From assembly GCF_963676275.1 (NCBI RefSeq), contig NZ_OY781091.1:4471001-4535000 (forward strand): a DNA stretch of 64,000 nucleotides, given 5' to 3'. A model generated the notes under the pieces. The model was not told where the DNA came from and ran no database searches. It saw only the letters and a program-made list of their open reading frames with translations. This DNA is from an uncultured Cohaesibacter sp. (GTDB lineage: Bacteria; Pseudomonadota; Alphaproteobacteria; Rhizobiales; Cohaesibacteraceae). The position numbers were made by a program, and so were the translations under genes. Shown here piece by piece: positions 1-64,000 of the stretch. How positions within the stretch are numbered: position 1 is the stretch's first letter; each line of letters opens with the position of its first letter.

Positions 1-78
1 GACATTGTCGAGCGCGCTGACGGATCTGGCGTGAATTTGGCCAATGCGGCCGGCTCCCAAAAGACCGATACGGATCAT
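1..78 (-). CDS. Gfo/Idh/MocA oxidoreductase, N-terminal fragment
   Basis: The minus strand from the ATG at 78-76 reads MIRIGLLGAGRIGQIHARSV and continues open to the window edge, so only the first 26 residues are present. GLLGAGRIGQIHA is the N-terminal NAD(P)-binding Rossmann turn (GxGxxG) typical of the Gfo/Idh/MocA family, and the wording is very close to myo-inositol 2-dehydrogenases (IolG). A GGAGAAA ribosome binding site sits just upstream at about 84-90. The substrate cannot be decided from this fragment; inositol dehydrogenase is the best guess. It is too short to be seen in a long-ORF scan. Confidence 0.72.
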   Translation of the reverse strand, partial: MIRIGLLGAGRIGQIHARSVSALDNV

Positions 79-433
79 ATAGATTTCTCCAAGTTGCGTT
101 TCTGCATGCTATTAGCGAAGTCGGAACACCCGCATATGACGGTCAAGAATCACAGCGTGCTGGTTCCGGCAGATGTCCACCGAATAGTTCTGACCATCGC
201 TCAGGCGTAAGTGAGTTAGACCTTGGTATGGTTCAAATGGCACATTCCAGGTCAGATAGTCAAATAGATGGGCATGCTAAAGGTCACTTCCGGCCATTTT
301 CTAACATATTGGACTTTGTGGGAATAGCGACGCCGAACCGATGGAAGCTATGCAGCAACGTCATATCGATTTTGTCCAGATATGAATTGCTCTCTTCTCT
401 CGCGCCAGATTTCAAGCCAATTTGCCACCAAAT
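79..433. other. Intergenic region with no gene seen
   Basis: This stretch lies between the start of the oxidoreductase and the icd terminator. It should contain the promoter of the leftward oxidoreductase. Open frames here (such as one at 228-524 on the plus strand) lack a ribosome binding site and family resemblance, and one runs through the icd terminator hairpin. I see no RNA gene or repeat. Confidence 0.5.
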
Positions 434-464
434 ACAAAAAAGGCGCCCGGAAAACCGGACGCCT
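434..464 (-). terminator. Rho-independent terminator of icd
   Basis: On the minus strand a 10-bp stem (AGGCGTCCGG, loop TTTT, CCGGGCGCCT, one G-T pair) is followed directly by a run of T residues. It lies about 70 bases after the icd stop codon and is well placed to end that transcript. Confidence 0.85.
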
Positions 465-532
465 GACAGTGATATTGACTGTGACACTGGCTGTGCCAAA
501 AGAGAGCCAAAGCCCCCGTTATAACGGCTGCT

Positions 533-2755
533 TTAGCTGAAAATGGCGTTGAGCGAAGCACTCGGGCGCATGACCTTGGCCTTCTTCTCAACACAAGGAT
601 GATAATAACCGCCAATGTCAGCTGCAGCCCCCTGAGCATCGGCCAGCTCTTTGAGAATGTCCGTTTCCTTCTCTGCGAGTGCCTTGGCAATCGGAGCAAA
701 ATGGGCGGCCAGATCGGCATCGTCATTTTGCGCAGCCAGTGCTTCGGCCCAATAGCGGGCGAACCAGTAATGGCTGTCCCGGTTGTCCGGCTGACCAGCC
801 TTGCGCGATGGCGATCTGTTATTGTCCAGAATGCCCTGTGTGGCCGCTTCCGCCGCAGCCCCCAGAACGGCCGCCTTGTCATTGCCCTTGCGATCGGCCA
901 GATAATTCAGGCTTTCTCCCAATGCGCAGAATTCACCCATGGAATCCCAACGCAGGTGATTTTCCTCGACCAACTGCTGGACATGCTTCGGAGCAGAGCC
1001 CCCTGCACCGGTTTCAAACAGTCCGCCGCCATTCATCAGCTTGACGATGGACAGCATCTTGGCCGAGGTGCCCAGTTCCAGAATCGGGAACAGGTCGGTC
1101 AGATAGTCACGCAGCACGTTGCCGGTGATCGCGATGCTATCCTTGCCTGCGGTGATGGTTTCCAGAGAAGCGCGGGTTGCCTCGCGCGGAGCCATGATCT
1201 TGAACTTGTCAGCCACACCGGCAGCTTCAAGGGCCGGTTTGACATATTTGATCAGCTCGGCATCATGGGCGCGATTTTCATCGAGCCAGAAAATGGCCTC
1301 GAAACCGGTCAGACGCTGACGGTCGAGCGCAAGCTCGATCCAGTTTTCAATCGGTGCCTTCTTGGCGGTGGAAGAACGCCAGATGTCCCCGGCCTCTACC
1401 TCATGGCTATGCAACACATCCCCATTGGCCAGCACGATACGGATGGTGCCTTCCGAGGGAATTTCAAAGGTGGTCGGATGGGAACCATATTCCTCGGCCT
1501 TCTGCGCCATCAGGCCCACATTCTGCACGCTGCCCGCGGTTGCCGGATCCAGAGCGCCATTGGCTTTGAAGAAATTGATGGCTTCGTCATAGACCGGCGC
1601 GTAGCAATTGTCCGGGATCACGCAATTGACGTCGCCCTTCTCGCCCTTGGCATCCCAGCCCTTGCCACCGGCACGAATGAGCGCTGGCATCGAAGCATCG
1701 ATGATGACGTCGGAAGGCACATGCAGGTTGGTGATGCCCTTGTCGCTGTCAACCATATAGATGGCCGGACGATCCGCAACCAGCACCTCGATATCGGCCT
1801 GGATCGCAGCCGCATTCGGCAGCGCGGCAATGCGGTTCAGCACATCGCCCATGCCCGAATTGGGATTGACCCCGGCAGCAGCCAGATCTGCCCCATATTT
1901 CTCGAAGACCGGAGCCAGCCAGGCCTTGACCGCATGGCCGAAAATGATCGGGTCGGACACTTTCATCATGGTCGCCTTCATATGCAGCGAGAACATGATG
2001 CCGTCATTCTTGGTTTTGGCGATTTCATCGGCGAGGAATGCCGACAATGCCTTGGCCGACATGAAAGTCGCATCGACCACTTCCCCTTCAGAAAGCTTCC
2101 AGCCGTCCTTGAGAACGGTCACGCTGCCATCCTTGCCGACAAATTCGATTTTTGCAGCGCCTGCCTGCCCTGCGGCAAGCGTGGCGGATGTCTCGTTGGC
2201 ATAGAAATCACTGCCCGGCATGGACGAAACATGGGTCTTGCTGTCGGACACCCATTTGCCCATGGAATGCGGATTCTTCTGGGCGAAATTCTTGACCGCC
2301 TTGGCGGCGCGGCGATCGGAGTTGCCTTCGCGCAACACAGGGTTCACGGCCGATCCCTTGATCGCATCATAGCGCGCCCGCACAGACTTTTCTTCATCAC
2401 TCTTGGGCTCTTCGGGATAGTCGGGCAGATCATAACCCTGCGCCTTGAGTTCCTCGATGGCGGCAACCAGCTGCGGCACGGAGGCGGAAATATTCGGCAG
2501 CTTGATCACGTTGGCTTCCGGCTTCTTGACCAGTTCGCCAAGTTCGGCCAGATCGTCGCTCTGGCGCTGTGCATCACTCAGCTTCTCGGGAAAGGCCGCG
2601 ATGATGCGCCCGGCAAGGGAAATATCCTTGGTTCCGACGCTGATGCCCGCAGCCTCTGCAAAAGAGCGGATGATCGGCAGAAATGACGCGCTCGCCAGTT
2701 CCGGCGCTTCGTCAACAATAGTGTAAATGATGTCTGGGTTCGACTGATCGGCCAT
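533..2755 (-). CDS. icd: Isocitrate dehydrogenase (NADP), monomeric type
   Basis: Converts isocitrate to 2-oxoglutarate and CO2 with reduction of NADP in the cytoplasmic TCA cycle. The 740-residue protein begins [20 protein letters not shown] and keeps the continuous, highly conserved sequence of the large monomeric IDH-II family, which is unrelated in length to the ~410-residue dimeric enzyme. Recognisable stretches include [34 protein letters not shown] and [15 protein letters not shown]. An in-frame ATG 13 codons upstream (2794) exists, but the ATG at 2755 has GGAAAGG about 8 bases before it and gives the usual family start and length. It is a single-gene unit with its own terminator. Confidence 0.95.
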
Positions 2756-3304
2756 TTTGTCTACCTTTCCGGTTCTCGAAATCCGAGCATTCATGCAGGT
2801 TGCCTGTCAAGCCTGGCGAAATGGGGTCCGCAATCATTCCGGCGGGGAAAGATCCCGGAGCAAGCAAGCGCACTATGCGTCAACCTGTGATTGACGATCA
2901 AGTTAGCAATATGACGTCAATCCCGGTCAACGGCACTATATTGAGCACGCCCCCTTTGCGATCAAGTGTTTAGTCACTCCCGCAGGCCATTCCAATTCAA
3001 CATCTGTCGCATGCGCCCCCTCAACATGGCAAGATTTGTCAGTTGCAGGAAATTGCCGGAAGCTTGCGGTGCAAACTCCTGTCTTGGCCCGCCTGGGCGG
3101 GGCGAATCTCTTGATACCGGCAAGGAGGATCAGAAATGCATGCCGCAGCAATCAAACTTAATATGCAGGGAATGGCGATCTGAAATCGACAGCCATGGCT
3201 TGCGATGCAACAGGCGATCCCTTAGGGTCGAGACAACCAAAGAAAAGAACAGAACGGGCGTCAGACCCGCCATCGCACAAGCAATCGCACGAAAGAAAAT
3301 CATC
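2756..3304. other. Divergent intergenic region icd/gabD
   Basis: About 550 bases separate the two divergent starts. The gabD frame stays open upstream to 2966, but that part has low-complexity, non-conserved coding and no good start, so I treat it as non-coding. A pair of 8-bp inverted repeats (2889-2922) is the only clear signal. No RNA gene is apparent. Confidence 0.5.
2889..2922. promoter_or_regulatory. Inverted repeat GATTGACG-N18-CGTCAATC
   Basis: Two perfectly inverted 8-mers lie at 2889-2896 and 2915-2922, with related GTCAAC half-sites on either side (about 2878-2884 and 2926-2930). Spacing and position between divergent genes suggest a regulator-binding site, but the regulator is unknown. 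Confidence 0.35.
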
Positions 3305-4747
3305 ATGAATCTCAGAGACAACAGCCTTCTGGAAACACGCGCCTATATCAACGGCGAATGGCTCAGCCTTGACGCCCGCTTCGATGTTCTCAACCCCGCA
3401 ACGGGCGAAGTGATTGCGCAAGTGTCTGATTGCAGCATTGACCATGTCAAGGCCGCCATTGATGCCGCCTATGAAGCCCAGAAGCAATGGGCGCAATATA
3501 CCGGCAAGGAGCGCGGCGCCATCCTGCGCAAATGGTTTGATCTGATGGTCGCCAATGCCGAGGATCTGGGCAAGATCCTCTGTGCCGAGATGGGCAAGCC
3601 CCTGCCAGAGGCTATCGGCGAAATCCATTATGGCGCGTCTTTCATCGAATGGTTCTCCGAGGAGGCAAAACGCGTTTATGGCGACATCATCCCCGGCCAT
3701 CAGCGCGACAAGCGCCTGATGGTGCTCAAGCAACCGGTCGGCGTTGTCGGCTCCATCACGCCATGGAACTTCCCCAACGCGATGATCGCCCGCAAAGTCG
3801 CCCCGGCTCTGGCGGTGGGCTGCAGCTTCGTTGCCCGCCCTGCCGAACTGACCCCGCTCTCGGCCATTGCCATGGCCGTGCTGGCCGAAAGGGCAGGCGT
3901 TCCCAAGGGCGTCTTCAATGTCGTGCCGAACAGCCATTCGGCGGCAACGGGACAGGAACTTTGCGCCAACCCGAAGGTTGCCAAGATCACCTTCACCGGC
4001 TCGACCCGCGTCGGCAAGATCCTGATGCGTCAATGCGCCGATACCATCAAGAAGATGAGCATGGAACTGGGCGGCAACGCCCCCTTCATCGTCTTTGATG
4101 ACGCAGATCTCGATGCCGCCGTCGAAGGGGCGATGATCGCCAAATATCGCAACAATGGCCAGACCTGCGTCTGCGCCAACCGGCTTTATGTTCAGGATGG
4201 CGTCTATGAAGCCTTCGCAGAGAAGCTGACCGCAGCAGTGGCCAGACTCAAGCCGGGCAACGGCATGGATGAGGGCGTCAATGTTGGCCCGCTGATCAAT
4301 ATGGATGCGGTCGAGAAGGTGGAAAGCCACCTCAAGGATGCGGCCGCCAAGGGTGCCAGACTGCTCACCGGCGGCTCCCGCCTTGGCGGCACCTTCTTCG
4401 AGCCGACAGTCATTGCCGATGTTCCCGCCGACGCCCTCGTCTCCAACGAGGAAACCTTCGGGCCGGTGGCTCCGCTCATCCGCTTCAAAACGGAAGAAGA
4501 AGTCATCGCCATGGCCAATGACACCGAATTCGGCCTTGCCGGCTATTTCTTCGCCAACGATCTTTCCCGTGTCTGGCGCGTCGCCGAAGCGATGGAAACC
4601 GGCATGGTGGGCGTCAATACCGGCCTTGTCTCGACCGAAGTGGCCCCCTTCGGCGGCATCAAGCAATCCGGCCTTGGGCGCGAAGGCTCCAAATATGGCG
4701 TCGAGGATTATCTCGAGGTCAAATATGTCTGTATTGGCGGCATCTGA
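3305..4747 (+). CDS. gabD: NAD(P)-dependent succinate-semialdehyde dehydrogenase
   Basis: Oxidises succinate semialdehyde (or a similar short aldehyde) to the acid in the cytoplasm, feeding 4-aminobutyrate carbon to the TCA cycle. The 480-residue protein is full length for the family and begins MNLRDNSLLETRAYINGEWL. The catalytic base is Glu254 in MELGGNAPF and the nucleophile Cys288 in NNGQTCVCANR; the second Cys (290) is usual for GabD-type enzymes. PWNFPNAMIARKVAPAL and TFTGSTRVGK fit the cofactor fold. The start is the ATG at 3305, since upstream open frame is not conserved. No gabT lies beside it, so the exact aldehyde is an inference. A terminator follows. Confidence 0.9.
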   Translation: MNLRDNSLLETRAYINGEWLSLDARFDVLNPATGEVIAQVSDCSIDHVKAAIDAAYEAQKQWAQYTGKERGAILRKWFDLMVANAEDLGKILCAEMGKPLPEAIGEIHYGASFIEWFSEEAKRVYGDIIPGHQRDKRLMVLKQPVGVVGSITPWNFPNAMIARKVAPALAVGCSFVARPAELTPLSAIAMAVLAERAGVPKGVFNVVPNSHSAATGQELCANPKVAKITFTGSTRVGKILMRQCADTIKKMSMELGGNAPFIVFDDADLDAAVEGAMIAKYRNNGQTCVCANRLYVQDGVYEAFAEKLTAAVARLKPGNGMDEGVNVGPLINMDAVEKVESHLKDAAAKGARLLTGGSRLGGTFFEPTVIADVPADALVSNEETFGPVAPLIRFKTEEEVIAMANDTEFGLAGYFFANDLSRVWRVAEAMETGMVGVNTGLVSTEVAPFGGIKQSGLGREGSKYGVEDYLEVKYVCIGGI

Positions 4748-4811
4748 TCTGGCCCTGCCATTGCCTTTTCTGCGCCTTTCTACCGGCATGAAAAGACATC
4801 AGGATTGGCGC

Positions 4812-4838
4812 ACCCGCCTCCCATAGAGGCGGGTTTTT
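4812..4838 (+). terminator. Rho-independent terminator of gabD
   Basis: ACCCGCCTC, loop CCATA, GAGGCGGGT form a perfect 9-bp stem followed by TTTTT, 65 bases after the gabD stop. Confidence 0.85.
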
Positions 4839-4949
4839 GCCGCTCTGGCATCAAAAATAGCCCATCGCCTATTGTGCCGGAGGCCAGAACATGGCACTCA
4901 GTCGCCTCCTGAATAAAATGGCCCTTACCAGCAAAGATCGGATACCGGT

Positions 4950-5294
4950 ATGAGCGAGCTCCCTGCCTGCCCGCAATGCGCGAGCACCTACACCTATGAA
5001 GACGGCGCCCTGCTGATCTGTCCTGAATGCGCCCATGAATGGTCGCTCAACCAGCAGAACGAGGAAGAAGGCGAAGCGACCATCCGCGATGCCAACGGCA
5101 CCCCGCTTGCCGACGGCGACACGGTGACAGTGATCAAGGATCTCAAGATCAAGGGCACCAATGATGTGGTCAAGGTCGGCACCAAGGTGAAGAATATCCG
5201 CATCGTCGGCGGAGATCATGATATCGACTGCCGCATCCCCGGCATTGGCCCGATGGGGCTGAAATCGGAATTTGTCAAGAAAGTCGCCGACTGA
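4950..5294 (+). CDS. PhnA/YjdM-family zinc-ribbon protein
   Basis: A 114-residue protein with an N-terminal zinc ribbon (CPQC near residue 8 and CPEC near residue 26) and a C-terminal PhnA domain containing [15 protein letters not shown] and [13 protein letters not shown]. It is full length for the family. Despite the historical name (alkylphosphonate utilisation operon protein), the E. coli member is not needed for phosphonate breakdown and its function is unclear, so no role is asserted. It is a single gene with a strong terminator directly after the stop. Confidence 0.85.
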
Positions 5295-5296
5295 CG

Positions 5297-5324
5297 AAAA
5301 AGGCCTCCCGCGGGAGGCCTTTTC
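5297..5324. terminator. Bidirectional terminator between convergent genes
   Basis: AAAAAGGCCTCCCGCGGGAGGCCTTTT is a 10-bp perfect GC-rich palindrome flanked by A and T runs, so it can end both the rightward PhnA-type gene and the leftward FabI-like gene. Confidence 0.88.
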
Positions 5325-5356
5325 ATTTGCTGCAGGTCGTCAGCACACAGATGCCA

Positions 5357-6265
5357 TCAGAGCATCATGGAATGGTTGAGACCGCCATTGACATAGAGCA
5401 CTTCGCCCGTCATGCCGCCAGAAGCATCGCTGAGCAGAAACTCAACGCTGCCTGCAATCTCTTCAGTGGTCACGGGACGCTTCAGGAAAGACCGGCGCGA
5501 AAGAATGGAATGCACCTTGCTGAAATCCGGCAATACCCGCGAAGCAGGTGTGCGCAGGGATCCGGCAGAAACGATGTTGGCACGAATGCCGCGCGCCCCA
5601 AGCTCGGAGGCAAGAATACGGTTGGTCTGCTCCAGCGCCGCCTTGGCAACGCCAATGGCATCATATCCGGGAATGACTTTCTCGCCACCAAGGAAGGAAA
5701 GCCCGACAATCGACTTGATATTGGGATTGCGCTTGAGCGCCTCATCGATGACCGCAATATAGGAATAGCAGCTGTCGCTCATCGTTTGCAGGAATTCTTC
5801 GCGGCTGGTACCGAGCAGCCCCTTGGTCGTCGTCACGCTCGATTTTGCAATGCAATAGACCAGCCCGGTCACATCATCCAGACCATCGAGATCCTCGAAC
5901 GAGCCGGTATAATCCAGCTCGCGCACATCATGGCGCTGGGAAATCTGCATGAACTTGTCTTTGCGGCGCGTGGTCACCACCGTATCCCAGCCATGATCGG
6001 CCAGATGTTCGGCGATACCAAATCCGATCGAACGGCGCGAACTGACGCCGACAATCATCGCTTTGCCTACGGGCTGGGCGGCCTTCTCCTGATGAAATTC
6101 ATAACGCGGCGCCTCATTGTCCGGCACCGGAGCCAGAAAATTCCGCTTATCGAGAAATGCGCTATATTTAAGGACCTGACCTTGCCAACCCATCGTCAAT
6201 CGACCCACTTCTTTCATCCGGAACGGATGGTCTCCAGAAAAATCGCAAATTCTTGCTTTCATCAA
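5357..6265 (-). CDS. FabI-like enoyl reductase (SDR family), start uncertain
   Basis: Resembles the NADH-dependent enoyl-ACP reductase FabI along its whole core: IVGVSSRRSIGFGIA is the nucleotide-binding turn, and LSFLGGEKVIPGYDAIGVAK aligns with the FabI active site. Numbering from the 6265 start, catalytic Tyr201 and Lys208 are kept (Y-x6-K), but the first active-site Tyr of FabI (Tyr146 in E. coli) is Phe191 here. GEVLYVNGG near the end fits FabI. The start is doubtful: 6265 is TTG, later in-frame ATGs are at 6217, 6193 and 6058, and none has a strong ribosome binding site; conservation only begins near 6058. It may be a true enoyl reductase or a related short-chain reductase. FabV lies upstream on the same strand. 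Confidence 0.7.
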   Translation of the reverse strand: MMKARICDFSGDHPFRMKEVGRLTMGWQGQVLKYSAFLDKRNFLAPVPDNEAPRYEFHQEKAAQPVGKAMIVGVSSRRSIGFGIAEHLADHGWDTVVTTRRKDKFMQISQRHDVRELDYTGSFEDLDGLDDVTGLVYCIAKSSVTTTKGLLGTSREEFLQTMSDSCYSYIAVIDEALKRNPNIKSIVGLSFLGGEKVIPGYDAIGVAKAALEQTNRILASELGARGIRANIVSAGSLRTPASRVLPDFSKVHSILSRRSFLKRPVTTEEIAGSVEFLLSDASGGMTGEVLYVNGGLNHSMML

Positions 6266-6838
6266 ACAGTCAAATGAGTGAAAGCAAAAACCCCAACAAA
6301 TTCAAAACCGAATATGCAGCACAGATCCATGAGGACCAAAAAGACTGCCTTAGATACCACGCGTTCGAAACTGCAATATGACAAAATGACGGCATGGTGT
6401 GAATTCGCAACAGGCTTGTCCGACATCCACATCTACCCTTGGCCCAGAGGGTGAATTCACTTGTCTTCACCCCAACGCAGACCAATCAACAGCGTCACCG
6501 AGCTGTTGGGTTAAATATATGTCACAAATCGGAAGATGCCAACCAACCGATGCGTTTCACAAGCAGCGCCCAGCGGCAAAAACGCGAGGCCTCCGCAAGC
6601 ATGTAACAAGCCGCATCAGAAAAAGGAAAAATCCAATAAGCCATTGAAATAATGGGAAAATACTATTTCAAAAACCATGCAATCAGCAACCGAACATCCA
6701 TTGCCAGAATGCGATTCAAAACAATTTGAAACAATATTTGATAGCGCCAGCAGGACTGTTTCAACCTTCTGACACAGCTTTTGAGCCCTCGGGAATCAAT
6801 TAACAGCACAGCCGCAAATCACGCACCAGAAGGCCCGC
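6266..6838. other. Intergenic region with no gene seen
   Basis: About 570 bases, more AT-rich than its neighbours, between two leftward genes. A 35-codon plus-strand frame at 6274-6381 lacks a ribosome binding site and is not recognisable. The promoter for the FabI-like gene should be near 6150-6270. No hairpin with a T run was found after fabV. Confidence 0.45.
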
Positions 6839-8035
6839 TCATGCAGCATCAAAAGGGCTAAGATCGACATCCTGATCATAGTTGACATCATCAAAGCCAA
6901 ATCCATTCAGCTTCATGAAATCCCCCTTATAGCCGTCATAATCACCAAGCTGCTGGAATGTCTCGGGCCTCATTTGCGCCAATAGCTGCATAACCCGCGC
7001 CTGAACATCGGCGCGCATTTCCCGGTCATCAATCCGGACAAGGCGCTCGCCATCAACAGGAATGACGCCATCGGCACGATAGATATTATCCGCATAAAGC
7101 CTTTGCATCTGCTCGATGCAGCCCTCATGCAAACCCATTTCCTTCATCACCCGAAACAGCGCCAGCAGATAGGGCGACAGACCGGGAATAAAGACACTGG
7201 CCTTGGTCACCAAGGCCTTGCAGACCACCACATGCGCCTGCCCCCCGATCACCTCGAGTGCGGCATCGATCTTGTCGGCGCTCTTGTGCAGATGTGCCTT
7301 GGCGCGCCCCAGCGTTCCCTCATGATAGATGGCATGGGTGCATTGCGGCCCGACATAGGAAAAGGCCAATGTCTGGCATCCCTCGGCCAGAAGCCCTTCA
7401 CCATCAAGAAACCTGATCCAGCTGACCCAGTCCTCGCCGCCCATGACTTTCACCGTATCCTCGATTTCCTGATCCGTGGCGGCAGGCAGGCACTGTTCCT
7501 CAAGGCAATCCCTCTCCAGATCGATGCTATAGCCACGGGTCTGCCCGCCGATTGGCTTGATCGCCGAGCGGATCAGCTCTCCTGTCTGCGGATCGGGCCG
7601 GGCACCGGTTGCCAGAGAATAAACCACCAGATCCACCGAACCGCCAAAATCTTCGCGAATATAGTCGGCAACTCTGGCCCGCATCTCCGGGGAGAAGGCA
7701 TCGCCAACAAAATTGCGCGCGATAAGCCCTTCCTTTTCGGCCTGATGGCTGAAATGGACAAGATTATACCAGCCTGCCGTGCCGACGCCCTTCTCCGAAG
7801 GGCCTCGCTCGAAGGCAACCCCGATGCTGTCTGCCCGCGCTCCGCCGAAAGCAAGCGCGATGCGTGACGCCAGCCCGAAGCCGGACGACGCCCCCAGAAC
7901 CAGCACCTTGCGCGGCCCTTTGGCGATCTGTGGGGCTTGACGAACATAGGCGATCTGCTCGGCAACGGCGCGGCCACAACCGACAGGATGGCAGGATTTG
8001 GCTACCTGCCCTTTGATAACAGGATGAATAATCAT
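6839..8035 (-). CDS. fabV: Enoyl-ACP reductase FabV
   Basis: Reduces trans-2-enoyl-ACP/CoA with NADH in the last step of each fatty-acid elongation round. The 398-residue protein has the FabV length and start (MIIHPVIKGQVAKSCHPVGC), the nucleotide site LVLGASSGFGLASRIA, and the FabV-type catalytic pair Tyr237-x8-Lys246 within YHEGTLGRAK. The start is the ATG at 8035, preceded by GGAAG; an in-frame start 13 codons earlier is not conserved. FabV enzymes are known to be far less sensitive to triclosan than FabI. It sits upstream of the FabI-like gene with a 570-base gap, so co-transcription is not shown. Confidence 0.93.
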   Translation of the reverse strand: MIIHPVIKGQVAKSCHPVGCGRAVAEQIAYVRQAPQIAKGPRKVLVLGASSGFGLASRIALAFGGARADSIGVAFERGPSEKGVGTAGWYNLVHFSHQAEKEGLIARNFVGDAFSPEMRARVADYIREDFGGSVDLVVYSLATGARPDPQTGELIRSAIKPIGGQTRGYSIDLERDCLEEQCLPAATDQEIEDTVKVMGGEDWVSWIRFLDGEGLLAEGCQTLAFSYVGPQCTHAIYHEGTLGRAKAHLHKSADKIDAALEVIGGQAHVVVCKALVTKASVFIPGLSPYLLALFRVMKEMGLHEGCIEQMQRLYADNIYRADGVIPVDGERLVRIDDREMRADVQARVMQLLAQMRPETFQQLGDYDGYKGDFMKLNGFGFDDVNYDQDVDLSPFDAA

Positions 8036-8259
8036 GATCTTCCAAGACAAACAGGTGATCAAAGCAGAGAGCAATCCGAGCCGCCTCTAGCCAACACACG
8101 CAGCCGACGGCGGCGAGGGCATCCCCGCTTGTGGTGTTTCGAAAATGCGAGAAAATCCCTCTTTATCGTCGATAGCGATCTGAGCCAAAAATGGCAACCG
8201 CAGGCGGAAGAATAGAAGACAGACTTACCCAAAAGGCCCGCCATTGAAGATGCAAATGG

Positions 8260-8967
8260 TTAGAAGCTGGTGCGCATGCGATAGCCGGGACAATAGACCA
8301 GCCGCACATGGGTGATCGGCGCCTCTGCCAGCCAGGTGCTGCGCTCTGTGGCAAACAGCGCTTCACCAATCGCAACATCGAAGGCTCTGGCCAGCTTGGC
8401 ATCGGCCGAAACCGCAAAGAAGCTGGCGTCCCCGCCCGAATAGGGTGCATTTTGCACCAGCCATTCATTGGCGGTTTCCGCAAGGAGATCGGCTTTTTCA
8501 AAATCTGGCACAGCAGTCAGGCTGGTAAAGCGCTCTTCATAGATGAAGGGGCGGTTATCGGAGAAATGCACCGTTTCGGTATAGAGCAGCGGCGTTGCCT
8601 CACTCACCCGGAAGGCCCCAGCCAGAAAGGCTGGCAAGGAGCGATTTTCCCGGATCAGCAGGCTCTGACGATAGCTGCCGCCCTTCGCCTCCACCTCTTC
8701 GCGAATGATGGGAATGGTCAGAACGGCCTTATGCGGCGGATTGACAGCAACCCGCGTCCCTGCCTTGCGCTTGCGGGTCACGATACCGGCTGTTGCCAAT
8801 TCACGCAGGGCGCGATTGACGGTGGTTCGGGCGCAATGGAATTCCTCGGCCAGATCGGCCTCGTTGGGGATCATCTCGCCCGGTTGCCAGATGCGCTCAT
8901 TGATCCGCCGAAGCACCTCTTCCCGGATTTGGGTCCAACTGGTCCCTTCTTTCATCTTCACGCTCAA
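8260..8967 (-). CDS. hutC: Histidine utilisation repressor HutC (GntR family)
   Basis: A 235-residue GntR/HutC-family regulator that in related bacteria represses hut genes and is released by urocanate. An N-terminal winged helix-turn-helix occupies about residues 10-75 (PNEADLAEEFHCARTTVNRALRELATAGIV) and a UTRA effector domain fills the rest (LLYTETVHFSDNRPFIYEER). The frame starts at TTG 8967, whose TTGA overlaps the hutF stop; an in-frame ATG at 8955 is an equally possible start. The overlap shows translation coupling with hutF, giving a hutF-hutC unit divergent from hutI. The likely operator is in the hutF-hutI gap. Confidence 0.9.
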   Translation of the reverse strand: MSVKMKEGTSWTQIREEVLRRINERIWQPGEMIPNEADLAEEFHCARTTVNRALRELATAGIVTRKRKAGTRVAVNPPHKAVLTIPIIREEVEAKGGSYRQSLLIRENRSLPAFLAGAFRVSEATPLLYTETVHFSDNRPFIYEERFTSLTAVPDFEKADLLAETANEWLVQNAPYSGGDASFFAVSADAKLARAFDVAIGEALFATERSTWLAEAPITHVRLVYCPGYRMRTSF

Positions 8968-10358
8968 AATTCCTGCCTCAGCCGTCTCATCACTTCTCTA
9001 TATCGCCTGCGAATCTCTTCTCCCCTGCTGTGTTTTCCATCTATAACCAAATGCCGCCCGGCAGACCAGACATCAGTTATAAGGCGATCATCTCCGGCAA
9101 ATATCCAGCCATCCAGAATGTCGTCGCCCTTGCAGCCATCCAGCATCGGAGAGGATGCATCCAGCGCCAGCAGATCGGCATAATGCCCGCTCGCAATCGC
9201 CCCCGCCATACGCCCTGCGGCCTGCGCCCCACCAGTCAAAGCCGCATCATACAGCACCCGCCCGGTCGACCGCTCCGCAGTGGCAACGCTGGCGCGGCAA
9301 CGATCCCGCAGGCGCTGGGAATATTCCAGCGTGCGCAATTCCTCAGACAGCGATATGCGAATGTTGGAATCCGACCCCAACCCAAGCTTTCCGCCCTTTG
9401 CCAGATAGCGCACCCCATTGAAGATGCCGTCGCCAAGGCTGGATTCGGTGATCGGACACAACCCTGCCACGGCTCCGGTCGCAGCCAGAGCATCGGTTTC
9501 CCTATCCGTCATCTGGGTGCAATGGATAAGGCACCAGTTCGGCTTGACGTCATGATTGTCAAGCAACCAGTCAACCGGCCGCTTGCCATAGGCAGCTTCC
9601 ACCTCTTCCACTTCCTTGACCTGCTCGGCCAGATGCATATGCAGTGGCCGCGCCCCGGCAAGAGAAACGCAGGCAGAAAGAGCCTCGGGGGAAACCGCTC
9701 GCAGGGAATGGGGGGCCACCCCGATCAGGCTATCGCCTTCGGAACGCGAAGCCCCAAGACGGGCGACGGCCCTTGAAGCGCCCTCATGCAGCCGCGCAAA
9801 GCGCTCATAATCATTGCCAAAGCGGATCTGACCAGCGCCGAGTGGCCGCTGATCGCAACCGCCATATTGATAAAGCACCGGCAGCAGCGTTAGCCCGATG
9901 CCCGTTTGCTCCGCTGCCGCAACCACCCGTTCGGACAATTCGGCCAGATTGTCATAAGGCGTCCCGTCTGGCTGATGATGCACATAATGGAATTCCGCAT
10001 TGCAGGCATAGCCAGCCTCCAGCATCTCCATCTGCACGAATGCCGTGATTGCCTCGATATCATCGGGCGAGAGAATATCAAGAAAGCGATACATGATCTG
10101 CCGCCAGGTCCAGAAGGTATCGAGCGGCTCCGGCCCGCGCTTCTCGCTCATCCCCGCCATGGCCCGCTGGAAGGCATGGCTATGCAGATTGACCGGCGCA
10201 GGCAGCAGAATTTCCACCCGCCGGGAAGCCTCCCCGGCCCTTTCAGGGCTGACATCGCTCTCAACCTGAGCAATCTTGCCGTCATCACCAACCTGCACCA
10301 GAAGTGCATTCTGCCAACCGGCTGGCGTTAGCGCCATTTCTGCATAAATTTTCATCAC
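8964..10358 (-). CDS. hutF: Formimidoylglutamate deiminase HutF
   Basis: Hydrolyses N-formimidoyl-L-glutamate to N-formyl-L-glutamate and ammonia, the fourth step of the five-step histidine pathway. The 464-residue amidohydrolase has the metal-binding pair His59 and His61 in [10 protein letters not shown], a further metal histidine in [17 protein letters not shown], and the Asp in [15 protein letters not shown]. This signature separates HutF from HutI and from guanine deaminases. Its presence with hutG and absence of hutE/formiminoglutamase shows the formylglutamate route. It is the first gene of the leftward unit and overlaps hutC by four bases. Confidence 0.94.
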
Positions 10359-10424
10359 TTACCAATCTCCAACGCGAGCATGATCGATTTTGCTTCAGAA
10401 TGCAGCACAAATCCGAGAGTCTCG

Positions 10425-10463
10425 TTGACAGTCTTATTATTATGTGCATGTATATTCACATAA
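10425..10463 (+). promoter_or_regulatory. hutI promoter with probable HutC operator
   Basis: TTGACA (10425-10430) is a perfect -35 box. Downstream, TATATT (10451-10456) is the best -10 (spacing 20, which is long). Overlapping it is a 24-base imperfect palindrome, 10440-10463, with perfect 7-base ends TTATGTG and CACATAA. Its centre, TGTATATTCA (10449-10458), is close to the TGTATATACA core bound by HutC-type GntR repressors. A repressor here would block hutI and, in this short divergent gap, could also control hutF. Confidence 0.55.
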
Positions 10464-10495
10464 ATCGCAATATAATCAAGCACGGATTGCAATCA

Positions 10496-11698
10496 GTGAC
10501 GCGACTCTTGATAAAAAATGCCAGCTTGGCCACCATGGAAACCGGCAAGGCCCCCTATGGCCTGATCCCTGATGGTGTGCTGGCGATAAAAGATGGCATG
10601 ATTGCCTTTTGCGGCCCCAAGGCCAAACTTCCCGACGACTATCACGACTGGCCCAGCCGCGATGTCGATGGTGCACTGCTGACGCCAGCCCTCATCGACT
10701 GCCACACCCATATTGTCTTTGGTGGCAACAGAGCCCGCGAATTTGAAATGCGCCTTGAAGGGGCAAGCTACGAGGAAATCGCCCGCGCCGGTGGCGGCAT
10801 CGTCTCCACTGTCACGGCGACCCGCGCAGCCAGCGAGGAAGAATTGCTCGCCAGCGCCCTGCCCCGCGTTGACACATTGATTGCAGAAGGCGTCACCACG
10901 CTGGAAATCAAGTCCGGCTACGGCCTAGATATCGAGAGCGAATTGAAAATGCTGCGGGTTGCCAGACGTATCGCCACCGAGCGCGATGTCTGCGTCCGCA
11001 CATCCTATCTGGGAGCCCATGCCACGCCGGCAGACTATAAGGGAAAGCCGGATCTCTATCTGGATGAAGTCTGCCTGCCTGCATTGAAGAAAGCCCATGA
11101 CGAGGGACTGGTGGACGCGGTGGACGGTTTCTGCGAAGGCATAGCCTTCTCTCCGGCCCAGATAGCCCGCGTCTTTGACAAGGCAAAAGCCCTCGGCCTG
11201 CCGGTCAAGCTCCATGCCGAGCAGCTTTCCAACCTTGGCGGAGCCGCCCTTGCTGCCCGCTATGGCGCACTGTCGAGCGACCATCTGGAACATCTCGACG
11301 AGGCGGGCGTCCTCGCCATGGCCGAAGCGGGAACCGTGGCCGTTCTGCTGCCCGGCGCTTTCTATACCCTGCGCGAAACACAAAGCCCGCCGGTCGACCT
11401 GCTGCGCAAGCATAATGTGCCTATGGCGATTTCCACCGACTGCAATCCGGGCACTTCGCCGCTGACATCTCTCCTGCTGACCATCAACATGGCCTGCACC
11501 CTGTTCCGCCTGACCCCGGAAGAGGCCCTGCTTGGCGCAACCCGCAACGCAGCCAAGGCCCTTGGCTTCACGGATCGCGGCATTCTGGCCGAAGGCAAAC
11601 GCGCCGATATCGCCATCTGGGGAGTCTCCCATCCGGCAGAGCTGGCTTACCGCATCGGTTTCAACCCCCTTAAAGATCGCATCCGGGGAGGTGCATAA
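10496..11698 (+). CDS. hutI: Imidazolonepropionase HutI
   Basis: Hydrolyses 4-imidazolone-5-propanoate to N-formimidoyl-L-glutamate, the third step. The protein has about 400 residues, full length for HutI, with the metal site [20 protein letters not shown], the [19 protein letters not shown] loop, [16 protein letters not shown] and [10 protein letters not shown]. The open frame extends upstream to 10304 but crosses the promoter and is not conserved; the GTG at 10496 gives the family length, although its ribosome binding site is weak. It starts the rightward hutI-H-G-U unit and ends five bases before hutH. Confidence 0.93.
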
Positions 11699-11703
11699 TA
11701 TCA

Positions 11704-13260
11704 ATGGCTACTGTTTCTCTCATTCCCGGCAAAGTGAAGCTGAAGGATCTCGAATCCATCTATCGGCAGGGCCACGCCGTCACCATTGATCGCAGCGCCA
11801 AGGCGGCCATTGAAGAAGCCGCCGATCGTGTCCGCAAGGCCGCATCCGGCAGCGAGGCCGTCTATGGCGTCAATACCGGCTTTGGCAAACTGGCCAGCGT
11901 CAAGATCGCACCGCAAGATACAGCCACCCTGCAACGCAACCTCATTCTCTCCCATTGCTGCGGCGTCGGCGAGGAAATGGAACCGGCGACCGTTCGTCTG
12001 GTCATGACGCTGAAGCTGCTCTCGCTGGCCCGTGGCGCATCCGGCGTGCGCTGGGAAATCCTCGAACTGATCGAGAATTGCCTTGCCAAGGGCGTCACCC
12101 CGATCATTCCAAGTCAGGGCTCGGTTGGTGCCTCTGGCGACCTTGCGCCCCTTGCCCACATGACCGCCGTCCTGATCGGCGAAGGCGAAGCCACCTATCA
12201 GGGCGCTCGCCTGTCCGGTGCCGATGCCCTTGCAAGAGCAGGGCTTGTTCCGGTCATACTCGGCCCCAAGGAAGGCCTTGGCCTCATCAATGGCACGCAA
12301 GTCTCCACCGCCTTCGCCCTCGTCGGTCTGTTCGGCGCTCTGCGCATGGCAGAAACCAGCCTTGTCACAGCCTCTCTTTCCACCGACGCCATCATGGGCT
12401 CCACCGCACCTCTGCTGCCCGAGATCCACGCCCTGAGGGGCCATCCCGGCCAGATCGAAGCGGCCCGCATCATGCGTGAACTGATGGAAGCATCCGAAAT
12501 CCGCGAAAGCCATCGCGAAGGCGATACCCGCGTGCAGGATCCTTACTGCATCCGCTGCCAGCCTCAGGTGGTCGGAGCCTGCCTTGACCTGCTCGCCATG
12601 GCGGCCCGTACCTTGCAGATCGAAGCCAATGCGGCAACCGATAATCCGCTGGTTCTCATTGAGGAGGACCGCATCGTTTCGGGCGGCAATTTCCACGCCG
12701 AGCCGGTGGCCTTTGCCGCCGACCAGATCGCGCTCGCCATATCCGAGATCGGGGCCATTGCCCAGCGCCGCATCGCCCTGATGGTGGATCCAACCCTTTC
12801 CTGCGATCTGCCACCCTTCCTTGCAAAGGATCCCGGCCTCAATTCCGGCCTGATGATCGCCGAGGTCACCACCGCCGCGCTTATGAGCGAGAACAAGCAT
12901 CTGGCCAATCCCTGCTCGACCGACAGCACCCCCACCAGCGCCAATCAGGAAGACCATGTTTCCATGGCAGCCCATGGCGCCCGCCGTCTCAAGCGCATGA
13001 ATGACAATCTTTCCAACATTCTGGGCGTTGAATTGCTCTGCGGGGCAATGGGCGTGGAGCATCGCGCACCGCTTAAAACCAGCCCCTGCCTGCAAAAGAT
13101 CCTTGCCCGCCTGCGCCAGGACATCACCGCTCTGGAAACCGACCGCTATATGGCACCGGACCTCAAGGCAGCCAGTGAACTGGTCGCCAGCCGCACCCTG
13201 TTGGGCACCATTTCCAAAGACTATCTGATTGTACTGGAGGCGCTTGATGCAGCCCTTTGA
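11704..13260 (+). CDS. hutH: Histidine ammonia-lyase HutH
   Basis: Removes ammonia from L-histidine to give trans-urocanate, the first step. The 518-residue protein contains the Ala143-Ser144-Gly145 triad (in [12 protein letters not shown]) that cyclises to the MIO electrophile, [11 protein letters not shown] with the catalytic Tyr near 54, and TDNPLV. GGGGAGG lies about 12 bases upstream of the ATG. The last 14 bases overlap the start of hutG. Confidence 0.96.
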
Positions 13261-14065
13261 TCTGACCGAGGGCAAAGGCCCGATCATCCTCGCCTTTCCC
13301 CATGTCGGCACTTTCCTGCCCGATGCGATTGCAGAAAAACTCAATGACACCGGCAAACTGATTGCCGATACCGACTGGTTCGTCGATCGGCTTTATTCCG
13401 GCCTTCTCGACAATGCGACCCTGCTGCGCGCCAATTTCCACCGCTATGTGATCGACGCCAACCGCGCCCCGAGCGATGAATCGCTCTATCCCGGCCAGAA
13501 TACCACCGGCCTCTGCCCGACCACGGATTTCGACGGCAAAGAGATCTACAAGGACGGCATGACGCCCGATGCTGCGGAAATCGAAGCCCGCCGCCTTGCA
13601 TGGCACAAACCCTATCATGATGCTCTGGCCGCCCAGATCGAGCGGGTCAAGGCAATCCATGGCTTCGCCATTCTCTATGATTGCCACTCGATCCGTTCGC
13701 ATATTCCCTTCCTGTTCGAAGGCAAGCTGCCCGATTTCAACATCGGCACCAATGAGGGAACAAGTTGCGCCAAATGCATCGAGAAGACCGTCGCCACCCA
13801 CGCCATGGGCGCAGACGGCTACACCGCCGTTCTCAATGGCCGCTTCAAGGGTGGCTACACGACGCGGCATTATGGCCAGCCAGACCGGAATGTTCATGCC
13901 ATTCAGATGGAACTGGCACAAGACACCCATCTGGTCCGCGAAACCACCCCTTTTGAATATAACGAGACGAAAGCCGACGCGCTGCGCCTGCATCTGAAAG
14001 CGATCATGCAGGATCTGGTCGCACTCGCTCCCCATCTTTCCGGCAAAGACGCTGGCAACGAATAA
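13247..14065 (+). CDS. hutG: N-formylglutamate deformylase HutG
   Basis: Splits N-formyl-L-glutamate into formate and L-glutamate, the last step. The 272-residue protein has the N-formylglutamate amidohydrolase features [16 protein letters not shown]-like [29 protein letters not shown] and [11 protein letters not shown], with metal-binding His residues. The ATG at 13247 has GGAGG six bases before it; a TTG at 13229 upstream is less likely. The start lies inside the end of hutH, so the two are translationally coupled. Confidence 0.93.
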
Positions 14066-14086
14066 GAAAACTCCGAGGAACCCACA

Positions 14087-15763
14087 ATGGTCGACCGTCT
14101 GAAAAACTCCCGTGATGTCTATCCTCCCACCGGCACCGAGCTCAATGCCAAGAGCTGGCTGACCGAAGCCCCGCTGCGCATGCTGATGAACAATCTGCAT
14201 CCGGATGTGGCAGAAAATCCGCGCGAACTGGTGATCTATGGCGGCATCGGCCGCGCCGCGCGCACATGGGCCGATTTCGACAAGATCGTTGAGGCGCTCA
14301 AGGAACTGGAAGAGAATGAAACCCTTCTGGTCCAGTCCGGCAAGCCGGTCGGCGTCTTCCGCACCCACAAGGATGCGCCGCGCGTGCTGATCGCCAACTC
14401 CAACATCGTGCCCCACTGGGCCAACTGGGACCATTTCAACGAGCTCGATAAAAAGGGCCTGATGATGTATGGCCAGATGACCGCAGGCTCCTGGATCTAT
14501 ATCGGCGCACAGGGCATTGTGCAGGGCACCTACGAAACCTTTGCCGAAGTGGCCCGTCAGCATTATGGCGGCGACCTTTCCGGCAAATGGATCCTCACCG
14601 GCGGCCTTGGCGGCATGGGCGGCGCCCAGCCTTTGGCTGCCGTGATGGCCGGTGCCTGCTGCCTTGCGGTCGAATGCGACGAAGCCCATATCGATTTCCG
14701 CCTGCGTACCCGTTATGTCGACGAAAAGGCCCACAGCCTTGATGAGGCACTGGCCCTGATCGACAAATGGACCAAGGCTGGCGAGGTCAAATCCGTCGGG
14801 CTTGTCGGCAACGCAGCCGAAATCTTCCCCGAACTGGTCGCCCGCGGCGTTCGCCCGGACATCGTCACCGACCAGACCTCGGCCCATGACCCGATCCACG
14901 GCTATCTGCCCAAGGGCTGGAGCGTCGCCGAATGGCGCGCCAGGCAAGAAAGCGACCCCAAGGGCGTCGAAAAGGCTGCCCGCGCTTCCATGCGCGACCA
15001 TGTCGAAGCCATGGTGGCTTTCCACAAGATGGGCATTCCAACCCTCGACTATGGCAACAATATCCGCCAGATGGCACTGGATGAAGGCTATGAGGAGGCG
15101 TTCGCCTTCCCCGGCTTCGTGCCAGCCTGCATTCGTCCGCTCTTCTGTCGCGGCATCGGCCCCTTCCGCTGGGCTGCCCTTTCAGGCGATCCGGAGGATA
15201 TCTACAAGACCGATGCCAAGGTCAAGGAACTGATCCCCGATGACGCCCATCTGCACAAATGGCTCGACATGGCCCGCGAGCGGATCGAATTTCAGGGTCT
15301 GCCTTCGCGCATCTGCTGGGTTGGTCTTGGCCAGCGCCATCGCCTCGGCCTTGCTTTCAACGAAATGGTCCGCAACGGCGAGCTGAAGGCCCCTATCGTT
15401 ATCGGCCGCGACCATCTCGACAGCGGCTCCGTTGCTTCGCCGAACCGTGAGACCGAAGCCATGAAAGATGGCTCCGATGCTGTCTCGGACTGGCCATTGC
15501 TCAATGCCATGCTCAATGTCGCCTCCGGCGCCACATGGGTCTCGCTTCATCACGGTGGCGGCGTCGGCATGGGCTTCTCCCAGCATGCTGGCATGGTCAT
15601 TTGTTGCGATGGCACAAAAGATGCAGATGAACGCCTCGGGCGCGTTCTCTGGAATGATCCGGCCACAGGCGTCATGCGACATGCAGATGCAGGCTATGAA
15701 ATTGCGATTGAATGCGCTAAAGAAAACAACTTGAAACTTCCCGCCATTCTTTCGAACAAATAA
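14087..15763 (+). CDS. hutU: Urocanate hydratase HutU
   Basis: Adds water to urocanate to form 4-imidazolone-5-propanoate using tightly bound NAD+, the second step. The 558-residue sequence is near-universal urocanase: [43 protein letters not shown], and Cys410 in [19 protein letters not shown], at the same position as the functional Cys of the Pseudomonas enzyme. AGGAA precedes the ATG. It follows hutG by 21 bases. Confidence 0.97.
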
Positions 15764-15818
15764 TAACAATAATATCAATCACCTCGAACCTTCCAAAATC
15801 TTCAGGAGAACAGCTACA

Positions 15819-16637
15819 ATGAAAAAGACAATCCTCAGCTTTGTTGCTGCCGCAACCATCGGTCTGGGCCTTGCAGGCACCGCTCAGGCCGACCTTTTGT
15901 CCGACATCAAGGCCAAAGGCGAAATTGTCGCAGCCACCGAAATGCACTATGCGCCATTCGACCTGCTCAAGGATGGTGAATATGTAGGCATCGACCGCGA
16001 TCTGTTTGACGAAATTGCCAAAGATCTGGGCGTCAAGGCGAAATATATCGACCTGCCGTGGAACTCCATCCTGCCGGGTCTGGAAGCAGGCAAATTTGAC
16101 TTCGTCATTGCCCCTGTGACCATCACCGCAGAGCGCATGAAGCGCTACAGCTTCACCCTGCCAATCGGCAACGCCACCGTTGCTCTGGCCAAAAAAGCTG
16201 GCGACAGCTCCATTGCCAAGCCTGAAGATATTGCAGGCAAGGTGGTTGGCACCCAGAAGGGCACCGCCCAGTTCGAGCAGCTCAAGGCCTTCTCTGACAA
16301 GCTCGCCACGCCAGCCGACATCCGCGAATATACCAATATTGACGAAGCCCTTGCCGACATGGCTGCTGGCCGCATCTCCGCTGTCGCCAACTCGCTGCCG
16401 CTGATGGGCTATGCCGCCGTGCAGCGCCCCGGCCTGTTCGAGCTCGTCATGCCTCCCTTCGGCGATCCGAAATTCTTCGGCTGGGTTGCCACCGGCGACG
16501 AAAACAGCAAGACCCTGATCGAGGCAATCAACGCCAGCCTGTTGAAAATGCATGAAGATGGCCGCCTGAAAGCGATCAACGAAAAATGGCTCGGCAGCAA
16601 TCCGGACCTGCCAACGACCATGCCTGAAGTGAAATAA
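15819..16637 (+). CDS. Polar amino-acid ABC transporter, periplasmic binding protein
   Basis: A 272-residue family 3 solute-binding protein (SBP_bac_3). Residues 1-24 form a signal peptide (MKKTILSFVAAATIGLGLAG, cleaved after AQA). YAPFDLLKDGEYVGIDRDLF, ERMKRYSF and VGTQKGTAQFEQL are typical ligand-site stretches. AGGAGA precedes the ATG. Its position directly after hutU suggests histidine or urocanate as ligand, but the family also binds Glu, Gln, Arg and opines. A 12-bp hairpin separates it from the permease genes. Confidence 0.88.
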   Translation: MKKTILSFVAAATIGLGLAGTAQADLLSDIKAKGEIVAATEMHYAPFDLLKDGEYVGIDRDLFDEIAKDLGVKAKYIDLPWNSILPGLEAGKFDFVIAPVTITAERMKRYSFTLPIGNATVALAKKAGDSSIAKPEDIAGKVVGTQKGTAQFEQLKAFSDKLATPADIREYTNIDEALADMAAGRISAVANSLPLMGYAAVQRPGLFELVMPPFGDPKFFGWVATGDENSKTLIEAINASLLKMHEDGRLKAINEKWLGSNPDLPTTMPEVK

Positions 16638-16645
16638 TTCTGGCA

Positions 16646-16673
16646 GCGCCCGGCAAGCCAACTTGTCGGGCGC
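16646..16673 (+). terminator. Stem-loop after the binding-protein gene
   Basis: GCGCCCGGCAAG, loop CCAA, CTTGTCGGGCGC form a 12-bp stem with one G-T pair, nine bases after the stop. Only a weak T run (ATTTT) follows, after a few C residues. It probably acts as an attenuator or 3' stabiliser that raises binding-protein expression over the permeases. Confidence 0.6.
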
Positions 16674-16828
16674 ACCCATTTTCAGGCCCGGCCAGACGCA
16701 TGGAGTGACAGGCAGACATTTTGCCTCGCCTTTTGCCCTCGGCCACGCTACAAGACCTCTCTACGAAAGATCAGTCCGCCTCCTGACGCTAGGGCGGGAT
16801 GGGGCTTTTCGAGCGGAGATTGCGAAAG

Positions 16829-17482
16829 ATGAATTTTTCGTTTGACACGATCTGGCACAATCTACCCTATCTGCTGGCAGCGGCCCGCTGGACCATCATC
16901 ATTTCTGTCAGCGGCATGGCCATCAGTCTGGTCTGGGGCACCCTGTTGTGCGCAACGCGCTTGTCAAAAAATCCTTTTCTGCGCGGCGCAGCCGCGCTCT
17001 ATATCAGTTTTTTCCGCGGTGTGCCGCTGCTGGTGCAGTTGCTGCTCTTCTATTATGCCCTGCCCTATGTCGGGCTCGACTTGCCTGCCGTAGAGGCGGC
17101 GATCCTTGCCACCGGCATGTGTTCGGCTGCCTATACCGCCGAGATCCTGCGCGGTGCCTTGCAGAGCATACCCGGCGGGCAGACCGAAGCGGCCTATGCG
17201 CTGGGCATTCCGTCCCTGTCGCTGTGGCACCGCATCCTGATCCCGCAGGCTGTGCGTATCGGCATGCCGTCCCTCGTCAATGAGCTGATCCTGCTGGTCA
17301 AGGTCTCCTCGCTGGCCTCGGTCGTCGGCATCAGTGAGTTGACACGCATTTCCCAGAATATCACCGGAGAAACCTACCGCCCGCTGGAAATCTATATCAC
17401 CGCCGCGGTGATCTATTTCGTGATCAACTGGGTGCTGTCGATCGGCGGCCGGCTGATCGAGAAAAAGCTGCAGATCGGATAG
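16829..17482 (+). CDS. Polar amino-acid ABC transporter permease 1
   Basis: A HisM/GlnP-type inner-membrane permease of about 217 residues with around five hydrophobic segments. FRGVPLLVQLLLFYYALPY is a family hallmark, and the EAA-loop for the ATPase reads EAAYALGIPSLSLWHRILIPQA. An upstream in-frame ATG at 16799 has its GGCGGG too close; the ATG at 16829 (MNFSFDTIW) fits the family start. It ends nine bases before the second permease. Together with that gene it forms a heterodimeric channel. Confidence 0.87.
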   Translation: MNFSFDTIWHNLPYLLAAARWTIIISVSGMAISLVWGTLLCATRLSKNPFLRGAAALYISFFRGVPLLVQLLLFYYALPYVGLDLPAVEAAILATGMCSAAYTAEILRGALQSIPGGQTEAAYALGIPSLSLWHRILIPQAVRIGMPSLVNELILLVKVSSLASVVGISELTRISQNITGETYRPLEIYITAAVIYFVINWVLSIGGRLIEKKLQIG

Positions 17483-17491
17483 GAGCGCGTC

Positions 17492-18151
17492 ATGGAACTT
17501 GATCTTTTCGTCCGTTACGGACCCGCCCTGCTCTATGGCTTCGGTATCACCATTCTGTGCTGGCTCGCAGGCTCCATCGGCGGGGTGGTCGTCGGCTTCA
17601 TCCTTGCCTGTCTCAATCGCTGGGGACCGCGCGTGGTCGGCTGGCTGATCTATGTCTATGTCGAGATCATCCGCGGCACGCCCTTCATGATCCAGCTGTT
17701 CATCCTCTATTATGGCGGACCCTATATCGGCCTGATGCTGACCCCTTTGCAGGCGGGCATCACCAGCTTCATCATCTATGGCAGCCCCTATTTCGCCGAG
17801 ATCTTCCGCTCCGGCTTCAACGCCATCCCGAAGGGCCAGATCGAGGCTGCGCGCTGCGTCGGCCTGTCGGAAAGCCGCATCCTGTGGCGGATCATCCTGC
17901 CGCAGATGCTGGTGCCGATCACTGCGCCGCTGACCAATTTCTTCATCATCCTGACCAAGGAAACCGCCATCCTTTCGGTGGTCACGGTGCCCGAACTGCT
18001 GTTCCAGACCCAGACCATGGCGGCGGAAACCTTCACATTCGTGGAGCCATTCCTCGTCCTGTCGCTGTTCTACTGGATCATGGTGCTGGTGACCGGCTGG
18101 ATCGGCAACAGGGTAGAACAGCGCGTGACGCGCCACCTGAAACGGGCCTGA
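17492..18151 (+). CDS. Polar amino-acid ABC transporter permease 2
   Basis: A second HisQ/HisM-type permease, 219 residues, with hydrophobic segments throughout and the EAA-loop [43 protein letters not shown] is a classic family stretch. AGGAGCG precedes the ATG. It follows permease 1 closely and ends one base before the ATPase start, so the three genes are co-transcribed. Confidence 0.88.
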
Positions 18152-18152
18152 G

Positions 18153-18995
18153 ATGATGACCGCACAAGCAAGCGAGACCAAGATGTCAAATGAACCGAAG
18201 ACCAACAAGGCTGAAGACGCGATCATCACCGTCCGCAATCTCAGCAAATATTTCGATGACTTCGAAGCCCTGCGCGATATCAGCCTTGATGTGAAACGAT
18301 CCGAAGTGCTCTGCCTGATCGGGCCGTCCGGCTCAGGCAAGAGCACCCTGCTGCGCTGCCTCAATTTCCTTGAACAATATGATGGCGGCGAGGTGCATCT
18401 GGAAGGCGAACTGATCGGCTGGAAGGATATCAGCCACAATCCGCGCAAGGCCCTTTCCGGCGAGGCCCTGCGCAAGCAGCGCCAGCATATCGGCATGGTG
18501 TTCCAGCATTTCCATCTCTGGCCCCATATGAGTGCGCTGGACAATGTCGCAGAAGCCCTGACAAGCGTGAAGAAGCTTTCCAGAAAGGCCGCCAAAGAGG
18601 CCGCCATGGCGGCTCTCACCAAGGTCCATCTGGCAGACAAGGCCGAAAATTATCCCGCCAACCTGTCCGGCGGCCAGCAGCAGCGCGTCGCCATTGCCCG
18701 CGCCATTGCCATGGAACCGCAGGTGATGCTGTTTGACGAGCCGACCTCGGCGCTTGACCCGGAACTGGTGGGCGAGGTGCTCTCGGTGATGAAGGATCTG
18801 GCAGCCGAAGGCATGACCATGGTGGTCGTCACCCATGAAATGGGCTTTGCCGCCCATGTCGCCGACCGCGTCGCCTTTCTCGATAGCGGACGGTTGGTCA
18901 CCTGCGTACCGCCCGAGGAAATGTTCGGGCGCGAACCGGACGACGCCCGCGTGCGCTCCTTCCTGCAGACCTATCGCGAGCGCAATGTGGTCTGA
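18153..18995 (+). CDS. Polar amino-acid ABC transporter ATPase
   Basis: A 280-residue HisP/GlnQ-type ATP-binding subunit. Walker A is [20 protein letters not shown], the signature is [16 protein letters not shown], Walker B is [20 protein letters not shown], and the switch His is in [10 protein letters not shown]. An N-terminal extension of about 25 residues precedes the fold; a second ATG at 18183 (MSNEPK) could be the true start. An insert ([21 protein letters not shown]) before the Q-loop is common in this subfamily. It energises uptake by the two permeases. Confidence 0.9.
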
Positions 18996-19028
18996 GGCGA
19001 TAAAGGATTTTTACAAATGAGAAAAGGC

Positions 19029-19071
19029 GGCCTTTTGTTTTGGCAGGCAAAGGGTGCCCAAACAAAAGGCC
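19029..19071. terminator. Large stem-loop at the end of the hut/transport unit
   Basis: GGCCTTTTGTTT (19029-19040) and AAACAAAAGGCC (19060-19071) are perfect 12-base inverted repeats, with four more base pairs (GGCA/TGCC) after one mismatch. There is no long T run on the plus strand; on the minus strand the tail reads GCCTTTTCTC. It is probably the transcript end of the hut-ABC operon or an mRNA-stabilising hairpin. Confidence 0.5.
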
Positions 19072-19212
19072 AAAATGCCAAGAACGCCCCTAAAACGACG
19101 AGGAAAAGGATAGGCATCCTCTCTTCATTGACGCTATAATTGCGGCAATTTGATCCCATTTTTCCATCCGCCCCATCAGGGCAGCATCATTTCAGTTCCA
19201 GAAAGTTCATCC

Positions 19213-20871
19213 ATGCCTTTGCCCTCCCGCCCCGCAGCCCCGGCCATCCCGCAGGCCGACATCATTCTTCATAACGGCCCGATCTGGTGCGGCTTTGCCG
19301 AAGGTTTGGTTGAAGCAATCGCCCTCTGGAATGGCCAAGTGCTGGCAACTGGCGCGCTGGAGGATCTTGCTCCCTTCAGGACAGAGACCACTCGCATGAT
19401 CGATCTCGACGGCAGGCTGGCAACCCCCGGCCTTACCGATGCCCATCTGCATCCGACCTATCTGGGCGTCGTCATGGACTGGGTCGATATCACGCCGCAA
19501 AAGGCCCCGACCCTTGAGAGCCTGCTGGCAGCCGTCAAGGCGCGCGTTGAGCGCTCAGAGCCGGGCGAATGGATCTTTGCCAGCGGCTATGACCAGACCA
19601 AACTGGACGTCAAGCGCCATCCGACCATGGCCGAACTGGATGCCATCGCCCCCGACAATCCGGTGATGCTGATCCGCACCTGCACCCATGTGCAGATCGC
19701 CAACAGTCTGGCCATGCAGGCGGGCGGCATTGATGACGATACGCCTAACCCTGACGGCGGGCAGATCGGCAAGGACAATGGCAGGCTGACCGGTTTCCTC
19801 GCCGAAAATGCTGCGGCCCCGATCCTCGATGCCGTCCCCCCACTTTCCCGCGCCGCCGCCATTGATGCCATCGAGCGGGCCGGAAATTACTGCCTTTCGG
19901 TCGGCATCACCTCGGTCATGGATGCCGCCATCGGCATGAAGGCCGGTTTTGAAGAAATCGCCGCCTATAACGAGGCAAAACGCACCGGACGCCTGCCGGT
20001 CAGAACATGGATGTCGCTAAGGGCGACACCCGCTCATGACAATATCGTGCCCCAATGCGAAGCCGTCGGCCTTGTCCCCGGAGCAGGCGACGACATGCTG
20101 ATGGTCGGCTCGGTCAAGCTGTTCCTTGATGGCTCGATCGGCGGTGCCACCGCATGGATGACCGAGGGTTATCTTGCCGACGAAAATAATCACGGCCTGC
20201 AAATGATCCCCACCGACGCGCTCGAAGCCATGGTGCTCGATTATCACAGGAAAGGCTATCAGATCTGCGCTCATGCCATTGGCAATGGCGCCATCGAGCA
20301 GCTTATCACCGCCTATGAAAAGGCGCTGGCAGCACATCCCGATCCGGACCGCCGCCACCGCGTCGAGCATAGCGGCTTTCTCTCCCCCAGTCATAACCAG
20401 CGCATGCAGAAGGCGGGCATCATTCCTTCGCCCCAGCAGGTCTTTCTCTATGATTTCGGCGATGCCTATATCAGCATGATCGGCATGGAGCGGGTCTATA
20501 GCGCCTATCCGCAGAAGACATGGACCGATATGGGCCTCAAGCCGCCAGCAGGCAGCGACAGCCCCGTCTGCAATCCGGCCCCCTGGGCCAATCTCTATGC
20601 CATGCTGACGCGCAAGACCGGAGCAGGCACCCAGCTTGACCCGTCCGAATGCCTGAGCATTGAGGAAGCCTTGCAATCCTACACCGAATATGGGGCCTAT
20701 TCGCAAAAGCAGGAGCATCATCGCGGCAAGCTGTTGCCGGGCTATCTCGCCGATATCGCCGTCTTCTCGCGCAATCTGCTCGAAGCAACTCCTGAAGAGA
20801 TCCTCAAGGATACCGCCTGCGATATCACCATTCTTGGTGGCAGGGTGGTGTTTGAACGCAAGGAGGGCTGA
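19213..20871 (+). CDS. YtcJ-family metal-dependent amidohydrolase
   Basis: A 552-residue amidohydrolase-3 (YtcJ-type) protein. GLTDAHLHPTYLG carries the first metal histidines, RHRVEHSGFLSP and DSPVCNPAPWANLYAML carry later active-site residues, and a C-terminal beta-sandwich ends with ITILGGRVVF. The track frame opens at TTG 19150, but the ATG at 19213 (MPLPSRPAAP) with AGAAAG upstream is more likely. Substrates of this family are mostly unknown; N-acyl amino acids, formamides or N-heterocycles are possible. It follows the hut transporter with a hairpin between, so any hut link is speculative. It converges on the esterase with only two bases between stops. Confidence 0.82.
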   Translation: MPLPSRPAAPAIPQADIILHNGPIWCGFAEGLVEAIALWNGQVLATGALEDLAPFRTETTRMIDLDGRLATPGLTDAHLHPTYLGVVMDWVDITPQKAPTLESLLAAVKARVERSEPGEWIFASGYDQTKLDVKRHPTMAELDAIAPDNPVMLIRTCTHVQIANSLAMQAGGIDDDTPNPDGGQIGKDNGRLTGFLAENAAAPILDAVPPLSRAAAIDAIERAGNYCLSVGITSVMDAAIGMKAGFEEIAAYNEAKRTGRLPVRTWMSLRATPAHDNIVPQCEAVGLVPGAGDDMLMVGSVKLFLDGSIGGATAWMTEGYLADENNHGLQMIPTDALEAMVLDYHRKGYQICAHAIGNGAIEQLITAYEKALAAHPDPDRRHRVEHSGFLSPSHNQRMQKAGIIPSPQQVFLYDFGDAYISMIGMERVYSAYPQKTWTDMGLKPPAGSDSPVCNPAPWANLYAMLTRKTGAGTQLDPSECLSIEEALQSYTEYGAYSQKQEHHRGKLLPGYLADIAVFSRNLLEATPEEILKDTACDITILGGRVVFERKEG

Positions 20872-20873
20872 AA

Positions 20874-21770
20874 TCAACCCTCAAGCATGCCGATCCGCTT
20901 CAGCCATGCAGCGCACAGCTCGGGCCATTGAGCAACCGGCAGACTGCCCGTGCGCGCAATACCGAAACCATGCCCGCCCTCGCGAAAGACATGCATTTCG
21001 GTGCGAACTCCTGCCCGCCGCAAGGCCTGATAGAGGAAAATGGCATTCTCGGCAGGCACGGAAGCATCATCATCGGCCAGCACCATGAAGACCTCCGGCG
21101 CATCCGCAGTGATCCGGTTTTGGGCCGAATAGCGCCGGATGGCTTCATCATCCGCATCCGACCCCAGCAGGAAGCGCCGTGAATCCGCATGCGCAAAGGG
21201 GTCATCCAGCGTTACCACCGGATAGAGCAGCATGGCGAAATCGGGCCGAGCCGACAGCTCGTCTATGGCATCCACTCTTGCATTGAGCAGTCCCGTTCCT
21301 TCAGAAAGAACAGAGGCAGCCATGTGCCCGGCAGCAGACGACCCCACCAGACCGATGCGCCTCTCATCAAGCCCCCACTCTGCCGCGTGGCTACGCACCA
21401 GACGCAAGGCCCGCTGCGCATCCATCATCGGCACATCGCGCCCGTTGACATGGCCCTCTGCTGGCAATCGGTAGGTCAGAATGAAGGAGGTAATACCAAA
21501 TCGCGCAAACCATTCAGCGATATCGCGCCCCTCCACTTCCAGCGTAATGCGCGAATAGCCGCCCCCCGGTGCGATGATCATGGCAACACCATTGGGCTTC
21601 TCGGGCCTGATAACCGTCAGGCGCGGACATGAAATATGCGACACGCCGCGACGGCTGAAGAAGATGCTGTCCGATCGGTCATGCACCTGTTGCTCGCCCA
21701 TTCCTTCCGGTGTGCCCGGAGGCGTGCCCGGCCAAAGCGCAATTTCCTGCCCGGTCACCAGACTATCCAT
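20874..21770 (-). CDS. Alpha/beta-hydrolase (acetyl-esterase-like)
   Basis: A 298-residue alpha/beta-hydrolase of the BD-FAE/acetylxylan-esterase type. PGGGYSRITLEVEGRDIAEW is the oxyanion region, the nucleophile Ser is in LVGSSAAGHMAAS, the Asp lies in MVLADDDASVP and the His in FREGGHGFG. No signal peptide is seen, so it acts in the cytoplasm. AAGGAA precedes the ATG. The natural ester is unknown. It reads leftward against the amidohydrolase. Confidence 0.82.
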   Translation of the reverse strand: MDSLVTGQEIALWPGTPPGTPEGMGEQQVHDRSDSIFFSRRGVSHISCPRLTVIRPEKPNGVAMIIAPGGGYSRITLEVEGRDIAEWFARFGITSFILTYRLPAEGHVNGRDVPMMDAQRALRLVRSHAAEWGLDERRIGLVGSSAAGHMAASVLSEGTGLLNARVDAIDELSARPDFAMLLYPVVTLDDPFAHADSRRFLLGSDADDEAIRRYSAQNRITADAPEVFMVLADDDASVPAENAIFLYQALRRAGVRTEMHVFREGGHGFGIARTGSLPVAQWPELCAAWLKRIGMLEG

Positions 21771-21964
21771 ATCATTTCCTTCCCAAGCTTGAAGGCAGTC
21801 CCGAGAGTGAAGCTGGATCTGCTGGCCAATCTATAGGCCGCAGGATGGGTTTGATATTTGATATCGCGCATGTCTCGTTCAAAAAGCCCGCGATTGTGAT
21901 AATCGCGAGCTCTTTCTTGTCTTTTGCGCCAATCGCATCGCCCCTCACAGCCAACGGAAAGGGG

Positions 21965-22390
21965 TTAGCGCACGATCAGCAAATGACAGGGGGCCAGATG
22001 GGCAAGCTGTGCCGTTATCGGCCCTGCAATGCCGGTCATCGCCTCCGGCTGGCTGGCATTGACCACGATATAGGCCGCATTGAGAGATTCCGCCAGCAGC
22101 AGGATCTGCTGATGCACGCCACCCTTGAGAACATGTCGGAATATCACATCCTCATAGAGATCCGCTTCCTTGATGATCGACACCAGTTCCATCTTGGCCT
22201 TGTCGATGCTGTTCTTGATCACCTCTTCCACAAGGAATGGCTTCACATAGTCGTAAAAGCCATAGGCCAGCACATAACAAACATGGATTTCGCCACCCAC
22301 ACATCGGGCCAGCCTCGCCGCTTCCTGCAAGGCCTTGACCGAATTGGCGCGATGTTCAATGTCTATCGCAACGAGAATTTTCGGGTCCAT
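21965..22390 (-). CDS. Universal stress protein (UspA family)
   Basis: A 141-residue single-domain Usp protein: MDPKILVAIDIEH opens strand 1 and GPITAQLAHLAPCHLLIVR resembles the ATP-binding G-x9-G-S/T-x-P-LLIVR end, although the pattern is not perfect. GGAGTG sits before the ATG. Its position 45 bases after dctM recalls TeaABCD, where the Usp protein TeaD regulates the neighbouring TRAP transporter; the same role is inferred here. Confidence 0.85.
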   Translation of the reverse strand: MDPKILVAIDIEHRANSVKALQEAARLARCVGGEIHVCYVLAYGFYDYVKPFLVEEVIKNSIDKAKMELVSIIKEADLYEDVIFRHVLKGGVHQQILLLAESLNAAYIVVNASQPEAMTGIAGPITAQLAHLAPCHLLIVR

Positions 22391-22435
22391 GGATCACTCC
22401 GCACGGGCTCATCTCGCCATCAAAAGGCAATGATG

Positions 22436-23731
22436 CTATTTCAACACGCTCGGCAACCACAGCGCCAGATCCGGAAAGATAACCAGCAGGACCACAAACA
22501 GACACATGACAAGAAAGCTCGGGATCGCCGCTCTGGCGATAACCCCGATGTCATGCCCCGTCATGCCTTGCAGCACAAACAGGTTGAACCCGATCGGCGG
22601 CGTGATCTGTGCCATCTCGACCACGATCATCAGATAGACCCCGAACCAGAGCATGTCGAATCCGGCGGCTCTGACCATCGGCTCGATGACAGCCATTGTT
22701 AAAACAATGGACGAAATGCCATCCAGAAAACAACCCAGCAAGATGTAGAAGACGGTCAGCGTCAGGATCAGCATCATGGGCGAAGGATCCCAGACGGAAA
22801 TCACTTCGGCCAGCGCCTTCGGAATGCCGGTAAATCCCATCGCCAGCGACAGGAAACCCGACCCCATCAGGATGAACATCACCATCGTGGTGGTGCGCAC
22901 CGCCCCCAGCACCGAATCGATGAAGGTCTCCCGCGACAGCGTTTTCTGGAACAGCGCCAGAATGAAAGACCCGAGCACCCCGAGCGCCGCCGCCTCTGTT
23001 GCCGTGGCGATGCCGCCATAGATGGACCCGATCACGGCGACGATCAGCGCCACCACAGGCAGCAGGCCAAGAAAGGCATGCAGCTTTTGGCTCCAGTCGG
23101 TTGAAGGGTCGCGCTGCATCGCGCCTCCATGGCGCAAGCCCCAGAGCGCGATATAGCCCATGAATAACAGCGCCAGCGATATACCGGGGATCATCGCCGC
23201 CATGAACAGCTTGGCAATGCTTTCATTGACGGTCACCCCATAGATGATCATCGAGATGCTGGGCGGAATGAGCAGCCCTAGCGTTCCTGCACCGGCGAGT
23301 GACCCGACAATCTGCTTTTCCGGATAGCCGCGCTTGCGCAATTCCGGAATGGCCATCTTGCCAACGGTCGCCACCGTGGCCGCAGACGAGCCGGAAATGG
23401 CGGCAAAAATGGCAGATGCGCCCACATTGACATGCAACAGCCCGCCGGGCATGCGCCGCATGAAGGGGGCAATACCGCGAAAAAGAGTCTCGGACAGATT
23501 GGTCCGGTAGAGAATTTCCCCCATCCAGATAAAGAGCGGCAGTGCCGTCAGTGTCCATGAAGACTGGCTGCCCCAGATGGTCAGCGCCAGCGCGTCACCG
23601 ATCGGGGCCGAGGTGAACAGATACATGCCCAGCATGGCGGTAAGCAGCAGCGACGCCCCCACCCAGACGCTGGTACCAAGCAGGAAGAACAGGGCAAACA
23701 GGAAAATCGAAATGGAAATGGCTTCGGTCAT
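22436..23731 (-). CDS. dctM: TRAP transporter large membrane subunit (DctM)
   Basis: A 431-residue DctM/SiaM-type protein with about twelve hydrophobic segments. GLLIPPSISMIIYGVTVNESIAKLF-type sequence near residue 155 and ITPPIGFNLFVLQG near residue 390 are strong family signatures for the ion and substrate path. It is the ion-coupled transport subunit. Its start overlaps the dctQ stop by four bases (ATGA). Confidence 0.93.
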   Translation of the reverse strand: MTEAISISIFLFALFFLLGTSVWVGASLLLTAMLGMYLFTSAPIGDALALTIWGSQSSWTLTALPLFIWMGEILYRTNLSETLFRGIAPFMRRMPGGLLHVNVGASAIFAAISGSSAATVATVGKMAIPELRKRGYPEKQIVGSLAGAGTLGLLIPPSISMIIYGVTVNESIAKLFMAAMIPGISLALLFMGYIALWGLRHGGAMQRDPSTDWSQKLHAFLGLLPVVALIVAVIGSIYGGIATATEAAALGVLGSFILALFQKTLSRETFIDSVLGAVRTTTMVMFILMGSGFLSLAMGFTGIPKALAEVISVWDPSPMMLILTLTVFYILLGCFLDGISSIVLTMAVIEPMVRAAGFDMLWFGVYLMIVVEMAQITPPIGFNLFVLQGMTGHDIGVIARAAIPSFLVMCLFVVLLVIFPDLALWLPSVLK

Positions 23732-24255
23732 ACTTCCTGCGGCCCCCCGGCCTCACTTTGCTCGGGATCGATCGAACCATAATCGAACAGCACCATCAGC
23801 AGCACATGGATCGTCGAGAGGGCAAACAGGATCGAACCCAGCGCAACAGGGGTCTGCGGAATCCAAAGAAGGATCGCGTCGGCCCCTTCGCTGCGTTCGC
23901 CATATTCATAGGAATCGATGGCCAGCCGCACCATGTAAAAGGCCAGAAAGCTGGCAACAGAGGCGATCACGAAATGAGCCCAGATCTCCAGCGCCCATCG
24001 CCGCGCACCGTCGAGCCGTTGGGACAGGATCGACACCCGGATATGCCCCTGTGTGCGAAAGGTATAGGCAAGAGCCATGAAGCTGCTGGTCGCCATCGCA
24101 TAGCCAGCCACATCGGATGCTCCACCGGCGAACCAGCCCACCAGCCGGGCAAGAATTGAGTAAAGAACCAACAGACAGAGCAAGACAAGGAGCGCCCCCG
24201 CAAGCCATGCTCCCACAAGATAGATACGGTCAAGAAACCGACTGATATAAGCCAT
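23728..24255 (-). CDS. dctQ: TRAP transporter small membrane subunit (DctQ)
   Basis: A 175-residue DctQ-type membrane protein with four hydrophobic segments (beginning near residues 14, 46, 91 and 131) and RTQGHIRVSILSQRL, a typical family stretch. It pairs with DctM. GGGACGA precedes the ATG. The C-terminus is charged (EQSEAGGPQEV). It lies about 100 bases after dctP, with a hairpin in the gap. Confidence 0.88.
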   Translation of the reverse strand: MAYISRFLDRIYLVGAWLAGALLVLLCLLVLYSILARLVGWFAGGASDVAGYAMATSSFMALAYTFRTQGHIRVSILSQRLDGARRWALEIWAHFVIASVASFLAFYMVRLAIDSYEYGERSEGADAILLWIPQTPVALGSILFALSTIHVLLMVLFDYGSIDPEQSEAGGPQEV

Positions 24256-24318
24256 TCATTCGTCCCGTGGCTTTTCTCCCGCTGGGGGAGACCGGTTCAT
24301 CTGCCAACAGACAGCTGC

Positions 24319-24341
24319 CGGGGAGACAGGCCGCCTCCCCG
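24319..24341 (-). terminator. Stem-loop between dctP and dctQ
   Basis: CGGGGAG and CTCCCCG (24319-24325 and 24335-24341) are a perfect 7-bp inverted repeat with a nine-base loop, about 15 bases after the dctP stop. A smaller one (TCTCCC/GGGAGA) lies at 24275-24291. There is no T run. It is a likely attenuator or stabiliser favouring binding-protein synthesis. Confidence 0.45.
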
Positions 24342-24354
24342 CCAACATCTTCTG

Positions 24355-25326
24355 TTACATTGCTTCATAGGCCTTCAGCGCTGCCGCACCGGCCTCTCCG
24401 GCGCGCTCAAGCCATTCTTCCTTCAGCTTCGCACCGGCATCTTCAAATGCCTTCTTCATTTCAGGCGAAGCAGGAGCAACCGTCATGCCCTTCTCGGTAA
24501 ACTGATCCACATACCAGCTGTCCAGCTCTTCCGACTTTGCCCAGCATTTGGTTTCGGCATTAGCAGCCGCTTCCTTGACGACAGCCTTCACACCATCATC
24601 CAGACGATCCCATGCCTTGGTGTTGACGATCACCATGTTGCGCGGCAACCATGCCTTCACGTCATAATAATAGCCCACATGTTCCCACAGCTTGCGGTCA
24701 TAACCGGTCGCCCCGGAAGAGATCATGGCTTCGGCCACGCCAGTGGCAAAGGCCTGGGAAAGCTCTGCCGCTTCAATCTTGGTCGGAGCCATGCCCAGAT
24801 ATTCGGCGATCTTGGAGGTGGTCGGGTTATAGGCGCGGAATTTCAAACCCGCGACATCGGCAGGAACCTTGGCCTCCTTGATGGAATAGAAACCCTGTGG
24901 CGGCCATGGGCAGGAATAGAGCAGGGTAACGCGTGCCTGCGACAAGGCTTCTTCAAGTGCGGGCTTGGAAGCCTTGTAAAGCTTCATGGCGTCATCATAG
25001 GAAGTTGCCAGAAACGGGATGGCGTCGATCTCGTAAATGGGATTCTCATTGCCAAGGGCAGAAATCAGGCGCTCGCCGATTGGCACCAGCCCTTTGCGCA
25101 CGGCCCCGAAAATTTCGGCGCCACCGAACAGCGAACCGGACGGGTGGGTTGTGATTTCCAGCGCGCCATCGCTCTTGTCCGCCACTTCCTTGGCAAATTC
25201 GGCGGCCATTTCCGAATGGAAGTTGGTCGCGGAATAGGCCAGTGCCATATCCCATTTCTCAGCGTGGGAAAAAGATGTCGAGGCCGCGAGAGCCGCGAGC
25301 GAGGCAAGGATAAGTTTCAGTTTCAT
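24355..25326 (-). CDS. dctP: TRAP transporter periplasmic binding protein (DctP)
   Basis: A 323-residue DctP-type solute-binding protein. Residues 1-22 are a signal peptide ending SFSHA before EKWDMALAYS. FRAYNPTTSKIAEYLGM and ELSQAFATGVAEAMISSG match the conserved ligand-binding Arg and helix region of the family. The ATG at 25326 is preceded by GAGGA at eight bases; an in-frame start 13 codons upstream is not credible because of its Asn/His run. The ligand is unknown. The neighbouring D-amino-acid genes make an amino acid, keto acid or related compound plausible. Confidence 0.9.
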   Translation of the reverse strand: MKLKLILASLAALAASTSFSHAEKWDMALAYSATNFHSEMAAEFAKEVADKSDGALEITTHPSGSLFGGAEIFGAVRKGLVPIGERLISALGNENPIYEIDAIPFLATSYDDAMKLYKASKPALEEALSQARVTLLYSCPWPPQGFYSIKEAKVPADVAGLKFRAYNPTTSKIAEYLGMAPTKIEAAELSQAFATGVAEAMISSGATGYDRKLWEHVGYYYDVKAWLPRNMVIVNTKAWDRLDDGVKAVVKEAAANAETKCWAKSEELDSWYVDQFTEKGMTVAPASPEMKKAFEDAGAKLKEEWLERAGEAGAAALKAYEAM

Positions 25327-25361
25327 TTGGTCGTCCTCTGGGTGGTGGTGATTATTATTAT

Positions 25362-26624
25362 TCAAACTGGAAGAATGAACCGTTCGGGTGCGAACGGTCC
25401 GGCAATTTTATTATTGTCCCGACCTTCTATCTGGTCGGCGAGAATTTTTGCGGTACCGGGCCCGGTATTGAACCCGACATGCTGGTGCCCGAAGGCAAAA
25501 TGGAGCCCCTTGCGCCCCGGGGCAGGACCGATCACAGGCCTGCAATCGGGCATGGTCGGGCGACTGCCCATCCATGCTTCGTCCAGCAATCGCTCGCCCA
25601 GATCAATGGCGTCTCGGGCAGCGGCTTCCGCAGCATTAAGTTGTTGGAAATTTTTCGGAGCGTCAAGTTCCGTCAGCTCAACCCCGGTACAGAGCCGCAA
25701 GCCTCCCTGCATCGGCGCCAGAACATAGCCCCCCGAAACATCATAATAGGGGCGTGTAACGGATATCCCTTCCCCTGCCTTCGGGCCGGAATAGAGCATG
25801 TGATAACCACGCTCAAAGCCCATCGGCACATGATAGCCCAGCCGCTTGAGGAAAGACTTCGCCCACGGCCCGAGGGCAATCACCGCATCATCGGCGCTGA
25901 GTGCCGCGCCCTCTTCGCTCCGAGCCACCCAGCCATCCCCTTCTTGCTGCAGGGAGGCCAGATTGAAACGCAGCAGACGCCCGCCACGGGCAACAAACAG
26001 ATCGGCATAGGCCTCAACCAGCAATGTCGGGTCTCGCACAGACCAGGTATCCTTGACCCAGAGCCCTTTCTTGAAGATCGGCTTCAAGCCCCGATCATAG
26101 GCCTGAATATCGGCCTCCTCGATCGCCTCCATCTCAAGGCCATGGGCGCGGTAGGCCTCATGGGAGAATGCCGCGCTTTCATAGTCGGCAAGGCTGCGAT
26201 AGACAAACAGCCAGCCGTCATCATGAAACAGATGCCCGGCTCCGGCCTCCTCTTTCAGGCGTTCATGCTCCCCACGCGACAATTCAATGAGATCGAAAAG
26301 CGCCTCGGAGGTCTCCCTGAAACCGGACGCGGTTGCCCGCCGCAGGAAACCAAGCCCCCAGTCGATATTTTTCATCATGAAGAGATTGGAATAGCGAAAG
26401 GAGGTCGAGCGATTAAGCATCAGCTTGGGAAGCTGCCCCCAAAGTGTCGGGTTGTTGATCGGCACGAGCGATGTCCGGGTGATGATACCGGCATTGCCAT
26501 GAGAGGTTTCCATGCCCGGATCGCGCCGGTCAATCAGGGTAACCTGCATGCCTCTTCGCTGAAGCTCCAGCGCTATCGACACCCCGACCATTCCAGCGCC
26601 GCAAACCAGAACTTCCTTGCTCAT
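25362..26624 (-). CDS. D-amino-acid dehydrogenase (DadA-type), copy 1
   Basis: A 420-residue FAD-dependent DAO-family oxidoreductase. EVLVCGAGMVGVSIALELQR is the FAD-binding Rossmann motif, and SHGNAGIITRTSLVPI and GHQHVGFNTGPGTAKILAD are DadA-type stretches. It would oxidise a D-amino acid (or an N-methyl or hydroxy-imino acid) to an imine, then keto acid and ammonia, passing electrons to the respiratory chain. The open frame reaches 26912, but the ATG at 26624, with GGAG ten bases upstream, begins the conserved protein. It is divergent from the racemase-family gene and just upstream of dctP on the same strand. Confidence 0.87.
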   Translation of the reverse strand: MSKEVLVCGAGMVGVSIALELQRRGMQVTLIDRRDPGMETSHGNAGIITRTSLVPINNPTLWGQLPKLMLNRSTSFRYSNLFMMKNIDWGLGFLRRATASGFRETSEALFDLIELSRGEHERLKEEAGAGHLFHDDGWLFVYRSLADYESAAFSHEAYRAHGLEMEAIEEADIQAYDRGLKPIFKKGLWVKDTWSVRDPTLLVEAYADLFVARGGRLLRFNLASLQQEGDGWVARSEEGAALSADDAVIALGPWAKSFLKRLGYHVPMGFERGYHMLYSGPKAGEGISVTRPYYDVSGGYVLAPMQGGLRLCTGVELTELDAPKNFQQLNAAEAAARDAIDLGERLLDEAWMGSRPTMPDCRPVIGPAPGRKGLHFAFGHQHVGFNTGPGTAKILADQIEGRDNNKIAGPFAPERFILPV

Positions 26625-26779
26625 TGTCTTCATACTCCACTTGACGCACGAACCGGCCAGACCGTTGCCAATCAGTTCCGAAACTGACTGGTTTGAGGCA
26701 GCATGATCATGCTGGTAACATGCCGCCTGTTGTTCACCCGGTTTTCTTTTGCCGATCCCCGTGCAAAATCCATGCCCCA

Positions 26780-26809
26780 TTGACAAAACCGAAGCTTTAA
26801 CGACTATTT
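26780..26809 (+). promoter_or_regulatory. Probable promoter of the racemase gene, with dyad
   Basis: A perfect TTGACA (26780-26785) lies 18 bases before CTATTT (26804-26809), some 75 bases upstream of the ATG. The -10 overlaps CTATTT-CCGGC-AAATAG (26804-26820), a 6-bp inverted repeat that may be an operator. Confidence 0.45.
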
Positions 26810-26882
26810 CCGGCAAATAGGACAGTTTCAAGCAGCAAATGGCCGCGCTCTGCCTGCTCGTGGCGGCCAGCTCTAGCAATGA

Positions 26883-27599
26883 ATGGCAACAATTTTGGCA
26901 AACTCCGCTCAAAACGCCCCTTTTCTAGGCATCCTCATGCTGGATACACGCTTTCCCCGCCCCTTGGGGGATGCAGGCAATCCGGACAGCTACGCCATAG
27001 CAGCCCGCATCGAGAGGATTGACGGGGCAGGCAGTCTGGACATTGTCAGGAATGGGCGCCCGACCCCTCTTCTGGTGGAAAAATTCATCGACATGGCGCG
27101 CAAGCTGGAAAGCGAGGGCGCAATGGCCATTACCTCCACCTGCGGCTTTCTGGCGACCATTCAGAAGGACATGGAAGAGCAACTCTCCATCCCCGTCATG
27201 CTCTCGGCTCTCAGCCTCTATCAGGGCATACGCGCTCGATATCCCGAAGGCCACATCGCCATCCTGACCGCTTCAGCCGCCAGCCTTGGTCCATCCGTGC
27301 TTGCAGCAGTCGATATCGATCCGGACGGCGTCATCATCTGCGGCATGGAAGACTGCTCCGCCTTCGCAGACGCCATCCTGCGCCCCAAGCATATCCAGTC
27401 CCACCATCTCGATCAGGAGGCTATCGAGAAAGACATCTTGCGCAAGGGCCAGATGATGCTCGCCAGCCATCCGGACATTTGCGCCTTTCTGCTCGAATGC
27501 GGCAACCTGCCGCCTTATCAGGAGGCGCTGGCAAAGGCGACCGGCAAGCCGGTTTTCTCCATTATCGATGGGGTCAATTCATTGCTGACGCAATCCTGA
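26883..27599 (+). CDS. Aspartate/glutamate-racemase family protein
   Basis: A 238-residue protein with the two catalytic Cys of PLP-independent racemases: Cys87 in ITSTCGFLA and Cys206 in LLECGNLPPY. GILMLDTRFPRPLGDAGNP at the start is typical of a subgroup whose substrates are not well defined. Enzymes with this fold include aspartate, glutamate and hydantoin racemases and maleate isomerase. Context (DadA, D-serine dehydratase) suggests that it interconverts an amino acid. It is divergent from dadA copy 1. Confidence 0.8.
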   Translation: MATILANSAQNAPFLGILMLDTRFPRPLGDAGNPDSYAIAARIERIDGAGSLDIVRNGRPTPLLVEKFIDMARKLESEGAMAITSTCGFLATIQKDMEEQLSIPVMLSALSLYQGIRARYPEGHIAILTASAASLGPSVLAAVDIDPDGVIICGMEDCSAFADAILRPKHIQSHHLDQEAIEKDILRKGQMMLASHPDICAFLLECGNLPPYQEALAKATGKPVFSIIDGVNSLLTQS

Positions 27600-27925
27600 C
27601 ACAGAATAGTAACACCCCACAGAATCACTAGGCAGGGCAAAACGCAAAGCACTTCAGAGATTGGTCTGGCGAGTGATCCGGCAATCCCCCATTCAACCCT
27701 GCCCCTCATCTGGGCACCCCTTGCTATATTTGCTTATTTCACGAGCAGACCGCTGCTGATGCTTTGTATTTATTAGCCACTCAACCGGTATCGCTTGACA
27801 GCATAAAGGCCGCCGGATTCTATGGAAATTGACAAGCAAACCGCGTCCAACCAGCCAGCCCCAGATCACCCAGACCAGACCAACAAGCCCCAGACCGACA
27901 ACAGACTCCGAAAGACGCGAATGGC
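27600..27925 (+). other. Leader region of dsdA, with a 35-codon ORF
   Basis: The first 190 bases show no clear terminator for the racemase gene. From about 27830 to 27925 the plus strand is rich in C and A with very few T and few paired segments, as seen in Rho-binding (rut) sites. An ORF of 35 codons (27822-27929; starts MEIDKQTASNQPAPD) ends in a TGA overlapping the dsdA ATG. It has no good ribosome binding site, so its translation is uncertain. Confidence 0.4.
27795..27823 (+). promoter_or_regulatory. Possible dsdA promoter
   Basis: TTGACA at 27795-27800 is a perfect -35 box. Seventeen bases on, TTCTAT is a weak -10 match. Transcription would start near 27830 and give a C/A-rich leader of about 95 bases. 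Confidence 0.35.
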
Positions 27926-29266
27926 ATGACCGCTCCCTCCCCCGCCCCGATTGATGACATCCTGCTTGATCGGGTAAAGAAGGCCCAACCAACCCTCTGG
28001 TGCAATTCTCACTATCGGCCCCAGAGAGACGATGAAGCACTAAAGGGGCTGCAACAGGCGGTCGCCAACTGGCAGATGTTGACCCCACTGCTGCTTCAGC
28101 TCTTCCCCGAGTTGGAAGCCAGCGGCGGAACCATAACATCCGACCTGATCGAAGTGGATGATTTGCGCAAGCCTCTGGGCTACAGGGATCGCAATTTTGG
28201 TCGCCTCTTTATCAAGGCAGACCATGCCCTGCCGATTGCCGGTTCGGTCAAGGCACGCGGTGGCATTTACGAAGTGCTGATGACGGCGGTCAATGACGCC
28301 CGCATGTCGGGCTTTCTGGGATTGGAAGAACCAGTTTCCGCCCTGACGGGCGCTGCGGCGCACAGCTTCTTTGCAGAACGCACAATCGCCGTCGGCTCGA
28401 CAGGCAATCTGGGCCTCAGCGTCGGCATCGCGGCGCGAACCCTCGGATATAACGCCGTGGTGCATATGTCCTCGGATGCCAAGAAATGGAAAATCGACCG
28501 CCTGCGCCGCTTTGGCGTCAAGGTCAAGCAGCATCGCGGAGATTATAATCTGGCGGTCGCCGCCGCCCGCGATGCAGCCAGCAAGGATCCCATGGTCTAT
28601 TTTGTTGATGATGAGGATTCGCAACTGCTCTTTTCCGGCTACAGTGCCGGAGCACTGGAACTGGCCAGCCAACTCATAGAAGCTGGCATCTCGATCGGAC
28701 CGGATCAGCCACTCTTCCTTTATCTACCCTGCGGCATCGGCGGCGCACCGGGCGGCATTGCCTATGGCGCCAGAGGCGTCTTCGGCTCCCATGTCCATAG
28801 CTTCTTTGCCGAGCCGGTGCAGTCGCCTTCCGCGCTCTTGCAGATGATGCATGGTCTGGAACAGCCCATGTCGGTCTATGACGTGGGCCTGAGCAACAAG
28901 ACCGAAGCCGACGGCATGGCCGTTGCCACCATGTCCCACATCGTCGCCCAAAGGATGCAGCACCGGCTCGCTGGCGCTTTCACCCTCGGCGATGACGACC
29001 TGATGCGCTTTCTCGCCCTTGCCTATGGTGCGGCCAATCTCAAGCTCGAGCCCTCGGCCTGCATCGGTTTCGCCGGTCCTCATTTCCTGCTAGAGACCCA
29101 ACAGGGCCAGACTTTCTGCAATCGACATCTGTCCCCAAAGGCATTGGAAAATGCCATTCACGTGGTCTGGACGACCGGCGGCTCCTTCGTTCCCGAATTG
29201 CAATTCCAGTCCTTCGTCGACAAGGGCAACATGCTCTCGCCAGCATTCGACTTCAGACAAGCATAG
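27926..29266 (+). CDS. dsdA: D-serine dehydratase DsdA
   Basis: A PLP enzyme that deaminates D-serine (and often D-threonine) to pyruvate and ammonia in the cytoplasm. The 446-residue protein is full length. The PLP lysine is Lys109 in ALPIAGSVKARGGIYEV, the phosphate-binding loop is VGSTGNLGLSVGI, and LPCGIGGAPGGIAYG fits DsdA. No clear ribosome binding site precedes the ATG, whose first bases overlap the stop of an upstream 35-codon frame (ATGA), so coupled translation is possible. No dsdC-type LysR regulator is adjacent. Confidence 0.93.
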   Translation: MTAPSPAPIDDILLDRVKKAQPTLWCNSHYRPQRDDEALKGLQQAVANWQMLTPLLLQLFPELEASGGTITSDLIEVDDLRKPLGYRDRNFGRLFIKADHALPIAGSVKARGGIYEVLMTAVNDARMSGFLGLEEPVSALTGAAAHSFFAERTIAVGSTGNLGLSVGIAARTLGYNAVVHMSSDAKKWKIDRLRRFGVKVKQHRGDYNLAVAAARDAASKDPMVYFVDDEDSQLLFSGYSAGALELASQLIEAGISIGPDQPLFLYLPCGIGGAPGGIAYGARGVFGSHVHSFFAEPVQSPSALLQMMHGLEQPMSVYDVGLSNKTEADGMAVATMSHIVAQRMQHRLAGAFTLGDDDLMRFLALAYGAANLKLEPSACIGFAGPHFLLETQQGQTFCNRHLSPKALENAIHVVWTTGGSFVPELQFQSFVDKGNMLSPAFDFRQA

Positions 29267-29370
29267 AAAAGCGTAGCGAGCCCCCCATGTAATCGCCGAG
29301 GCAATGCCGAGACAGCGTACTGGCCATTTGCGGCTCGGGGCCTCTTCACTGCGCGCGGTGCGGCCCAACA

Positions 29371-29414
29371 TATTGTCCATTTATTGGGCAATTATGCAAC
29401 TTTAGTAGACAATA
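29371..29414. promoter_or_regulatory. ATTGTC half-sites, possible GntR-type operator
   Basis: TATTGTC (29371-29377) is repeated in inverted form as GACAATA (29408-29414). Between them GGGCAAT (29386-29392) gives a second, nearer partner with one mismatch. Such ATTGTC/GACAAT half-sites resemble targets of FadR-type GntR regulators. The regulator gene is not in the immediate neighbourhood. Confidence 0.3.
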
Positions 29415-29645
29415 CATCCTTCCTCATCAGCAGCTTAGCCAGCGCCCGGCCCGCCAGACCTCGGCTTTGGGCAAGCAATGTCGCTCTGACTCTGTGCATG
29501 CAGAGGTGAAAATCCCTGCCCTGTCACCAAAAGGCCCGGATCTTGCATTAGCCAATTCGGCTGGAGCCAATATGGCTGGCTTTATCAGCCAAGCCGAAGG
29601 GTTTCTGAATGTCGAAAAATAACCGCAGCTCACCAATCCTCCCGA

Positions 29646-29683
29646 CTGAACAACCTCCCAAGGACTGAATAACCTCCCAAGGA
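29646..29683 (+). repeat. 19-bp tandem duplication containing the ribosome binding site
   Basis: CTGAACAACCTCCCAAGGA (29646-29664) is followed at once by the same 19 bases with one C-to-T change (29665-29683). Each copy ends in AAGGA; the second AAGGA is seven bases before the ATG of the RidA gene. Confidence 0.85.
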
Positions 29684-29690
29684 ATGCATA

Positions 29691-30026
29691 ATGGCCAAGC
29701 TCCCATTTTCCAAAGTCCGCCGCACAGGTTCCACCGTCTATCTCTCCGGTGAAATCGGCGTTAACGCAGATGGAAAGTTACCGGCAGGCATTGAAGCCCA
29801 GACGAAAAACTGCATCGAGAATATCAGCAAGACGCTGGCAGGCGAAGGCCTCAGTCTCGCGCATGTCATTTCCTGCAATTGCTATCTGACAGACAAGTCC
29901 GATTTCGCCACCTTCAATACCGTTTATGCATCCTATTTTTCAGATCCTCTTCCCGTCCGCACCACAATCGCCTGCGAATTGATGGTGGATGCAAAAGTCG
30001 AAATCACTGTCATTGCCGAAGCTTGA
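29691..30026 (+). CDS. RidA/YjgF-family enamine/imine deaminase
   Basis: A 111-residue single-domain RidA-family protein. It likely hydrolyses reactive enamines or imines formed by PLP dehydratases or amino-acid oxidases. GSTVYLSGEIGVNADGKLP, NCYLTDKSDFATFNTVYASYF and LPVRTTIACELMVDAKVEI give the family fold and the key Arg. It is 27 bases upstream of the second DadA-type gene and near DsdA, both of which produce imine or enamine intermediates, so detoxification of those products is a good inference. It belongs to a subgroup somewhat apart from archetypal RidA. Confidence 0.85.
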   Translation: MAKLPFSKVRRTGSTVYLSGEIGVNADGKLPAGIEAQTKNCIENISKTLAGEGLSLAHVISCNCYLTDKSDFATFNTVYASYFSDPLPVRTTIACELMVDAKVEITVIAEA

Positions 30027-30053
30027 GGCTTCTCCCTTTGAAAGAAAAAGAAA

Positions 30054-31301
30054 ATGTCTGAAATAATCGTTCTGGGCGCCGGTATGGTTGGCGTCAGTAC
30101 GGCCCTCGCCCTGCAAGAGCGCGGACACGCAGTCACCCTGTTGGACAAATCCGATCCGGGCCTTGAGACCAGCTATGGCAATGCCGGCCTGATCCAGCGC
30201 GAAGCCGCCGAGCCTTACCATATCCCCCATAATTTGATCACCCTGTTTCTCTATGGCATCGGCCGCACCAACGATATTGTCTATCATTGGAAGGACATGC
30301 CCAACATCATGCCTTCGCTCTGGACCTATTTCCTCTATTCGGGAGAAACCCAGCATCGGCGCATCTCCAAGATCTTCGAGCAGATGACCATCAAATGCAC
30401 CGACGATCACCAGCCCCTTATCGAGGCTGCCGGGGCAGAAAGACTGATCGAGCGCAAGGGCTTTTTCAAACTCTGCCGCAACAAGCGTTCCTTTGATGAA
30501 CAATCCCGGGACGCTGAACGCATCGCCGCCATGTATGACGTGCCTCTCAAGATGATCGATGGCAAGGAAATGCGCCAGCTTGAACCGGCCCTCAAGGTGG
30601 ATGTATCCGGTGCTGTTCACTGGACGGATACATGGGCATGTTCTGATCCCGGAGCCCTCACCTCTTCCTATGCCGACCTGTTCGTCAAGCGCGGCGGGAC
30701 ATTTGCCAGAGGCGACGCCATGACCCTGAAGCAGACCGCAACAGGCTGGGAAGTACAGGGCAAGGATGGCCCAATATCGGCAAGCGAAGTCGTCGTTGCG
30801 CTGGGCCCATGGTCCCCCGATCTGCTCACCCCGTTCGGCTACAAGGTCAAGATGGTCTATAAACGCGGCTATCATGCCCATTTCAAGATGGACAAGCCGC
30901 TCACCCGCCCCATTCAGGACTATGCCAATGGCTGCGTCTTCTCGCCAATGGACAAGGGCATGCGCATTGCCACAGGGGCCGAACTGGTCAACCGCAAGGA
31001 TCCGGCCAATCCCAGACAGCTCATGCATGGCTTAAAGAGTGCGCGCGAGCTGATGGATGTCGGCGAGATGGTGGAAAAGGAACCATGGTTCGGCAACCGC
31101 CCCTGCATGCCAGACATGCTGCCCGTCGTCGGCCCGGCTCCCAAACACAAGGGTCTCTGGTTCCATTTCGGTCACGGTCATCAGGGTTTCACCCAAGGCC
31201 CGACAACGGCAAAGCTGCTCATTGACGTAATGGAAGGCAAGACCACCCCGCTCTCCGACGCCCTTTCGGCAGAAAATCGTTCCGTGATATCGGCCCGATA
31301 A
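30054..31301 (+). CDS. D-amino-acid dehydrogenase (DadA-type), copy 2
   Basis: A 415-residue FAD-dependent DAO-family enzyme starting MSEIIVLGAGMVGVSTALAL, with the dinucleotide motif GxGxxG, SYGNAGLIQREAAEPY and HFGHGHQGFTQGPTTAKLL at the C-terminal FAD site. It is related to copy 1 but clearly diverged, so a different substrate is likely. It forms an operon with the RidA gene, a pairing seen for amine and D-amino-acid oxidation. The frame ends 245 bases before the capsule locus. Confidence 0.87.
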   Translation: MSEIIVLGAGMVGVSTALALQERGHAVTLLDKSDPGLETSYGNAGLIQREAAEPYHIPHNLITLFLYGIGRTNDIVYHWKDMPNIMPSLWTYFLYSGETQHRRISKIFEQMTIKCTDDHQPLIEAAGAERLIERKGFFKLCRNKRSFDEQSRDAERIAAMYDVPLKMIDGKEMRQLEPALKVDVSGAVHWTDTWACSDPGALTSSYADLFVKRGGTFARGDAMTLKQTATGWEVQGKDGPISASEVVVALGPWSPDLLTPFGYKVKMVYKRGYHAHFKMDKPLTRPIQDYANGCVFSPMDKGMRIATGAELVNRKDPANPRQLMHGLKSARELMDVGEMVEKEPWFGNRPCMPDMLPVVGPAPKHKGLWFHFGHGHQGFTQGPTTAKLLIDVMEGKTTPLSDALSAENRSVISAR

Positions 31302-31336
31302 CCTGCTGAACCTGCCTCGCCGTAAGGCAGGAAAAT

Positions 31337-31436
31337 GTTCGAAGCGTTTTCGGCACAGTGCGCCTTGCTTGCAACAAGCCCCCAAGCTGATGGCGAAAAA
31401 GGCCTGATCGAAAGCCAGGCCGAAAACGCCTCGAAC
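31337..31436. repeat. Long inverted repeat between dadA copy 2 and the capsule locus
   Basis: GTTCGAAGCGTTTTCGGC (31337-31354) and GCCGAAAACGCCTCGAAC (31419-31436) are 18-base inverted repeats with a single mismatch, enclosing 64 bases. Inside are smaller stems GCTTG-CAA-CAAGC (31367-31379) and GGCCT/AGGCC. A shorter CCTGCCT/AGGCAGG hairpin lies just upstream (31311-31331). No T run follows, so it is not a standard terminator. It could be a structured RNA, an mRNA 3' element or a dispersed palindromic repeat. Confidence 0.65.
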
Positions 31437-31546
31437 GTCCTCTCCACCGCCCGTGGCGGCGAAAAAGCAGCTTTCAGATCGCGTCAAGCCCCGCAAAACA
31501 AGGGGACAAGACATTCAGATTTCCAAAGGAGGAACAGTTAAAGCGG

Positions 31547-32656
31547 TTGCACCATTGCCCATCGTTAGGAATAGCGATAAACAAGTGCAATTATGACGCA
31601 GCAAACTATTTGGTGCAGTCGATCGGTGCCAACCACCAAATCGCAAATTGGGGACAGACTGTGCTTTCCACCCTGCTCGACAGCATTTCCCACATGGTGA
31701 CAAGGAAAGAAGCCAACTATGGCTCGCCTTCTCTGGAGATTTGCAAGCAGGACGCAGTCGCCCGCATTCTTGGAGAGCATCCCTTATTCTGCCTGCCCTT
31801 CCAGCCAGTCAATTGCCGAAATTATGTTGGCTGGGGTCTCAGATCCGGGCAACATGCAAGGCAAATGGCCCTGAGGCATAATGCACCAGCCCTGTTGCTC
31901 GAAGATGGCTTCCTCCGATCCTTCAACCGCCTTGATCCGCCCCTTGGCATCGCCATAGATGATCTGGGAATCTATTACGATGCCCATGCACCCTCAAGGC
32001 TGGAAAAACTGATCCCGACCAGATTGACCGCCGAGCAGGAAGAGCGCATTTGCGCCATTCTGCAACAATGGAGGCAATTGCGCCTTTCCAAATATAACGC
32101 CGGTTCGGAATATTCCGGCCCCTTGCCCGACAATTATGTGCTCGTTGTCGATCAGGTGCACAATGACGCCTCGATCCGCTTCGGCATGGCCGATAGCGCG
32201 GCATTCCAGTTGATGCTGGATGCGGCCTGCAAGGAAAATCCCGACAGCATAGTCGTGGTCAAGATGCATCCGGATATTTTCACCAAGTCCAAGTCGGGAC
32301 ATTTCGATGTCAGGCAGTTGCAGCAGCGGCAGAATATAATGGTGATTGCGGAAAATTGCCTGCCTTCCCGACTCATAGAGAATGCCAACAGGATATATAC
32401 TGTAACGTCACAAATCGGCTTTGAAGCGCTGATATGGCAAAAACCGGTGCGATGCTTCGGCATGCCCTTCTATGCCGGTTGGGGACTGACCGAGGACCAT
32501 TTGCCGGCACCCGAGCGCCGCACGAAAGTTGATTTTCTTCAACTTGCCATGGCAGCGCTGGTCTTTTATCCACGCTACATAGATTGGCGTATTGGGCAGG
32601 CTTGTGAGATTGAAAGAGCTATTGACTATCTGGCGGAACTCAAGCAAAAAGCTTGA
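31547..32656 (+). CDS. Single-domain KpsC-type Kdo transferase (N-half-like)
   Basis: A capsule polysaccharide synthesis protein of up to 369 residues with one KpsC/LipA-type domain: YVGWGLRSGQHARQMALRHN, LLLEDGFLRSFNRLDPPLGI, DDLGIYYDAHAPSRLE, VVKMHPD and RCFGMPFYAGWGLTED. KpsC builds the beta-Kdo linker on the capsule lipid anchor and normally holds two such domains in about 670 residues. This protein matches one half, and the gene at 42869 the other. The frame starts with TTG at 31547, with AAAGGAGGA about 13 bases before; the first ~50 residues look unconserved, so ATG 31697 is an alternative. A promoter-like AT-rich gap separates it from rkpA. Confidence 0.78.
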   Translation: MHHCPSLGIAINKCNYDAANYLVQSIGANHQIANWGQTVLSTLLDSISHMVTRKEANYGSPSLEICKQDAVARILGEHPLFCLPFQPVNCRNYVGWGLRSGQHARQMALRHNAPALLLEDGFLRSFNRLDPPLGIAIDDLGIYYDAHAPSRLEKLIPTRLTAEQEERICAILQQWRQLRLSKYNAGSEYSGPLPDNYVLVVDQVHNDASIRFGMADSAAFQLMLDAACKENPDSIVVVKMHPDIFTKSKSGHFDVRQLQQRQNIMVIAENCLPSRLIENANRIYTVTSQIGFEALIWQKPVRCFGMPFYAGWGLTEDHLPAPERRTKVDFLQLAMAALVFYPRYIDWRIGQACEIERAIDYLAELKQKA

Positions 32657-32772
32657 ATTCGGTTTTATATCGCAAAATTTGTATTTGGTAAAAAGCGTTT
32701 ATGTTACGAGGTTTGGTCTTCGTTTTCTGGGCTAATGGGCCTCAAAGACAGTGAAAGACAATTGTAATAACG

Positions 32773-35700
32773 ATGAGTGACAACTGGGTTGAAGTAATTG
32801 GACGGGCTTGCCGTCTTCCTGGAGCAAACAGTATTTCCGAATTCTGGAATTTGCTGGTTTCGGAAAAATGCAGTGTAGGCGAGATCGGAGCAGACCGTTT
32901 CTCAACCTTCCGCTATTTGCATCCCAAGTCCGGGCAAGCAGGCAAAACCTATACCTTTCGCGCCGGAGTTCTGGATGACGTCTGGGGCTTCGATCCATCT
33001 GTCTTTTCCCTGTCTCCTCGTGAGGCAACACAAATGGATCCCCAGCAACGCCTGTTGCTGATGCTGGTCTGGGAAGCGCTCGTAGAAGCCGGCTTGCCCA
33101 TATCAGAAGTTGCCGGATCCAATATCGGCGTCTTTGTCGGCAATTCTGGCAGCGACCATTCCAACCGCTTCTTCTTTGACCCGGCCAGTTCGGACAGCTT
33201 CATGATGACAGGCAATACCCTGTCGCTTGTGTCCAACCGCATATCCTATGTCTATGATCTTCACGGTCCAAGCTTCACCGTCGATACGGCCTGTTCCTCT
33301 TCACTCGTTGCTCTCGATCTGGCGCTGAAACGGCTTCAGTCCGGAGAGATTGACACCGCCATTGTCGCTGGCGTCAATCTTCTTCTGTCCCCCTTCCCCT
33401 TTGTGGGCTTTTCTGCCGCCTCCATGCTCTCACCACAGGGGCTTTGTCGTCCGTTTGACGAGAATGCCAATGGCTATGTCCGGGCGGAAGGCGCCGTCGC
33501 GCTGGTGCTTCAGCGCAAGGATGCCTTTGACCCGGCCATTCAGAAGAGCTTTGGCCGCATTGTGGCTTCAGGCATCAATTCTGACGGGCGCACATCTGGC
33601 GTTGCGCTGCCCTCAATGGAATTCCAGTCCGCCCTGCTCGGCCAGCTTTATACCGAAACCGGTCTGGACCCCGATGCCCTTGCCTTCATCGAGGCCCATG
33701 GCACGGGGACGCGGGTCGGAGATCCGGCCGAGGCCTTCGCGCTGGGGCAGGTTCTGGGACAGAAGCGGCAAAAGCCGCTGCCCATCGGTTCGGTCAAGTC
33801 CAATCTGGGGCATCTGGAGCCAGCTTCCGGTCTGGTCAGCGTGTTGAAGGCCCTGCTTTCGCTTGAGCATGACCTGCTGCCTGCCAGCCTGCATATCGAC
33901 AGCCCGAACCCGGACATTCCCTTTGACGAGTTGAATCTCGCCCTGAACAGCCACGCGACCGCTCTCGAACCGAGCGAAGAAGTGCGCTATGCCGGCATCA
34001 ACAATTTCGGTTTTGGCGGCACCAATGCTCATGTGGTGGTATCGGACACCAAAGCCCCCCACAGAGCCCAGAGCAGCCAGACCGTCCAGAGCAGACAGAC
34101 CCCATCGGCCTCCTCTGGCAGCCAGACGAGCCTGCCTGAAGCTCAGGAGGCACCATCGCTCTTCGTTCTGACAGCCAGAACGGAAGAGGCCCTCAAGGCG
34201 CTTGCAGCCAGAAGCGCTCAGGCCATTGCCAGCGAGACAGCATCCAGCCTGAAAGACTGGTGCAACGCGGTTGGCTGGCATCGGTCGCTGCTCGATGAGC
34301 GACTTGCCGTCATCTGCCGTGACAAGAAAGATCTTTGCGCAGCCCTTGAGGCTTTTGCCAGCGAGAACAAGAGCCCGGCCCTTATCCATTCCTCCGCTTC
34401 GCGCGCCTCCAGACTGCCCGTATTCGTCTATTCGGGCAACGGCTCGCAATTTGCCGGCATGGAGCTCGAAGCCTATCGGCAGAATGGGCATTTTGCCGAA
34501 AGCTTCGATCTGGTCGACAGCATTTTCACCCCCCTGTCCGGCTGGTCTCTTAAGGAAAAACTGTTTGAAGACACCCTGAAAGAAGACCTCAAGCAAACCT
34601 CGATTGCCCAACCATTGCTCTTTGCCATTCAGGTGGCCCTGACCGAAGCCCTCAAGGCTTCCGGTATCAAGCCCGGAGCGGTGATGGGCCATTCGGTTGG
34701 TGAAGTGGCCGCAGCATGGGCCTCAGGTGCCTTGAGCCTGCAGCAAGCCGTGGAAGTCATCTATTGGCGCTCTCACCATCAGGAAGCCGTCGCCGGAACC
34801 GGCAAGATGGCCGTCATCAAGCTCTCCGAGGCTGAAACCTCAAGCCTTCTCAAGCAGGAAGGGTTTGAGGGCGTTGAAATCTCCGCCATCAACACAGACA
34901 AGTCCCTTACCCTTTCTGGCGAATCCGCAGAGCTGGAAGCCTTTTTGAAGCTGGCCCGCAAAAGACGCCTTGCGGCCAAAATGCTGGATATCAATTATCC
35001 TTTCCATTCCGCAGAAGTGGAACCGATCAAGAAGGGTCTGATTGCCGATCTTGCCGCGATCAAGCCGACAAAGGCCATATTGCCCTTCTATTCGGCGGTC
35101 ACCGGCTCATGCCTTGAAGGCAGCGAGATGGACGGCGATTACTGGTGGCAGAATGTGCGCCAACCGGTCCGCTTCCTCAGCGCCGTGGAAGCCGCCTTTG
35201 CCGATGAACAGACACAATTTCTCGAAATCGGCCCCCGCGCCATTCTGAAAAGCTATATCGGCGAGACGGCCAGAGACCGGACAAAAACCGTCGTTGCCAT
35301 TGAAAGCCTGACCCAGAAGACGCCGCGGGAGATAGACCCTGTCCTCATCGCGGTTAGCCGGGCCATTGCCAATGGCTTGTCTTTCGACAAGGCCGTCATC
35401 TTCGGCGAAAAGCAGGCCTGCTCCGTGCCGCTTCCCAGCTATCCCTGGCAGCTCAAGCCCTTCAAGATCACGCCGAGCAGCGAAGCCTTCGACATTTTCA
35501 ACGACAAGGTCATCCCGCACGCCCTGCTCGGCCAGCAGATCCGCAACGAGGAGCATGTCTGGTCGACCGAACTCGACACCGCCCAGATTCCCTATCTCGA
35601 CAATCACAAGGTCGACGGAAAGGTCATTCTGCCCGGAGCCGCCTTTGCCGAAATGGCCCTCGCGGCAGCCCAGATCGCCTACGGGACAGACCGGGTGGAA

Positions 35701-38700
35701 CTGCGCGACATGGACCTGTTGCAGGCCCTCCCGCTCAGCGGCGAACAGTCAGCCTCACTGTTGACGCGTCTGGACACCACCTCCGGTGTCGTGGAAATTT
35801 CGAGCCGCACCCGTCTGGTGGATGAAGAATGGCAGTTGCATGCCAAATGCCGCGTTGCCAAGATCCCCGGCGATGTGGGCGATGAGTTTGCCGACCACGC
35901 CCTTGATGCACCAGCCCTGACGCTGACGTCCTCGGCCGAGGAAATCGAGGCACTTTACGCCATTTCGCGCGAGTTCGGACTGGATTTCGGCCCCGCCTTC
36001 CAGCGGCTCACCTATTGCCAGCGCCATGGTGATGATTTTATCGAGATCGTTATTGCAGACCGCGATGGCTTTACCTCGAAACGGGAAGAGCTGGCTGCCC
36101 CCTATGCCCTGCATCCTCTCGATTTCGACGCCTGTTTCCATGGTCTCAACAGCCTTTATGAAAGCCTTGAGACCGGCGCGGAAAAGATGGCCTTCATCCC
36201 GGTGCGTTTCGGTCGTCTGCGCATTCTGCAAAGCGGCGCCGCCGTGCGCTCGGCCCGCATCCATGTGATCCGCTCCAATTCCCGCGGCATCAAGGCTGAC
36301 ATCAACATGTTTGCTGAGGACGGCTCTCTGGTCGCCACCCTGCGCGATGGTCGCTTCCGCGCCTCAGCTCTGGTGCAACGTCAGGGGCTAGACCGGTTGA
36401 GCTATTATTATGATTCCCTCAAGCTCGCCCTGCCCGGATCCGACACCCAGCCAAAGCCGCTTGATGGCGTCGCGCTGCTCGAATCAGTCGCCAGCCTTGA
36501 ATTACCCGAGCGCAGCGCCATTGACGACGGCCAGATGCTTCTGCATGCAGCCAGCCGCCGCGGCGCCTATGACATCCTGCACCAGTTCGCCGATGCCAAT
36601 CTCAGGCTCGATGAAACCAGCTTGCCAAAGCTCACGCCCCGTCAGGATCTGGATGGCGAGAATGCCGATGAGGATATCAGAAGCCGATCGATCCATCGCA
36701 AGCAGATTTTCGGCTCCCTCATCGCCATTTGCGAGCAGTCCGGTCTGGTGAAGGCCACCGACGAAGGCTGGGAACTTGCCAGCGAAAGCGGCCTGCCGGA
36801 AACCGCACAGATTTTGCAAATGCTGATGAGCGAGAATCCCAGATGGTCGGCCGAATGCGTCATGCTCAACCATGCGCTAAAACAGATGCCGGACCTCATC
36901 CGCTCCATGGATTACACTTCCGGCGATCAGCCAATGCCGCAGGATCTCTATTCCAATGACCTGTTCGAGCAGCATCTGAGTTCTTCGCCGCTCTATGAGG
37001 CGCATGTGGAACAGATATCCGCAGCCCTTGAGCGCATTCTCGAACAATGGCCTCAGGATCGTCCGCTTCGTATTCTGGAATTCGGCATTGCAGGCGCAAG
37101 ACTGACGAAAGCCATTTTGCCGCTTCTGGAAGAGAAGCAAGGCATTCTGGTTGCTGCCGACACCAACAAGCTGATCATTGATCGCCTGCGTATCCTGTTT
37201 GCCAACTCGATCCATTTCGAAGCCGTTGCGCTGAAATCCGATCTGGAAGCCCTTGAGCCGCACGGACCATTTGATCTGGTCATCTCGGCCAACGGCATTC
37301 AGATGATGGATCAGGCTTCTAGCATGCTGGAGCCCCTGACGGATCTGCTGGCCAGCGATGGCATCATGCTGATGAGCCTGTCCGATGTCTCGGTCTTTCA
37401 GGATCTGGTCTTTGCCCCGTCTGAAAACTGGTTTGACGATTCCGTTGATCCCTCTCTGCCCCTGTCTTGCTATGGCGCGGCAGAAGACTGGCGCGGCTGG
37501 ATCAAAGAGGCCGGTCTTGGCGACGTCAAGCTGTCTCACTTTGCCAATGGCGCAGGCGAGACGGACCTGTCCGGAGCCTATCTGCTGACGGCCACCGGCA
37601 AGCCCGCCACAGCCACAGCTGGCGAAAGTGACATTCCGCTTCTCGATGCGGACCATCGCAGGATCTATCTGCTGCAAGCCGGAGAAAGCGAACAGAATAC
37701 CACCCTCCTTGCGGCCCTTGAGCATCAATTCAAGTCAGCCGAGCTGAACAAGCTCGCGATTGACACGACAGACGCCCTCGGCCAGGCCGCCAGCCTGATC
37801 GCCAAAGGCCCCCATGACGGTGCTCTGGATGTGATTTATGCCGCAGGCGCTGCTGGTGCAGATGCCCTGAACAAACAAGCCTCCAGCTTTGAGAGGCTTT
37901 CCGCTTCCCTGCACCAGCTCGCAGACCTCATTCGAAGCACGGCCGACATATCCATGCGCCTCTGGATCATCGCTCCGGGGGGCTATCCGGACAAGACTGG
38001 AGAGCCCTGTGATCCAGTCCAGAGCGCCCTTTGGGCCTTTGGGCGCACGGTCAGCAATGAATATGAAAATCACGATGTGCGGCTGGTGGATTTTGCTCAG
38101 GATCTGTCTCCTGCCGATCGCAGCGCGCGCCTTGCCCGTCTCATCGAAACGCCGGGCGAAGAGCGCGAAATCCTGCTCAACAGCAGCTCTCAGAATGTGG
38201 TTCGCGTCAGACGCGGCTGGCCACAGGCAGCAAATGGGAAAGCATCACACACTCCTGACGCAGGCTGCCAGCTCTATCATCCGCGCACCGGCTCCTTTGA
38301 CCGCCTGCAATGGATCCCGGTCAAGCGCCGTAAACCCGCCAAGGGCGAGGTTGAAATCGAGGTCGTCGCCTCTGGTCTCAACTTCCGCGATGTCATGTGG
38401 GCGCAGGGCCTGTTGCCAGAAGAAGCGCTTGAAGACGGCTTTGCAGGCCCGACCCTCGGCTTTGAATGCTCCGGTCGTATCACGGCTCTGGGACAGGGCG
38501 TGAAGGGGCTGAAGATCGGCGATCCGGTCATGACGCTTGCCCCTGCGAGCTTTGCCTCGCACGTGACCGTGATGGACAGCGCCATTTCCAAACTGCCAGA
38601 AACGATTGATCTGACAGCTGCGGCAACCATGCCGGTGGCCTTCCTGACGGCCTATTATGCCCTGCATCATCTCGCACGTCTGGAAGAAGGCGAATGGGTG

Positions 38701-40512
38701 CTCATTCATGGCGCGGCAGGCGCTGTCGGACTGGCCGCCGTCCAGATTGCCAAATGGCGCGGAGCACGCATCATTGCAACCGCGGGCAATGAGGAAAAGC
38801 GCAATTTCCTCAAGATGCTGGGTGCAGATCATGTATTGAATACCCGGTCGCTCGATTTTGTCGATCAGGTTCGCTCCATCACAAGACAGGCGGATGGCCC
38901 GGATCAGGAAGGCGTTGATGTGGTCCTCAACTCGCTCTTTGGCGAGGCGATGGAACGCAGCCTTGAGCTGGTGCGCCCCTTTGGCCGCTTCCTCGAACTC
39001 GGCAAGCGCGATTTCTATGGCAACACCCAGATTGGCCTCAGACCTTTCCGCCGCAATATCAGCTATTTCGGCATCGATGCCGACCAGTTGCTGAACAAGC
39101 AGCCCGCGCGGGCCAAGCGTCTCTTTGCCGAATTGGCCGAGCTGATCGGCAATGAGCAATTCACGGCGCTTCCCTATCGCCTGTTTGAAAGCACCGATAT
39201 CGTCGATGCCTTCCGCCTGATGCAGCGCTCGGGTCATATTGGCAAGATCGTCGTCAAGGCGCCTGACCCCATCTCGAGCGCGGGCGATGAAAATAGCTTC
39301 AAGGCCAGCGAAGAAGGCCACCATGTCCTGATCGGTGGGCTGGGCGGTTTCGGTCTTGAAGTTGCCCGCTGGCTTGCCAGCAAGGGGGCAAGATCGATTA
39401 TTCTGACCAGCCGCTCGGGCAAGATGTCCGACGAGGCACTGGCTCTCAAACAGGCACTGGCAAATAAAGGCTGCGCCTTGATGGTCAAGCCATGCGACGT
39501 TTCAAACGAAGCTGCCCTCAAGGCCCTGCTTGAAGACCTGCGCAAGGATCGCCCCATCAGCGGCGTCATGCATATGGCCGCTGTTCTGGATGATGTGCTT
39601 CTGGCCAATATGAGCGATGAGCAGATCGACAAGGTGCTCGGCCCGAAAGTTATCGGCTCTGACAATCTCGACCGGGCCACCCGTCAGGATGACCTTGACT
39701 ATTTCTGGCTCTTCTCCTCCGTATCCGTATTGATCGGCAACCCCGGTCAGGCAAACTATGTGGCAGCGAACAGCTATTTGGATGGCCTCGCGCGCAAACG
39801 TCGTCAGGAAGGTTTGCCAGCCCTCGCCGTTGGCTGGGGCGCCATCACCGATGTGGGCATTCTGGCCAGAGACAAGCAGACTGCGGAAATCCTCGCCAGA
39901 ACCACTGGCGGCATCGAATTCAAGGCAAAGCAGGCACTGGACCAACTTTCCAGACTGCTCGAACAATTGCCATCAGGCACAACACCGGCAGCCATCACGC
40001 TGGCGCCAATGAATTGGGGCTATGCCAGCGACAACCTGCCGATCATGAAAAGCCCGACCTATACTCTGCTCCAGAGGGAAGCCGCCCAGTCGTCAAGACA
40101 TGGCCAGCAGGCGCTGGATGTCGCCAGCCTGATCGAGGGGCTCGACGATGTTGCCGCACGGGGCGAGATCGCCAAGATTCTGGCGCAGGAAGTGGCGGGC
40201 ATTTTCCGCATGCCGGTGGAAGAGATCAATCTCAAACGGTCTCTTACCGACCTTGGCATGGACAGCCTGATGGGTATGGAATTGCGCACCGCAGCCCAGC
40301 AGAAACTCGATATCGAGATTCCAATGGGCGCGATTGCCGACGGAACAACGATCGAGGATATTGCTGCCCGCGTATTGGAACGCATTCGCGGGGAGGCTGA
40401 GAGCGGGCTTTCCTTCACAGAAGAAACCCTTCTGCATCAGCATATTGGCAGCGACAGCGACGCTTCGTCCGTTGCCAGCAAGCTGGCAGAAGTGCGCAAG
40501 AGTGACATTTGA
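32773..40512 (+). CDS. rkpA: Reducing type I polyketide synthase RkpA
   Basis: A 2579-residue multidomain enzyme that should build a long reduced acyl chain on its own carrier. Domains in order: ketosynthase (1-430; Cys174 in DTACSSSL, EAHGTGT, NLGHLE), acyltransferase (about 540-830; Ser641 in GHSVGE, YPFH suggesting malonyl-CoA), dehydratase (about 915-1200; His945 in HKVDGKVILP, Asp1119), a methyltransferase-like region (about 1390-1600; ILEFGIAGARL, degenerate), enoyl reductase (about 1830-2160; HGAAGAVGLAAVQIA), ketoreductase (about 2185-2360; GGLGGFGLEVA, Tyr2329) and acyl carrier (Ser2498 in GMDSLMG). There is no thioesterase, so chain release must be done by another protein, probably RkpG. 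This matches RkpA of the rhizobial rkp-1 capsule region. No strong ribosome binding site precedes the ATG. Confidence 0.93.
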   Translation: MSDNWVEVIGRACRLPGANSISEFWNLLVSEKCSVGEIGADRFSTFRYLHPKSGQAGKTYTFRAGVLDDVWGFDPSVFSLSPREATQMDPQQRLLLMLVWEALVEAGLPISEVAGSNIGVFVGNSGSDHSNRFFFDPASSDSFMMTGNTLSLVSNRISYVYDLHGPSFTVDTACSSSLVALDLALKRLQSGEIDTAIVAGVNLLLSPFPFVGFSAASMLSPQGLCRPFDENANGYVRAEGAVALVLQRKDAFDPAIQKSFGRIVASGINSDGRTSGVALPSMEFQSALLGQLYTETGLDPDALAFIEAHGTGTRVGDPAEAFALGQVLGQKRQKPLPIGSVKSNLGHLEPASGLVSVLKALLSLEHDLLPASLHIDSPNPDIPFDELNLALNSHATALEPSEEVRYAGINNFGFGGTNAHVVVSDTKAPHRAQSSQTVQSRQTPSASSGSQTSLPEAQEAPSLFVLTARTEEALKALAARSAQAIASETASSLKDWCNAVGWHRSLLDERLAVICRDKKDLCAALEAFASENKSPALIHSSASRASRLPVFVYSGNGSQFAGMELEAYRQNGHFAESFDLVDSIFTPLSGWSLKEKLFEDTLKEDLKQTSIAQPLLFAIQVALTEALKASGIKPGAVMGHSVGEVAAAWASGALSLQQAVEVIYWRSHHQEAVAGTGKMAVIKLSEAETSSLLKQEGFEGVEISAINTDKSLTLSGESAELEAFLKLARKRRLAAKMLDINYPFHSAEVEPIKKGLIADLAAIKPTKAILPFYSAVTGSCLEGSEMDGDYWWQNVRQPVRFLSAVEAAFADEQTQFLEIGPRAILKSYIGETARDRTKTVVAIESLTQKTPREIDPVLIAVSRAIANGLSFDKAVIFGEKQACSVPLPSYPWQLKPFKITPSSEAFDIFNDKVIPHALLGQQIRNEEHVWSTELDTAQIPYLDNHKVDGKVILPGAAFAEMALAAAQIAYGTDRVELRDMDLLQALPLSGEQSASLLTRLDTTSGVVEISSRTRLVDEEWQLHAKCRVAKIPGDVGDEFADHALDAPALTLTSSAEEIEALYAISREFGLDFGPAFQRLTYCQRHGDDFIEIVIADRDGFTSKREELAAPYALHPLDFDACFHGLNSLYESLETGAEKMAFIPVRFGRLRILQSGAAVRSARIHVIRSNSRGIKADINMFAEDGSLVATLRDGRFRASALVQRQGLDRLSYYYDSLKLALPGSDTQPKPLDGVALLESVASLELPERSAIDDGQMLLHAASRRGAYDILHQFADANLRLDETSLPKLTPRQDLDGENADEDIRSRSIHRKQIFGSLIAICEQSGLVKATDEGWELASESGLPETAQILQMLMSENPRWSAECVMLNHALKQMPDLIRSMDYTSGDQPMPQDLYSNDLFEQHLSSSPLYEAHVEQISAALERILEQWPQDRPLRILEFGIAGARLTKAILPLLEEKQGILVAADTNKLIIDRLRILFANSIHFEAVALKSDLEALEPHGPFDLVISANGIQMMDQASSMLEPLTDLLASDGIMLMSLSDVSVFQDLVFAPSENWFDDSVDPSLPLSCYGAAEDWRGWIKEAGLGDVKLSHFANGAGETDLSGAYLLTATGKPATATAGESDIPLLDADHRRIYLLQAGESEQNTTLLAALEHQFKSAELNKLAIDTTDALGQAASLIAKGPHDGALDVIYAAGAAGADALNKQASSFERLSASLHQLADLIRSTADISMRLWIIAPGGYPDKTGEPCDPVQSALWAFGRTVSNEYENHDVRLVDFAQDLSPADRSARLARLIETPGEEREILLNSSSQNVVRVRRGWPQAANGKASHTPDAGCQLYHPRTGSFDRLQWIPVKRRKPAKGEVEIEVVASGLNFRDVMWAQGLLPEEALEDGFAGPTLGFECSGRITALGQGVKGLKIGDPVMTLAPASFASHVTVMDSAISKLPETIDLTAAATMPVAFLTAYYALHHLARLEEGEWVLIHGAAGAVGLAAVQIAKWRGARIIATAGNEEKRNFLKMLGADHVLNTRSLDFVDQVRSITRQADGPDQEGVDVVLNSLFGEAMERSLELVRPFGRFLELGKRDFYGNTQIGLRPFRRNISYFGIDADQLLNKQPARAKRLFAELAELIGNEQFTALPYRLFESTDIVDAFRLMQRSGHIGKIVVKAPDPISSAGDENSFKASEEGHHVLIGGLGGFGLEVARWLASKGARSIILTSRSGKMSDEALALKQALANKGCALMVKPCDVSNEAALKALLEDLRKDRPISGVMHMAAVLDDVLLANMSDEQIDKVLGPKVIGSDNLDRATRQDDLDYFWLFSSVSVLIGNPGQANYVAANSYLDGLARKRRQEGLPALAVGWGAITDVGILARDKQTAEILARTTGGIEFKAKQALDQLSRLLEQLPSGTTPAAITLAPMNWGYASDNLPIMKSPTYTLLQREAAQSSRHGQQALDVASLIEGLDDVAARGEIAKILAQEVAGIFRMPVEEINLKRSLTDLGMDSLMGMELRTAAQQKLDIEIPMGAIADGTTIEDIAARVLERIRGEAESGLSFTEETLLHQHIGSDSDASSVASKLAEVRKSDI

Positions 40513-40690
40513 TGTCATCTCTTGCCTTTTCTTCTGGTGAATCGTTACGCTAATACGTAATCTACAGGTTGAAAAACTCGTTATATTTCAGGTGTGCTGA
40601 AGGCGCGGACCATCGCCTTCAGACTGCGACTGTTTGATCTTGTTCCCCACGCCGCAGCCACCAGAGCCGTTTTTAAAAAGGAAGCAATTT

Positions 40691-42058
40691 ATGTCCAAGC
40701 AGCAATTTGATCGGGAGGCCATTCTTAATCTGTCTCGATCAATGGCCAAGGGAGCCCCGACCAAGCCCGCAGCCCATCGTGGCACCCACCACGCCAAGAT
40801 TGATCGCTCCAAGACAGATTTTGCGACCATGGACCTCTATCAGCAAATCACCATTCAGCGCCAGATGGCCGAGAAATTGCAGACCAGAGATCCCTATTTC
40901 GTCCTGCATGAAAGCCGCGCCGGGGCCACGACCATCGTCGATGGCAAGGAACTGATCAACTTCGCCTCCTATGACTATCTCGGTCTGAATGGGCTCGATG
41001 AGGTGCATCAGGCCGCCAAGGATGCCATCGACCAGTTTGGCACCTCGGTTTCCGGCTCCCGCCCGACCTCTGGCGAACGCCCCTTTCATCGCACTCTGGA
41101 ACAACAGCTTGCCGATCTCTATCAGAGCGAAGCGGCGCTGATCTTCGTCTCGGGACACGCAACCAATGTCTCGACCATCGGTGAATTGCTCGGCCCGACG
41201 GATCTGGTCCTGTTTGATGCCTATAGCCACAATTCGGTGACCACCGGCTGCAAATTGTCCGGCGCAACGAGACGGGCTTTCAAGCATAATGATTTCGATG
41301 ATCTGGAACGCATTCTGGAAGAAACCCGCAATGCCCATGATCGCGTCATGATCGTGGTCGAGGGCCTCTATTCCATGGATGGCGACATGCCGGATCTGGC
41401 CCGCCTTGTCGAGCTCAAGGATCGATTCGGCGCCTGGTTGATGGTCGATGAGGCCCATTCCCTCGGCGTTCTGGGGGCCACCGGCAAGGGCCTGTTCGAA
41501 CAGCAGGGCGTTGATCCCCAAAAGATCGACATCTGGATGGGCACCATGAGCAAGACCATGAGCGGCTGTGGCGGTTATATCTGCGGCAATGAGCCCCTGA
41601 TCGACATTCTCAAATTCTTTGCCTCCGGCTTCATGTATAGCGTCGGCCTTTCCGCCCCCCTGTCCGTGGCAGGCTCCAAGTCGCTTGAAATCATGCAGCG
41701 TGAGCCATGGCGCGTTGAAAAGCTCCAGTCCAACGGGCGCTATTTTCTCAAGGCGGCTCAGGCTGCCGGCCTTGATACGGGCCTGAGTGCCGGTTTCTGT
41801 GTCGTTCCGGTCATCGTCGGCGACAGTCTGCGGGCAGTCAAACTGAGCAACAATCTCATGGACCGGGGCATTTATGCTTTCCCGATCACCTACCCCGCCG
41901 TCCCCATGAACAGCGCCCGCCTGCGCTTTTTCATCAGCGCCACTCACAGTGAAGAACAGTTGCAACAGGCCGTGGACATTACCGCAGAAGAGCTGCGCAA
42001 GCTCGAAGACGCGAATTTTTCCATCGCCTCTGCCCTAAGCAACCTGAACGCCGACTAA
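40691..42058 (+). CDS. rkpG: Alpha-oxoamine synthase RkpG (PLP)
   Basis: A 455-residue PLP enzyme of the family of 8-amino-7-oxononanoate synthase, 2-amino-3-ketobutyrate ligase and serine palmitoyltransferase, which condense an acyl thioester with an amino acid and release CO2. The PLP lysine is Lys288 in MGTMSKTMSGCGGYICG; FDAYSHNSV and MVDEAHSLGVLGATGKG are family motifs. The frame opens at 40634, but ATG 40691 has AAGGAAG before it. An N-terminal extension of about 60 residues precedes the catalytic fold and may dock to the RkpA carrier. It sits 178 bases after the PKS, ahead of a reductase, so it likely takes the RkpA chain. Biotin genes are absent, so BioF is unlikely. Confidence 0.9.
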   Translation: MSKQQFDREAILNLSRSMAKGAPTKPAAHRGTHHAKIDRSKTDFATMDLYQQITIQRQMAEKLQTRDPYFVLHESRAGATTIVDGKELINFASYDYLGLNGLDEVHQAAKDAIDQFGTSVSGSRPTSGERPFHRTLEQQLADLYQSEAALIFVSGHATNVSTIGELLGPTDLVLFDAYSHNSVTTGCKLSGATRRAFKHNDFDDLERILEETRNAHDRVMIVVEGLYSMDGDMPDLARLVELKDRFGAWLMVDEAHSLGVLGATGKGLFEQQGVDPQKIDIWMGTMSKTMSGCGGYICGNEPLIDILKFFASGFMYSVGLSAPLSVAGSKSLEIMQREPWRVEKLQSNGRYFLKAAQAAGLDTGLSAGFCVVPVIVGDSLRAVKLSNNLMDRGIYAFPITYPAVPMNSARLRFFISATHSEEQLQQAVDITAEELRKLEDANFSIASALSNLNAD

Positions 42059-42074
42059 AGCGGAAACGGACGGG

Positions 42075-42860
42075 ATGATGCCTCGCTCCATCATGATCAC
42101 GGGCGCCAGTCGCGGGCTGGGAGCTTCTCTGGCAAGAGCCTATGCCGGAGAAGGCGTCCGTCTGATCCTGACCGCCCGCCGGATCGAGGCACTCACAGAG
42201 ACCTGCCGCCAATGCGAAGCGGCCGGAGCGCAAGTGTTGCCTCTGGCGCTGGATCTGGGCATGGATGAAAGCATTGACGACATTCTGGCTCATCTTGTCG
42301 GAAGTGACCTGCCGGATCTTCTGATCGCCAATGCAGGCGTCTTTTCAGGCAGGAGGGCAAATGGCCAGCTTGAAGCGAGCAGTGAGCAGGCCCGCCAGCT
42401 CAGGATAAACCTCACCGGCACAATCGGCCTTCTCGATACGATCGCCCAGCGCATGAAGGAGCGCCGTTCCGGACATCTCGCTCTCATCAGCTCCCTTGCT
42501 GCCATTCAACCGCAACCTGACAGCCCTGCCTATGCCGCCAGCAAAGCGGGGCTGGCGCTCTGGGGACGCTCCATTGGCGAGGATCTTTCCCTGCATGGGG
42601 TCGCTGTCAGCATCATTTATCCCGGCCATATTGAGAGCGACCAGACGGCCATTCATGTGGGCCAGTTACCCGGGCTTTTGCCTGCTGACAAGGCGGCCGC
42701 GATCATTCACAAGGGCATAGGCAAAAGACGGGAACGCATCATCTTCCCGCGCCATCTCTATTGGCTCATTCTCGTCAGCAATCTGCTCCCCGGCAGACTG
42801 AGACGATGGGTAAACCGCCCCTTCAGATATCACGTCTCCCATGAGGAGACACCCCGCTAG
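42075..42860 (+). CDS. rkpH: Short-chain dehydrogenase/reductase RkpH
   Basis: A 261-residue classical SDR: MITGASRGLGASLARAYA binds the cofactor, NAG is at LIANAGVFSG, and the catalytic set is Ser in LISSLAA plus Tyr/Lys in YAASKAG. A hydrophobic segment near the C-terminus (LYWLILVSNLLPGRL) suggests membrane contact, as in 3-ketosphinganine reductases. Placed between RkpG and a capsule glycosyltransferase, it is inferred to reduce the ketone left by RkpG. It starts 17 bases after rkpG and ends nine bases before the next gene. Confidence 0.88.
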   Translation: MMPRSIMITGASRGLGASLARAYAGEGVRLILTARRIEALTETCRQCEAAGAQVLPLALDLGMDESIDDILAHLVGSDLPDLLIANAGVFSGRRANGQLEASSEQARQLRINLTGTIGLLDTIAQRMKERRSGHLALISSLAAIQPQPDSPAYAASKAGLALWGRSIGEDLSLHGVAVSIIYPGHIESDQTAIHVGQLPGLLPADKAAAIIHKGIGKRRERIIFPRHLYWLILVSNLLPGRLRRWVNRPFRYHVSHEETPR

Positions 42861-42868
42861 GAGGGCGC

Positions 42869-43969
42869 ATGGCAGATCAATCCAGAGACTGGATGCAACG
42901 ACCGGCCATCATCTATGGCGTCGGCTTCTGGAACCGCAAATCCATTCGGGGCATGCTTGCCCATTTGCCCGGCAAACTGCGATTCTGTCGCTCCTTTGAG
43001 CGTGCCCTTCTGAAAGCCCGGCAGGCAAATGCCAGCCTGTTCGCATGGACCACCCGCCTCTCGGATGATCAACGCGCCGCTTGCGAGAAAGCCGGCGTTC
43101 CGATTGTGAATGTCGAGGATGGCTTCATTCGCTCCGTCGGCCTTGGCGCAGCCTTTGTGCCCGCCGCCTCGCTGATCATGGATGCAAGCGGCATCTATTA
43201 TGACCCCTCACGCCCCAGCGATCTGGAAATCATGCTCGAACATGACGATGTCAGCGCCGGGGAAAGAGCGCGAGGCGAGGCCTTCCGCAAGACACTCGTG
43301 GAACTTGGCATATCAAAATACAATCTGGGACAAAGACATGACCAGGCGCCGCGCTCAACAGAGCGTCAAGTGATCCTGATCCCCGGGCAGGTCAGCGACG
43401 ACGCATCCATTCTCAAGAGCCGCAGCGACAGCCTTGATCTTCAATCGGGAGAAAATCCCAATCTGTTGCTGCTCAAATGGGTCAGGGAACACAATCCCGA
43501 TGCCTTTATCATTTTCAAGCCACATCCCGATGTCACCAGCGGCCTGCGCAAGGGCGGCCTCTCGGATGAGGAAATGCTGACCTTTGCGGACAAGATTGAG
43601 CGGCAAGTGGATATCATCGCACTGATTCGACAATGCGACATCCTGCACACCATCAGTTCACTCTCCGGCTTTGAAGCATTGCTACGCGGCAAGCAGGTGG
43701 TGGTGCATGGATTGCCATTCTATGCTGGCTGGGGCATTGGCCTTGACCTGACCGCCAGCCCACGCCGAAACAGAAAGCGCACGCTTGATGAGCTCGTGTT
43801 TCTGGCGATGATAAAATACCCTCAATATGTAAATCCGGAAAGCTTTGCAGCATGTGAGGCAGAAGAGACGGCCTGCGCTCTATCAGGGTTAAGAAATCAT
43901 AAAGTAGAATCCCTTAAGGATATCATCATGCTGCATTTGGCAAGACTTGCTTTTAGGCTAGGCTTCTGA
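42869..43969 (+). CDS. Single-domain KpsC-type Kdo transferase (C-half-like; RkpJ-like)
   Basis: A 366-residue capsule protein with one KpsC/LipA-type domain: YGVGFWNRKSIRGML, VNVEDGFIRSVGLGAAF, MDASGIYYDPSRPSDLE, IFKPHPDVTSG and VHGLPFYAGWGIGLDL. It resembles the second half of KpsC more than the first, complementing the gene at 31547. By homology it would add Kdo residues to the lipid-linked capsule start in the cytoplasm at the inner membrane. GGAGGGC precedes the ATG. It closes the rkpA-G-H transcription unit. Confidence 0.8.
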   Translation: MADQSRDWMQRPAIIYGVGFWNRKSIRGMLAHLPGKLRFCRSFERALLKARQANASLFAWTTRLSDDQRAACEKAGVPIVNVEDGFIRSVGLGAAFVPAASLIMDASGIYYDPSRPSDLEIMLEHDDVSAGERARGEAFRKTLVELGISKYNLGQRHDQAPRSTERQVILIPGQVSDDASILKSRSDSLDLQSGENPNLLLLKWVREHNPDAFIIFKPHPDVTSGLRKGGLSDEEMLTFADKIERQVDIIALIRQCDILHTISSLSGFEALLRGKQVVVHGLPFYAGWGIGLDLTASPRRNRKRTLDELVFLAMIKYPQYVNPESFAACEAEETACALSGLRNHKVESLKDIIMLHLARLAFRLGF

Positions 43970-44252
43970 GAAAGCTTTGGTCTTTACGTATCAGAGCGGG
44001 GAATCGCGTTGAAATTCAACTTGATCGGTGCTATCCAGATGTGCATTGATATTATTGTTTTAGATATCAAACGTGGTGTTTGTGCAACGATCAACTCAAA
44101 AATGCTCGTAAACAGTGTTAACCGTTTGAATACCCGCGAGTCATTTTTGTATTGTGCCCTCGTAATGCACCAGTAGGTTTTTGCGCAGCTCCGGCTTGTG
44201 CAGATATCCAGCGGGACGGAACATCCGTTTGTTACCAACGAGTTAGATACCT

Positions 44253-45386
44253 ATGCTTAGAATATTTCTCGCTCTGTTCGTTTCAGCCTCCTTGTCGGCC
44301 TGCATGTTTACGCCTAGAGAAGGCCCCCTCTCGACAGAGATCGAGAAGCAAAGCACCCAGAATGACTATCTCGTTGTCGATGTTGATTCGACGATTGTTG
44401 ACGGCCTCTCCCGTTTCAACCCTGTTGGATTGCATACCCAGTTCACTGCCACCAGCCAGCGCCTGCCGGTTTCAACTGTCGGCACAGGCGACGTTCTCTC
44501 GGTTACCGTATTTGAAGCCGATCAGGGCGGTCTCTTCTCTGGCGCAGGTGGAAACAAGGCGGAATTTCCTCATGTTGTCGTCGACAACAAGGGCGAGATC
44601 TCACTTCCCTATTCAGGCACCATCAAAGTCAAGGGCAAGACACCGCTGCAAATCCAGAATCTCGTAGTCGAGAGCCTGGAAGGCAAGGCGATCCAGCCGC
44701 AGGCCATGGTCAATGTTGTTCGCAACGAGAATAACGTCGTCACCATGAGCGGCGATGTCACGAAGCCGGGCCTTTACCCCCTTTCCAACAAGGGCATTCG
44801 TCTGCTTGATGTTGTGGCTCAGGCCGGTGGCACGAAATTTCCTGCGCGCGAAACCTATATCATCTTGATGCGCGGCTCTCGTCAGGGCGTTCAATTGCTC
44901 GAAACCGTGATGGATCAGCCGGACGAAAATATCTACGTATCCAGAGGCGACCGGATTTACCTGTCCCACGATCCGCAACGCTACACCGTTTTGGGCGCCG
45001 TTCAGAAGCCTTCGGTCTATACCTTCAACTCTTCTACGGTCTCCGTATTGGAAGCCATTGCGGCTGCTGGTGGTCTCAACGATAACCGGGCAGACGCCAC
45101 AGGCGTATTCGTGTTCCGTTATGAGGAGCCGAAGGTCCTTGATACGATGAATATTCATTACACCCGGCAGGTGCGCGGCAAGGTTCCAACTATTTATCGT
45201 ATTAACATGAAGCATGCGCAGTCCTATTTTTATGCGCAGTCATTCCATCTGCAGGACAAGGACTCGGTTTTCGTTTCGAACGCACGCTCGGTTGAAATCG
45301 GAAAACTGCTGCAGCTGATGAATATGGCAACCTCTTCCGTAAGGAATATCGCCGTTACCGGCAAGAATCTCGAGATATATGACTAA
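44253..45386 (+). CDS. Wza/KpsD-type polysaccharide export lipoprotein (OPX)
   Basis: A 377-residue outer-membrane polysaccharide export protein. A lipoprotein signal peptide ends in LSAC with Cys17 as the acylation site. A Poly_export domain follows (STVGTGDVLSVTVFEADQGG, VVDNKGEISLPYSGTIKVKG), then SLBB-type repeats (MSGDVTKPGLYPLSNKGIRL and VLGAVQKPSVYTFNSSTVSV). It forms the periplasmic and outer-membrane exit channel for capsule. It has its own 280-base upstream gap, so it probably has its own promoter; the ribosome binding site is weak. No KpsM, KpsT or KpsE gene is in the window. Confidence 0.9.
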   Translation: MLRIFLALFVSASLSACMFTPREGPLSTEIEKQSTQNDYLVVDVDSTIVDGLSRFNPVGLHTQFTATSQRLPVSTVGTGDVLSVTVFEADQGGLFSGAGGNKAEFPHVVVDNKGEISLPYSGTIKVKGKTPLQIQNLVVESLEGKAIQPQAMVNVVRNENNVVTMSGDVTKPGLYPLSNKGIRLLDVVAQAGGTKFPARETYIILMRGSRQGVQLLETVMDQPDENIYVSRGDRIYLSHDPQRYTVLGAVQKPSVYTFNSSTVSVLEAIAAAGGLNDNRADATGVFVFRYEEPKVLDTMNIHYTRQVRGKVPTIYRINMKHAQSYFYAQSFHLQDKDSVFVSNARSVEIGKLLQLMNMATSSVRNIAVTGKNLEIYD

Positions 45387-45442
45387 ATCTGTAAAGCATT
45401 CAGCATGAGTGCTCAGTAAATTCTAGATTAATAGGGTGTAGT

Positions 45443-46855
45443 GTGGCCCAGGAAATGCGAACAACGTCAGAAGTTGGCGACAAAAGAGTGTTTCTCTTTC
45501 TCCAGGGTCACCCTTCCTTTTTCGCGCGCAACGTTGCCAACCAGCTTGAGAAAAGCGGGCATACGGCACTGAGAATCAATTTTTGCGTTGGCGATGCAAT
45601 TCTCTGGCGTGGCAGGAAGGCCTTCAATTATCGACTGCCCTTCTCCAGATGGGAGAAATATCTGCGCGCCTTCATCGCAAAGCATGGCGTAACGGATATC
45701 ATCTATTACGCGGACAGAAAGCCCTATCACCAGATAGCGGCAAAGGTTGCAGACGATCTAAAACTGCCCACCTATGCTTATGAATTCGGCTATCTTCGCC
45801 CGGACTGGATCACTCTGGAAAGAGGCGGCATGTCTGCCTTTTCGCACTTTCCGACCGACCCCGCCAAGATTACGGAAATTGCCAGCCAGCAGCCGGAACC
45901 GGATCTGCAACAAAAATATCCCTATACCAAACCCAGAGAAATTGTCTTTGAAGTCAGCTACAATCTCCTGAGCTATTTCCTCTGGTTCTTCTATCCCTTC
46001 TACAAGGCGGATCGCTATTACAATCCGCTCGTGGAATATATCTCCGGTATCCCGGGCCTCTTTCTTGAAAAGAGAAGAAATATCGCAGCCAGAAAGCTGG
46101 TGACCCGTCTCGGGCGCAGGCGGCATCCATTCTTCATTTTCTCGCTGCAACTGCAAAGCGACTATCAACTCAGGTCCAACGCGCCCTTCTCTCATCAGAA
46201 AAAGGCCATTGAAATGGCCTTGAAGTCCTTCGCCCGCACTTCGGAATCAAACACCGATCTGATTTTCAAAGCCCATCCGCTGGACAATGGCTTGGAGCAT
46301 TGGGGACCTTTCATCCGCAAGAAGGCAAGAGAGCTGGGCATCGCCCACCGCGTGCATTTCATCGTTGGTGGCAACCTGACCTTCATGCTCAAGCATGCCA
46401 AGGGCTGCGTGATGATCAACAGCACCGTCGGTCTGCATTCGATCCGCTCAGGCTGCCCCGTCAAAGTGCTCGGTCATGCCGTCTATGACATTGAAGGCCT
46501 GACCCATCAGGGCAATCTTGACAGTTTCTGGACCCATCCGAAATTGCCAGACCCGGCCTTTGTTGAGGATTTCGTAAAAGCCGTCGCCAGCACCATTCAG
46601 GTGAAGGGAAACTTCTTTACCACCAAGGGCAATCGAGCCGCTGTTCCGGCTTTTGCCAATCGGCTGATAGAGAAGAAAGTGAATGCCTTTGGCGCGTTTG
46701 AACCGATGCCGCCAAGGCTGACCACACTGGTGGCCAACGAGCCGCCGCTCTATGCTCCCAAACCGGTCACCGTGGAAGTTGAGCCTGTCGAGACAAAGGA
46801 AATCATCTCCGACAGCCTGCCGGTCTTTGGCAATACTGCCGTCATCAAATCCTGA
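45443..46855 (+). CDS. KpsS-type capsule polysaccharide synthesis protein
   Basis: A 470-residue protein of the capsule polysaccharide synthesis family that includes KpsS, which adds the first Kdo to the lipid anchor. FLQGHPSFFARNVANQLEKS, YEFGYLRPDWITLERGGMS, LIFKAHPLDNG and CVMINSTVGLHSIRSGCPV are family stretches. A ~60-residue Pro/Val/Glu-rich tail follows the conserved part. The start is GTG at 45443 with AGGG upstream; ATG 45455 is possible. It lies 57 bases after the OPX gene and works with the two KpsC-type proteins. Confidence 0.85.
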   Translation: MAQEMRTTSEVGDKRVFLFLQGHPSFFARNVANQLEKSGHTALRINFCVGDAILWRGRKAFNYRLPFSRWEKYLRAFIAKHGVTDIIYYADRKPYHQIAAKVADDLKLPTYAYEFGYLRPDWITLERGGMSAFSHFPTDPAKITEIASQQPEPDLQQKYPYTKPREIVFEVSYNLLSYFLWFFYPFYKADRYYNPLVEYISGIPGLFLEKRRNIAARKLVTRLGRRRHPFFIFSLQLQSDYQLRSNAPFSHQKKAIEMALKSFARTSESNTDLIFKAHPLDNGLEHWGPFIRKKARELGIAHRVHFIVGGNLTFMLKHAKGCVMINSTVGLHSIRSGCPVKVLGHAVYDIEGLTHQGNLDSFWTHPKLPDPAFVEDFVKAVASTIQVKGNFFTTKGNRAAVPAFANRLIEKKVNAFGAFEPMPPRLTTLVANEPPLYAPKPVTVEVEPVETKEIISDSLPVFGNTAVIKS

Positions 46856-47096
46856 CCATTCACTCCGGCCTGCCGGCTCAGGCCTTCCCCGTTCATGACG
46901 CGCCTTGATCGCTGCGAGCGTGGGCGTGGCAACAACGCTCCCCTTTGCGCCTCGAGCCTTGCGAGCAAATCCGCGCCGCCTATTTCCGCGATCCATAGGT
47001 CCGCCCTTTTGCCGAAAATCAGATTATATTTGAAGAAGAGCGCAAAGGCGTTTAACTAGAAGGCGATCCCGCCCTTTCGAAAGCAGGTAACGCCAC

Positions 47097-47882
47097 ATGA
47101 GCAACAGCCCCTCTCTGCCGATTTCCGTCTTCATCATTACGCTGAATGAAGAAGATCGTATTGAAATGGCCATTTCAAGCGTTATCGACTGGGTCGATGA
47201 AGTCATCGTCATTGACTCAGGATCGACGGATCGCACCGTTGAACTGGCTGAGGGCTGCGGCGCAAAAGTGGTGTTCAATCCATGGCCCGGTTACGGCCTG
47301 CAAAAGCGCCATGGTGAAGATCTCTGCCGCAATGACTGGCTTCTCAATATTGACGCCGACGAAGTGGTCTCTCAGGAGCTGCGCGACGAGATCACGGGTA
47401 TTTTCGCCAAAGGCCCGCAAAGCGATATCTACAAGATTGAGATTCTCGATGTCTTTGCCCATGAAAAGCACCCCAAAAGCTGGGCCTATGGCTATTGGCA
47501 ATATCGCCTCTATCATCGATCAAAGGGGCGCTTTTCGGAATCGACCGTCCACGACACCGTCCGCCCCTATCCCGACGCCAAAATCGCCACACTGCAAAAG
47601 AAAATGGAGCATCATTCCATCCGATCCATTCAATGGTCGGTGGAGAAGATGAACCGTTATTCCGACATGCAGCGGGATGACATGATCACGCGCGGCCGCC
47701 ATATCAGCCCTTGGCGTCTGGTCTTTGAATTTCCGGTATCATTCCTGAAAAGTTACCTGTTGCGACAGGGATTCCGCTATGGCTTCTGGGGCATCGTGAT
47801 CGCCCACAATTATGCCTATTCCCGCTTTCTGCGCGTGGCCAAGCTCTATGAATATGAGCTTTTGCAGCGCGCGCAAAAATAG
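47097..47882 (+). CDS. Family 2 glycosyltransferase (WaaE/KdtX-like)
   Basis: A 261-residue GT2 enzyme. SVFIITLNEEDRIEMAISSV opens the GT-A fold, VIVIDSGSTDRT and NIDADEVVS carry the nucleotide-sugar and metal-binding Asp residues, and WAYGYWQYRLYHRSKGRFSE matches the WaaE/KdtX subgroup, which adds glucose to lipopolysaccharide core. It may act on core or capsule. A 240-base gap without any recognisable gene separates it from the KpsS-type gene. Confidence 0.85.
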   Translation: MSNSPSLPISVFIITLNEEDRIEMAISSVIDWVDEVIVIDSGSTDRTVELAEGCGAKVVFNPWPGYGLQKRHGEDLCRNDWLLNIDADEVVSQELRDEITGIFAKGPQSDIYKIEILDVFAHEKHPKSWAYGYWQYRLYHRSKGRFSESTVHDTVRPYPDAKIATLQKKMEHHSIRSIQWSVEKMNRYSDMQRDDMITRGRHISPWRLVFEFPVSFLKSYLLRQGFRYGFWGIVIAHNYAYSRFLRVAKLYEYELLQRAQK

Positions 47883-48030
47883 CCCAACACAGCGCCCCAA
47901 CAATTCGACCCCGCGCCGTAGATCAACCATAGCAATGACCAAAGCGATGGTCAAAGTGATGAATTGCAACGCTGAAGAGCTGCGGTTTGGAGTGGATCAG
48001 GATTTCATATCAGGTATATACTGACCCCAA

Positions 48031-48055
48031 TAGCGCCGGGACCAGCAAGGCGCTA
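48031..48055 (+). promoter_or_regulatory. Dyad in the glpR leader
   Basis: TAGCGCC (48031-48037) and GGCGCTA (48049-48055) are perfect 7-base inverted repeats, ending 18 bases before the glpR ATG. It may be an operator for autoregulation or a leader hairpin. TATACT (48017-48022) just upstream could be a -10 box. Confidence 0.35.
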
Positions 48056-48073
48056 TCAAATTGGAGAGGAAAA

Positions 48074-48883
48074 ATGGGAACGGGCGGAAATGCCATCATG
48101 ACCAAGAAGGCGCTAAATCAAAGGCAAGAAAAAATCGTCGAAATAGCCCGGTCAGAAGGTTTCGTCGGCATCGAGAAGCTGGCCGCTCTGTTTGACATAA
48201 CGCCACAGACGATCCGCCGCGACATCATGCTGTTATGTGAGCAGGGAATCCTGAGGCGCTATCATGGCGGCGCCAGCCTCATATCCAACACGCGCAATGT
48301 TGACTATACCGAACGCCGCGAAGTCATGAAGGAAGAAAAGGCCAGAATTGGTCGCATGGTTGCCGCCCATATTCCCGATGGCGCCTCTCTTTTCCTCAAT
48401 ATCGGCACCACCACAGAGGCGGTGGCCGACGCCCTTCTCGATCACAAGAATCTCAATGTGGTGACCAACAATATCAATGTCGCAGCCAAGCTGAGTCAGC
48501 GCGAAAGTTTTGATGTCTCCATCGCTCCGGGCCATGTCCGCCCCAGAGATCTGGCCGTCATCGGAGAAGCCACCATCGATTTCATCAAGCAGTTCAAGGT
48601 CGACTTCGGCGTCATTGGCATATCCGGCATTGACGAGGATGGCACCCTGCTGGATTTCGACTATCGCGAAGTGCGCGTGGCGCAAACGATCATAGAAAAT
48701 TCACGCACAACCTTTCTGGCCACCGATCACACCAAGTTCGGCCGCCGGGCGATGGTCAAGCTGGGCAATATCACTGATCTGGACGGCCTTTTTCTGGACC
48801 GTATGCCGCCTGCCCCCTTTGATGAACTGATCCATTCATCGAGCGTTACAGCGCACCTTGTCGATGAAGACGACATCTTCTGA
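48074..48883 (+). CDS. glpR: DeoR-family glycerol-3-phosphate regulon repressor
   Basis: A 269-residue DeoR/GlpR-family regulator. The N-terminal helix-turn-helix (about residues 15-70) includes GFVGIEKLAALFDITPQTIRRDI and ILRRYHGGASL; the C-terminal DeoRC sugar-phosphate sensor has LFLNIGTTTEAVADAL and VIGISGIDEDGTLLDFDYRE. The open frame reaches 47987, but the ATG at 48074 has GGAGAGG at an ideal distance. It precedes glpD by 420 bases and is predicted to repress the glpD-F-K operon until glycerol-3-phosphate binds. Confidence 0.92.
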   Translation: MGTGGNAIMTKKALNQRQEKIVEIARSEGFVGIEKLAALFDITPQTIRRDIMLLCEQGILRRYHGGASLISNTRNVDYTERREVMKEEKARIGRMVAAHIPDGASLFLNIGTTTEAVADALLDHKNLNVVTNNINVAAKLSQRESFDVSIAPGHVRPRDLAVIGEATIDFIKQFKVDFGVIGISGIDEDGTLLDFDYREVRVAQTIIENSRTTFLATDHTKFGRRAMVKLGNITDLDGLFLDRMPPAPFDELIHSSSVTAHLVDEDDIF

Positions 48884-49305
48884 AGAACAGATTTCAACCC
48901 ACCATTTCTGACCAGATTGCGTTCGGTATTTTTTCGATTCTATTCAAATGAAAATTTACCACTAGTATTTTTACGCTATTCTTTCGGTTGATAAAATTCC
49001 CGAAAAATCGGCCATTTCAGGCTTTCACTTCCATGCGAAAGCCTTGCTTCTTCCCTTACACCCGATAGGCAACGCAGCGCTTTTCCATACCTAACCTTCT
49101 GTTTGAAATTCTGATTTCTCGATTTTCACCAGTCTTGTACACAAGGCAAAAGCAGGCTCTAATTCTTTCGTTTAACGTCTCAAAAATACTCAATTGAACA
49201 TTTTTCCTTGAAATGATATAAATTACGAAAATAAAGTAACAAAAACGAACATCCCTCTACAGCCTAACCATTACCAGGCCTTGTCGGATTATTCAGGAGG
49301 AAGAC
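48884..49305 (+). other. AT-rich regulatory region upstream of glpD
   Basis: About 420 bases, far richer in A and T than the flanking genes and with no convincing ORF. TTCGTTT (49167-49173) and AAACGAA (49243-49249) are inverted half-sites around the promoter, with further TTTCG/CGAAA copies near 48933, 48980, 49006 and 49225. They are candidate GlpR boxes. Confidence 0.5.
49194..49222 (+). promoter_or_regulatory. glpD promoter
   Basis: TTGAAC (49194-49199), a 17-base spacer and TATAAA (49217-49222) form a good sigma-70-type promoter about 85 bases upstream of the glpD ATG. TTCGTTT and AAACGAA half-sites flank it. Confidence 0.65.
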
Positions 49306-50922
49306 ATGAGATCCGAAACTCTGAAAAAATTGCACGACGACACTCCATTTGACGTGCTGGTGATTGGTGGCGGGGCGACTGGCTGCGGCATCGCTCTGGA
49401 TGCTGCAACCCGTGGCCTCAGAACGGCACTGGTCGAACGTTTCGATTTTTGCGAAGGAACATCCAGCCGCTGTACCAAACTGGTTCATGGTGGTGTGCGC
49501 TATCTGGAGGCTGCGGTCAAAAGGCTCGACAAGGAGCAATATAATCTGGTCCGCGAGGCGCTGCATGAAAGGGGAGCTTTTCTGCGCAATGCGCCGCACC
49601 TTTCAAACCGGCTGCCATTGATCACCCCGGTCTATTCCTGGTGGCAGGTACCCTATATCTATATCGGTCTGAAAATGTATGACCTGCTATCGGGAAAGAT
49701 GAATATCGGCCATAGCAAGATCATCAGCGCCAAGGAGGCCAAACGCCGCTTCCCGATGTTGCATGCCAAGGGCCTGAAGGCCTGCGTGCAATATTATGAT
49801 GGCCAGTTTGTCGATGTGCGCATGGCCATTTCCATCGCGATGACAGCCGAACGTGCAGGCGCGGTGATGGCAAACCATGTGGAAGTGATCTCTCTTCTGC
49901 ATGATGAAGCAAAGAATGTGGTCGGAGCCCATGTTCGTGACAGCTATAGCGGCGAGGAATGGGACGTCAGGGCCAAGAAGGTCATCAACGCAACCGGCCC
50001 GTTCGCTGACGGCATTCGCAAGATGGATGATGAAGCCGCCAAGCCGATCCTGAAAGTCAGCTCCGGCATTCACATGATCCTCGATGCGAATTTCGTGCCC
50101 CCCGATGGTGGTCTGCTCATTCCCCAGACAGATGATGGCCGCGTATTGTTCATCCTGCCATGGCAGGGGCAGGCTCTGGTCGGCACCACAGACAATGAAT
50201 GCAAGGTTGAATCCCATCCGGAAGTATCTCCGGAGGATATCCGCTATCTGCTCAGCTATGTGCGCCGCTATTTCGATATCGATGTGTCCGAGAAGGACGT
50301 CAAGTCGGCCTGGAGCGGTATCCGACCGCTGGTCTTCAATCCCCATGCCAAGGACACCTCGCAGCTGGCCCGTGACCATGTCATCATTGAAGACAAGTCC
50401 GGTCTGGTAACCATCTCGGGCGGTAAATGGACAACCTATCGCCTGATGGCCGAGCAGGCCGTGGATCGCATTGTCAAGAGCGGTGTGTTCGGCAAGGTCG
50501 GCTCCAGCCGCACCCATGACATGAAGGTCATTGGCGGGGAAGCCTTCACCCCGGGCAATGCCGCGATCATCGCCGACAAATATGGCCTTGATGAAGATAT
50601 CGCGCGCCATTTGAACGAAGCCTATGGCGACCAGTCCGATCATGTTGCACGCATCGCGGCGGAACAGGACCTCAAGCAGCGCCTGCATCCCGATTATGGC
50701 TTCATCGAAGCCGAGATCGCCTATGCGATTGAGCGCGAAGCTGCGACATCCGCTTCCGACTTCATCTGTGGTCGCACGACCATCGCGCTGATCGACAAAA
50801 AGGCTGCCGCGCATGCCGCCCCGAGAGTTGTTGCTCTCATGGCAGAACGGCTGGGCTGGGATGAAACACGCACGGCAACCGAAAGACAGACTGTCATGAA
50901 ACGTCTGGAGGTCGCTTTCTAG
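49306..50922 (+). CDS. glpD: Aerobic glycerol-3-phosphate dehydrogenase
   Basis: Membrane-associated FAD enzyme that oxidises glycerol-3-phosphate to dihydroxyacetone phosphate and reduces quinone. The 538-residue protein has the FAD motif DVLVIGGGATGCGIALDAAT, TSSRCTKLVHGGVRYLE, and VTISGGKWTTYRLMAEQAVD near the C-terminal FAD site, all GlpD signatures. AGGAGG lies eight bases before the ATG. It leads the glpD-glpF-glpK unit. Confidence 0.96.
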   Translation: MRSETLKKLHDDTPFDVLVIGGGATGCGIALDAATRGLRTALVERFDFCEGTSSRCTKLVHGGVRYLEAAVKRLDKEQYNLVREALHERGAFLRNAPHLSNRLPLITPVYSWWQVPYIYIGLKMYDLLSGKMNIGHSKIISAKEAKRRFPMLHAKGLKACVQYYDGQFVDVRMAISIAMTAERAGAVMANHVEVISLLHDEAKNVVGAHVRDSYSGEEWDVRAKKVINATGPFADGIRKMDDEAAKPILKVSSGIHMILDANFVPPDGGLLIPQTDDGRVLFILPWQGQALVGTTDNECKVESHPEVSPEDIRYLLSYVRRYFDIDVSEKDVKSAWSGIRPLVFNPHAKDTSQLARDHVIIEDKSGLVTISGGKWTTYRLMAEQAVDRIVKSGVFGKVGSSRTHDMKVIGGEAFTPGNAAIIADKYGLDEDIARHLNEAYGDQSDHVARIAAEQDLKQRLHPDYGFIEAEIAYAIEREAATSASDFICGRTTIALIDKKAAAHAAPRVVALMAERLGWDETRTATERQTVMKRLEVAF

Positions 50923-51196
50923 ATCGGTCGGTTTCACAAAAAGAATTTCGGCAAACAGGACATCACTGATCCTGCGGGACAGCTCGCGTCTGCTTGCCGG
51001 GACAATTTCAGGGAGCGATATGCATCAGGGCCGGTATTTTACCCAAAAGCTCACCCTGACCGCTCCCCGAAAAAAGGCTCCTTCGTCTGCGCTTTGGCAT
51101 CGTTTGGGAGGACAGTGCCAGCCAGCCTGCCGGGGGGAAGGTGAGGAGCTCCAGCAGGAGTTCCAATCAGAAGCAGTAATTGTAGTGGAGGAAGAA

Positions 51197-51904
51197 TTGC
51201 ATAATTTTATTGGTGAGATGATCGGCACGATGCTGCTGATCATATTCGGGGCTGGAGTTTGCGCCAACGCGTCTCTGGAAAAATCCTTTGGCAAGGGTGG
51301 TGGCTGGATTGTCATCGCCTTCGGTTGGGGCTTTGCTGTCGCCATGGCCGTCTATGTGACCGGTAAATTCACCGGTGCCCATATCAATCCGGCGGTAACC
51401 ATTGGCCTTGCAGCCGTAGGTGCCTTTCCATGGTCACAAGTACCTGAATATATTGCAGGTCAGATGGTCGGCGCCTTCCTTGGAGCAGCCATAATCGTGC
51501 TGATGTATGGGCCGCACTGGGCCGCAACCGAAGACAAGGGCACCAAGCTTGGTGTCTTCTCGACCGGTCCTGCGATCAAAAGCCCAGTTGCGAACTTCGT
51601 GAGCGAGTTTATTGGTACAGCTGTGTTGCTTTTCTGCCTGCAGGGCATTGGCGCAAACCAGTTTGCTGATGGGGTCAATCCGCTGATCGTCGGCTTCCTG
51701 ATCGTGGCAATCGGCCTGTCTCTGGGTGGCACCACGGGCTATGCCATCAACCCGGCCCGCGATTTGGGGCCACGCATCGCCCATGCCCTTTTGCCAATTC
51801 CCGGCAAGGGCTCAAGCAACTGGGGCTATGCATGGATCCCCGTAGCGGGCCCGATCTGTGGCGGTATTGCGGGCGCAATGCTATATCGGCTGTTCTTCGG
51901 CTGA
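51197..51904 (+). CDS. glpF: Glycerol uptake facilitator (aquaglyceroporin)
   Basis: A MIP-family inner-membrane channel of 235 residues with six hydrophobic segments. The two NPA boxes are HINPAVT and INPARDLGPR; the Asp after the second NPAR marks a glycerol-type channel. The open frame runs to 51020, but that part is not conserved. GGAGGAAGAA directly precedes a TTG at 51197 (MHNFIGEMIGTMLL), which starts exactly at the first helix, so TTG is the likely start. It lets glycerol diffuse in for GlpK. Confidence 0.92.
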   Translation: MHNFIGEMIGTMLLIIFGAGVCANASLEKSFGKGGGWIVIAFGWGFAVAMAVYVTGKFTGAHINPAVTIGLAAVGAFPWSQVPEYIAGQMVGAFLGAAIIVLMYGPHWAATEDKGTKLGVFSTGPAIKSPVANFVSEFIGTAVLLFCLQGIGANQFADGVNPLIVGFLIVAIGLSLGGTTGYAINPARDLGPRIAHALLPIPGKGSSNWGYAWIPVAGPICGGIAGAMLYRLFFG

Positions 51905-51928
51905 TCTTGCGCTGAACAAAAACAATAG

Positions 51929-53473
<1,545 letters not shown>

Positions 53474-53524
53474 AAAGACAGAAGTTCCAAAACAAAAGAT
53501 ACCCTCTACCTTGACTGAGCTTGA

Positions 53525-53554
53525 AGGGGTGCCCATCGGGTACCCCTCTTTTTT
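53525..53554 (+). terminator. Rho-independent terminator of the glp operon
   Basis: AGGGGTGCCC, loop ATC, GGGTACCCCT (one mismatch) is followed by CTTTTTT, about 50 bases after the glpK stop. Confidence 0.85.
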
Positions 53555-53608
53555 GCCCAAAGCCGCCGCCCCCACCCTAACGGGTAGGCCTCGAAATAGC
53601 TATAAGAG

Positions 53609-53638
53609 CAAAAAAGGCGCATGCCATAGCACGCGCCT
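53609..53638 (-). terminator. Rho-independent terminator of the cysD-cysNC-cysQ operon
   Basis: On the minus strand AGGCGCGTGC, loop TATG, GCATGCGCCT (one mismatch) leads into TTTTTG, about 55 bases after the cysQ stop. It backs on to the glp terminator between convergent operons. Confidence 0.82.
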
Positions 53639-53693
53639 CTCAAATTCAACCGAGCTTTCCCTTCACCCAGGCCCCACCTGAGGACAAGGGCCT

Positions 53694-54482
53694 CTAGAGG
53701 GTCTTGGCAATGAAGAAGGGATTGGCAAATGGCGCATCGTCCTGCACGACCTTGCCATATTGCAGCCGCTTGCCATCTTCCGTCTCCACTGTGCCCCCGG
53801 CAGCCGACAGAATTGCATCGCCAGCAGCGGTGTCCCATTCCATGGTCCGGCCAAAACGCGGATAGAGATCGGCCTCGCCTGAGGCCAACAGGCAGAATTT
53901 CAGCGAAGAGCCGATCGACTTCTGCTCGCCAACCGTGAAATCCTTCAAATAGGCTTCCGCTTCGGGCGTATGATGGGAGCGGGAGCCGACGACATCCACG
54001 GCGTCACCCGCCTTGCGCACGGTAATTTCTCGCCAATCGACGATATCATGACCATTGCGCGGATCGGCGACCTCGCCTTTCCAGCAGCCCTTGCCCACTT
54101 CACCGGCATAGAGCCAGCCCTTGGCGGGCGTGAAGATAACGCCAACCACGGGAACATTGTTGCGGATCAGCGCGATATTGACCGTGAATTCGCCATTCTT
54201 CTTGATGAATTCCTTGGTTCCATCCAGCGGATCGACAAGAAAGAAGTCACCATCCACATCAGGCAGATTGCCTTCCGCAGCCGCTTCTTCGGCCACGACG
54301 GGAATATCCGGCGCAAGCTGCGCCAGATGTTTCAGGATGACGGCTTCGGCGGCCTTGTCGGCCTGTGTCACCGGCGAGTCATCGCCTTTCAGCTCGACAT
54401 CGAAATCTGTCTCGTAAATATCGAGAATGGTTTCAGAAGCGCACAATGCCGCTTCTATCAACCCGTTCAAAAGAGGCGTCAT
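53694..54482 (-). CDS. cysQ: 3'(2'),5'-bisphosphate nucleotidase CysQ
   Basis: Removes the 3'-phosphate from PAP (and PAPS), recycling the by-product of sulfate transfer or reduction. The 262-residue protein belongs to the lithium-sensitive inositol-monophosphatase superfamily: VAEEAAAEG, the metal site FLVDPLDGTKEFI, and WDTAAGDAILSAAGG near the C-terminus. It starts three bases after the cysNC stop, so it is co-transcribed with the PAPS-forming genes. Confidence 0.94.
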   Translation of the reverse strand: MTPLLNGLIEAALCASETILDIYETDFDVELKGDDSPVTQADKAAEAVILKHLAQLAPDIPVVAEEAAAEGNLPDVDGDFFLVDPLDGTKEFIKKNGEFTVNIALIRNNVPVVGVIFTPAKGWLYAGEVGKGCWKGEVADPRNGHDIVDWREITVRKAGDAVDVVGSRSHHTPEAEAYLKDFTVGEQKSIGSSLKFCLLASGEADLYPRFGRTMEWDTAAGDAILSAAGGTVETEDGKRLQYGKVVQDDAPFANPFFIAKTL

Positions 54483-54485
54483 CCG

Positions 54486-56381
54486 CTATTCCTTCGTCAG
54501 ATATGCAACGATGGCGTCGGCCGCTTCTTCCGCAGACATCTCGTCGGTATTGACATGAATTTCCGGATGACGAGGCGTTTCATAAGGCGCATCGATACCG
54601 GTGAAATTCTTGATCTTGCCATCCCGAGCCTTGGCATAGAGGCCTTTGACGTCGCGGGCTTCGCACACCTCAATCGGCGTATCGACATAGATTTCGATGA
54701 ATTCGCCCTTCTCAAGCATGTCGCGCGCCATCTGGCGTTCTGCCTTGTAAGGCGAAATGAAAGCCGTCAGAACAATCAGGCCCGCATCCACCATCAGCTT
54801 GGCAACCTCCCCGATGCGGCGGATATTCTCGACCCGGTCTACATCGGTAAAGCCCAGATCCCGGTTGAGACCATGGCGCACATTATCCCCGTCCAGCAGA
54901 TAGGTATGCTTGCCCAGATTATGCAGCTTCTTCTCGACCAGATTGGCGATGGTCGATTTGCCGGAACCGGAAAGACCGGTAAACCACAACAGCCTTGGGG
55001 TCTGGTCCTTCTGGTTGGCGCGGGCTGCCTTGTCGACATCCACAGCCTGCCAATGCACATTCTCGGCCCGGCGCAAGCCAAACCAGACAAGGCCAGCGGC
55101 AACGGTCTGGTTGGAGAAACGGTCGATCAGGATGAAGGAACCTGTGTGGCGGTTTTCCTCATAGGTATCCATCGCCAGAGGCTGGGCAAAGGATAGGTTA
55201 CAGAAGCCGATCTCGTTAAGCTCGAGCGCCTTGCCCGCATCCTTGTGCGATGCATTATTGACGTCGATCTTGTGCTTGAGTTCGGTCACGGTGGCCTGAA
55301 CCTGCTGGGTACCCATCTTGATGATATAGGTACGCCCCACCATCAACCGGCTATTGTCCATCCAGATGAGATGGGCCGAAATCTGATCGGTCACCTGAGG
55401 GCGATGCTGCGGAAGCGCCAGAAGATCGCCGCGGGAAATGTCAATCTCATCCTCCAGCGTGATCGTGACAGCCTCACCGGCCTCGACTTCGGTCTGTTCG
55501 CCATCCATCGTCACGATGGACTTGATCTTCGACACCTTGCCGGATTTGGCAACGACGAGTGGATCTCCCACATGGGCGATACCAGAGGCCACAGTGCCTG
55601 AATAGCCCCGGAAATTGAGGTTCGGCCGGTTCACCCATTGCACGGGGAAACGGAAAGGCAACGAACGGTCTGCGGTCTCCACGTCTATCTCTTCAAGATA
55701 GGAAAGCAGACTTGGGCCATCATACCATGGGGTCTTGTCGCTCTTGGTGACAACATTGTCGCCATAGCGCGCAGACATCGGAACAGCCATGATGCTGTCA
55801 AATTCAAAGCCTTGAGCGAAGGCCTTGTAATCGGCAACGATCTTGTCAAACACATCCTGACTGAAATCCATCAGGTCCATCTTGTTGACCGCCAGCACCA
55901 CATGGCGCACACCGATCAGCGATGTGATGAAGCTGTGACGCCTTGTCTGGGTCAACACCCCCTTGCGGGCGTCGATCAGAATGACGGCGAGATCGCAGTT
56001 GGACGCCCCGGTCGCCATATTACGGGTATATTGCTCATGGCCCGGCGTATCGGCCACCACGAATTTGCGCTTGTCGGTCGCAAAGAAGCGATAGGCAACA
56101 TCAATCGTGATGCCCTGCTCCTGCTCGGCCTGCAGACCGTCGAGCAGCAGGGCCAGATCGACATCATCGCCCGTCGTGCCATGCTTCTTGCTGACCACTT
56201 CAAGCGAGCGCATCTGGTCTTCGAAAATTGTCTTGCTGTCATAAAGCAGGCGCCCGATCAGGGTCGACTTGCCATCGTCCACACTACCGCAGGTCAGAAA
56301 GCGCAGGATGTCGCGGCTTTCCTGACGTGCGAATTGGCCGCCTTCGAGAGGCGCGCTGGATGAAATCTCACTCTTGCTCAT
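54486..56381 (-). CDS. cysNC: Sulfate adenylyltransferase large subunit / APS kinase fusion (CysNC, NodQ-like)
   Basis: A 631-residue bifunctional protein. The N-terminal GTPase part (about 20-445) has [34 protein letters not shown] and NKMD and drives APS formation with CysD. The C-terminal APS kinase (about 455-631) has [33 protein letters not shown] and [13 protein letters not shown] and makes PAPS. Both halves look intact. The same fusion occurs as NodQ in rhizobia, where PAPS is used for sulfating glycans. The ATG overlaps the cysD stop. Confidence 0.95.
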
Positions 56382-57280
56382 CAGAAATAGCCCTCCCGTT
56401 TCTTCTTCTCCATCGATGCCGTATCGTCATGGTCAATCATGCGACCTTCACGTTCCGATGTGCGGGCAATAAGCATTTCCTCGAAGATTTCTTCCAGCGT
56501 GGAAGCCGAGCTTTCCACCGCACCGGTCAGCGGATAACAGCCCAGCGTGCGGAAACGCACCATCTTCATTTCCGGAACTTCGCCCTCATTGAGCGGCAGG
56601 CGATCATCATCCACCATGATCCAGGTGCCATCCCGTTTCACAACAGGGCGCTCCTTGGCATAATAGAGCGGCACGATCGGGATATTTTCCAGCATGATAT
56701 ATTGCCAGATATCCTGTTCGGTCCAGTTGCTGAGCGGAAAGACGCGAATGCTTTCTCCCGGCTTGATGCGGGTATTGAAAATATTCCAAAGCTCGGGGCG
56801 CTGGTTTTTCGGATCCCAGCTGTGATTCTCCGTGCGGAACGAGAAGATGCGCTCCTTGGCGCGGGACTTTTCTTCATCGCGCCGTGCGCCACCAAAGGCA
56901 GCATCAAACTTGTGCGCGGTGAGCGCCTGCTTGAGCGCATCGGTTTTCATGATCTGCGTATAAAGCGAGGAGCCATGGGTAAAGGGATTGACGTTATTCG
57001 CCCGACCTTCCTCATTTGTATGCACGATCAGATCGAGATCATATTCCTTGGCCATGCGATCACGAAATTCGATCATCTCGCGAAATTTCCATGTTGTGTC
57101 AACATGCATGAGAGGAAAAGGCAGGCGAGAAGGATAGAATGCCTTGCGCGCAAGATGCAGCATCACGGCACTATCCTTGCCAATCGAGTATAGCATCACC
57201 GGATTTTTAAATTCCGAAGCCACCTCGCGAATAATATGAATGCTCTCATACTCGAGGGCTTTTAAGTGAGTAAAATGCAT
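56381..57280 (-). CDS. cysD: Sulfate adenylyltransferase small subunit CysD
   Basis: ATP sulfurylase subunit that joins sulfate to AMP, with CysNC supplying GTP energy. The protein has about 299 residues: [20 protein letters not shown], the PP-motif [53 protein letters not shown] and the C-terminal KKREGYF are all standard. The frame opens at 57334, but ATG 57280 (MHFTHLKAL) gives the usual start; the ribosome binding site is weak. It leads the cysD-cysNC-cysQ operon. Confidence 0.94.
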
Positions 57281-57607
57281 ATGGAGACTCAACCAACTTG
57301 CGATGAAATAACTAAACTCACCTTCAGACATCATTCAGCAGCCGGAAGGCGAACACTGCGGTCTTTATATCTTCCTTATTCGGCTTTTGTCTACCGAAAC
57401 CGCGCCAAATTTCAGGCATTTCAAGGATTGCAATATATCAATCAATTACACGCACTGGTTGATATATCTAGAGCCGATCAAATTTTGGAAGCGCAGCTCC
57501 CCCCCGCTCAAGAGAGACGGGGAATGCCACACCATACATTGCCTGACCTTTGACGAAGGCCCGAAACCCAAAAGGAGCACATGACAGCCCAAGCGGCACA
57601 GCCCATT
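57281..57607 (-). other. Intergenic region between manB and cysD
   Basis: About 330 bases, fairly AT-rich. It holds the cysD promoter region and a 9-bp dyad at 57433-57467. No terminator with a T run was found after manB, and no extra gene. Confidence 0.45.
57433..57467. promoter_or_regulatory. Dyad ATATATCAA-N17-TTGATATAT
   Basis: Two perfect 9-base inverted repeats at 57433-57441 and 57459-57467, about 155 bases upstream of the cysD start. It is a likely regulator site or part of a promoter. The ATCAA/TTGAT core recurs upstream of gmd at 63852-63865. Confidence 0.4.
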
Positions 57608-58975
57608 TCAGCCAAGCAACAGGGCCTTCACCCGTTCTACGCCCATCTCCACCAGCTTCCGATCATTGCGTGCTTCGACATTGAGGCGAACGACCGGCTC
57701 GGTATTGGAGCTGCGCAAGCTGAAGCGCCAGCTGCCCAGATCAATTCCGAGGCCATCCATTTCATCGATATGCCTTGCTTCTGGCGTAAAGGCTGCCCGC
57801 ACCCGAGCGGTCGCGGCAATCGGATCGTCGAGGGTAAAATTGATCTCTCCGGAAGAAGGGAAAGCGTCCCTGCGATCAGCAATCAGATCAGCCAAAGCCC
57901 CATGGCGACTGACCAGCTCCGCCACCAGCAGCCACGGGATCATGCCGCTGTCGCAATAGACGAAATCGCGGAAATAGTGATGCGCCGACATTTCTCCGCC
58001 ATAGACGGCATCCTCATCGCGCATTGCCTGCTTTATGAAGGCATGCCCGGTGCGCGTCTGCACCGCCCGCCCGCCACGCCGGCTGACCAGTTCCTGCGTA
58101 TTCCAGATGATCCGCGGATCGTGAATGATGGTCGCATTGGGATCCTTTTCAAGGAATGCCTCGGCCAGAAGCCCCACAACATACTCACCATCAATGAAAC
58201 TGCCGGTATGGTCAAAGAAGAAACAGCGATCAAAATCGCCATCCCACGCCACGCCGAAATCTGCCCCGGCTGCGCGCACGGCGTCCGCCGTGGCCGGACG
58301 GTTCTCCGGCAAAAGCGGATTGGGAATGCCTTGCGGAAAACTACCGTCGGGGCTGTGAAACTGGCGGGTAAAGTGCAATGGCGCTCCCAGTTGGGCCAGA
58401 CGCTCCGCAATTGCGTCAAAGGTAGGCCCGGCGGCACCATGTCCCGCATTGACAAGAATGTTAAGAGGCTTGAGCGCTGCGACATCAAGAAAGGAGCAGA
58501 CCCGCTCCACATAGGCCGCGCGGGCCTCTGCGGCCACATCATTGACGAAACCCGCCTTGTCGGCATCAGGAAAGACATTTTCTTCAGCCAGCGCCTTGAT
58601 GCGGGCCAGTCCATTTTCCGCCCCCAGCGGAGCCGAGCCCGCTTGCACCATCTTCATGCCGTTATAATCCATCGGATTATGGGAAGCGGTGACGCAAATT
58701 CCGCCGTCAGCCTCGAAATGACTGGTCGCGAAATACATCTCCTCTGTGCCTGAAAGGCCCAGATCCAGAATTTCACAGCCCTCATCAGCCAGCCCACGCG
58801 CCACACTGGCCGAAAGCGCCTCGCTTGAGGCGCGGACATCGCGGCCAAGAACGACACGTCTGGCCGCCAGTGCACGGGCAAAGCTGCGCCCGATGCGATA
58901 GGCGATCTCCTCATCGAGATCGACGCCAAGTCGGCCACGAATGTCATAAGCCTTGAAGCATGTCAGATCGCTCAT
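57608..58975 (-). CDS. manB: Phosphomannomutase
   Basis: Interconverts mannose-6-phosphate and mannose-1-phosphate for GDP-mannose. The 455-residue alpha-D-phosphohexomutase has the phosphoserine loop VTASHNPMDYNGMKM, the metal loop WDGDFDRCFFFDH, the sugar loop GGEMSAHHYF and the phosphate loop RSSNTEPVVRLNVEA. It is full length. It begins within the manC stop (ATGA) and ends the gmd-colC-colD-manC-manB operon. Confidence 0.93.
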   Translation of the reverse strand: MSDLTCFKAYDIRGRLGVDLDEEIAYRIGRSFARALAARRVVLGRDVRASSEALSASVARGLADEGCEILDLGLSGTEEMYFATSHFEADGGICVTASHNPMDYNGMKMVQAGSAPLGAENGLARIKALAEENVFPDADKAGFVNDVAAEARAAYVERVCSFLDVAALKPLNILVNAGHGAAGPTFDAIAERLAQLGAPLHFTRQFHSPDGSFPQGIPNPLLPENRPATADAVRAAGADFGVAWDGDFDRCFFFDHTGSFIDGEYVVGLLAEAFLEKDPNATIIHDPRIIWNTQELVSRRGGRAVQTRTGHAFIKQAMRDEDAVYGGEMSAHHYFRDFVYCDSGMIPWLLVAELVSRHGALADLIADRRDAFPSSGEINFTLDDPIAATARVRAAFTPEARHIDEMDGLGIDLGSWRFSLRSSNTEPVVRLNVEARNDRKLVEMGVERVKALLLG

Positions 58976-60417
58976 CCTCTGGCCCCCTGACCACGTGCAT
59001 ATACATCTTCATAGCGAATGATGTCATCCTCACCCAGATAGCTGCCGGTCTGCACCTCGATCAGGGTAAGCGGCAGCTTGCCGGGATTTTCCATGCGATG
59101 CTTGGAACCAAGCGGAATGAAGACCGACTGATTCTCGGTGACCAGCCGGATATCACTATCCACCGTCACCTTGGCCGTGCCCTCGACAACGATCCAGTGT
59201 TCGGCCCGATGATGATGACTTTGCAGCGACAAGGCCGCGCCCGGATTGACGACGATGCGCTTGACCTGAAAACGCGGGCCGATGACGAGGCTTTCATACC
59301 AGCCCCATGGACGATAATCACGCGGCAGTGTTTCGGCCTGAGGTGCCGATTTGGCCTTCAGCGCGGCAACCGCCTGCTTGACCTCCTGCGCCCGGTCCTT
59401 GTGGGCCACCAACACAGCATCCGGCATGGCAACGGCAATGATGTCCTTAAGGCCGATCCCGACCAGTTGCTGGGCCTCGCTGGTTGCCTGCAGCAATGTA
59501 TCCTGACAGTCAATCGGCGTGGCAGGACCATATATGGCCGTCCCCGATCCGTCAGGGCCTGCTTCGCGCCAGACAGATTGCCAGTCGCCAAGATCAGACC
59601 ATGCACCACCATAGGGCACCACGGTGAGATTGGGCGCCCGTTCCATCACCGCATAATCAATCGAAATATCCGGCAGGGTTTCCCAAGGCTCAGGTGCCAG
59701 ACGGGTAAAGGAGAGATCCTTGACGGCCTCCTCATAGGCCTTGCGGGTAATCTCCAGCACCTCGGGGGCATGGGCCGCAAAAGCCTCCAGAACCGAGGTG
59801 GTTGAAAAGAGGAAGATCCCGGCATTCCACAAATGCATGCCACCGGCAAGCAGGGCTTCGGCCTTCTCCCGGTTCGGCTTCTCGACGAAACTGTGCAGCG
59901 GCTGCGGGACGGGAGCAAAATCCGTGGTCTGTTGCGAAAGTTCAAGCCAGCCATAGCCGGTCTCGGCCCGATCCGGGCGAATGCCGAAGGTTACCAGCTG
60001 ACCTGCCTCGGCAGCGGGAGCCGCCGCCTGCACAGCCGACCGGAAGCGGGCAGCATCGGGAATGACATGATCCGAAGGGGCCACCAGCATCAAGCCACCC
60101 GGCTCCCTTGCATCAAGCGCCAGCGCCGCCGCACAGATCGCCGCGGCCGTATTTCTGGCTGATGGCTCGATCAGAATGTCAGCCGCAGCAATGTCCAGAG
60201 CCGCCAGTTGTTCAATGACGATGAAGCGGAAATCCGCTGCCGTGACAACAGAAGGGGCAGCAAATCCTTCACCCGAGAGCCGCCTTGCCGAAGCCTGATA
60301 GAGGCTTTCCTCACCGGTGAGCTTGACGAACTGCTTCGGATAGGACTTGCGCGACAAGGGCCAGAGGCGGGTGCCTGAACCGCCACACAAGAGAACGGGA
60401 TGGATTGCTCTGGTCAT
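58972..60417 (-). CDS. manC: Mannose-1-phosphate guanylyltransferase / mannose-6-phosphate isomerase
   Basis: A 481-residue type II enzyme. The nucleotidyltransferase half starts LLCGGSGTRLWPLSRKSYPK with the pyrophosphorylase signature, and FVEKPNREKAEALL is the ManC-type substrate motif. The C-terminal cupin (about 350-470) has PWGWYESLVIGPRFQVKRI and SHHHRAEHWIVVEG with isomerase metal histidines. It makes GDP-mannose, the precursor for Gmd. It starts 36 bases after the colD stop and overlaps manB by four bases. Confidence 0.94.
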   Translation of the reverse strand: MTRAIHPVLLCGGSGTRLWPLSRKSYPKQFVKLTGEESLYQASARRLSGEGFAAPSVVTAADFRFIVIEQLAALDIAAADILIEPSARNTAAAICAAALALDAREPGGLMLVAPSDHVIPDAARFRSAVQAAAPAAEAGQLVTFGIRPDRAETGYGWLELSQQTTDFAPVPQPLHSFVEKPNREKAEALLAGGMHLWNAGIFLFSTTSVLEAFAAHAPEVLEITRKAYEEAVKDLSFTRLAPEPWETLPDISIDYAVMERAPNLTVVPYGGAWSDLGDWQSVWREAGPDGSGTAIYGPATPIDCQDTLLQATSEAQQLVGIGLKDIIAVAMPDAVLVAHKDRAQEVKQAVAALKAKSAPQAETLPRDYRPWGWYESLVIGPRFQVKRIVVNPGAALSLQSHHHRAEHWIVVEGTAKVTVDSDIRLVTENQSVFIPLGSKHRMENPGKLPLTLIEVQTGSYLGEDDIIRYEDVYARGQGARG

Positions 60418-60453
60418 GATTTCCTCACCTCGAATGAGAATGTCTGAGTGAAT

Positions 60454-61626
60454 TCAGCGGAACAACTCTGACAAGGCATCAACAGCCTCAGGGATCGGAT
60501 AATGGTGATTGCCGACAAAGAGACCATTCTGGTCGATATAATCGGCGTTGCTCAATTCCTGATAAATGGAATAATCGAAATATTGCATCACTTCATTGCG
60601 GGCAAAATTGCCTGCAACAATCGGGCGACATTCAAATCCGGCAGAGCTCAGGGCCTTGACCATTTCACTGCGCTTCAAGCCCGCCTCGGGCCGGATCACC
60701 AGCGAGAAACCGAACCAGCTCGAAGCGCCGATTTCCTTCTGGATCATGAAGGCAGGATGGTCTGAAAGCTGGCTCTGCACCAGAGCAGCATTGGCGCGAC
60801 GCCCCTCTATAAGGGCGGGCAATTTCTCAAGCTGCTCACGTCCCAAGGCGCCTGACATTTCCAGCGGACGCAGATTGTAGCCGGGCAGCACGAAGCGGAA
60901 GCTTTCCTCGAAAGGATCGTCGGACTTCTCCCCCGTCACCTTGTTGAATTTGGGCAGATTGCGCGTCCAGCCATGGGCCCTCAGCACCAGCATGATATGG
61001 TAGAGTTCCTCATCATCCGTGACCACGACACCGCCTTCCATGGTCGAGATATGATGGGAGAAGAAGCAGGAAAAAGACCCCATGATACCGAAGGTTCCGG
61101 CCTGCTTGCCCTCAAAGGTCGCGCCCATCGACTCGCAATTATCCTCGAGAAGGACAATATTCCGTTCGCCGATGATGGTTTTGATCCGGGCGAAGTCATT
61201 GGGATTGCCAAGCAGATTGACCACCATGATCGCGCGGGTCTTGTCGCTGATTGCCCCTTCCAGAGCATCAAGGTCATAATTGAGCGTTTCCAGATCGATA
61301 TCGACGAATTTGAGATGTAGACCATATTGATTGAGCGGATAATAGGTGGTCGGCCAGCTCACAGCCGGAACAATGATTTCATCGCCGGGGGTAAGCTTCA
61401 GATCGGCATTCTTTGTGAAGGCCAGCGCCGCCGTCATCAGCAGATTGGCCGAAGACCCCGAATTGACCATCACCGCATAACGTGAGCCGAAATAGGCTGC
61501 AAAGCGGTGTTCAAATTCGGCCACCTCATTGCCCATGCTATAGCGATCCGAAGCGATAACCCGTTGCAGCGCATCGAGTTCTTTCTGGTCCCAGGAGGAA
61601 GTAGCAAGCGGGAAGCGAACGGTCAT
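60454..61626 (-). CDS. colD: GDP-4-keto-6-deoxy-D-mannose 3-dehydratase ColD
   Basis: A 390-residue protein of the DegT/DnrJ/EryC1 aminotransferase fold. At the site of the PLP lysine it has SFSCFFSHHISTMEGG, with His191 instead of Lys. That change is the mark of ColD, which uses PMP and glutamate to remove the C3 hydroxyl of GDP-4-keto-6-deoxymannose. Other stretches (VMVNSGSSANLLMTAAL, RAHGWTRNLPKFN, FRFVLPGYNLRPLEMSGALG, CRPIVAGNFARNEVMQYFDY) also match ColD closely. A perosamine-type aminotransferase (RfbE) would keep the lysine. The ATG overlaps the stop of the upstream gene (ATGA), so the two are coupled. Confidence 0.92.
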   Translation of the reverse strand: MTVRFPLATSSWDQKELDALQRVIASDRYSMGNEVAEFEHRFAAYFGSRYAVMVNSGSSANLLMTAALAFTKNADLKLTPGDEIIVPAVSWPTTYYPLNQYGLHLKFVDIDLETLNYDLDALEGAISDKTRAIMVVNLLGNPNDFARIKTIIGERNIVLLEDNCESMGATFEGKQAGTFGIMGSFSCFFSHHISTMEGGVVVTDDEELYHIMLVLRAHGWTRNLPKFNKVTGEKSDDPFEESFRFVLPGYNLRPLEMSGALGREQLEKLPALIEGRRANAALVQSQLSDHPAFMIQKEIGASSWFGFSLVIRPEAGLKRSEMVKALSSAGFECRPIVAGNFARNEVMQYFDYSIYQELSNADYIDQNGLFVGNHHYPIPEAVDALSELFR

Positions 61627-62555
61627 TTCGTAGCCTCGTTGAGATAAAATTCATAAGTGGCGCGGATACCCTCTTCAAGGCTCCGTGATGCAGACCAACC
61701 CCAAGCGGCCTGACGCTCGGTCGAGCAGAGCTTCTGCTTCATTCCAACCGGTCTGGACAGGTCATGACTGAAACTGCCATGCCAGCCGATGACATCGGCC
61801 ACGCTCTGGTAATAGTCGTTGATGGTGTGATCATGACCAAGCCCGCAATTCATCAGATCAGGCAAGGCTTCCATGTCGGCGGCCGCCTTCATGACCGCGT
61901 CGGCCAGATCGCCCGCATACATGAATTCCCGCCGGGCCTCACCGTCGCCCCAGATCTCGACCGTTTCTTCTCCCTGCTGCCTGGCCAGATGGATCTTGTG
62001 AATGATAGCGGGCAGAAGATGGGAATGCTTGGGGTCAAACTTGTCATGACGGCCAAACAGGTTGCACGGAAGGATGGTCTTGTAGAGCGCGCTCTCGTCC
62101 TCGCGACGAATATACTGGCAAAGCCGGGTCGCCATGATCTTGGCAAGGGCATAGCCCTCGTTGGTCGGCTCCAGCTCGGCCGTCAGGATCATTTCCTCAC
62201 GCAGGGGATTGGTCGCCGCGCGCGGATACATACAGGTCGATGCAAGATTGAGAAACTGGCGCGTTCCGGCCTTGTAGGCTGCCATGATGATATTGCGCCC
62301 GATGGCCGTATTGCGTTCCAGAAAGGCCACGGGATGGGCCATATTGGCCTGAATGCCCCCCACCTGTCCCGCAGCATGGATCACCAGATCCGGCTTGTGA
62401 TGCGCCAGATAGTCGTCGGTCGCCTGCGCATCCGTCAGATCCAGCTCTTTCGAGCCCGGAGCGAGAATGGTCCAGTCACGGGCAGATGGATGCTCAAGAA
62501 TATTGCGCCCGACCATGCCCGAGCCGCCGGTGAGAAGCAGTGTTGGATTGGCCAT
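61623..62555 (-). CDS. colC: GDP-L-colitose synthase ColC (Fcl-type epimerase/reductase)
   Basis: A 310-residue extended SDR close to GDP-fucose synthase. LLLTGGSGMVGRNILEH binds NADPH, NLASTCMYPR holds the active-site Ser and Cys, YALAK supplies Tyr and Lys, and NLFGRHDKFDPKHSHLLPA is a shared Fcl/ColC stretch. Fcl and ColC are hard to separate by eye. Being coupled to ColD, it is inferred to epimerise C5 and reduce C4 of the 3-deoxy product, giving GDP-L-colitose. If it acts directly on the Gmd product it would instead give GDP-fucose. It starts five bases after the gmd stop. Confidence 0.85.
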   Translation of the reverse strand: MANPTLLLTGGSGMVGRNILEHPSARDWTILAPGSKELDLTDAQATDDYLAHHKPDLVIHAAGQVGGIQANMAHPVAFLERNTAIGRNIIMAAYKAGTRQFLNLASTCMYPRAATNPLREEMILTAELEPTNEGYALAKIMATRLCQYIRREDESALYKTILPCNLFGRHDKFDPKHSHLLPAIIHKIHLARQQGEETVEIWGDGEARREFMYAGDLADAVMKAAADMEALPDLMNCGLGHDHTINDYYQSVADVIGWHGSFSHDLSRPVGMKQKLCSTERQAAWGWSASRSLEEGIRATYEFYLNEATK

Positions 62556-62560
62556 TGAAT

Positions 62561-63685
62561 TCAGCTTTCCGTGGAGACAGGAAGATCCAGTCCATGCTCG
62601 CGCAGCAGCCGCGTGCGGCGCGCATTCTTAAGGTCATGGGCCACCATTTCCGAGCACATTTCCTGCACGGTGATCTCCGGCACCCAGCCCAGCCTGGCCT
62701 TGGCTTTCGATGGATCTCCAAGCAGCGTTTCCACTTCCGCAGGGCGGAAATAGCGCGGATCGATGCGAACGATCACATCCCCAACCTTGAGCGCAGGGGC
62801 ATCCTCCCCGGTGATGGCGTCGACGATGCCCACTTCTTCCAGCCCCTTGCCTTCAAAGCGCAGGGAAATACCGAGCCTTTCCGCCGTCCAGGTGATAAAC
62901 TGGCGCACCGAATATTGCACCCCGGTGGCAATCACGAAGTCATCCGGCTTATCCTGCTGCAACATCATCCATTGCATGCGGACATAATCCTTGGCATGCC
63001 CCCAATCGCGCAGCGCATCGATATTGCCCATATAAAGGCAAGGTTCCAACCCTTGCGCGATGTTGGCAAGGCCACGAGTGATCTTGCGCGTGACGAAGGT
63101 TTCACCCCGGCGCGGGCTCTCATGGTTGAACAGGATGCCATTGCAGGCGAACATGCCATAGGCCTCACGATAATTCACCGTGATCCAATAGGCATACATC
63201 TTGGCAACAGCATAGGGAGAACGCGGATGGAACGGCGTCGTCTCCGTCTGCGGTGTTTCCTGCACCAGCCCGTAAAGCTCCGAAGTGGAGGCCTGATAGA
63301 AGCGGGTCTTCTTTTCAAGCCCCAGAAAACGGATCGCTTCGAGCAGGCGCAACGTACCGGTCGCATCTACATCAGCGGTATATTCCGGGCTTTCAAAGCT
63401 CACGGCAACATGGCTTTGAGCGGCCAGATTATAAACCTCGTCAGGCTGGACTTCCTTCAAAATGCGGGTCAGGTTCGAACTGTCGGTAAGATCGCCATAA
63501 TGAAGCTTGAAGCGCACATTGCTCGTATGCGGATCTTCAAAGATATGATCGATACGCTGGGTATTGAAGGAAGAGGCGCGGCGCTTGATGCCATGCACTT
63601 CATAGCCCTTCTCAAGCAGAAACTCAGCCAGATATGAACCGTCCTGCCCTGTGACCCCGGTGATAAGCGCGCGTTTTGTCATCAT
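62561..63685 (-). CDS. gmd: GDP-mannose 4,6-dehydratase
   Basis: Converts GDP-D-mannose to GDP-4-keto-6-deoxy-D-mannose with bound NADP+. The 374-residue extended SDR has [20 protein letters not shown], the catalytic Thr/Ser region [18 protein letters not shown], and [19 protein letters not shown] with Tyr and Lys. It is the first gene of the leftward GDP-sugar operon. GAGAAGG lies before a double ATG (63685 and 63682); either could start. Confidence 0.95.
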
Positions 63686-64000
63686 ACCTTCTCATAATTT
63701 TCTATTTTGTCAGTCAAGTCACAAGGCTCGTAACAGATGCATCATGGCGAAACAAGGCGGCTCATTGTTGCCATTGCATTCGCGAAGTTGCTCGGTATTT
63801 CTTCCCCTGTCTCAGACCACTTCGGGCCATCAAAACCGGGCAAAATATCACATCAACTTGTTGATTTAATTGAGAATCATGCCTTATAAAGCTGAACCCG
63901 AAAATGATCATGCCCAACCTTGCCAGACAATAGACCATTTCGCTTAAGCTTGTCACCTGTTAAGAACTGCCCCTTCGCGCATGTTTTTGCCACAGGGACC
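63686..64000. other. Region upstream of gmd with no gene seen
   Basis: About 315 bases to the window edge. ATCAAC-TT-GTTGAT (63852-63865) is a short dyad that could be an operator for the gmd operon, and the operon promoter should lie here. Short frames on both strands are not credible genes. Confidence 0.45.

Follow-up and report, generated by a model that had tools for sequence, protein, structure and literature searches.

Why should a PKS, an alpha-oxoamine synthase (AOS) and an SDR lie among the capsule genes of a marine bacterium? In the window (the whole stretch of 64,000 nucleotides analysed here), a PKS-AOS-SDR block stands between two half-KpsC genes, and Wza-like and KpsS genes then follow. 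The rkp genes that resemble a fatty-acid synthase were described as early as 1993, as the title of Petrovics et al. indicates, and in the open-access part of the literature we saw no consensus on what they make. Nor did that part yield a paper joining rkp/wcb genes, KpsS and sphingoid bases. The PfSgaAB work in Pseudomonas fluorescens (PMC12134224) describes the PKS-AOS-SDR chemistry of a homologous cluster; therefore the chemistry proposed by the first-pass annotation of this DNA is already published, and the link to the capsule is what is new here. We suggest that the locus probably supplies the lipid foundation of a Kdo-linked capsule. Once the rkp genes are connected with the PKS-sphinganine pathway of 2025, there is a definite molecule to look for, and the acceptor of KpsS becomes a test at the enzyme level.

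The PKS, oxoamine synthase and reductase

ORFs and Pfam confirm a one-module reducing PKS (32773-40512), an alpha-oxoamine synthase ending at 42058 and an SDR (42075-42860), all on the plus strand, in the places and order first annotated, and the catalytic residues of all three are intact. The PKS is of the RkpA/SgaA type, type I, fully reducing and predicted to be iterative, with 2579 aa and 39% identity to the S. meliloti PKS. Pfam finds ketosynthase (32788..33897; PF00109, PF02801), acyltransferase (34420..35286; PF00698), dehydratase (35518..36366; PF21089, PF14765), enoylreductase (38341..39255; PF08240, PF00107, PF13602) and ketoreductase (39316..39849; PF08659) domains and a single acyl carrier domain (ACP) at the C-terminus (40180..40374; PF00550, LGMDSL), with no thioesterase. 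An alignment of 22 PKSs shows that the window protein retains the C/H/H residues of the ketosynthase, GHSVG and PFH in the acyltransferase, HxxxGxxxxP in the dehydratase, the nucleotide motifs of both reductases, the ketoreductase Tyr and the DSL of the ACP. The remaining stretch is methyltransferase-like (37015..37527); its models (PF13489, PF08242) reach E 3e-4 at best, below cut-off, and in the window protein, as in the majority of the 22 aligned, the SAM motif is degenerate, that of L033 being near-canonical in look. Active C-methylation of the chain is unlikely here because of this degeneracy. The single-module architecture first described, KS-AT-DH-MT-like-ER-KR-ACP without a thioesterase, thus holds, with a degenerate MT-like part, and by domain order and residues it is that of an SgaABC-type PKS ending at the ACP. 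By a motif rule, we take the acyltransferase (GHSVG/PFH) to be malonyl-type. A like rule is applied in the available text of PMC3908369, whose authors separate their swf sponge PKS clusters from wcb/rkp, and we do not regard these clusters as a match.

The AOS (40691..42058, +; PF00155 and tree) is RkpG/SgaB-type, a predicted serine C-acyltransferase taking its chain from the PKS ACP. The first TTG is at 40634, but translation more probably begins at the ATG at 40691, since two relatives (L001, L002) likewise begin MSKQQFDR. The PLP lysine noted earlier is there, in the motif GTMSK, together with the signatures HN[SC] and RLRFF. Among solved structures the nearest is SPT (3a2b), tied with KBL. 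In the tree, all 22 AOSs that stand next to a PKS group in a single clade (98/98), which includes the window, Sinorhizobium and Pseudomonas members. Near this clade are AOSs fused to a carrier domain, as FAAL-ACP-AOS (L003, L004), full PKS-ACP-AOS (L046) and KS-AT-ACP-AOS (L047), with L005 grouped among the fused rows despite having no Pfam carrier domain, and AOSs with no PKS in the stretch (L042, L043, L044, L051). PKS and AOS are fused in Planktothrix, with the ACP placed before the AOS. Across 385 genomes of the class, the PKS lies directly upstream of the AOS in all 14 loci where the AOS has at least 49% identity (13 genomes, including this one; where loci are unannotated, the ORF ends are those of a simple custom caller). 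This adjacency is more than chance.

The third gene (42075..42860, +; PF00106) encodes an RkpH-type SDR, a predicted 3-ketosphinganine reductase with YxxxK intact and 35% identity to the SDR of a Pseudomonas locus (L049). The first-pass annotation was right about the family, but the C-terminal segment that it called hydrophobic is only moderately so (best 19-residue Kyte-Doolittle mean 1.14) and is no clear membrane span; a membrane-spanning tail is therefore unsupported. No ketosphinganine reductase is among the matches listed when the fold of the SDR is searched, an outcome that is neutral as to its function.

The predicted route and its known relatives

The PKS would extend a starter with malonyl units and reduce each extension fully, giving a long saturated chain kept on the ACP. 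The AOS would take this chain and join it to L-serine in a decarboxylative condensation that gives 3-ketosphinganine, and since this condensation would release the chain, a thioesterase would not be needed. Reduction of the 3-keto group by the SDR would then give sphinganine. The first two steps have been shown for PfSgaAB, which makes C24-C28 sphinganines from L-serine and probable phosphoglycerol-sphinganines, and PfSgaB, when purified, shows a strong preference for L-serine compared with Ala and Gly (PMC12134224); here they are inferred from homology. The third step is presumed, for PfSgaC as for the window. Release of the PKS chain with an amino acid and reduction by the SDR, as first proposed, are thus supported. 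The main text of that paper presents the products as secondary-metabolite sphingolipids and mentions neither capsules nor rkp (zero occurrences of "capsul" and "rkp").

PfSgaA-PfSgaB-PfSgaC of P. fluorescens MYb115 resembles the window in having a type I PKS, iterative there and predicted to be so here, an adjacent AOS and an SDR in the cluster, KDSR-like there and putatively so here. The Pseudomonas AOS of the window's clade, L049, has a gene order fitting the PfSga cluster (AOS, PhyH, KpsC, GNAT, LtaS-like, SDR, KpsS, KpsC), and through it PfSgaB would share the clade. Judged by tag numbering, its AOS-to-SDR spacing of five genes appears to match that of MYb115 locus tags RS19800/RS19775. 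In contrast to L049, the SDR of the window directly follows the AOS, and the locus has no LtaS-like, PhyH or GNAT gene. Sinorhizobium rkp-1 (rkpA, G, H, I, J), which has a capsule role, shares with the window the PKS, AOS and SDR in order and a KpsS-like gene, with identities of 39, 53, 31 and 45%; the KpsS-like gene is probably RkpJ, judged by its place in the order. The window differs in its two KpsC half-genes, which flank the block, and in the missing RkpI-type (LtaS-like) gene. Because of the latter we call it rkp-1-like and not rkp-1.

In fumonisin synthesis (Fum1, Fum8, Fum13), the chain of a reducing PKS is released by an AOS, with alanine as the amino acid, and a KDSR-like SDR reduces the ketone. 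The earlier comparison with Fum8 and Fum13 is apt, and PMC12134224 names Fum13 and draws the same parallel for the SDR, but the fumonisin system is fungal, with no known polysaccharide link, and the nearest known system is bacterial. Canonical bacterial SPT, as far as PMC9386255 describes it in the text available, likewise uses serine and a chain carried on an ACP to begin sphingolipid synthesis, but has a separate ACP and an acyl-ACP synthetase that loads it; the chain of the window would be PKS-made, and its AOS, with HN[SC] and RLRFF, falls in a separate clade. The AOS scores 305 of 500 bits with the canonical SPT model NF047599, under the curated cut-off. Terms for both rkp and sphingolipids occur in that same text of PMC9386255, but RkpF there is a known ACP.

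Capsule genes and the KpsS phylogeny

The first of the half-KpsC genes (31547..32656, +; PF05159, start codon uncertain) encodes a predicted single-module beta-Kdo transferase closer to the N module (41% identity) than to the C module (32%) of full KpsC, and has the nucleophile motif VVDQVHNDAS. The second (42869..43969, +; PF05159), also a single module, has 43% identity to the C module and the motif GQVSDDAS. A Wza/KpsD-like polysaccharide export protein (44253..45386, +; PF02563 and SLBB domains) and a KpsS-like, predicted first beta-Kdo transferase (45443..46855, +; PF05159, NF050054 below cut-off) follow, and the trees place the latter in a sphingoid-linked KpsS clade. KpsC- and KpsS-type genes are thus near, as first annotated, but the immediate flanks of the block are the two KpsC halves. 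A family 2 glycosyltransferase gene (47097..47882, +; PF00535) directly downstream of KpsS is a possible member of the unit. Matches to KpsE (27%), KpsT (46%) and KpsM (30%) lie at C1:4275079-4277786, some 225-240 kb from the locus. This genome therefore has KpsS, both KpsC modules, split over two genes, and KpsM/T/E, the gene set of a group 2 type Kdo-linked, ABC-exported capsule. The E. coli group 2 system likewise has a KpsMTE exporter, KpsS and both the N and the C module of KpsC, with the nucleophile Asp motif; its KpsS and KpsC initiate on (lyso)phosphatidylglycerol, according to the available text of PMC7694667 and PMC10148158. The window differs in that its KpsS is in another clade, its KpsC is split and a sphingoid-base pathway lies between the halves.

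The KpsS tree separates the two kinds of locus. Among 28 rows, all 14 from PKS-AOS records and two LtaS-linked ones fall on one side (95/98), with the remaining 12, E. coli among them, on the opposite side. This tree took 19 of the 28 Capsule_synth genomes of the class sample, with weaker or partial matches left out (G361, G040, G052, G074, G204, G218, G310, G319, G381). A second sample of 24 new rows, from 30 loci in the 58 Capsule_synth genomes of the phylum sample, placed in the group 11/11 rows with an AOS against 2/13 without (98/93), and in each of the two exceptions KpsS has an LtaS-like neighbour; G620 and G623 contribute one KpsS copy each, without their second, and 23 further phylum-sample genomes stand outside the tree, none with an AOS at 1e-80. 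As a control, KpsC N modules (7 versus 10 rows) reject such a grouping (p-AU 6e-5); the tree of KpsC C modules leaves it open. In G464, the SDR and LtaS-like genes adjoin KpsS and the PKS-AOS pair is on another, megabase-size contig. The SDR is also beside KpsS in G506 (PKS-AOS about 14 kb off on the same contig) and in G513 and G629 (different draft contigs). Since KpsS sorts with the PKS-AOS pathway, unlike the KpsC N modules, its acceptor lipid may well be linked to that pathway. Co-transfer of the whole cluster as the sole cause is made less probable by the N-module control and the unlinked G464 case, but keeps some probability because of the C modules.

An LtaS-like (phosphoglycerol-transferase-like) gene is in the KpsS stretch in 20/29 rows inside the group and 0/21 outside, counts that omit G137 and G070 (short contigs) and have flanks clipped by contig ends in several others (e.g. 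G169, G343, G063, G513, G545). In G041 it is about 13 kb from KpsS. For the two LtaS-like proteins searched, the nearest solved structure is the phosphoglycerol transferase GacH. We propose that sphinganine, with phosphoglycerol added by the LtaS/GacH-like enzyme in most relatives, would replace lyso-phosphatidylglycerol (lyso-PG) as the Kdo acceptor; it would resemble the latter in being single-chained and in having a phosphoglycerol head, to the glycerol of which a sugar could be added. KpsS would add the first Kdo, the two split KpsC modules would extend the Kdo linker, the polymer would follow, and its exporter would be KpsMTE, whose genes lie elsewhere in this genome. Both this choice of acceptor and the assembly and export of the capsule on it are suggested by comparative genomics. 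An HMM of 11 RkpI-type members finds no LtaS-like gene in the window, and the two Sulfatase-family genes of this genome are not of that type; that no enzyme for the phosphoglycerol step was identified in this genome counts against the acceptor reading.

Strong AOS matches occur together with Capsule_synth in both samples: it is present in 7/13 genomes with such a match against 21/372 without in the class (p 6e-6), and in 14/17 against 44/381 in the phylum (p 2e-10); the samples overlap in genomes, their Capsule_synth thresholds differ, and the phylum AOS threshold (1e-115) was chosen after a gap in the list was visible. The capsule lipid anchor or acceptor of the first-pass annotation, still conjectural, thus gains support from the KpsS phylogeny, the placing of the LtaS-like genes and this co-occurrence. 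More broadly, we lean towards the view that in Alpha-, Beta- and Gammaproteobacteria alike, rkp/wcb-kind capsules have a sphingolipid anchor, with a very-long-chain sphinganine from PKS-AOS-SDR, usually with a phosphoglycerol mimicking lyso-PG, on which a dedicated KpsS clade starts the capsule. If true, the published phosphoglycerol-sphinganines of P. fluorescens would be capsule-anchor precursors, and the capsule link offers a possible reason for them. Kdo-linked capsules, described as PG-built in the available text of a 2025 review (PMC12220298), would have a second lipid terminus, of relevance to rhizobial symbiosis.

Other roles for the cassette

Instead, the cassette could serve to make sphingolipids that stay free, as in MYb115, for the membrane or for signalling, with its place in the capsule locus due only to shared regulation or co-transfer. 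Free sphinganines and phosphoglycerol-sphinganines were found in that strain (PMC12134224), and 6/13 PKS-AOS genomes of the class sample have no Capsule_synth (KpsS/KpsC), which counts against the capsule link; GT21 adjoins PKS-AOS in one of these. Against this stand the sorting of KpsS, and not of KpsC N modules, with the pathway in two samples, the co-occurrence of PKS-AOS and KpsS loci on different large contigs in G464, and the SDR beside KpsS in four genomes. In addition, export of Sinorhizobium KPS or poly-Kdo requires Rkp-1, according to the available part of a review (PMC4881576). We therefore consider this reading unlikely, though it is the most serious alternative to a capsule lipid.

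More doubtful still is a plain fatty acyl chain as the product of the PKS, for a phospholipid-type (lyso-PG) anchor or for capsule acylation, with the AOS and SDR acting on another substrate. In the literature available, the rkp-1 region was long taken to resemble a fatty-acid synthase with a dedicated lipid carrier, and the title of Fraysse 2005 names a phospholipidic anchor. However, Pfam finds neither a thioesterase nor a separate acyltransferase among the eight locus genes scanned, the PKS-AOS adjacency and the Planktothrix fusion speak against it, and PfSgaB is a serine-preferring SPT (PMC12134224).

A role for RkpG in primary metabolism, with biotin as a BioF-type or with threonine/glycine as a KBL-type enzyme, is highly improbable: the bioF model TIGR00858 gives its best NCBIfam score (355 of 426 bits) and the structure search ties with KBL, but RkpG passes no curated NCBIfam cut-off and this genome has no BioB above cut-off, on which grounds we reject such a role, and its PKS adjacency and clade also argue against it. 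The sole other AOS of this genome that matches RkpG is an ALAS-like protein, so labelled by eye.

Putative sphingoid-base genes within the capsule locus

On the + strand of the window, the gene order is KpsC N-module (31547-32656), PKS, alpha-oxoamine synthase (AOS), short-chain reductase (SDR), KpsC C-module (42869-43969), Wza-like, KpsS and family-2 glycosyltransferase. E. coli KpsC is a single two-module protein, whereas here two single-module genes, each keeping the nucleophile Asp motif, bracket PKS-AOS-SDR. The PKS has the domains KS-AT-DH-(degenerate MT)-ER-KR-ACP, and a domain search found no thioesterase in it. Since all checked catalytic residues are intact and the AT motif is malonyl-type, this domain set would be expected to give a straight saturated chain. 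The first-pass annotation was right to place a PKS-AOS-SDR set without a thioesterase inside a capsule locus.

The window genome is 5.03 Mb in one contig, and its closest named relatives are Cohaesibacter species (AOS identity 89-90%). A genome search with RkpG found one further oxoamine synthase, ALAS-like by eye. The genome has no serine palmitoyltransferase (SPT)-family match at E 1e-100 and no BioB match over the cut-off, and phosphopantetheinyl transferases are represented by a single find, in a frame of 159 aa. Past the glycosyltransferase, at 48074-53473, are glycerol-use-like genes labelled by eye from sequence (DeoR-type regulator, glycerol-3-phosphate dehydrogenase, aquaglyceroporin, glycerol kinase), for which we claim no connection with phosphoglycerol. 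Short KpsC proteins with a C-module match only occur in some further PKS/AOS loci (L040, 388 aa; L041, 432 aa; likewise L031, L051, L052, L098 and, longer, L080), and L082, from a genome without PKS-AOS, likewise gives a C-module match only.

The chemistry of this pathway is already known for a homologous system. In Pseudomonas fluorescens MYb115, C24, C26 and C28 sphinganines require the iterative PKS PfSgaA and the AOS PfSgaB; purified PfSgaB converts L-serine and acyl-CoA surrogates to 3-ketodihydrosphinganines, with virtually exclusive preference for L-serine over Ala and Gly; PfSgaC, an SDR, is the presumed reductase; and lipids heavier by 154 Da are most likely phosphoglycerol-sphinganines (PMC12134224). 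That work counted 6,101 homologous clusters, and its main text has no occurrence of 'capsul' or 'rkp'. In the Pseudomonas plasmid locus L049, the PKS-AOS pair is surrounded by PhyH, KpsC, GNAT, LtaS-like (phosphoglycerol-transferase-like, PF00884), SDR, KpsS and KpsC, then KpsF, KdsB and KdsA. The PfSgaB-PfSgaC locus-tag spacing is the same as in this gene order, from which we infer that the MYb115 cluster has the same neighbour genes.

Association with capsule genes and with a KpsS clade

Among the 385 genomes of the class sample, 13 have a strong AOS with PKS, 28 have Capsule_synth (PF05159; E 1e-10) and 7 have both (Fisher p 6e-6), with the AOS about 0.2 to 8 kb from the Capsule_synth match in these seven. 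In the partly overlapping phylum sample of 398 genomes, the numbers are 17, 58 and 14 (p 2e-10), with strong AOS taken as E up to 1e-115, a threshold placed at a gap seen in the list, and Capsule_synth at 1e-40. An AOS without Capsule_synth, in 6/13 and 3/17 genomes respectively, counts against a capsule link. Some of the six class-sample genomes have envelope-glycan genes near the AOS, namely GT1 in L035, UDP-glucose dehydrogenase and Wzz in L036 and L037, and KpsM, T and E in L038; the L030 and L032 neighbourhoods held nothing telling. L029, likewise among the neighbourhoods of these six genomes that lack Capsule_synth matches, has a GT21 gene (7031-8038; the ceramide-glucosyltransferase family) and a Rieske oxygenase next to PKS-AOS-SDR, hinting at a glycosphingolipid from the same base.

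KpsS is the enzyme that attaches the first Kdo residue to the lipid (PMC10148158, PMC7694667). With groups defined by PKS-AOS presence ahead of tree building, one branch (95/98) of a 28-row KpsS tree parts 14 sequences from PKS-AOS records, plus L051 (Acidisoma) and L080, from 12 others. L051 and L080 have an LtaS-like gene and no PKS, and L051 has an AOS. The 12 include E. coli KpsS and G022, a genome with a weaker AOS on a different contig and no PKS. In a second sample of 24 new KpsS, the same group took in all 11 that came from genomes with the AOS and left out 11 of the 13 from genomes lacking it (p 3e-5, the KpsS and genome rows not being independent samples). The two exceptions, G658 and G680 from one family, have an LtaS-like gene adjoining KpsS. 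For KpsC N modules, grouping the 7 rows from PKS genomes apart from 10 others was rejected (p-AU 6e-5); C modules (25 rows) needed five changes (p-AU 0.20). Because KpsS sorts with PKS-AOS and KpsC N modules do not, the enzyme that faces the lipid tracks the pathway for that lipid more closely than does the N module of KpsC, the elongating enzyme. Cohaesibacter aside, the window's KpsS is closest in the tree to those of G620 and G623, and each of these two genomes has a pair of neighbouring KpsS-like genes (L193 9622-12358; L194 114-2952).

A phosphoglycerol-transferase-like gene beside KpsS

With an HMM check and two short contigs excluded, the KpsS stretch holds an LtaS-like gene in 20/29 rows inside the KpsS group and 0/21 outside (p 2e-7 by rows; 3e-4 with near relatives collapsed by hand). 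Among solved structures, GacH, a phosphoglycerol transferase, comes nearest to the two proteins searched (L050 and L045), followed by lipoteichoic acid primase. Invariant E, T, D and H residues occupy the LtaS active-site places. These results fit both the phosphoglycerol-sphinganines of MYb115 and the E. coli (lyso)PG, whose glycerol takes Kdo. In G464, SDR and LtaS-like genes adjoin KpsS and PKS-AOS lies on another large contig, as expected for a single pathway split over two places. No LtaS-like gene was found in the window genome or in six further genomes of the KpsS group, so the head group there may be missing or made otherwise. A further weak point is location: domains of the LtaS type work on the outer side of the cytoplasmic membrane, KpsS on the inner side. 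In L045 (S. meliloti Ak57), the LtaS-like stretch (20194-21806) reads as two overlapping frames, and the PLSDB table lists no gene for it. Acidisoma and G256 (L051 11040-13822; L156/L157) join KpsS, LtaS-like and fatty-acid-hydroxylase-like genes without PKS; Acidisoma additionally carries an SDR, together with an AOS that belongs to a neighbouring branch.

Candidate capsule anchor and related gene sets

Kdo-linked capsules with a sphingoid-lipid terminus and a dedicated KpsS clade would be a new step, and three comparative tests support this proposal, in which all capsule chemistry is inferred. The presence of free sphinganines in MYb115 is a weak point of the proposal. Porphyromonas gingivalis offers a precedent for a sphingolipid-capsule tie, but via serine palmitoyltransferase: sphingolipid mutants have reduced K-antigen capsule, and dihydroceramides were considered as a possible anchor by the authors (PMC9045371).

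In E. coli UTI89 (L094 34177-40445), a set of FAAL, reductase, ACP and serine palmitoyltransferase adjoins a pair of genes annotated as lptF/lptG and lies some 30-40 kb away from the kps capsule genes; an ACP for SPT in E. coli has been described (PMC9386255). Single-protein relatives of the RkpA/RkpG pair, with the AOS fused behind a carrier domain, are FAAL-ACP-AOS in Planctomycetes (L003 4471-7833; L004 7865-11224), a full PKS-AOS in Planktothrix (L046 8560-16155) and KS-AT-ACP-AOS in Streptomyces (L047 11395-16215). Burkholderiales-type loci place an LpxC-family deacetylase between PKS and AOS (L050 17022-20016; L054 16910-17836; L196 8385-11423). In L050 and L196 the AOS is followed by a GNAT gene; extra tailoring of the base is possible.
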